A stretch of DNA of 19,594 nucleotides from Planctomycetota bacterium (GTDB taxonomy: Bacteria; Planctomycetota; Planctomycetia; Pirellulales; Pirellulaceae), in assembly GCA_024277285.1 (NCBI GenBank), contig JAJRVM010000120.1, forward strand, positions 1 through 19,594. The letters run 5' to 3'. The translations under genes and the position numbers were made by a program. Positions 1-19,594 of this stretch are shown one piece after another (position 1 is the first letter of the stretch; each line of letters begins with the position of its first letter). The notes under the pieces were generated by a model. It worked only from the letters and a program-made list of their open reading frames with translations, was not told where the DNA came from and made no database searches.

Positions 1-513
1 ACCCTCACCGGCAGACAAGAATCCCTTTTGGTAGCCGAATGCAACCGCTGCGGCGGTCGGTTCGTTAATGATGTCGAGCACTTCAAAGCCAGCGATGTAA
101 CCGGCGTCTTGAGTCGCTTTGCGCCGCACTTCGTCAAAATAGGCCGGCACTGTAATTACCACCTTGTGGTAGTCGCCGATCTGCTGGCGCGTATCAAGTC
201 GAATCTTGTTGAGAATCCATGCTTCGATCGCTTCGGGAGGATACTGTCGCCCTCCCAGCGACTTGTGGAACATCCGCTTGCCCACATCGCGTTTGGCACA
301 TTCGGCAACGCGCTCCGCCTCGACACTCATCGCCTTGACCGCCTCTTTGCCGACGATGACCTCGCCGTCTTCCAGCAAGACGACACTGGGGGTCAGATGA
401 TCCCCTTCCGAATTGATCAGAGTTTGCGGACGGCCGTTATTGTCCAGACGGGCAGCAACCGAGTAGGTTGTGCCCAAGTCAATCCCGATAGCCGGATATG
501 GACGCTGTGTCAT
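1..513 (-). CDS. Hsp70/DnaK-family chaperone, N-terminal part (cut by window edge)
   Basis: The first 171 residues of an Hsp70-type ATPase; the gene continues beyond base 1. Seen in the translation: the phosphate-1 loop IDLGTTYS at residues 11-18, the TVPAYF block at 121-126, and INEPTAAA at 149-156, all hallmarks of the Hsp70 actin-like ATPase domain. Hsp70 proteins use ATP binding and hydrolysis to bind and release unfolded polypeptides in the cytoplasm. The start is the ATG at 513-511, which places the IDLGTT motif at the usual distance from the N-terminus; a GTG six codons upstream is in frame but less likely. Canonical DnaK has IDLGTTNS, and the TYS here suggests a paralogue rather than the housekeeping copy, although the missing C-terminal half prevents a decision. 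It could also be an Hsp70 fused to other domains, as happens in planctomycetes. Confidence 0.93.
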   Translation of the reverse strand, partial: MTQRPYPAIGIDLGTTYSVAARLDNNGRPQTLINSEGDHLTPSVVLLEDGEVIVGKEAVKAMSVEAERVAECAKRDVGKRMFHKSLGGRQYPPEAIEAWILNKIRLDTRQQIGDYHKVVITVPAYFDEVRRKATQDAGYIAGFEVLDIINEPTAAAVAFGYQKGFLSAGEG

Positions 514-1912
514 GGATGTGTAGGATCCCACTCGCTGTGGCTGACTGGAACAAGAATGTGACGCAATCTCAGCAATCCCTCTACTTTACCAAGCCCCCAC
601 GAAACCGACAACGATCACCGTTTGGCAATCCAAGTTCTCCCACCGCACTGGTGGTCGGCCGCAGTTAACTGACTAAATCGGTCGCCGGCGCTGATTCACA
701 TCGCATGAGTTCAAACTGTTTTCGCGCGGGGAGCAGCCCCAGCCAGTTCCATACAATCGTTACAAACCGCCCAACAACAATAAACGAGGCAGACTACACC
801 TCATGCCAGCTTCATTCAAGATAGAAAGACTTTGTCAATTGCGTAGCGGACACCTGCCAAAGCAAAACGGCTGAATTGGGGACGTCCCGCCTGTCGATCA
901 TAATTCGACGAGTGGGGGCACGACACCGCCTCTGTCGGCAACCTGCCATGCCTCGATAGTCACAGCCAGCAGCTCGTCCTTACGCCACACTCGGGACCGC
1001 GCTGCACAAACTACTGCCAGCCGGGGACAACTCCTTGGGCACAACTTGATTCCAACCCTGGAGTCCACTGGCTGAGCTTCGCGCCGTAACGGTGCATTGT
1101 CTCCCCCACACGATTTCCCCAACACGAGAAGACCGAGGTCTGCCAGATGGACACTGACTTGATCCACCTTACGATGGCGTTCACATTCCTGGGCGTTTGG
1201 GCGCTCATCGGCCAAATCACGGTTCAGCGCCGTCGCTCCTGAACGCCGCCGACGCGCATCCAGCGAGAGTCCTGAGGTTTGTTCTTTCGGTTCTGTATCT
1301 TGAGCGGAGAGCCCCAGCGGCGTTAGCTTGCCTGGCTGTTCTCGGAAGCAACCCGTTCTGAATCGGGCGCGATTCAGGGTACCGACACGAAACGCCGCCG
1401 GGACGAAGACGTATCTGTTTGAACGTCATTCGCATTACGCAACACGGTCGAACTTGGGAAACCGACTCGTCCCCCGGCATCCCGTTCAGGCCATCCCATT
1501 CAGATACGCCAGGAAAACGACGACCGCTGCCTGGCGCGCTGTCGGCTGGAATAGTGCCTTCCAAGCATACGCTCACTGCTCGGGGCAACCCCTTCGGCCT
1601 ACCACGGTCGAGCCTCATGCATGGCTACGCCTACACGAACAGGCAACCACACCTTACAATGGAAGCGGTACGAGTTGTCGGTCTCGATTGCCGTTTCGCG
1701 GAACTGGAGTCGTCAAAGCAACACGACGGCAGGTCGTCGATCGGCGGTTCGTAATGCGTGCCTGGGAATCTGGTCACGGAGAATGGCCAGGACCGGGAAG
1801 GCTCTCTTTTCTTGCCGGCACCGACTCGCGTCAAGAAATATTTTTCTCGTCAAGCACAAGAACGCTTGCGCCCGCTACGACGGGGCATCATTCGCTTCAA
1901 GTGAGGAACATC
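514..1912. other. 1.4-kb gap without a supported gene
   Basis: No recognisable gene lies between the Hsp70 start and the universal stress protein start. A minus-strand frame is open without stops from about 1425 to 898, but it has no ATG or GTG (only a TTG at 1215), shows no motif I know and is rich in Arg and Cys. An upstream in-frame extension of the stress-protein gene to 1328 also looks non-coding. The stretch holds short G/C palindromes such as GGGACGTCCC near 879-888 but no long tandem repeat. It probably contains the promoters of both flanking genes. Confidence 0.6.
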
Positions 1913-2341
1913 ATGGGCTGGACAAACGTGGATACGGTCGTCGTTCCGGTCGATTTCTCCGACGAATCATTCGCGGCTGTCGACACCGCACTGAGAATCA
2001 CGAACACTCCCAAGGCATTGCGCATCTTGCACGTGCTACCAGAGCTTTCCCCGTTAGAACCTGGCGAGGTGTGGGAGACGATCACCGAACAATCACGATC
2101 CGATCACGCCAAGAAGGCGTTACACGAGCGTCTGTCGGGATCGACGTATGCTGGCATCACGATCGAGATTCTGTTCGGTGATCCCGGTCACGTCGTAGCG
2201 CGCCGCGCGAAGGAGATCAACGCCGACTTGATCATCTTGCCATCACACGGCCGCACCGGCCTGGCACATCTACTTATCGGTTCGGTTGCCGAACGGGTGG
2301 TACGTCTTGCGCATTGCCCGGTCCTGGTATTGCGCAAATGA
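1913..2341 (+). CDS. Universal stress protein (UspA family), 142 aa
   Basis: A single Usp domain of normal length. Seen: the N-terminal strand VVVPVDFSDES with the nucleotide-contacting Asp at residue 14, the acidic middle region, and the C-terminal ATP-binding signature PSHGRTGLAHLLIGS at 110-124, followed by the closing strand CPVLVLRK. The classic motif is G-2x-G-9x-G(S/T); here the first Gly is Pro while the second Gly and GS are kept, so ATP binding is plausible but not certain. The start is the ATG at 1913, preceded by GTGAGGA at good ribosome-binding distance. The frame stays open upstream to 1328, but that part has no Usp homology and an unnatural composition. Usp proteins are cytoplasmic and support survival of starvation or stress; no specific partner is shown. 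The gene converges on the kinase gene with only 22 bases between stop codons. Confidence 0.93.
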   Translation: MGWTNVDTVVVPVDFSDESFAAVDTALRITNTPKALRILHVLPELSPLEPGEVWETITEQSRSDHAKKALHERLSGSTYAGITIEILFGDPGHVVARRAKEINADLIILPSHGRTGLAHLLIGSVAERVVRLAHCPVLVLRK

Positions 2342-2363
2342 GCGTTTCCAGCTGGGTCACTCA

Positions 2364-5300
2364 TCACTCAAGATCGGGCAAGTTCGACCAACCAACGTTA
2401 TTTCGCGTATGCAACCGTGATGCCGCCTCGGCGAAATCTCGTCGTCCGTCGATGATCGTGACGGCGGCTTGTGTCAGCGAGATTTGTTCGGCTTCGTAGC
2501 AGAGAATAAAGTCACCGTCACAGTTCTCGACGACCGAAGGCGTTTCTTTCAGATCACCGTGCAAGATCTCGATCGGCCGCACTTGTGACGAGCCTTTGGG
2601 CAGCATGACCAGGAGTCGTTTCGCGCCACCGCAAGCCAGCAGTCGCGGCTTAGCCGCGGCGGCACATTCGCGCAGTGTATCGATTTCACGTTCGGGCGAA
2701 TCTTCGTCGTGAAACAGCACGTCGGACACATCCAACTGCTTCATCATTCCCACGACCATCGTTCGAGCAACGTCACGGATCGTCGTCGCCAGTCGATTGC
2801 GTTCGTTGCCGCCCTGCATCAACATGTTGCGTAAGCCGCCGGCGTCGGTCACTACCTCGTCACCCAACTTCTGTTCGAGTTGGCGGGCGAGCCGCTCGAC
2901 GTTATCAACTAAAGCATTGCCGATAGACTCTGCAAGCTCGGCACTTCCTGGGCCAGGGCCGATTGCCAGTGAATCGAGCGTTCGCGTCGTATCGAACTCG
3001 CTCGACAGGTGGCGGAGTTCACGCTCCAAATCCATCAACTCATCTTCGGTCGAAGCCACTTTCCCTTTAATGACTCGGACAATACTTGCAGCACTTGCCA
3101 CAACGCGTTCGTACAATCGCAAACGGCAGAACTGCTCCAACGTGGCAACGACATTGGTCAAAGCCTCACGTTCCTTGCCACGACTGCGCGGGGCCAAGGC
3201 TGCGTCGAGCTGCTGTTGCGTGAGGGTGAGTTCACGATCAATCCGGGTCTGCAGTTCGCCCACTCGGTGATCGATGGTCTGGCAGTGCGCCGCAAGCCAC
3301 TTCGCAGCCCACTGAGCGCCACGGATACGGTCAGCGTCGTCTTCGACTTTATCGATCAGCCAATCGCGAATCGTCTGGGCGCGTTCGGACGCCATTTCTC
3401 GTCGTCGTGTTGCCAGAACCGTCTCCAACGACCCATGATCGCAACAGCCCGATTCGACCGGGTCTTGCCGCGCACCGAGCAATTGATCCATGCACTGTAT
3501 GACGTCAGCGATACACGCCGATGAGTCTTCTTGCGAGTCCGGCATTCGGCCGTTGGTCAGTTGCTGCAACTGCTCCTCAATAAACTCGTTCGCTGGCCGG
3601 CCGATTTCGTCCTCCATCATTTGCGACACTTCTCGAACCAGGCTATCGACATCCAACTGCAACGACTCGGCAAGTCGTTCGAGGGGCACGCGCAGGTGCA
3701 CATACGCTGGTTCCTGAGTGCGGTCCGCATGCTGGCTGATCGTAACACTGGTCCGCTTCAGTGCCGGCAGCTCGCGCTCAACCGCTGTCCCGACGACCCA
3801 GCGTTCGATCGCATGCTGACAAAGGTGTTCAACGGCAATCGAGACAACATCGTCCTGCATACAGCTGTACTGATGCAGGCCGAACGAACGGACTGTGATT
3901 TCGGCGTTGCGCGTATCGGCATGCCGAGGTTCCTTGTCGCGGCACGCTCGGAAAAACTGGCTCGCGGCAGTCGCCGCATCAAGGTACAGGTATTCGGCAA
4001 CCTTGTCGGCCGCATCATCAAACTGGGACTCGCTCAACCCTTCACCCAGGTCAATCAGATAGGTATCTCGAAAAGCGAGATTATCCTCTTTCCGTGCGGG
4101 CAAGTGGCATGCCCGCTCGCCCGGGTAATTGCTCCCCAGCCGGCCATAGTGATTCAACTCGGCCAACGTCGCGTAGGTGTTGACAACGGCCAATTCCGAG
4201 GTGCTTGGATTGCGTCCGGTCGAGTGCGTGAGCACACCGCAAACGTTGTCGTCGGGAAACCCCATTTGGCCCAGCAGGTGACGAACCAGGTAACCCAGAT
4301 CAACGACCATGCCACTGCCGGTTCCACCGGCAATCGATGAGATCACAACGACACGCATGCGCCCGGAACAAACTTCCGCGCCGGCGGCCTCTTTGGACTG
4401 AGCCAAGGATTCCTCCGACGTCGCCGCTTCGATCGCCGTGCGGATACGTTCGGATATCGCCAGGGAATGATCTACGAAGGCGAGTCGTCCCAACGGCCGC
4501 AGGCCCTCCGTTTTCAACGAACGCGGGATGTTATAGAGCCATCGCCGACTGAGCCACTTCAGCAGTTCGCGCGAGTCGGATCGATATTCCTGGGGCCGTC
4601 GCAGGGGCACTCCCAGCAGCTCATGTGCCTTGAATCCACCATGCTGATGTGACATCGCCAACAGATCCTTGCCGTCGGTGTCGACCAGCAACATTTGCAG
4701 TGCGGGAACGGCATCGATGGATTCAAAGCGATCGGCCAGCCGTTTTCGCAACCGTAACATGATCCGACCGGCGGAGCGGCCAATTCCAAGGTAGAGAGTC
4801 GGTTCGATCGATATCTGCTGCTGTTCGATCTGTATCGGGTCAAGCTCGCGCACGACCGGTGCTGCATGAATACGAGGAATCGGAGTCGCGTCCGATTCGC
4901 CATACCATTGCCGAGCACCTGGCACGTCATCCAACACCTCCGTATGCCGCCGTGCTTCGCCCCCGTCACGTGCCGTAACATCGAAACCTGGCGACTGCAC
5001 GCTTCCACGGGCCGACTCCTCCGCAGCTGCTCGTTGCAGTGCATCGACCAGTTCCCGGCAGCTATCGAAACGGTCCTTGGGGGTCTTGGATAAGGCTCGA
5101 GCGATCACTGCCTGATCACGTTCGGGCAATGCCGATAATCGCGGCCGCGCGTTGAGGTGTTGGCGTGCCAGTTGAATGGCAGTCGTACCGGGAAACGGAA
5201 GTTCGCCCGTCAACATCTCCTGATAGACAATCGCCAGACTGTATTGATCACTCCATCGCGACGGCCGCCCGTCAAACACTTCGGGCGGTGCGTATAGCGG

Positions 5301-5828
5301 CGTCAATCCACCCATCATCGATGCGGTCGCATCGTGAATATCCTTGACCAAGCCGAAATCGGCAACTTTGACACGATTGGCCAACAGCAAGATATTCTCG
5401 GGCTTGACATCCAAGTGCTGCAGCGAGTGCTCTTCACTCATATAGTCGAGCACATCGGCCGCATCGCGCATATAGCGGATCAGTTCTTCCCACGGGATGG
5501 CGGGGAGCCCTTCTTTCTGGCACTCGTCAAACCGCTCCTTCAAACAGGCGTCCGCTAATTCCGTAACGATAAGCAACTGGCCGTCAACGACTTCAATACG
5601 TTCCAACGACAACAGGAACGGGTGCCGCACCGCCTTGATTCGATTGAGTGCTTTCAGCTCGCGCGAGGCTCGATCTTCGGACAAGAACCCGTAGACAAAC
5701 TTGATGGCCTTGAACAGGCCACCCGGCACCTCCGCACGCCAAACCTCGCCGTATCCACCGGCGCCGATGCGCTCGCAGATCCGGTAACCGGGAATCGGTT
5801 CGGTCGCAGTTATCGCTTGCAGGGGCAC
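2364..5828 (-). CDS. Ser/Thr protein kinase fused to a tubulin/FtsZ-like domain, 1154 aa
   Basis: The N-terminal third is a Hanks-type protein kinase: glycine loop GAGGYG at 22-27, catalytic Lys43 in AIK, helix-C Glu57, catalytic loop HLDVKPEN at 138-145, DFG at 157-159 and APPE at 180-183. The usual HRD is HLD, so this is a non-RD kinase whose activity is probably not switched by activation-loop phosphorylation. After a linker (about 270-340) comes a tubulin-like domain (resembling Pfam Tubulin_2): a GIGRSAGRIM nucleotide loop at 348-357, LLVDTDGKDLL near 380-390, and AGGTGSG at 500-506, equivalent to the tubulin/FtsZ GTP-binding signature. The C-terminal 400 residues are helical and charged, with likely coiled coils near 870-960. 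No transmembrane segment is evident. The start is a GTG at 5828: an in-frame TAG lies just upstream and the first internal Met is residue 120, too late. It lies 35 bp downstream of the FHA-EAL gene, probably in one operon. Targets are unknown. Confidence 0.9.
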   Translation of the reverse strand: MPLQAITATEPIPGYRICERIGAGGYGEVWRAEVPGGLFKAIKFVYGFLSEDRASRELKALNRIKAVRHPFLLSLERIEVVDGQLLIVTELADACLKERFDECQKEGLPAIPWEELIRYMRDAADVLDYMSEEHSLQHLDVKPENILLLANRVKVADFGLVKDIHDATASMMGGLTPLYAPPEVFDGRPSRWSDQYSLAIVYQEMLTGELPFPGTTAIQLARQHLNARPRLSALPERDQAVIARALSKTPKDRFDSCRELVDALQRAAAEESARGSVQSPGFDVTARDGGEARRHTEVLDDVPGARQWYGESDATPIPRIHAAPVVRELDPIQIEQQQISIEPTLYLGIGRSAGRIMLRLRKRLADRFESIDAVPALQMLLVDTDGKDLLAMSHQHGGFKAHELLGVPLRRPQEYRSDSRELLKWLSRRWLYNIPRSLKTEGLRPLGRLAFVDHSLAISERIRTAIEAATSEESLAQSKEAAGAEVCSGRMRVVVISSIAGGTGSGMVVDLGYLVRHLLGQMGFPDDNVCGVLTHSTGRNPSTSELAVVNTYATLAELNHYGRLGSNYPGERACHLPARKEDNLAFRDTYLIDLGEGLSESQFDDAADKVAEYLYLDAATAASQFFRACRDKEPRHADTRNAEITVRSFGLHQYSCMQDDVVSIAVEHLCQHAIERWVVGTAVERELPALKRTSVTISQHADRTQEPAYVHLRVPLERLAESLQLDVDSLVREVSQMMEDEIGRPANEFIEEQLQQLTNGRMPDSQEDSSACIADVIQCMDQLLGARQDPVESGCCDHGSLETVLATRRREMASERAQTIRDWLIDKVEDDADRIRGAQWAAKWLAAHCQTIDHRVGELQTRIDRELTLTQQQLDAALAPRSRGKEREALTNVVATLEQFCRLRLYERVVASAASIVRVIKGKVASTEDELMDLERELRHLSSEFDTTRTLDSLAIGPGPGSAELAESIGNALVDNVERLARQLEQKLGDEVVTDAGGLRNMLMQGGNERNRLATTIRDVARTMVVGMMKQLDVSDVLFHDEDSPEREIDTLRECAAAAKPRLLACGGAKRLLVMLPKGSSQVRPIEILHGDLKETPSVVENCDGDFILCYEAEQISLTQAAVTIIDGRRDFAEAASRLHTRNNVGWSNLPDLE

Positions 5829-5863
5829 AGCTGTTGTCTACCTCGTGAAGGAGCCGCTTGTGG

Positions 5864-7021
5864 TCAAATGCCGAGTGGGGCAGCGCTAAGGTTCGAGTTG
5901 ATAAACGTGGTGATCGGCTGTGGTCCGCCAAAATAGTCGCCCTGGCCATATTGGCATCCCAGCTCCACAAGGCATTGCATATCGGCACCATCGTCAATGC
6001 CTGCGGCGATCGCAGCACAGCCCAGTTCATTAACGGCCTGAACCAGCGCTTGCACCGTCCGCCATCCGCCACTGGCTCGGTTGATCCCCTTGACGAGCGA
6101 AGGGGAAAGTTTCAAGAAGTCCGGTGCCACCGATTTCCAGCTGGTGATCTGCGTGGGACTCCCGCAAAAGTTGGCATACGCGATCTTGATCCCTCGATCA
6201 CGCAATCCTTGAATAAACTGTCTGAAGTAAGGAATATCACAAACGGCGGTCTCCGGAATCTGCGCCACCAGCTGATGCCGGTGGTCCACGATCTCGGACA
6301 GTCGATCGAGCGAGTCGGGCAGGAATTCGGCGCTAATTTCCGATACCTGTAGTCCTAGGAACAAATGAGCACTGTCGTCCAATTGTGCAGCTTGCTCCAC
6401 GGAAAAGAGCCGATGTTGCTGGTTGATCCGTTCCGTGAGGCGACATTCCGTCCCCTCCACAATCGACTCGGCCTGGCGACTATGCCCCGGCAAGTCATCA
6501 AACTCCCGAATCGCCTCGTAGCCGAACGCTTCGCCGCTATCGAGTTGCACAACGGGCTGGAAACGGGCATTGATGGAGCGGTGCGTCAACGCCTCGTGCA
6601 ATCGCCGGACTTGGATAATCAGATCATTGCCATCCGTCAAACCACTGCTGACCGGCTGGGTCATCACTTGCGTTGCGGAGGCTCGTGTAACCGCCTGGCC
6701 CGAGAAGAAGGTCAATTCAAAGTCGGCAATGACAATAACATCGCCAGCGGACAGGTCAACTTCGCCGATACGTTTCCCGTTCACGTAGGTACCGTTTGTG
6801 CTGTCCAAGTCGCGCAACACATAACCTGCACCCTTCCGATCCAACATCACGTGCCGTCGTGATACGCGACTCGAATCGACTGTAAAATCGGCCGACTCAT
6901 CCCGTCCAATCACGAAAGGAAACGCCGCTAATTCGAGTTTGATCGGACGGCTTCCACCAACCTGGTAGTACTCAACCCAGGGAACACTCGCGTTCGGATC
7001 ATTCATGATTTGAGTACGCAT
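5864..7021 (-). CDS. FHA domain plus degenerate EAL domain protein, 385 aa
   Basis: The N-terminal FHA domain spans about 25-108 with the phosphothreonine-binding set intact: GR at 39-40, SRRH at 54-57, and DSTNGTYVNG at 73-82. FHA domains bind phosphothreonine peptides, so the product of the adjacent kinase gene is a natural candidate partner (inference from neighbourhood). From about 145 to 375 the fold is an EAL-type phosphodiesterase domain, but the catalytic set is eroded: EAL is EAI (169-171), the metal-binding DDFG region is ANFCG (283-287), KLD is KLSP (304-307), and the EGVE segment is AAGID (339-343). The closing QGDYFGGPQP (359-368) confirms the family. Cleavage of c-di-GMP is therefore unlikely; nucleotide binding or protein interaction is possible. 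The ATG at 7021 is chosen, with AAGGA about 12 bases upstream; a second ATG five codons in is an alternative. Confidence 0.9.
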   Translation of the reverse strand: MRTQIMNDPNASVPWVEYYQVGGSRPIKLELAAFPFVIGRDESADFTVDSSRVSRRHVMLDRKGAGYVLRDLDSTNGTYVNGKRIGEVDLSAGDVIVIADFELTFFSGQAVTRASATQVMTQPVSSGLTDGNDLIIQVRRLHEALTHRSINARFQPVVQLDSGEAFGYEAIREFDDLPGHSRQAESIVEGTECRLTERINQQHRLFSVEQAAQLDDSAHLFLGLQVSEISAEFLPDSLDRLSEIVDHRHQLVAQIPETAVCDIPYFRQFIQGLRDRGIKIAYANFCGSPTQITSWKSVAPDFLKLSPSLVKGINRASGGWRTVQALVQAVNELGCAAIAAGIDDGADMQCLVELGCQYGQGDYFGGPQPITTFINSNLSAAPLGI

Positions 7022-7070
7022 CGTCGGTAGCCGTCCTTATTTCTGCCAAGAAATCAATGTGCGGGGATCG

Positions 7071-7120
7071 CCCGTCCAAATTGGTTCGCTGTAGAAAACA
7101 TAGCATCTAACCCGTCCAAA
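7071..7120. promoter_or_regulatory. Two exact 10-bp direct repeats 40 bp apart in the divergent promoter region
   Basis: CCCGTCCAAA occurs at 7071-7080 and again at 7111-7120, exactly 40 bp apart, in the 414-bp gap between the divergent FHA-EAL and receiver-GGDEF genes. The spacing is close to four helical turns, so a protein could bind both sites on the same face of the DNA. The repeats lie 50-100 bp upstream of the FHA-EAL start, where an operator or activator site would be expected. No clear -35/-10 pair could be assigned in this gap, although an AT-rich GATATATAG lies near 7335. The role is inferred only from position. Confidence 0.35.
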
Positions 7121-7435
7121 AAGGGTAGAAACGTGATCTCATCCTTCGCGAATGCGAAAACAGGCGCAATGATGACGCTTTGCCGCTTGCGGACCGGTCG
7201 ATGATGCCAAAACGCATCATCCGCGTGCCGCTTACAAAGATGGTGATTCGTTCCGGAAGTGATAGATGTCTCCCGCAGTCGAAAATGAACGGAACTTCAG
7301 CGTCAAGTTGGAAAAACGACGCCACTAGACGCGGATATATAGTAGAGTTCATCAGGCATCGATTCGCGCAAGATAGGGCGCATTCTTGATAACGCGTGAC
7401 TGGGCAGCCTGTTGGCACATCGATCCTGAACATTC

Positions 7436-8857
7436 ATGATGAAAGCGGCACCAAAAAAGATGAGTTCCCGACCGTTTCGATTGCTGATTGTAGCGGATGA
7501 CCGAAAAATCCTGCGACGACTCTCTCGTTTCCTGAGGGTCTTCGGATTCCTGGTCGATCCCGTCGCCAACGGACAGCAGGCCATCGCTGTCTATGAATCG
7601 CAACCGCCCGACTTCCTGATTGTTGATGGCGATAGCCTGGCAATGGAGCATTGCCGCCAGCTCTTCTCCAAGAACCGCAATGGCTATACCTATACATTTC
7701 TGATGGTCCGCGACGCCAAAGCCGAGGGACTGACTGACGCTCTGGTGGCCGGTGTCGATGACTTCCTTGCCAAACCACTCGTTTACGGTGAGCTGCTTGC
7801 GCGTTTGCGATCGGGTGCGCGCGTGCTGGAATACGAACGGCGGATGCGCGAGCAGTCGGCGATCGACAGCACGACTGCGCTGCTGAGCAAGTCGGCTTTC
7901 CAGTCACGACTCAAGAGTGAACTGGCGATTGCCGGCGATGCATCTCTTTCGTGCGTCATGATCGACCTCGACTTCTTCGGCAATGTGAATCGCTCGCACG
8001 GTCAAGTGACCGGTGACGAAGTGTTGCGAACGGTTGCGACCCAGATCAAGGCGATGACGGACGAATGCAAGTACCTGTCCAGTTTTGGTAGCGGGCGGTT
8101 CGCCGCCTTGCTGCCCGATTCTTCCGATGCCAAGGCATTCGCCTGGGCTGAAACCGTGCGCGAAGCGATCGCCGAACTCGAAGTCCACTTGCCGAACCAA
8201 ACCGTATCGGTAACCGCCAGCCTCGGTATCGCCAGCACAATGCACGGAAGCACGGATGCTGACGAATTGTTGCAACTTGCGGAAAACGCGGTGCGCATGG
8301 CAAAATCCTCCGGCCGTAACTGCGTCGCTCGCTGTGGCCAATTCGATGGCGAAACGCGTGAATGGGAAGATCTTGCCCGCCAAGGCCGTCTGTTTGAAAC
8401 CACGGTGGCACGCGATGTGATGATCCCCTGCCCCGCGTTTGTGCAGTCCGACCACGACTTGAAACACGCTGCGGCGTTGATTGAACAGTCACACCTGGAA
8501 GAATTGCCGGTAGTCGACCGCCAAGGCAGACTCCTTGGCTTGCTCTGCAAGAACCGCTTGCCAGATGACCTGGCCCAAAGCAGTCGCTGGCGTGCCAAAG
8601 TTGGTGACCTGATGGATACCGACATGAAAATGGTGCCTGAGAGTGAGGGCTTCAACGCACTCATGGAATTCTTCATGGACGACGCCAACTCGAAACATGT
8701 CGTCGTCGTTGTCCGCCACGAAAAGCCGCTCGGCATCGTCTACCGCAGTGGTTTGGCCGCCTTGAGCGAACCGCTCACCGTTTCGAGCTTCGCACCCGAT
8801 CAACCGTTTGCCGCAACGAGTGACTATCTGGTCGTTCGGGAAACCTGGTCGAATTAG
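7436..8857 (+). CDS. Response-regulator receiver, degenerate GGDEF and CBS-like domains, 473 aa
   Basis: Three regions. (1) A receiver domain at about 14-128 with acidic pair D21/D22, probable phosphoacceptor D64 in LIVDGD and conserved Lys113 in AKPL; the usual Thr/Ser position is less clear. (2) A GGDEF-type domain at about 140-300: DLDFFGNVNRSHGQVTGDEV at 177-196 and SLGIA at 262-266 match diguanylate cyclases, but the signature is GSGRF at 218-222. The catalytic acidic residue is lost, so c-di-GMP synthesis is unlikely. (3) A C-terminal segment at about 322-445 resembling paired CBS domains (VARDVMIPCP, then LEELPVVDRQGRLLGLL, then VGDLMDTDMKMVPESEGF), which could bind adenine nucleotides. 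The start is the ATG at 7436; ATGs at 7439 and 7460 are possible and none has a strong ribosome-binding site. The gene is divergent from the FHA-EAL/kinase pair. The sensor kinase that would phosphorylate it is not in the window. Confidence 0.88.
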   Translation: MMKAAPKKMSSRPFRLLIVADDRKILRRLSRFLRVFGFLVDPVANGQQAIAVYESQPPDFLIVDGDSLAMEHCRQLFSKNRNGYTYTFLMVRDAKAEGLTDALVAGVDDFLAKPLVYGELLARLRSGARVLEYERRMREQSAIDSTTALLSKSAFQSRLKSELAIAGDASLSCVMIDLDFFGNVNRSHGQVTGDEVLRTVATQIKAMTDECKYLSSFGSGRFAALLPDSSDAKAFAWAETVREAIAELEVHLPNQTVSVTASLGIASTMHGSTDADELLQLAENAVRMAKSSGRNCVARCGQFDGETREWEDLARQGRLFETTVARDVMIPCPAFVQSDHDLKHAAALIEQSHLEELPVVDRQGRLLGLLCKNRLPDDLAQSSRWRAKVGDLMDTDMKMVPESEGFNALMEFFMDDANSKHVVVVVRHEKPLGIVYRSGLAALSEPLTVSSFAPDQPFAATSDYLVVRETWSN

Positions 8858-8901
8858 CGATCCGTAGCGATTGTCAAACCCGCCACACAGATACCCCACA
8901 A

Positions 8902-9091
8902 CTACGTCTTAGACTGGCTGACCCGAATAGGCGTCCAAAGTCTCAAGTTACTTGTCCAGCCTAACCTCGCCCATTGCGACTATCTCTTGAACCCCGCCTC
9001 GCCTGCTAGTAAGTCGGCCTTCGCTGGTGGAGTTGTTGATCCCGTCTTTAGTTCTGCGCGTAGAGGGCCGATGAGGTGCCGCGCGCAAGCA
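8902..9091 (+). repeat. Dispersed repeat, copy 1 (about 190 bp)
   Basis: This stretch starts 45 bp after the receiver-GGDEF stop and recurs in the same orientation at 19385-19594, about 10.5 kb away. The copies match nearly throughout, from CTACGTCTTAGACTGGCTG to GCCGCGCGCAAGCA. Differences are a few substitutions (mainly around 8996-9011), a one-base indel, and a 21-bp tandem duplication present only in copy 2. The frame reading VLDWLTRIGVQSLKL is open in both copies, but no start, ribosome-binding site or known domain supports a protein. It is best seen as a member of a dispersed intergenic repeat family. The right boundary is a minimum, because copy 2 is cut by the window edge. Confidence 0.85.
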
Positions 9092-9672
9092 ACTAGCAGC
9101 CGAGGGCAGCAATGCCACGGGCAAGAAGGACATGGACCGTTCTGTTCTTTTGTAACCGTTCACGGCAGCGCGGACGCGATCGCCTCACTTGGGAAGGGAC
9201 CGCTCATAAACGCAGATAGACGCTGATGAAGAGGCTCTCCGCCGGGCTTGCCCCGGCTGGGAGCACGACTGGTCGGCTACCAGCCGCGCGCCCTTCGTCT
9301 GCCTTCGGTCGAACGGAATGTTCTCTATTAACCGTCGCTTTGCTGAGGCCGAATCAAGACGCGATTGGCTTCAACATTGGCCGCTCGCCTTTCAACCGAG
9401 ACGCCGCATGAGACGGAGTATTGGTTCCGCAATCGGCGTGACGAGTCGGTTGTGGCTTGAACCGCGTGAACGGTTCTGTTCTTTTTTGCCCTTCATTTTC
9501 TTTGCCCCCAAGGAGCACCACCAGACGCGTCGTCCATGAGCGCAACGGGAGAGATGGTCTCGATGCTGGGCGGGCTGATGCGGTCCAACTCCCCAAGCCG
9601 AGATGTTGGATACTTCACCGTGACAGGGGGTGGCCGGCAAGGGAGTAAGAGGACGATTAAGATTAAGAGGGC
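9092..9672. other. Gene-free stretch with consecutive hairpins
   Basis: No plausible gene was seen. Two adjacent stem-loops lie at 9241-9257 (GCCGGG / CCCGGC, 5-base loop) and 9269-9283 (CTGGT / ACCAG, 5-base loop). The 13-mer GTTCTGTTCTTTT occurs twice, near 9138 and 9474. One copy of the intergenic 9-mer GTTCACGGC is at 9158-9166. A short direct repeat GATTAAGATTAAG precedes the inverted-repeat element that follows. The hairpins lack an adjacent T-run, so they are not clear intrinsic terminators. Confidence 0.5.
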
Positions 9673-9804
9673 CTGTTCACGGCTGTTAGAAGCTGCTGAA
9701 AAAGTCAATTTCCCTACCAAATACGGTATAGCAGCACGACGTGCTTGCACATCATATTGTGGGTCAACCCGACTTTTTCAGTAGGCTCTGTTAGCCGTGA
9801 ACAG
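9673..9804. mobile_element. 132-bp element with nested inverted repeats (MITE-like or IS remnant)
   Basis: The outermost 12 bases, CTGTTCACGGCT (9673-9684), are exactly inverted at 9793-9804. Inside them, GCTGAAAAAGTC on the left (9695-9706) pairs with GACTTTTTCAGT on the right (9771-9782) with one mismatch. Over about 34 bases the two ends match at roughly three quarters of positions. The centre holds the perfect palindrome AGCACG-A-CGTGCT (9733-9745). The CTGAAAAAGTC end resembles terminal repeats of several insertion sequences, but there is no transposase. It lies 42 bp downstream of the ATPase stop and could also act as a transcription end. No target duplication was clear. Confidence 0.6.
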
Positions 9805-9846
9805 ATACCGCCTGCAAAAGGCCCGTGCAGGCACACCAGAATTCGG

Positions 9847-11265
9847 TTAGGCATCGGACTCATAGACTTCCGTGGCACCATGTTGGTCGGGCAAATTGTC
9901 GCCAGAAGCACGATTGCCCCGTGGCCCGACGGGCATATCATCCATGCCCGAGAGCGCAGTGAAATAACTGCGCACCACACGATCAAAGTACTCGTCCGTC
10001 ATTTCCATTGGCAGATCGTTATAGACGCAATAGTTGCGGATCTGCAGCAGAAGATCACGTGGGTGGCATCGACGTAGTGGGCGATTCAGTGGCTCGAAAT
10101 GACGCTGCAGCAGCGTGTCCACCACTTCGCGCCGATAATCGCACTTGAACGACTTGGCGAACATCTCGAACAGGTGATGAAACTCCGCGTGACTTGGGTC
10201 CGTGACTTCGATCTTGTAGGGAATCCGCCGCAAGAACGCTTCATCGGTCAAGTCGGACGGATCAAGGTTTGTCGAAAATATGATCAGTTGCTCGAAGGGG
10301 ACTTGGATCTTTTTTCCTGTGGAGATCGTCAGAAAGTCCTGCCGATTCTCGAGCGGCACGATCCATCGGTTCAACAGGTCCGCTGGTTCAATCCGCTGGC
10401 GGCCAAAATCGTCGATCAGCAGACACCCGCAATTGCTCTTGAGTTGCAGCGGTGCTTCACTCACATTACTGGCCGGATCGTGCCGAATCTCCAACGCGTC
10501 CATGGTCAACTCACCACCGACGACCACCGTGGGGCGACGAATTTTGACCCATCGCTGATCGTGACCCGTTTCTTTAAGCAACCGGTTCTCGTCGGATTGT
10601 TCTGCCTTATGGTATGCCGCGTCGTACAGCTTGATCAACTGACCATCTTCCACCAGCGTTCGTGGGATCCATATATTCTGCCCAAAGCAGCTGGTGATGC
10701 GCGCGGCCAACGTCGTCTTGCCATTGCCCGGCGCCCCGTACAGGAACAACCCCGCCCCGGAATTTATGGCTGGCCCAAGTAGATCGAATAGTTCGGCTTC
10801 GACCGAGATATCTTCAAAGGCCTTGACCAGATCATGCCGTTTCGGCGCCTCGGCACGAATCGTCTGGGCATCGACCGAAACAATGTAATCGATTAGCGGC
10901 ACGGGTGCCGGCCCGACATAGGAACATGTCTCCATCAGCTTCGCGGTTCGCTGGCGACCTTGTTCGGTCAAGACATAGTTGTAGTCGTTCATCTGGGCTG
11001 CCGACGAGTGCACCATAATCTGACGCTGGCGAAGCCCGTGGAACACCGACTCGAGCGTCCGAAACGGCAAACAAATTCGCTCGGCAATCTGCCGTCCGCT
11101 CGCCGCCCCAACGACCTGGACGTACCGACACGTCAGTTCTTCGATCAAGGAGACGGAAAGACCCGTTTCTTCGATCGAGTTCGGTTCGGCAGGCAAGAAC
11201 GTGTCTTCGGCGAAGATCGCCGCCAGCAAACTACCTGAAGCTGTTGAACTCGTTAGCGTGCTCAT
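9847..11265 (-). CDS. AAA+ ATPase with N-terminal winged-helix-like region, 472 aa
   Basis: A cytoplasmic P-loop ATPase. Seen: Walker A GAPGNGKTT at 177-185, Walker B CLLIDDFG at 281-288, sensor-1-like FSTNLDP at 330-336, and LRRIPYK at 345-351 where an arginine finger is expected. The first 120 residues look like a DNA-binding-type winged helix (LIEELTCRYVQVVG, then GRQIAERICLPFRTLESVF, then YVLTEQGR). The C-terminal part, with RPLRRCHPRDLLLQIRNYC near 410, resembles an AAA lid. It resembles uncharacterised planctomycete AAA proteins; I cannot assign a substrate. The ATG at 11265 is the natural start; the ribosome-binding site is weak. The closest upstream gene on the same strand is the 168-residue unknown gene 364 bp away, so co-transcription is uncertain. 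An inverted-repeat element follows its stop. Confidence 0.88.
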   Translation of the reverse strand: MSTLTSSTASGSLLAAIFAEDTFLPAEPNSIEETGLSVSLIEELTCRYVQVVGAASGRQIAERICLPFRTLESVFHGLRQRQIMVHSSAAQMNDYNYVLTEQGRQRTAKLMETCSYVGPAPVPLIDYIVSVDAQTIRAEAPKRHDLVKAFEDISVEAELFDLLGPAINSGAGLFLYGAPGNGKTTLAARITSCFGQNIWIPRTLVEDGQLIKLYDAAYHKAEQSDENRLLKETGHDQRWVKIRRPTVVVGGELTMDALEIRHDPASNVSEAPLQLKSNCGCLLIDDFGRQRIEPADLLNRWIVPLENRQDFLTISTGKKIQVPFEQLIIFSTNLDPSDLTDEAFLRRIPYKIEVTDPSHAEFHHLFEMFAKSFKCDYRREVVDTLLQRHFEPLNRPLRRCHPRDLLLQIRNYCVYNDLPMEMTDEYFDRVVRSYFTALSGMDDMPVGPRGNRASGDNLPDQHGATEVYESDA

Positions 11266-11594
11266 TGTTTGACTCTTACCGTTCTCTCATTGGCTGACAT
11301 TGTTCGTATCACCTGCCAAGACCTTGACAGTCGCGTCCGCCGCCACTTGCTCATCAGCAAAAGTGTACGTTATTACAGCGTCTGCAAACGGAGATGCACA
11401 GCAAACCTGTCACGCGCAACGCGCCGGTTGTGCGAACGCACCGCACTCGCATCAACTCATACAACCTTTACTACCCCACCGCGCAGCGGCAGCGCCAAGT
11501 GTGGTTCGTCGCAGGGCGCTCGAAGGAACCGCCCCATTGCGATCGTGTGCCGATGGTAAGCACGGTCGCGCCGGTTCAGGAAATGCAAGACATC
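11266..11594. other. Gap between the ATPase and the 168-residue gene
   Basis: About 330 bases with no convincing coding frame on either strand. It should contain the promoter of the ATPase gene (minus strand), though no clear -35/-10 pair was found. A 15-bp tandem repeat closes the gap at its right side. Confidence 0.5.
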
Positions 11595-11639
11595 GGAAGT
11601 CAACGGCGCGGAAGTCAACGGCGCGGAAGTCAACGGTCC
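11595..11639. repeat. 15-bp tandem repeat, three copies
   Basis: Three consecutive 15-bp units of GGAAGTCAACGGCGC occupy 11595-11609, 11610-11624 and 11625-11639; the last ends TCC instead of CGC at its final bases. The third unit overlaps the 3' end of the 168-residue gene and supplies its stop codon (TGA, minus strand, 11632-11630); the other two lie downstream of it. Each unit carries the same in-frame TGA on the minus strand, so changes in copy number would not lengthen that protein. Confidence 0.9.
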
Positions 11640-12136
11640 CGCGCCATTGTCAGAGTGGTGATAGCGTCCTTCTTGACCAACACGACATGGCTTGCCAGTG
11701 GTGCGTCGGTGTTCGAAATACCCAACACGGTAGCATCGGTAACCGCAAAGAAACTCGTTGCTTCGATCGAGAGGAATGCCGTCGCATCGGTCGTCGATTT
11801 AATGTGAATCTCGCCCTGCACAATCGCGTTGGGCAGCGATATTACACCATTCACCGTCTTCTTCTCACGCGCGGCAAAAAACGCCCGACCTTCCTTTGAA
11901 CGGTTTTCGCTGACGAGGATAGCTAGATGCACGTTATCCTTGACCAGCACTGTCTTGTTGGTTTCAAGCACCGGCTCGCGACGCGCTCGGTGACAGAAAC
12001 GAACATGATCGAGATGCAGGTAGCGAGTGGTGTGATCATTGAGCACATCGATCACGCGGCCCGAACGCGTCGAGATCTCGCAGTGCAAATCATAATGCGA
12101 CATGACAAAAATGACGCTCGCAGACGCTGTCTCCAT
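11630..12136 (-). CDS. Unrecognised protein, 168 aa
   Basis: Not assigned to a family with confidence. The composition is that of a real soluble protein: alternating hydrophobic strands such as VIFVMSHYDLHCEI, TRYLHLDHVRF, TVLVKDNVHLAILVSE and ASHVVLVKKDAITTL suggest a mostly beta fold, and there is no signal peptide or membrane segment. The opening portion (GRVIDVLNDHTTRYLHL) recalls small bacterial beta-rich proteins of unknown function. The ATG at 12136 is preferred over the GTG at 12145 because GAGGTGG sits at ideal ribosome-binding distance from the ATG. It is followed at 364 bp by the AAA+ ATPase gene on the same strand, so a functional link is possible but unproven. Its stop codon lies in a 15-bp tandem repeat. 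Confidence 0.7.
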   Translation of the reverse strand: METASASVIFVMSHYDLHCEISTRSGRVIDVLNDHTTRYLHLDHVRFCHRARREPVLETNKTVLVKDNVHLAILVSENRSKEGRAFFAAREKKTVNGVISLPNAIVQGEIHIKSTTDATAFLSIEATSFFAVTDATVLGISNTDAPLASHVVLVKKDAITTLTMARDR

Positions 12137-12729
12137 CGTGACCACCTCACCCTCAAAAAAACGTCCTTTCGTTATCGGCCCTTGCCGCTACTCCATCGTC
12201 GTGACCCGCGCGCGCGCTTGAGACGCCGCTGCTTGTGGGGGCACAGCCGGGCCGAATGATGCAATCGGACGCCCAACCTGACTGAAAACCTCTGATAGTT
12301 ACCACGATCGACTGGCATGCCAGGGCACTCATTGAGGAGTCGTTCACGGCTCTCTCGTGTCCTGCAGTGGCTTATGCGCAAGCATAGTGTGCATCGGTTG
12401 CTTAGAACCTGTCACAAAGACCATCCAGGTGATGCCAATACCGAGCAAATCAACCGGGCCCGCAAGTTATGTGGCAGGTTCTTGATCTGCAGGGTGGCCT
12501 CATTTGCCATGTGTTGGACGACCGGTCCACCGCACATCCGGTACAATCGAACCTGCCTTCCCAACCCAGTTCCGACAGGTCCGGTAAGGCGTACCGCTGA
12601 ACCACCAACGGTTGAACCATGTGATGGCTCGTAACCGACAACTAAATCAAGCGGTTCGCGCGGGCGGGGCGACAGTCCCCGGCTGCCTCCGTCAGGCTGC
12701 CTGCAACCGCCCTCACCTGGAGTCGTGTC
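12137..12729. other. Divergent promoter region between the 168-residue gene and the LRR gene
   Basis: No gene was found in this roughly 590-bp gap. It contains a small inverted-repeat element (12404-12482), one copy of the intergenic 9-mer GTTCACGGC (12342-12350), and near 12650-12712 a potential leader structure for the LRR gene in which GCGGTT pairs with AACCGC around an inner CGGGG / CCCCG stem. A GC-alternating tract (CGCGCGCGCG) lies near 12208. Both flanking genes are transcribed outward from it. Confidence 0.5.
12404..12482. repeat. 79-bp segment bounded by 13-bp inverted repeats
   Basis: AGAACCTGTCACA at 12404-12416 is repeated inverted at 12470-12482 with one mismatch (AGAACCTGCCACA on the opposite strand). 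The ends resemble insertion-sequence tips, but there is no coding content and no obvious target duplication. It may be a solo remnant or a small non-autonomous element, or a chance hairpin. Confidence 0.4.
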
Positions 12730-13602
12730 ATGAAATGCATTATCCACGCTGTCGCCATATCCCTCACTCTCGTCAGCTCAGTCGCACTTGCCCAAGGTGG
12801 ACCGGCGAAACCTGATTTGAGCGTTTCGCAACCACTCACACAAATCGAAAAAACGTGCGCCGCCAAGCTTACGCGTCTGCGCAGCGCGCGACTGTGGTGG
12901 AATGATGACAATCGTATTGTTGGCGTCGCCCTGAAAGGGACCGACGCGACCAATCGGTCCGTGGCACTGAGCAGTCACTTGCCAGGACTTCGTGCACTGG
13001 TGCTCGTGGCCTTGCCACAAAACAACTTGACCAACGACGGCTTGGCCCCATTGGCCACGCTCCCCCAACTGCGTTTACTCAGTATCTCTGGAGATCGAAT
13101 AACCGACGGGGCACTGCGCCATGTCCAAGCTATATCTACTCTGGAGGTATTGGTCCTCAATGGCAACTTCACGGATGAGGCGATTGAAGCCATCTCGCCC
13201 CTGCAACAGCTTCAACAACTCGACCTGACCCAATCGCATATCACCGACGCCGGACTGACTCACGTCGCAAAGCTTGTCAATCTCCAAACCTTGATCCTCA
13301 ACAGCACTAGCGTCAGTAATCAAGGGCTGGCGTCAATCGCACAACTCAAACGACTTACGAAATTGTATTTGGGCGACACGAAACTCAACGATGACGCTGT
13401 GCCACAACTCAAGAAACTGGAACAGCTCGAACAGTTGTTCATCAAGCGAACTGACATCACTGCCGAGGGAGTTGCCAGCCTTGTTCCCGGGCTACCGACA
13501 ACCTGCAAGATCATCCACGAAAGTGGTACGTACTTTGGCCAACGGCCGCCGCGAACCGCCATGGCTCAGGCCAACGCCACCCAATGGCGTGCTGCCCAAT
13601 AA
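12730..13602 (+). CDS. Secreted leucine-rich repeat protein, 290 aa
   Basis: The N-terminus is a signal peptide: charged start, hydrophobic core (AVAISLTLVSSVALA) and likely cleavage after ALA near residue 21. The body, about 80-260, is built of 23-25-residue leucine-rich repeats with the pattern LxxLxLxxTxITDxGLxxL, for example LDLTQSHITDAGLTHVAKL and LYLGDTKLNDDAVPQLKKL. This is the cysteine-containing/RNase-inhibitor-like class that is expanded in planctomycetes. Such proteins are usually protein-binding; no catalytic motif is seen. The ATG at 12730 is preceded by GGAG at seven bases, a good ribosome-binding site. It is probably exported to the periplasm. No ligand can be inferred; the neighbouring porin and HAF genes on the same strand are also envelope or export proteins. 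Confidence 0.9.
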   Translation: MKCIIHAVAISLTLVSSVALAQGGPAKPDLSVSQPLTQIEKTCAAKLTRLRSARLWWNDDNRIVGVALKGTDATNRSVALSSHLPGLRALVLVALPQNNLTNDGLAPLATLPQLRLLSISGDRITDGALRHVQAISTLEVLVLNGNFTDEAIEAISPLQQLQQLDLTQSHITDAGLTHVAKLVNLQTLILNSTSVSNQGLASIAQLKRLTKLYLGDTKLNDDAVPQLKKLEQLEQLFIKRTDITAEGVASLVPGLPTTCKIIHESGTYFGQRPPRTAMAQANATQWRAAQ

Positions 13603-14010
13603 CAGACATTGCTTCGCGCTCGTATTCTCCACGTGCCGCAAACGCGATCGCGATCCTTTGCCGAATGCCGCGACGGTGTGAAACAGACGCCAAACCTGCT
13701 GCACAACCCAACGGCAAGTGCACTATCTTGGGCTACTTCGCTTCGCCTACAATTCGCCCAATCTCCCCACCTCGCCTACTCGGCGTGAACCTTCTTGACG
13801 CGGTCCAAGGGAGTTCGGTTTTGGCAAAATTGTCAGCAGAATCGGAAGAATCAACCTCTTCCAAACACCGATAACAACTAGGAGGTTGTCATCCTCGACA
13901 GCTGATCCAACGTGATCGCACTCGCTCGAGATTCGACCCTATAACTCCGCAATTTGGAGCGTCCACGGGTCGCGACACAGACTACGGGACGGGACAAGGC
14001 AGTTAGTACC
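13603..14010. other. Intergenic region upstream of the BBP7 porin
   Basis: About 400 bases with no supported gene. Short inverted repeats occur, such as ACAAC / GTTGT flanking TAGGAG near 13875-13890. A strong AGGAGG at 13879-13884 is not followed by a usable start with a reasonable frame. The porin promoter is presumably here but was not located. Confidence 0.5.
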
Positions 14011-15438
14011 ATGAAAAAAGCGAGTGATTCGAGCGAAGCCGGGAGCAGAGCTTCACAACAGATATCTCCGCGCACGACACTCACTCGGACTTGGAGCTGC
14101 TTCTCGCTCGGCCGCACAACCCTGCAATGGGCCACTTTGGCCACCCTTCTCGCGGCCACCCTTCTGGCGCTGATGCCCGGCATCCTGCACGCCCAACAAG
14201 CTACCTTGACGCACGAGACACCCGAATTGGTGGACACCACGGGCGAGCAATGGCTCGAGCCCATCGCCGAACAGGGTCGCAGGCGTAGGCGTAGTCACAT
14301 GCCGGGAAACTACGGCGTGATGAGCGATTGGGATCTCTATGCGGGAAGTGTCTACGCCAATACGAGCCCGCTTTGGATCCACACCGAAGCACTGCTGTGG
14401 TGGATGCGTGGCAACAAACTCCCTGCCCTCGTGACCACCAGCTCGGCAGGAACACCCCGTAGCGAAGCGGGTGTCCTGGGTGCCGCCAACACCAGCGTCT
14501 TGCTCGGGGACGAGCGCATCGATGACCGCGCCCGTGGCGGCTTTCGTACCGCAGCTGGCGTGCGGCTGGGCCACTGGTTCGATCATCTGATGGATGCGGA
14601 ATTGCAATTCGATCTACTCTGGGTCGGCGATGGCCAATCGGGCGGCGATTTCCAGGGAATCTCGGTTGGAGATCCCATCCTGGCACGCCCATTTTACGAT
14701 GCCGCGTTAAATGCTCAGGACGCTCAGCTGGTCGCCTTTCCCAATGTCGTTTGGGGAGACATCTCCGTCCAGACATCAAGCGACTTCCTCTCGGCAGGCG
14801 CTTTGTACCACAAAGGCTGGCGATGCTATGACAATGCGCGTATCGATTGGCTCGCTGGCTATCGCTACGCCCAACTGCGCGACGAATTGCTGATCGAAGA
14901 ACGGCTCGTGTCGGTCGATCCGGGTGGCGCTGTAGCCGTCGGGACGACGTTCGACCTGTTCGACGACTTCCGAACGTGGAACGAGTTCCACGGCGCGGAC
15001 CTAGGCCTGCAACTCTGGACGCACATGCACGGCTGGACCATCGAAGTTATCGGCAAGGTCGCCCTTGGCAAGACCCTTCGCACTCTGGAAGTGAACGGCG
15101 AGACCTTCACGCTCTCGCCAGCGGGAGGCGCGTCAGTAGCACCGGGTGGATTGCTGGCAATGCCGACCAATATGGGACGACATCAATCGAACCAGTTTGC
15201 GGCACTCCCCGAGCTGACCATACGCTTGCGCCGACCGATCTCTCGATTCTTCACTTTCACCGCCGGCTACACCGCGATGGCACTCAGTGGCGTCGTACGC
15301 ACAGGTGACCAGATCGATCTGGCCGTCAACCCGACCCAGTTTGGCAACGGTACACTGATCGGAGCACCCTACCCAGCAGTGCGAATGGACGATTCCACCG
15401 TCTGGCTCCAAGGCGTTTCCGTCGGCCTGGAATGGTGA
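14011..15438 (+). CDS. BBP7-family outer-membrane beta-barrel protein, 475 aa
   Basis: It matches the planctomycete BBP7 putative porin family. Seen: a long signal sequence with a hydrophobic core at about 39-57 and probable cleavage near residue 61 (ILHA-QQ), then the family's opening aromatic motif TEALLWWMRGNKLPALVTT at 125-143, a glycine-rich segment with RGGFRTAAGVRLGHWFD, repeated amphipathic strands, and a terminal beta strand ending in a Trp (VSVGLEW), as expected for outer-membrane insertion. The ATG at 14011 is preferred; the frame is open upstream to a TTG at 13954, which would only lengthen the N-region. AAGG lies about 11 bases upstream. Role: probably an outer-membrane channel or structural barrel; the substrate is unknown. 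A 15-bp minisatellite starts 13 bases after the stop. Confidence 0.9.
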   Translation: MKKASDSSEAGSRASQQISPRTTLTRTWSCFSLGRTTLQWATLATLLAATLLALMPGILHAQQATLTHETPELVDTTGEQWLEPIAEQGRRRRRSHMPGNYGVMSDWDLYAGSVYANTSPLWIHTEALLWWMRGNKLPALVTTSSAGTPRSEAGVLGAANTSVLLGDERIDDRARGGFRTAAGVRLGHWFDHLMDAELQFDLLWVGDGQSGGDFQGISVGDPILARPFYDAALNAQDAQLVAFPNVVWGDISVQTSSDFLSAGALYHKGWRCYDNARIDWLAGYRYAQLRDELLIEERLVSVDPGGAVAVGTTFDLFDDFRTWNEFHGADLGLQLWTHMHGWTIEVIGKVALGKTLRTLEVNGETFTLSPAGGASVAPGGLLAMPTNMGRHQSNQFAALPELTIRLRRPISRFFTFTAGYTAMALSGVVRTGDQIDLAVNPTQFGNGTLIGAPYPAVRMDDSTVWLQGVSVGLEW

Positions 15439-15450
15439 TGCGTTCCCCGC

Positions 15451-15520
15451 TCGGCACTGGGACTCTCGGCACTGGGACTCTCGGCACTGGGACTCTCGGC
15501 ACTGGGACTCTCGGCACTGG
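15451..15520. repeat. 15-bp tandem repeat, 4.7 perfect copies
   Basis: The unit TCGGCACTGGGACTC is repeated without a mismatch at 15451, 15466, 15481 and 15496, with a fifth partial unit (10 bases) ending at 15520. It begins 13 bases after the BBP7 stop codon, so it lies in the 3' untranslated region or terminator zone. The absence of mismatches points to recent expansion or active homogenisation, and copy number may vary between strains. Confidence 0.95.
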
Positions 15521-15632
15521 CCGGCTTGACACCTCCGGCCGCAGGAATCGCCACCCATGAGCCTTGCGTCACCGTACCAATTGGGCCATCTGCAGATAAT
15601 TCCCATTCGGCTCTTTGAATCGGCGCTCGGCG

Positions 15633-15652
15633 GTATAGACTTGAGTCTATAC
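15633..15652. promoter_or_regulatory. 20-bp perfect palindrome upstream of the HAF-repeat gene
   Basis: GTATAGACTTGAGTCTATAC is self-complementary over 9-bp arms around a central TG. It lies about 180 bp before the ATG of the HAF-repeat gene, inside a gap of about 390 bp that otherwise shows only the upstream minisatellite and one GTTCACGGC (15739-15747). It could be a dimeric repressor operator or a hairpin in a transcript; position alone cannot decide. Confidence 0.4.
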
Positions 15653-15833
15653 GGACATGCTGCGGTGCAAGGTGCGCGTGCAGGTCCTTACGTGAAGCAG
15701 GGACGCGCGAAGCAACAGAGCAACGGACGAAGGCAACCGTTCACGGCCCTTTCAACGTTCCGTCGCGGCTCGTGACGCATCATCTTTCGGCCACCCTTTG
15801 GCGAGCAGTTCTCCCGGAGTGAGCATCGATCCT

Positions 15834-16913
15834 ATGGCAAAAAGAGTCTTTCTATTCGTGCTGGTGGCAACATGGCTGGTCGCCAACCTGTTGCTGGGGG
15901 CTCAATGGCAATTCCATGCCATGGGGAATCTTGGCGGCGACGACGGATTCGGCAAGAGCAGTCAGGCTTGTGGAGTTTCCTGTGACGGTCTTTGCGTGGT
16001 CGGTGACAGCCTGGCGACCGCTGGCATGGGAATCACAAGCGGGACCGAGGCGTTGCTTTGGACCAATCCGAATTCAAAGATCCGGATCTGCGCACCGATC
16101 ACCGAGAACATGTTTGCCAGCGCAAAAGCGGCCTCGTCGCAAGGAAGAGTGGTCGTTGGCCAGTGCCGAACGAAAGAGGGCAAACGGGCGTTTCGCTGGA
16201 GCAAGGCAAGCGGCATTGAAATACTTGGCCCATTGCCTGGACACGACGAGAGTGCGGCGTGGGGAGTGTCCGGCAACGGCAAGATCATCGTCGGCGAGAG
16301 CAGTTCACCGGATGAGGAGTCGGCATTCCGCTGGGCCGATGGCAAGATAGTCGCGCTGGGACATTTGCCCGGCGGCAGGAAAAGGAGCGTCGCGTTGGCC
16401 ATTTCACTCGACGGTTCAACGGTTGTCGGTCACAGCAGCTCGGAAAATGGCACGGAAGCCGTGGCATGGACCACCGCCGGTCCGCGCGGCTTAGGCTGCT
16501 TGGGCGGCGAACGGTTTTCAAGCCGAGCGTTTGCGGTTTCCGCCACCGGTGCCATCATCGTTGGCACCTCTCGTTCGCCGTCGGGCGTAGAAGCGTTCCG
16601 ATGGACCAAGGAAACCGGCATGGTACCACTGGGAGACTTACCGGGCGGCAGCCACCGCAGCAAGGCCAATGGAGTGTCGGCCGATGGCACAACCATCGTT
16701 GGTGCCGCCACCAGCGATAACGGCTCCGAAGCGTTTATCTGGACGCCGGCAACCAAGATGCAGTCACTCGGTCAACTGCTCGCAAAACAAGGCCTTGCCA
16801 AAGGTTGGCGATTACAAGAGGCTACGTCGATCTCCAGTGACGCCAAAGTTATTGTCGGAATCGGCCGAAGCCCGAAGGGGGAGACCGCCGGCTGGATCGC
16901 TCGACGGCAGTAG
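15834..16913 (+). CDS. Secreted HAF-repeat (extracellular repeat) protein, 359 aa
   Basis: After a signal peptide (MAKRVFLFVLVATWLVANLL, cleavage after the hydrophobic core near 23-25) the protein consists of about six to seven repeats of roughly 45-55 residues. The consensus is GVSxDGxxVVGxSxSxxGxEAFRWTxxxGMxxLGxLPGG, as in VGTSRSPSGVEAFRWTKE and NGVSADGTTIVGAATSDNG. This is the HAF / probable extracellular repeat family, predicted to form a beta-propeller-like fold and to be exported; its function is unknown. The ATG at 15834 is chosen because it gives a textbook signal peptide; the frame is open to a TTG at 15798, but that extension spoils the signal. A near-perfect hairpin follows 72 bases after the stop, towards the convergent lipoprotein gene. 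Confidence 0.88.
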   Translation: MAKRVFLFVLVATWLVANLLLGAQWQFHAMGNLGGDDGFGKSSQACGVSCDGLCVVGDSLATAGMGITSGTEALLWTNPNSKIRICAPITENMFASAKAASSQGRVVVGQCRTKEGKRAFRWSKASGIEILGPLPGHDESAAWGVSGNGKIIVGESSSPDEESAFRWADGKIVALGHLPGGRKRSVALAISLDGSTVVGHSSSENGTEAVAWTTAGPRGLGCLGGERFSSRAFAVSATGAIIVGTSRSPSGVEAFRWTKETGMVPLGDLPGGSHRSKANGVSADGTTIVGAATSDNGSEAFIWTPATKMQSLGQLLAKQGLAKGWRLQEATSISSDAKVIVGIGRSPKGETAGWIARRQ

Positions 16914-16985
16914 CGTCGCCAACCGAGTCATACACCGAGTCATGCGCAGCATGAACGTCACACGCGTCGACCAGGAAGCCTTCAG

Positions 16986-17020
16986 GTAAGCGTTCACGGC
17001 CAAAGGCCTTGAACGCTTAC
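16986..17020. terminator. 16-bp stem hairpin between convergent genes, overlapping a stop codon
   Basis: GTAAGCGTTCACGGCC (16986-17001) pairs with GGCCTTGAACGCTTAC (17005-17020) with one mismatch and a 3-base AAA loop. It sits between the HAF gene (plus) and the lipoprotein gene (minus), whose TAA stop (17019-17017) is inside the right arm. The symmetry would let it act on transcripts from both sides. There is no long T-run, so it could be a terminator, a 3' stabiliser or a repeat-derived palindrome. The left arm contains the recurring 9-mer GTTCACGGC. Confidence 0.6.
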
Positions 17021-17436
17021 TTGACGCTTAGCTCGATCGTTCCCAGATCGGTCGGTTCACCCGACTTTACGGTGAATTTGATGGGCGTCTTTTCGGCACT
17101 ATACTTTCCCTTGAACTTGTCCCCGTCATAGCTCATCGTCAGCGCGTTCAGCTTGCCCCAGCGTACGGTCAAGACGTAGTCACCTTCAGGGACACCATCG
17201 CCCTTCTTGTACGTTGCAATCTCGAATCTTCCGGTCGCATCGGTGTAGGTCGACGATATCGTCGGATTCGCCTTGTCTATTCCGCCGACACTCTCACAAC
17301 GAATGGCCAATTGATCCACCGGTTTTCCATCGACCAGAACCACGCCCGTGACCGGAAAGACCGCCTTACGATTGTCAGGCTCACCACACGCAACACACAA
17401 CGGAACCAAAGCCAGAATCAGGACCCAATACTTCAT
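17017..17436 (-). CDS. Small lipoprotein with carboxypeptidase-regulatory-like beta fold, 139 aa
   Basis: The N-terminus has a lipoprotein-type signal: charged start, hydrophobic core and LCVACG, with Cys17 as the likely lipidated residue (the -3 position is Cys rather than the usual Leu). The mature part has the small beta-sandwich pattern seen in carboxypeptidase-regulatory/transthyretin-like domains: VTGVVLVDGKPVDQLAIRC, TYTDATGRFEI, VPEGDYVLTVRW, and a closing DLGTIELSVK. Planctomycetes often encode such a protein beside a DUF1559 gene, as here, where it lies 183 bp downstream on the same strand; co-transcription is likely. It is expected to be anchored in a membrane facing the periplasm. 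The specific function is unknown. The ATG at 17436 is preceded by a purine-rich stretch rather than a strong ribosome-binding site. Confidence 0.85.
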   Translation of the reverse strand: MKYWVLILALVPLCVACGEPDNRKAVFPVTGVVLVDGKPVDQLAIRCESVGGIDKANPTISSTYTDATGRFEIATYKKGDGVPEGDYVLTVRWGKLNALTMSYDGDKFKGKYSAEKTPIKFTVKSGEPTDLGTIELSVK

Positions 17437-17460
17437 TTCTCACACTCTCTACAAATCAAT

Positions 17461-17494
17461 ACAGCAAAACAACTGACACAGCAAAACAACTGAC
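17461..17494. repeat. 17-bp tandem duplication
   Basis: ACAGCAAAACAACTGAC occurs twice in direct succession, at 17461-17477 and 17478-17494, just upstream of the lipoprotein start. It lies in the intercistronic region between the DUF1559 and lipoprotein genes. No function is evident. Confidence 0.85.
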
Positions 17495-17547
17495 ACGGGA
17501 CAACGCGCCTGATGCAGCCACGCCCATCCAAAAGACCAGCGTGACAA

Positions 17548-17575
17548 CCGTGCCGGTTTTCGCTCCCCGGCACGG
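17548..17575. terminator. Intercistronic hairpin, 9-bp perfect stem
   Basis: CCGTGCCGG (17548-17556) and CCGGCACGG (17567-17575) form a perfect 9-bp GC-rich stem with a 10-base loop. It lies between the DUF1559 stop and the downstream lipoprotein start on the minus strand. There is no immediate U-tract, so it is more likely a partial terminator or an mRNA-stabilising structure that lets DUF1559 be made in excess of the lipoprotein. Confidence 0.5.
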
Positions 17576-17596
17576 CCAAGTCACAGCATGGCGATT

Positions 17597-17624
17597 GGTA
17601 CGGCGTTACTGGTGCGGCGTTACT
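17597..17624. repeat. 14-bp tandem duplication across the DUF1559 stop
   Basis: GGTACGGCGTTACT (17597-17610) and GGTGCGGCGTTACT (17611-17624) are adjacent and differ at one base. The DUF1559 stop codon (TAA, 17622-17620) falls in the second copy. The duplication probably arose by slippage and does not alter the protein. Confidence 0.75.
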
Positions 17625-18654
17625 GATCGAGGGGCTCGAACCGCTCACCCTTCTGCCGCGTGATCATTGACGCGAACGTGTGTGGATTAACCGACTCGAT
17701 AATGAACCTGACCGATCCATCACACAACAGAAAATGAGCACCCGCAGGATGAAACGAGTAAAAACCGGCTGACCGGAGGTTGGTACAATTGATGGGACAA
17801 GGCCCACCATCCGGCCCAGGCGTACCATCGTAGAACGCTCCTGCCAACCAATGTTCGCCATTGAGAAAATCGGCCCATCCACCACCGTTAAGCATGTTGA
17901 TAGGCCCCAGATCGACTTCGGTGCGCAGGAAATAGATCTTGCTGCCGCCCACACGTTCGCCGATCATGATCGTATTGGATGTGCCGTCTCGAATGGCAGA
18001 CATGGAGCTCTGGCCAACGCCAAACGGTCCCGCCATCGGCTGAATCGCTCCCTGCCGACTGCCCCCGGCGTTGCCACTGTAGGCAATCGTCGCAAAATCG
18101 CCACGCACGCCGGTCGAGATGCAATAGTCGGACTTCGCTGCACGCCAGGTGAGCGTCAAGGGTGGAATCCCGCCGCCGCCCGCACCCGCCGGCAACATAC
18201 CGTCATACAATCCCTGATCATCCGAAGGGGCTGAGGGACAAATAAACATTTCCAACGGCGTCTTCGCCAACTCCAGATTCATTGCCACGGCGTTGGCGGG
18301 AAATCCCAGCGCGACCGCCTCGTTGAAAGCGGGTACCGAGTCGCTCCACTTGTCCGAGATGGTTGTTTCTTCCATGTAGGGCAGGATGCGTGTGCCCCAC
18401 GTCTGCACATTCAGATTGTTCAAATCGATCATATACGCAAATGGAAACGCATTGGCCACATCGTGATAGTTGTGCATGGCCAAACCGAGCTGCTTCGTAT
18501 TGTTACTGCAACTCATGCGACGTGCCGCCTCACGCGCTGCTTGCACAGCGGGCAAGAGCAAAGCCACCAAGATCCCAATAATGGCTATCACAACGAGCAA
18601 CTCGACCAACGTAAATCCGCGTGCATGAACACGCCTGCGCGCTTCACTTACCAT
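17620..18654 (-). CDS. DUF1559 prepilin-like protein, 344 aa
   Basis: The N-terminus is a type II secretion/type IV pilin leader: a short basic stretch, then G13-FTLVE with conserved Glu18 and a long hydrophobic helix (LLVVIAIIGILVALLLPAV), followed by QAAREAARRMSCSNNTKQL, the DUF1559 signature. Peptidase cleavage and N-methylation would occur after Gly13. The C-terminus carries the H-x9-DG motif (His302, Asp312-Gly313), also family-typical, and length is normal. The product is expected to be anchored by its N-terminal helix facing the periplasm; planctomycetes carry tens of such paralogues of unknown role. The ATG at 18654 is well supported: GAGGAAGAG lies upstream at ribosome-binding distance. 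It is the first gene of a probable two-gene unit with the small lipoprotein. Confidence 0.95.
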   Translation of the reverse strand: MVSEARRRVHARGFTLVELLVVIAIIGILVALLLPAVQAAREAARRMSCSNNTKQLGLAMHNYHDVANAFPFAYMIDLNNLNVQTWGTRILPYMEETTISDKWSDSVPAFNEAVALGFPANAVAMNLELAKTPLEMFICPSAPSDDQGLYDGMLPAGAGGGGIPPLTLTWRAAKSDYCISTGVRGDFATIAYSGNAGGSRQGAIQPMAGPFGVGQSSMSAIRDGTSNTIMIGERVGGSKIYFLRTEVDLGPINMLNGGGWADFLNGEHWLAGAFYDGTPGPDGGPCPINCTNLRSAGFYSFHPAGAHFLLCDGSVRFIIESVNPHTFASMITRQKGERFEPLDQ

Positions 18655-18726
18655 ATTTTCTCTTCCTCATGCATGGGTCTCGATGCCTAGCAATCGCATC
18701 GAGCGAAATCGGGAAACACTTTGCAC

Positions 18727-18943
18727 TAGTTGTTTGTTAAGAATAACGCTTGCGAAAACACTAGCCAACGCAACCTCACACCAACGCATGCCGCTAAACA
18801 GAGCATGCAATGGTGGAGCGTGGCTACGAACCAAGTTGTTATCCACAACGTTGTTATCCACAACGCTGTTATCCACAACGCTGTTATCCACAACGTGATC
18901 TTGCGGAACCGGCTCCAGCAAGCTCACTTCTTACAAACAACTA
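18727..18943. repeat. 217-bp segment bounded by imperfect inverted repeats and enclosing the DnaA-box array
   Basis: The left end, TAGTTGTTTGTTAAG (18727-18741), is repeated inverted at the right end, CTTACAAACAACTA (18930-18943), with a single one-base gap. The similarity continues inward to GCTTGC (18748-18753) against GCAAGC (18918-18923), giving imperfect inverted repeats of about 26-27 bases. A TA at each outer edge could be an IS630/Tc1-type target duplication, which would make this a MITE-like element, but no transposase is present and the TA could be chance. It lies upstream of the DUF1559 gene. Confidence 0.5.
18836..18895. repeat. Array of four exact DnaA boxes at 15-bp spacing
   Basis: TTATCCACA, the consensus DnaA box, occurs at 18839-18847, 18854-18862, 18869-18877 and 18884-18892, all in the same orientation and exactly 15 bp apart. 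The repeat unit is GTTGTTATCCACAAC or GCTGTTATCCACAAC; in the first form GTTGT and ACAAC are themselves inverted around TATCC. The boxes are seen directly; whether DnaA binds is inference. No dnaA, dnaN or gidA-type gene is in the window, so origin function is not implied by neighbours. The array could titrate DnaA, regulate the adjacent DUF1559 gene, or be a minisatellite that happens to contain the box. Confidence 0.85.
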
Positions 18944-19384
18944 TTTGTTTCTCGCGTGATTCGATGAGAACCATCCGCACACGCATTTTGGCACTGCCCC
19001 ATGAGTCTAATTGCGGCACAACACTTCACTTCTAATGAAACAAGTTCTGCCGCGAGCATGCCAGCACGTAAAATCGAAAAGTACGCGCCCATTGCTACCG
19101 CCTTGGCAACTCTAAACCTCTCAATACCGCCTGTCAACCGTTTTGTGACTCATCCATTTGCATCGTCGAAACGGACTTGCTGCGTCGTACCACCAAGACT
19201 CAATCGACACGGGGTTTCGTGACCCTGCCGGAGACGTGCCGACCCACGTGCAACAGCCCAAAATACACCCCCCCACATTGACCAACACGTAATAGGCAAG
19301 TCGAATGACCATACGGGTGAATTGCCGATCGCTCCTCTACGTTTGCGGAAGAGGACTCTCAGAACTTGCGGAAGACGGCGGGTG
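18944..19384. other. Gene-free stretch at the right side
   Basis: No supported gene. A small palindrome AAACAA-CTAT-TTGTTT (18935-18950) spans its left border, and TTGCGGAAGA recurs near 19343 and 19366. The remaining sequence shows no ribosome-binding site with a convincing frame. Confidence 0.45.
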
Positions 19385-19594
19385 CTACGTCTTAGACTGG
19401 CTGACCCGAATAGGCGTCCAAAGTCTCAAGTTACTTGTCCAGCGTAACCTCTTACTTGTCCAGCGTAACCTCGCCCATTGCGACTATCTCTTGAACCCCG
19501 CCCGGGCTGCTGATAAGTCGGCCTTCGCTGGTGGAGTTGTTGATCCCGTCTTTGTTCTGCGCGTAGAGGGCCGATGAGGTGCCGCGCGCAAGCA
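19385..19594 (+). repeat. Dispersed repeat, copy 2 (truncated by the window end)
   Basis: Second copy of the repeat at 8902-9091, in the same orientation, continuing to the last base of the window. Unlike copy 1 it has a 21-bp tandem duplication, TTACTTGTCCAGCGTAACCTC, at 19431-19451 and 19452-19472. It also lacks one base in the CTTTGTTCTG stretch and has a cluster of substitutions around 19500-19512. The duplication is a multiple of three and keeps the VLDWLTRIG frame open, but this is weak evidence for translation. Confidence 0.85.

Follow-up and report, generated by a model that had tools for sequence, protein, structure and literature searches.

A conserved kinase-tubulin gene neighbourhood in Pirellulales whose EAL and GGDEF partners appear to have lost their chemistry

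Genes and domains at the locus

The window (the whole stretch of 19,594 nucleotides that was analysed, contig JAJRVM010000120.1 of Planctomycetota assembly GCA_024277285.1) contains three adjacent, intact genes, whose coordinates, strands and 35-bp gap between the first two were all given correctly in the initial annotation and agreed with the open reading frames when checked. The first, KT (2364..5828, minus strand; 1154 aa, GTG start), encodes, in this order, a Ser/Thr kinase, a Tubulin_2 (FtsZl1) domain and a C-terminal part that is helical. Its kinase domain (residues 15-255; 5064..5786, minus strand; Pfam Pkinase, 96 bits, above the curated cut-off) retains Lys43, Glu57, Asp140, Asn145 and DFG, with HLD in place of HRD, and a fold search with the predicted KT model suggests that this domain is PknB-like. 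The Tubulin_2 domain (residues 345-674; 3807..4796, minus strand) was placed by Pfam (150 bits, cut-off 27) and by alignment, and carries GGTGSG at residues 501-506. Only kinases were among the best 50 matches listed for whole KT, a search that did not reach the tubulin part, and a tubulin-only profile run against solved structures drew helical matches only, the best being a major capsid protein (E 0.0012); because neither gave a tubulin match, the tubulin fold is assigned here on the Pfam result.

The second gene, FE (5864..7021, minus strand; 385 aa), encodes an FHA domain (residues 37-98; 6728..6913, minus strand; 72 bits), in which the phosphothreonine-binding residues are all present, and a degenerate EAL domain (residues 139-367; 5921..6607, minus strand; 106 bits) recognized by Pfam, alignment and fold comparison; both Pfam scores exceed the curated cut-offs. 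A divergent intergenic region of 414 bp (7022..7435) separates the start of FE from that of the third gene, GC. Scanning positions 6900-7500 for promoters yielded a single weak sigma-70-like match, near chance level, and an Rfam search of the window gave no match at gathering scores. GC (7436..8857, plus strand; 473 aa) encodes a receiver domain (residues 17-124; 7484..7807, plus strand; Response_reg, 40 bits) with its phospho-acceptor Asp64 present, a pseudo-GGDEF domain (residues 142-295; 7859..8320, plus strand; 99 bits) in which GSGRF replaces GGDEF and the I-site is lacking, and two CBS motifs (8408..8785, plus strand; 50 bits in two stretches, the best at residues 325-370, with the outer limit of the pair an estimate). 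All three of its Pfam scores likewise lie above the curated cut-offs.

Beyond the trio lies a gene encoding an AAA ATPase (9847..11265, minus strand) with the Walker A sequence GAPGNGKTT, for which a sequence search returned no close solved relative. We considered the C-terminus of this protein, ATEVYESDA, as a phosphosite-like motif and rejected it; the ending is absent from the 23 AAA relatives listed.

Conservation of the gene set

Gene neighbourhoods were compared across 146 genomes of one order, which hold 70 Tubulin_2 genes (one of 71 rows, a second piece of the same gene in genome G002, was dropped). FE was sought within 8 kb, as measured from the Tubulin_2 match rather than from the gene end, and scoring was confined to the 13 or 11 top-ranked FHA-EAL and GC candidates of each genome, with E 1e-30 and 1e-45 as limits. 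An FHA-EAL gene lies within 8 kb of 60 of the 70 Tubulin_2 genes, a kinase domain is encoded at all 60 of these loci as fetched, and the KT-FE pair occurs in 55 of the 146 genomes. GC is found at 36 of the 60 loci, comprising 30 above the first cut-off and six below it, the latter recovered from 11 upstream-FE loci without GC at that cut-off; the EAL domain is dead at every one of the 36. The EAL domain is intact at 21 loci, with GC in view at none of them (one, L149, is on a short contig from which GC may be cut off), and three further loci, all at contig ends, have a dead EAL and no GC. Four loci (L122, L123, L128 and L130) are probably identical to L014, L023, L015 and L021, and each locus was counted once. 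Alignment-free controls gave the same division: DDFG was found in 0/39 dead versus 21/21 intact FE proteins, an EALxR-like motif in 1/39 versus 21/21, and GGDEF or GGEEF in none of the 36 trio-position GC proteins.

Scattering of the three orthologues had been named in advance as the outcome that would speak against a functional system; in the sampled order their adjacency is conserved. Counting against a unit, two loci (L009 and L013) have FE and GC without KT in the available 4.8 and 1.6 kb, and one (L018) has GC without FE or KT in the available 2.2 kb. Taken together, KT, FE and GC form a conserved unit, a conclusion that the neighbourhood comparison supports well.

The AAA ATPase gene is also a member. 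It lies within 8 kb of at least 46 of the 70 Tubulin_2 genes, a lower bound resting on 47 AAA rows on Tubulin_2 contigs, and is always upstream and on the KT strand. A high-scoring AAA type, defined by a 545-bit line set after the scores had been seen, is present in 51 of 65 Tubulin_2 genomes versus 0 of 81 others; at 14 of the 39 dead-type loci the gene is out of view, some of these being cut by contig ends. By this co-occurrence the AAA ATPase belongs to the KT-FE-GC module, so that the three genes originally grouped together hold, with a fourth to be added to them.

We weighed the possibility that the gene order is merely inherited, through shared ancestry or promoters, with no joint function. 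Nearly all cases come from records titled as planctomycete or from genomes selected around such a record, each of FE and KT is in places found without the other, and the trees are clustered, which leaves few effectively independent adjacencies; the association of dead EAL with GC goes back to a small number of evolutionary events and does not represent 57 independent ones. However, FE and KT stay together through three layouts (upstream, downstream and divergent), and trio order is unchanged at L025 (Bythopirellula polymerisocia, a Pirellulales isolate), where GC identity has fallen to 24%. Further, four other flanking genes were rarely kept at 65 loci (USP 0, HSP70 2, LRR 1 and BBP7 1, versus 23 for AAA), although the fetched flanks differ in length, making genes farther away a weaker control. 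We therefore regard inherited order alone as improbable.

An anti-phage or conflict system seems more improbable still. The kinase domain of KT is matched by kinase models of PADLOC, IetA models match the AAA protein weakly, and tubulin-containing conflict systems are proposed in the available part of one account (PMC7159879). The PADLOC matches of KT, however, fall mainly inside the kinase domain, neither FE nor GC has a match, and the full model set of any one PADLOC system was not found. The presence of the KT-FE pair in 55 genomes of the order also speaks against this explanation, as does a plasmid collection in which 81 records matched FE, all below 60% identity, and none was a close relative.

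Part of this arrangement has a precedent. In the portion of their article available to us, Makarova and Koonin (2010; PMC2875224) describe four planctomycete members of FtsZl1 (Tubulin_2, PF13809) with an N-terminal protein kinase, and a reviewer remarks there that a diguanylate phosphodiesterase, Psta_0487, adjoins FtsZl1 in Pirellula staleyi; the words FHA and EAL have no match in the main text as available. FtsZl1 systems as described in that portion are built around genes for vWA, OmpA-like and GTPase proteins. The Tubulin_2 domain is common to those systems and to the window module; what recurs in our order-wide sample, in contrast, is FHA-EAL and the AAA ATPase. Pfam detected no vWA domain among the 11 window proteins scanned. 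The initial annotation knew of no characterised system of this make-up. That holds for the trio, of which we found no description in the open-licence literature, but the kinase-tubulin fusion and the EAL neighbour in P. staleyi were, on the evidence of this article, already in print. Searches of the same literature likewise found no account of FHA-EAL, none bringing together FHA and EAL domains and c-di-GMP in planctomycetes, none combining GGDEF with c-di-GMP in planctomycetes and Pirellula, none joining a planctomycete tubulin-like kinase to cyclic di-GMP, and none of ETTSVF with FHA; nor did we find a described role for planctomycete tubulin-like kinases.

Intact and degenerate domains

For a census of active-site residues, 29 FE, 31 GC and 27 KT rows were picked from match lists and aligned. 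All 27 KT proteins carry the residues of an active Ser/Thr kinase (glycine loop, beta-3 Lys, alpha-C Glu, catalytic Asp, Lys and Asn, and DFG), save that HRD is HLD throughout, the RD Arg being replaced by Leu in 27/27. The glycines of GGTGSG are invariant in the same 27, which, with the Pfam cut-off passed, is as expected of the Tubulin_2 domain of FtsZl1 systems. FHA core residues are retained in 29/29 FE proteins. The EAL domain presents a different picture: the metal-site Asn is present in 3/29, the second Asp of DDFG in 4/29, the Arg of EALxR in 4/29, the Glu of GVE in 4/29 and the Asp of KID in 0/29. The window FE retains two of the eight active-site residues (E, N, E, D, D, K, D, E) and thus lacks the set that marks an active c-di-GMP phosphodiesterase. 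Similarly, GSGRF in the window GC departs from the GG(D/E)EF of an active diguanylate cyclase, a motif that is absent from 27/27 trio-position GC proteins and from 36/36 in the full locus census (the sets overlap); Arg occupies the fourth position in 28 of the 31 aligned. The receiver domain keeps its phospho-acceptor Asp in 30/31 and Lys in 23/31, with the Thr/Ser position mostly gone, so that if "receiver-dead" in the initial annotation meant a dead receiver, the alignment does not support the description. Its pairing of phosphothreonine writing and reading with two degenerate c-di-GMP domains is, at the level of sequence, borne out by Pfam and the census. By these residues the KT kinase and the FE FHA domain are intact, while the EAL and GGDEF domains of the trio layout are without active-site motifs and appear to be two former signalling enzymes whose chemistry has been lost.

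Relatives with the same domain order and family as FE and GC provide a comparison. Unlike the trio proteins, these paralogues have intact catalytic residues, and they lie away from KT or, for FHA-EAL, at loci without GC. FHA-EAL paralogues away from KT are intact in 13/13 fetched (27 such rows), and REC-GGDEF-CBS paralogues away from KT in 15/18 fetched (78 rows); at sister loci KT is itself paired with an intact FHA-EAL. In the FHA-EAL tree, 28 intact-type proteins fall to one side of a branch whose SH-aLRT value is 100 (the FE of L007 and the contig-edge FE of L005, L009, L013 and L017 were placed or treated with the dead type). Three loci (L116, L117 and L119) hold intact forms of the cyclase, FHA-phosphodiesterase, AAA and kinase-tubulin set. 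Separately, P0035, a candidate kinase-tubulin-EAL "Rosetta-stone" fusion, was rejected and given no weight; an EAL end is followed in it by an out-of-frame-looking stretch and then the kinase, and it is therefore probably a gene-model artefact.

Degenerate domains of these families can have a second use: LapD and FimX are degenerate GGDEF/EAL receptors that bind c-di-GMP without turning it over. The pseudo-EAL of FE, the pseudo-GGDEF of GC, or both might likewise bind c-di-GMP and act as a gate on kinase or polymer, and FE does share with LapD and FimX a degenerate EAL of the same fold. In FE, however, the EAL is joined to FHA and has lost many conserved positions, which we take to be ligand contacts in EAL receptors, and here GGDEF and EAL are in separate proteins beside a kinase. 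The scarcity in FE of the EALxR Arg, GVE Glu, KID Asp and metal-site Asn argues against a receptor of the LapD/FimX type, though not decisively. So does the I-site, where RxxD is present in 1/27 trio-position GC proteins, plus that of L126 in the full locus census, whereas all 15 intact REC-GGDEF-CBS paralogues retain RxxD or RxxE. We consider a c-di-GMP receptor possible but doubtful. Of the two co-opted roles first proposed for these proteins, receptor or scaffold, the former thus becomes the less likely, the metal and further positions of the EAL domain having been lost along with the active site and I-site of the window GGDEF.

Candidate phosphosites and a possible switch

Three threonines stand out as candidate phosphosites: Thr117 of FE (ATQVM; 6671..6673, minus strand) in the FHA-EAL linker, Thr3 of FE (MRTQIM; 7013..7015, minus strand), and Thr296 of KT (TEVL; 4941..4943, minus strand) in the disordered kinase-tubulin linker, the last picked out by motif and pLDDT. 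In the predicted models, the candidate threonines of both proteins sit in segments with pLDDT below 50 (residues 276-313 in KT). Among aligned dead-type FE proteins, the linker Thr is present in 27/27 and is followed at +3 by Met, Leu or Ile in 27/27; among intact-type FE it is present in 25/28, with Asp, Glu or Asn at +3 in 20 of the 25; the three FE of L005, L017 and L054, which are short or truncated, do not enter these counts. The pattern T[QE]V[FLMI] occurs in 96 of 114 FE linkers versus a shuffle mean of 1.3; 6/120 FE and 24/120 KT proteins, in which the search patterns missed the FHA core or the linker, are outside these motif counts. The other two sites are less regular. The N-terminal Thr3 pattern is absent in 8/25 FE proteins of trio type at genome loci, one of the eight being truncated at a contig end, and the KT linker motif is patchy (6/27 trio-type, 7/8 type-B and 0/7 type-C), which counts against a switch. 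No motif of the T-x-V-hydrophobic type was found in 120 GC proteins. Conservation of Thr in FE could also have a cause other than phosphorylation.

OdhI is, like GarA, an FHA phospho-switch. As with PknB and GarA or OdhI, the module has a PknB-like kinase and, encoded beside it, an FHA protein with a T-x-V-hydrophobic site in a segment predicted to be flexible. It differs in that KT joins its kinase to a tubulin-like domain and has HLD, not HRD, and in that FE carries a pseudo-EAL and has its candidate site, a sequence feature conserved in all aligned dead-type FE, on the C-terminal side of the FHA domain. According to the portion of PMC6151718 available, PknB has the FHA protein GarA as a substrate, and the phosphorylated sequence is TTSVF; the linker Thr of FE, with its hydrophobic +3 residue, resembles this site, and we therefore favour a phospho-switch over a c-di-GMP receptor.

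We propose, with about an even chance of being right, that KT, FE, GC and the AAA protein form an FtsZl1-type module, conserved in Pirellulales and their relatives, that works as a kinase-FHA phospho-switch with a pseudoenzyme scaffold; the dead FE and GC enzymes probably serve in a phosphorylation switch that acts on a cytoskeleton-like protein. In such a switch, the KT kinase would phosphorylate T-x-x-hydrophobic sites of FE (Thr117 and Thr3) and, in certain lineages, also Thr296 in the linker of KT itself. Next, the FHA domain of FE would bind this phosphothreonine, within FE or on KT, and this binding would attach the pseudo-EAL scaffold to the predicted GTP-binding polymer or detach it. 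GC may supply regulatory input, through phosphorylation of its receiver and nucleotides on its CBS motifs, and the AAA protein may remodel the complex. In this view the arrangement arose from a c-di-GMP unit under kinase control, and its copies at the KT locus turned into pseudoenzymes.

A bolder and more speculative form of this proposal, which we put forward only tentatively, is a c-di-GMP circuit minus its second messenger. Cyclase, FHA-phosphodiesterase, AAA and kinase-tubulin, once an ancestral unit, would here have turned into a pure phosphothreonine-and-polymer switch, with pseudo-cyclase and pseudo-phosphodiesterase as matched scaffolds on a kinase-bearing cytoskeletal filament, in bacteria that are reported, in the available part of PMC11032199, to be without FtsZ. 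In either form, FE offers a conserved reader with a defined candidate phosphosite, and so a direct test of KT kinase action; and the loci with intact EAL, set against those with dead EAL and GC, constitute a natural experiment in how second-messenger enzymes may become scaffolds.

Conservation of the kinase-tubulin, FHA-EAL and GGDEF-CBS genes

A scan with an alignment of the receiver-GGDEF-CBS gene (GC; 7436-8857, forward strand), taking one genome per species, yielded 35 loci, at 25 of which (L001-L025) GC was matched over most of its length. At 19 of these 25 loci the kinase-tubulin gene (KT; 2364-5828, reverse strand), the FHA-EAL gene (FE; 5864-7021, reverse strand) and GC occur in the order seen in the window. 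Three others (L005, L011 and L017) are truncated by contig ends, two (L009 and L013) contain FE and GC with KT absent from the short stretches available, and L018 has GC without FE or KT in its short stretch. Record titles are planctomycete for all except L009, titled Candidatus Nealsonbacteria; its FE and GC are of planctomycete type, and the contig is perhaps misbinned.

We also sampled 146 genomes from the order of L002, in which 65 genomes carried 70 Tubulin_2 genes (one duplicate piece excluded). FE lay within 8 kb of 60 of these genes, and both FE and GC were missing at 10; among the 60 pairs, same-strand FE genes lay upstream in 41 cases and downstream in 11, and eight FE genes were divergent. 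Other window neighbors served as a control in 65 loci: the universal stress protein gene (1328-2341, forward strand) recurred at none, the Hsp70-like gene, whose start (1-531, reverse strand) runs off the window, at two (L001 and L002 only), and an LRR gene and a BBP7 gene at one each. Adjacency is conserved in this order, so the refuting outcome named in the initial annotation (orthologs scattered without it) did not arise. Four genomes (G275, G283, G297 and G367) hold both a trio locus, with KT, FE and GC, and a pair-type locus.

In the sampled order, KT is linked to an AAA ATPase gene (AAA; 9847-11265, reverse strand), which lies beyond the region first delimited and has no Pfam match above cut-off. 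AAA was present at 23 of the 65 control loci and lay within 8 kb of at least 46 of the 70 Tubulin_2 genes, upstream on the KT strand in all 46. Of the 65 genomes with Tubulin_2, 51 have a high-scoring form, versus none of the 81 others, at a score line chosen after viewing the list, and a second, more distant copy occurs elsewhere in many genomes of the order. Sampling of the class supplied 15 further loci, and at seven of them FE, AAA and KT were together in the fetched stretch, including L115, where KT is about 4 kb away from the other two; at the remaining eight, that stretch shows kinase-tubulin genes and neither FE nor AAA. L055 has a kinase-less tubulin gene with AAA upstream and FE absent. 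At L106-L113 the kinase-tubulin genes, which stand in tandem pairs in L106 and L109, are a different class of the family, the fetched DNA showing neither FE nor AAA.

Elsewhere in the window, 13954-15438 (forward strand) encodes a BBP7 beta-barrel porin (PF07585, 318 bits) and 17620-18654 (reverse strand) a DUF1559 protein carrying an N-terminal methylation motif, both scoring above Pfam cut-offs. Three 15-bp tandem repeats, perfect or near-perfect and with units that differ from one another, lie outside recognized genes (2.9 copies at 11594-11636, 4.7 at 15450-15520 and 4.1 at 18835-18896).

Dead enzymes at the trio locus and intact enzymes elsewhere

The strongest new point is that the enzymes are dead (active-site residues lost) at the trio locus and intact elsewhere, a contrast that represents few evolutionary events, not dozens of independent ones. 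All 60 loci pairing Tubulin_2 with FE were fetched, and every one has a kinase domain. GC was found at 36 (30 at the first cut-off and six below it yet above 110 bits), all with a dead EAL; at 21 loci the EAL is intact (8/8 active-site residues) and GC was seen at none; the other three have a dead EAL, no GC, and FE at a contig end. AAA was in view at 20 of the 21 intact-EAL loci versus 25 of the 39 dead-type loci. Alignment-free checks found DDFG in 0/39 dead versus 21/21 intact FE, an EALxR-like motif in 1/39 versus 21/21, and GGDEF or GGEEF in none of the 36 trio-position GC proteins.

In alignments of relatives, most of the EAL active site is gone from FE: among 29 proteins the metal Asn is retained in only three, the second Asp of DDFG in four, the Glu of GVE in four and the Asp of KID in none, with the first Glu (27/29) and the Lys (26/29) still present. 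The pThr-binding residues of the FHA domain are intact in all 29. All catalytic residues checked in the KT kinase are present in 27/27, and the HRD arginine is leucine in the same number, making it a non-RD kinase. Arg is the fourth GGDEF residue in 28 of 31 aligned GC proteins. The GC receiver need not be dead, as "receiver-dead" in the initial annotation could be read, because the phospho-acceptor Asp is kept in 30/31.

Of the proteins remote from KT, all 13 FHA-EAL proteins fetched (27 such rows in all) are intact, and 15 of 18 REC-GGDEF-CBS proteins fetched (78 rows in all) have GGEEF with RxxD or RxxE, the other three having AGDRF. At L019 a dead GC immediately adjoins an intact REC-GGDEF-CBS paralog, with a further intact GGDEF gene (span 9926-16894), possibly a trace of tandem duplication. 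In an FE tree built after removing the catalytic columns, all 28 intact-type proteins fall on the same side of a branch supported at SH-aLRT 100; in the GC tree a single clade unites the three AGDRF proteins with 16 of the 17 intact ones, and layouts are more intermixed in the KT tree than in these two. At L116 (1941-8998), L117 (5351-12442) and L119 (5367-12572), a different type of GGDEF gene, also intact, is clustered with an intact FHA-EAL gene, AAA and KT, possibly as an ancestral operon. We read the system as a c-di-GMP unit linked to a kinase, with its enzymes dying in the trio lineage; death rather than gain is the direction we infer.

Candidate phosphosites and a proposed mechanism

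FHA domains read the residue at +3 from the phosphothreonine. A candidate threonine lies in the disordered FE linker after the FHA domain, with Met, Leu or Ile at +3 in 27/27 dead-type FE; the linker Thr is present in 25 of 28 intact-type FE, and 20 of these 25 carry Asp, Glu or Asn at +3. At the FHA position that follows the conserved Ser, the residue varies in step: dead-type FE have Arg, intact-type FE one of Gly, Ser, Lys, Asn and Gln. The motif T[QE]V[FLMI] occurs in 96/114 FE linkers (shuffle mean 1.3), 32/96 KT linkers (0.6) and 24/120 KT tails (0.44), all counts inflated by relatedness, and in none of the 120 GC proteins scanned. By locus type, the KT linker motif was found at 6/27 trio-type, 7/8 type-B and 0/7 type-C genome loci. 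GarA (Rv1827), an FHA substrate of PknB, is phosphorylated at Thr22 in TTSVF, which has been called the preferred PknB target (PMC6151718).

The planctomycete kinase-tubulin fusion is already published (PMC2875224, PMC9871819), and tubulin-like domains are given as the commonest among those exclusive to cytoplasmic kinases (PMC11032199); the portions of the literature reached by our searches held no description of the trio, of its link to AAA, of the contrast between dead and intact enzymes, or of the threonine sites. What the sequences show is the set of parts and its conservation; the direction of the kinase, the binding and the polymerization are inferred. Most likely, (i) KT would phosphorylate FE, and in some lineages KT itself, (ii) the FHA domain of FE would bind the phospho-mark, and (iii) this binding would act as a switch for attaching the pseudo-EAL scaffold to a polymer that binds GTP, with GC and AAA proposed to have regulation and remodeling roles.
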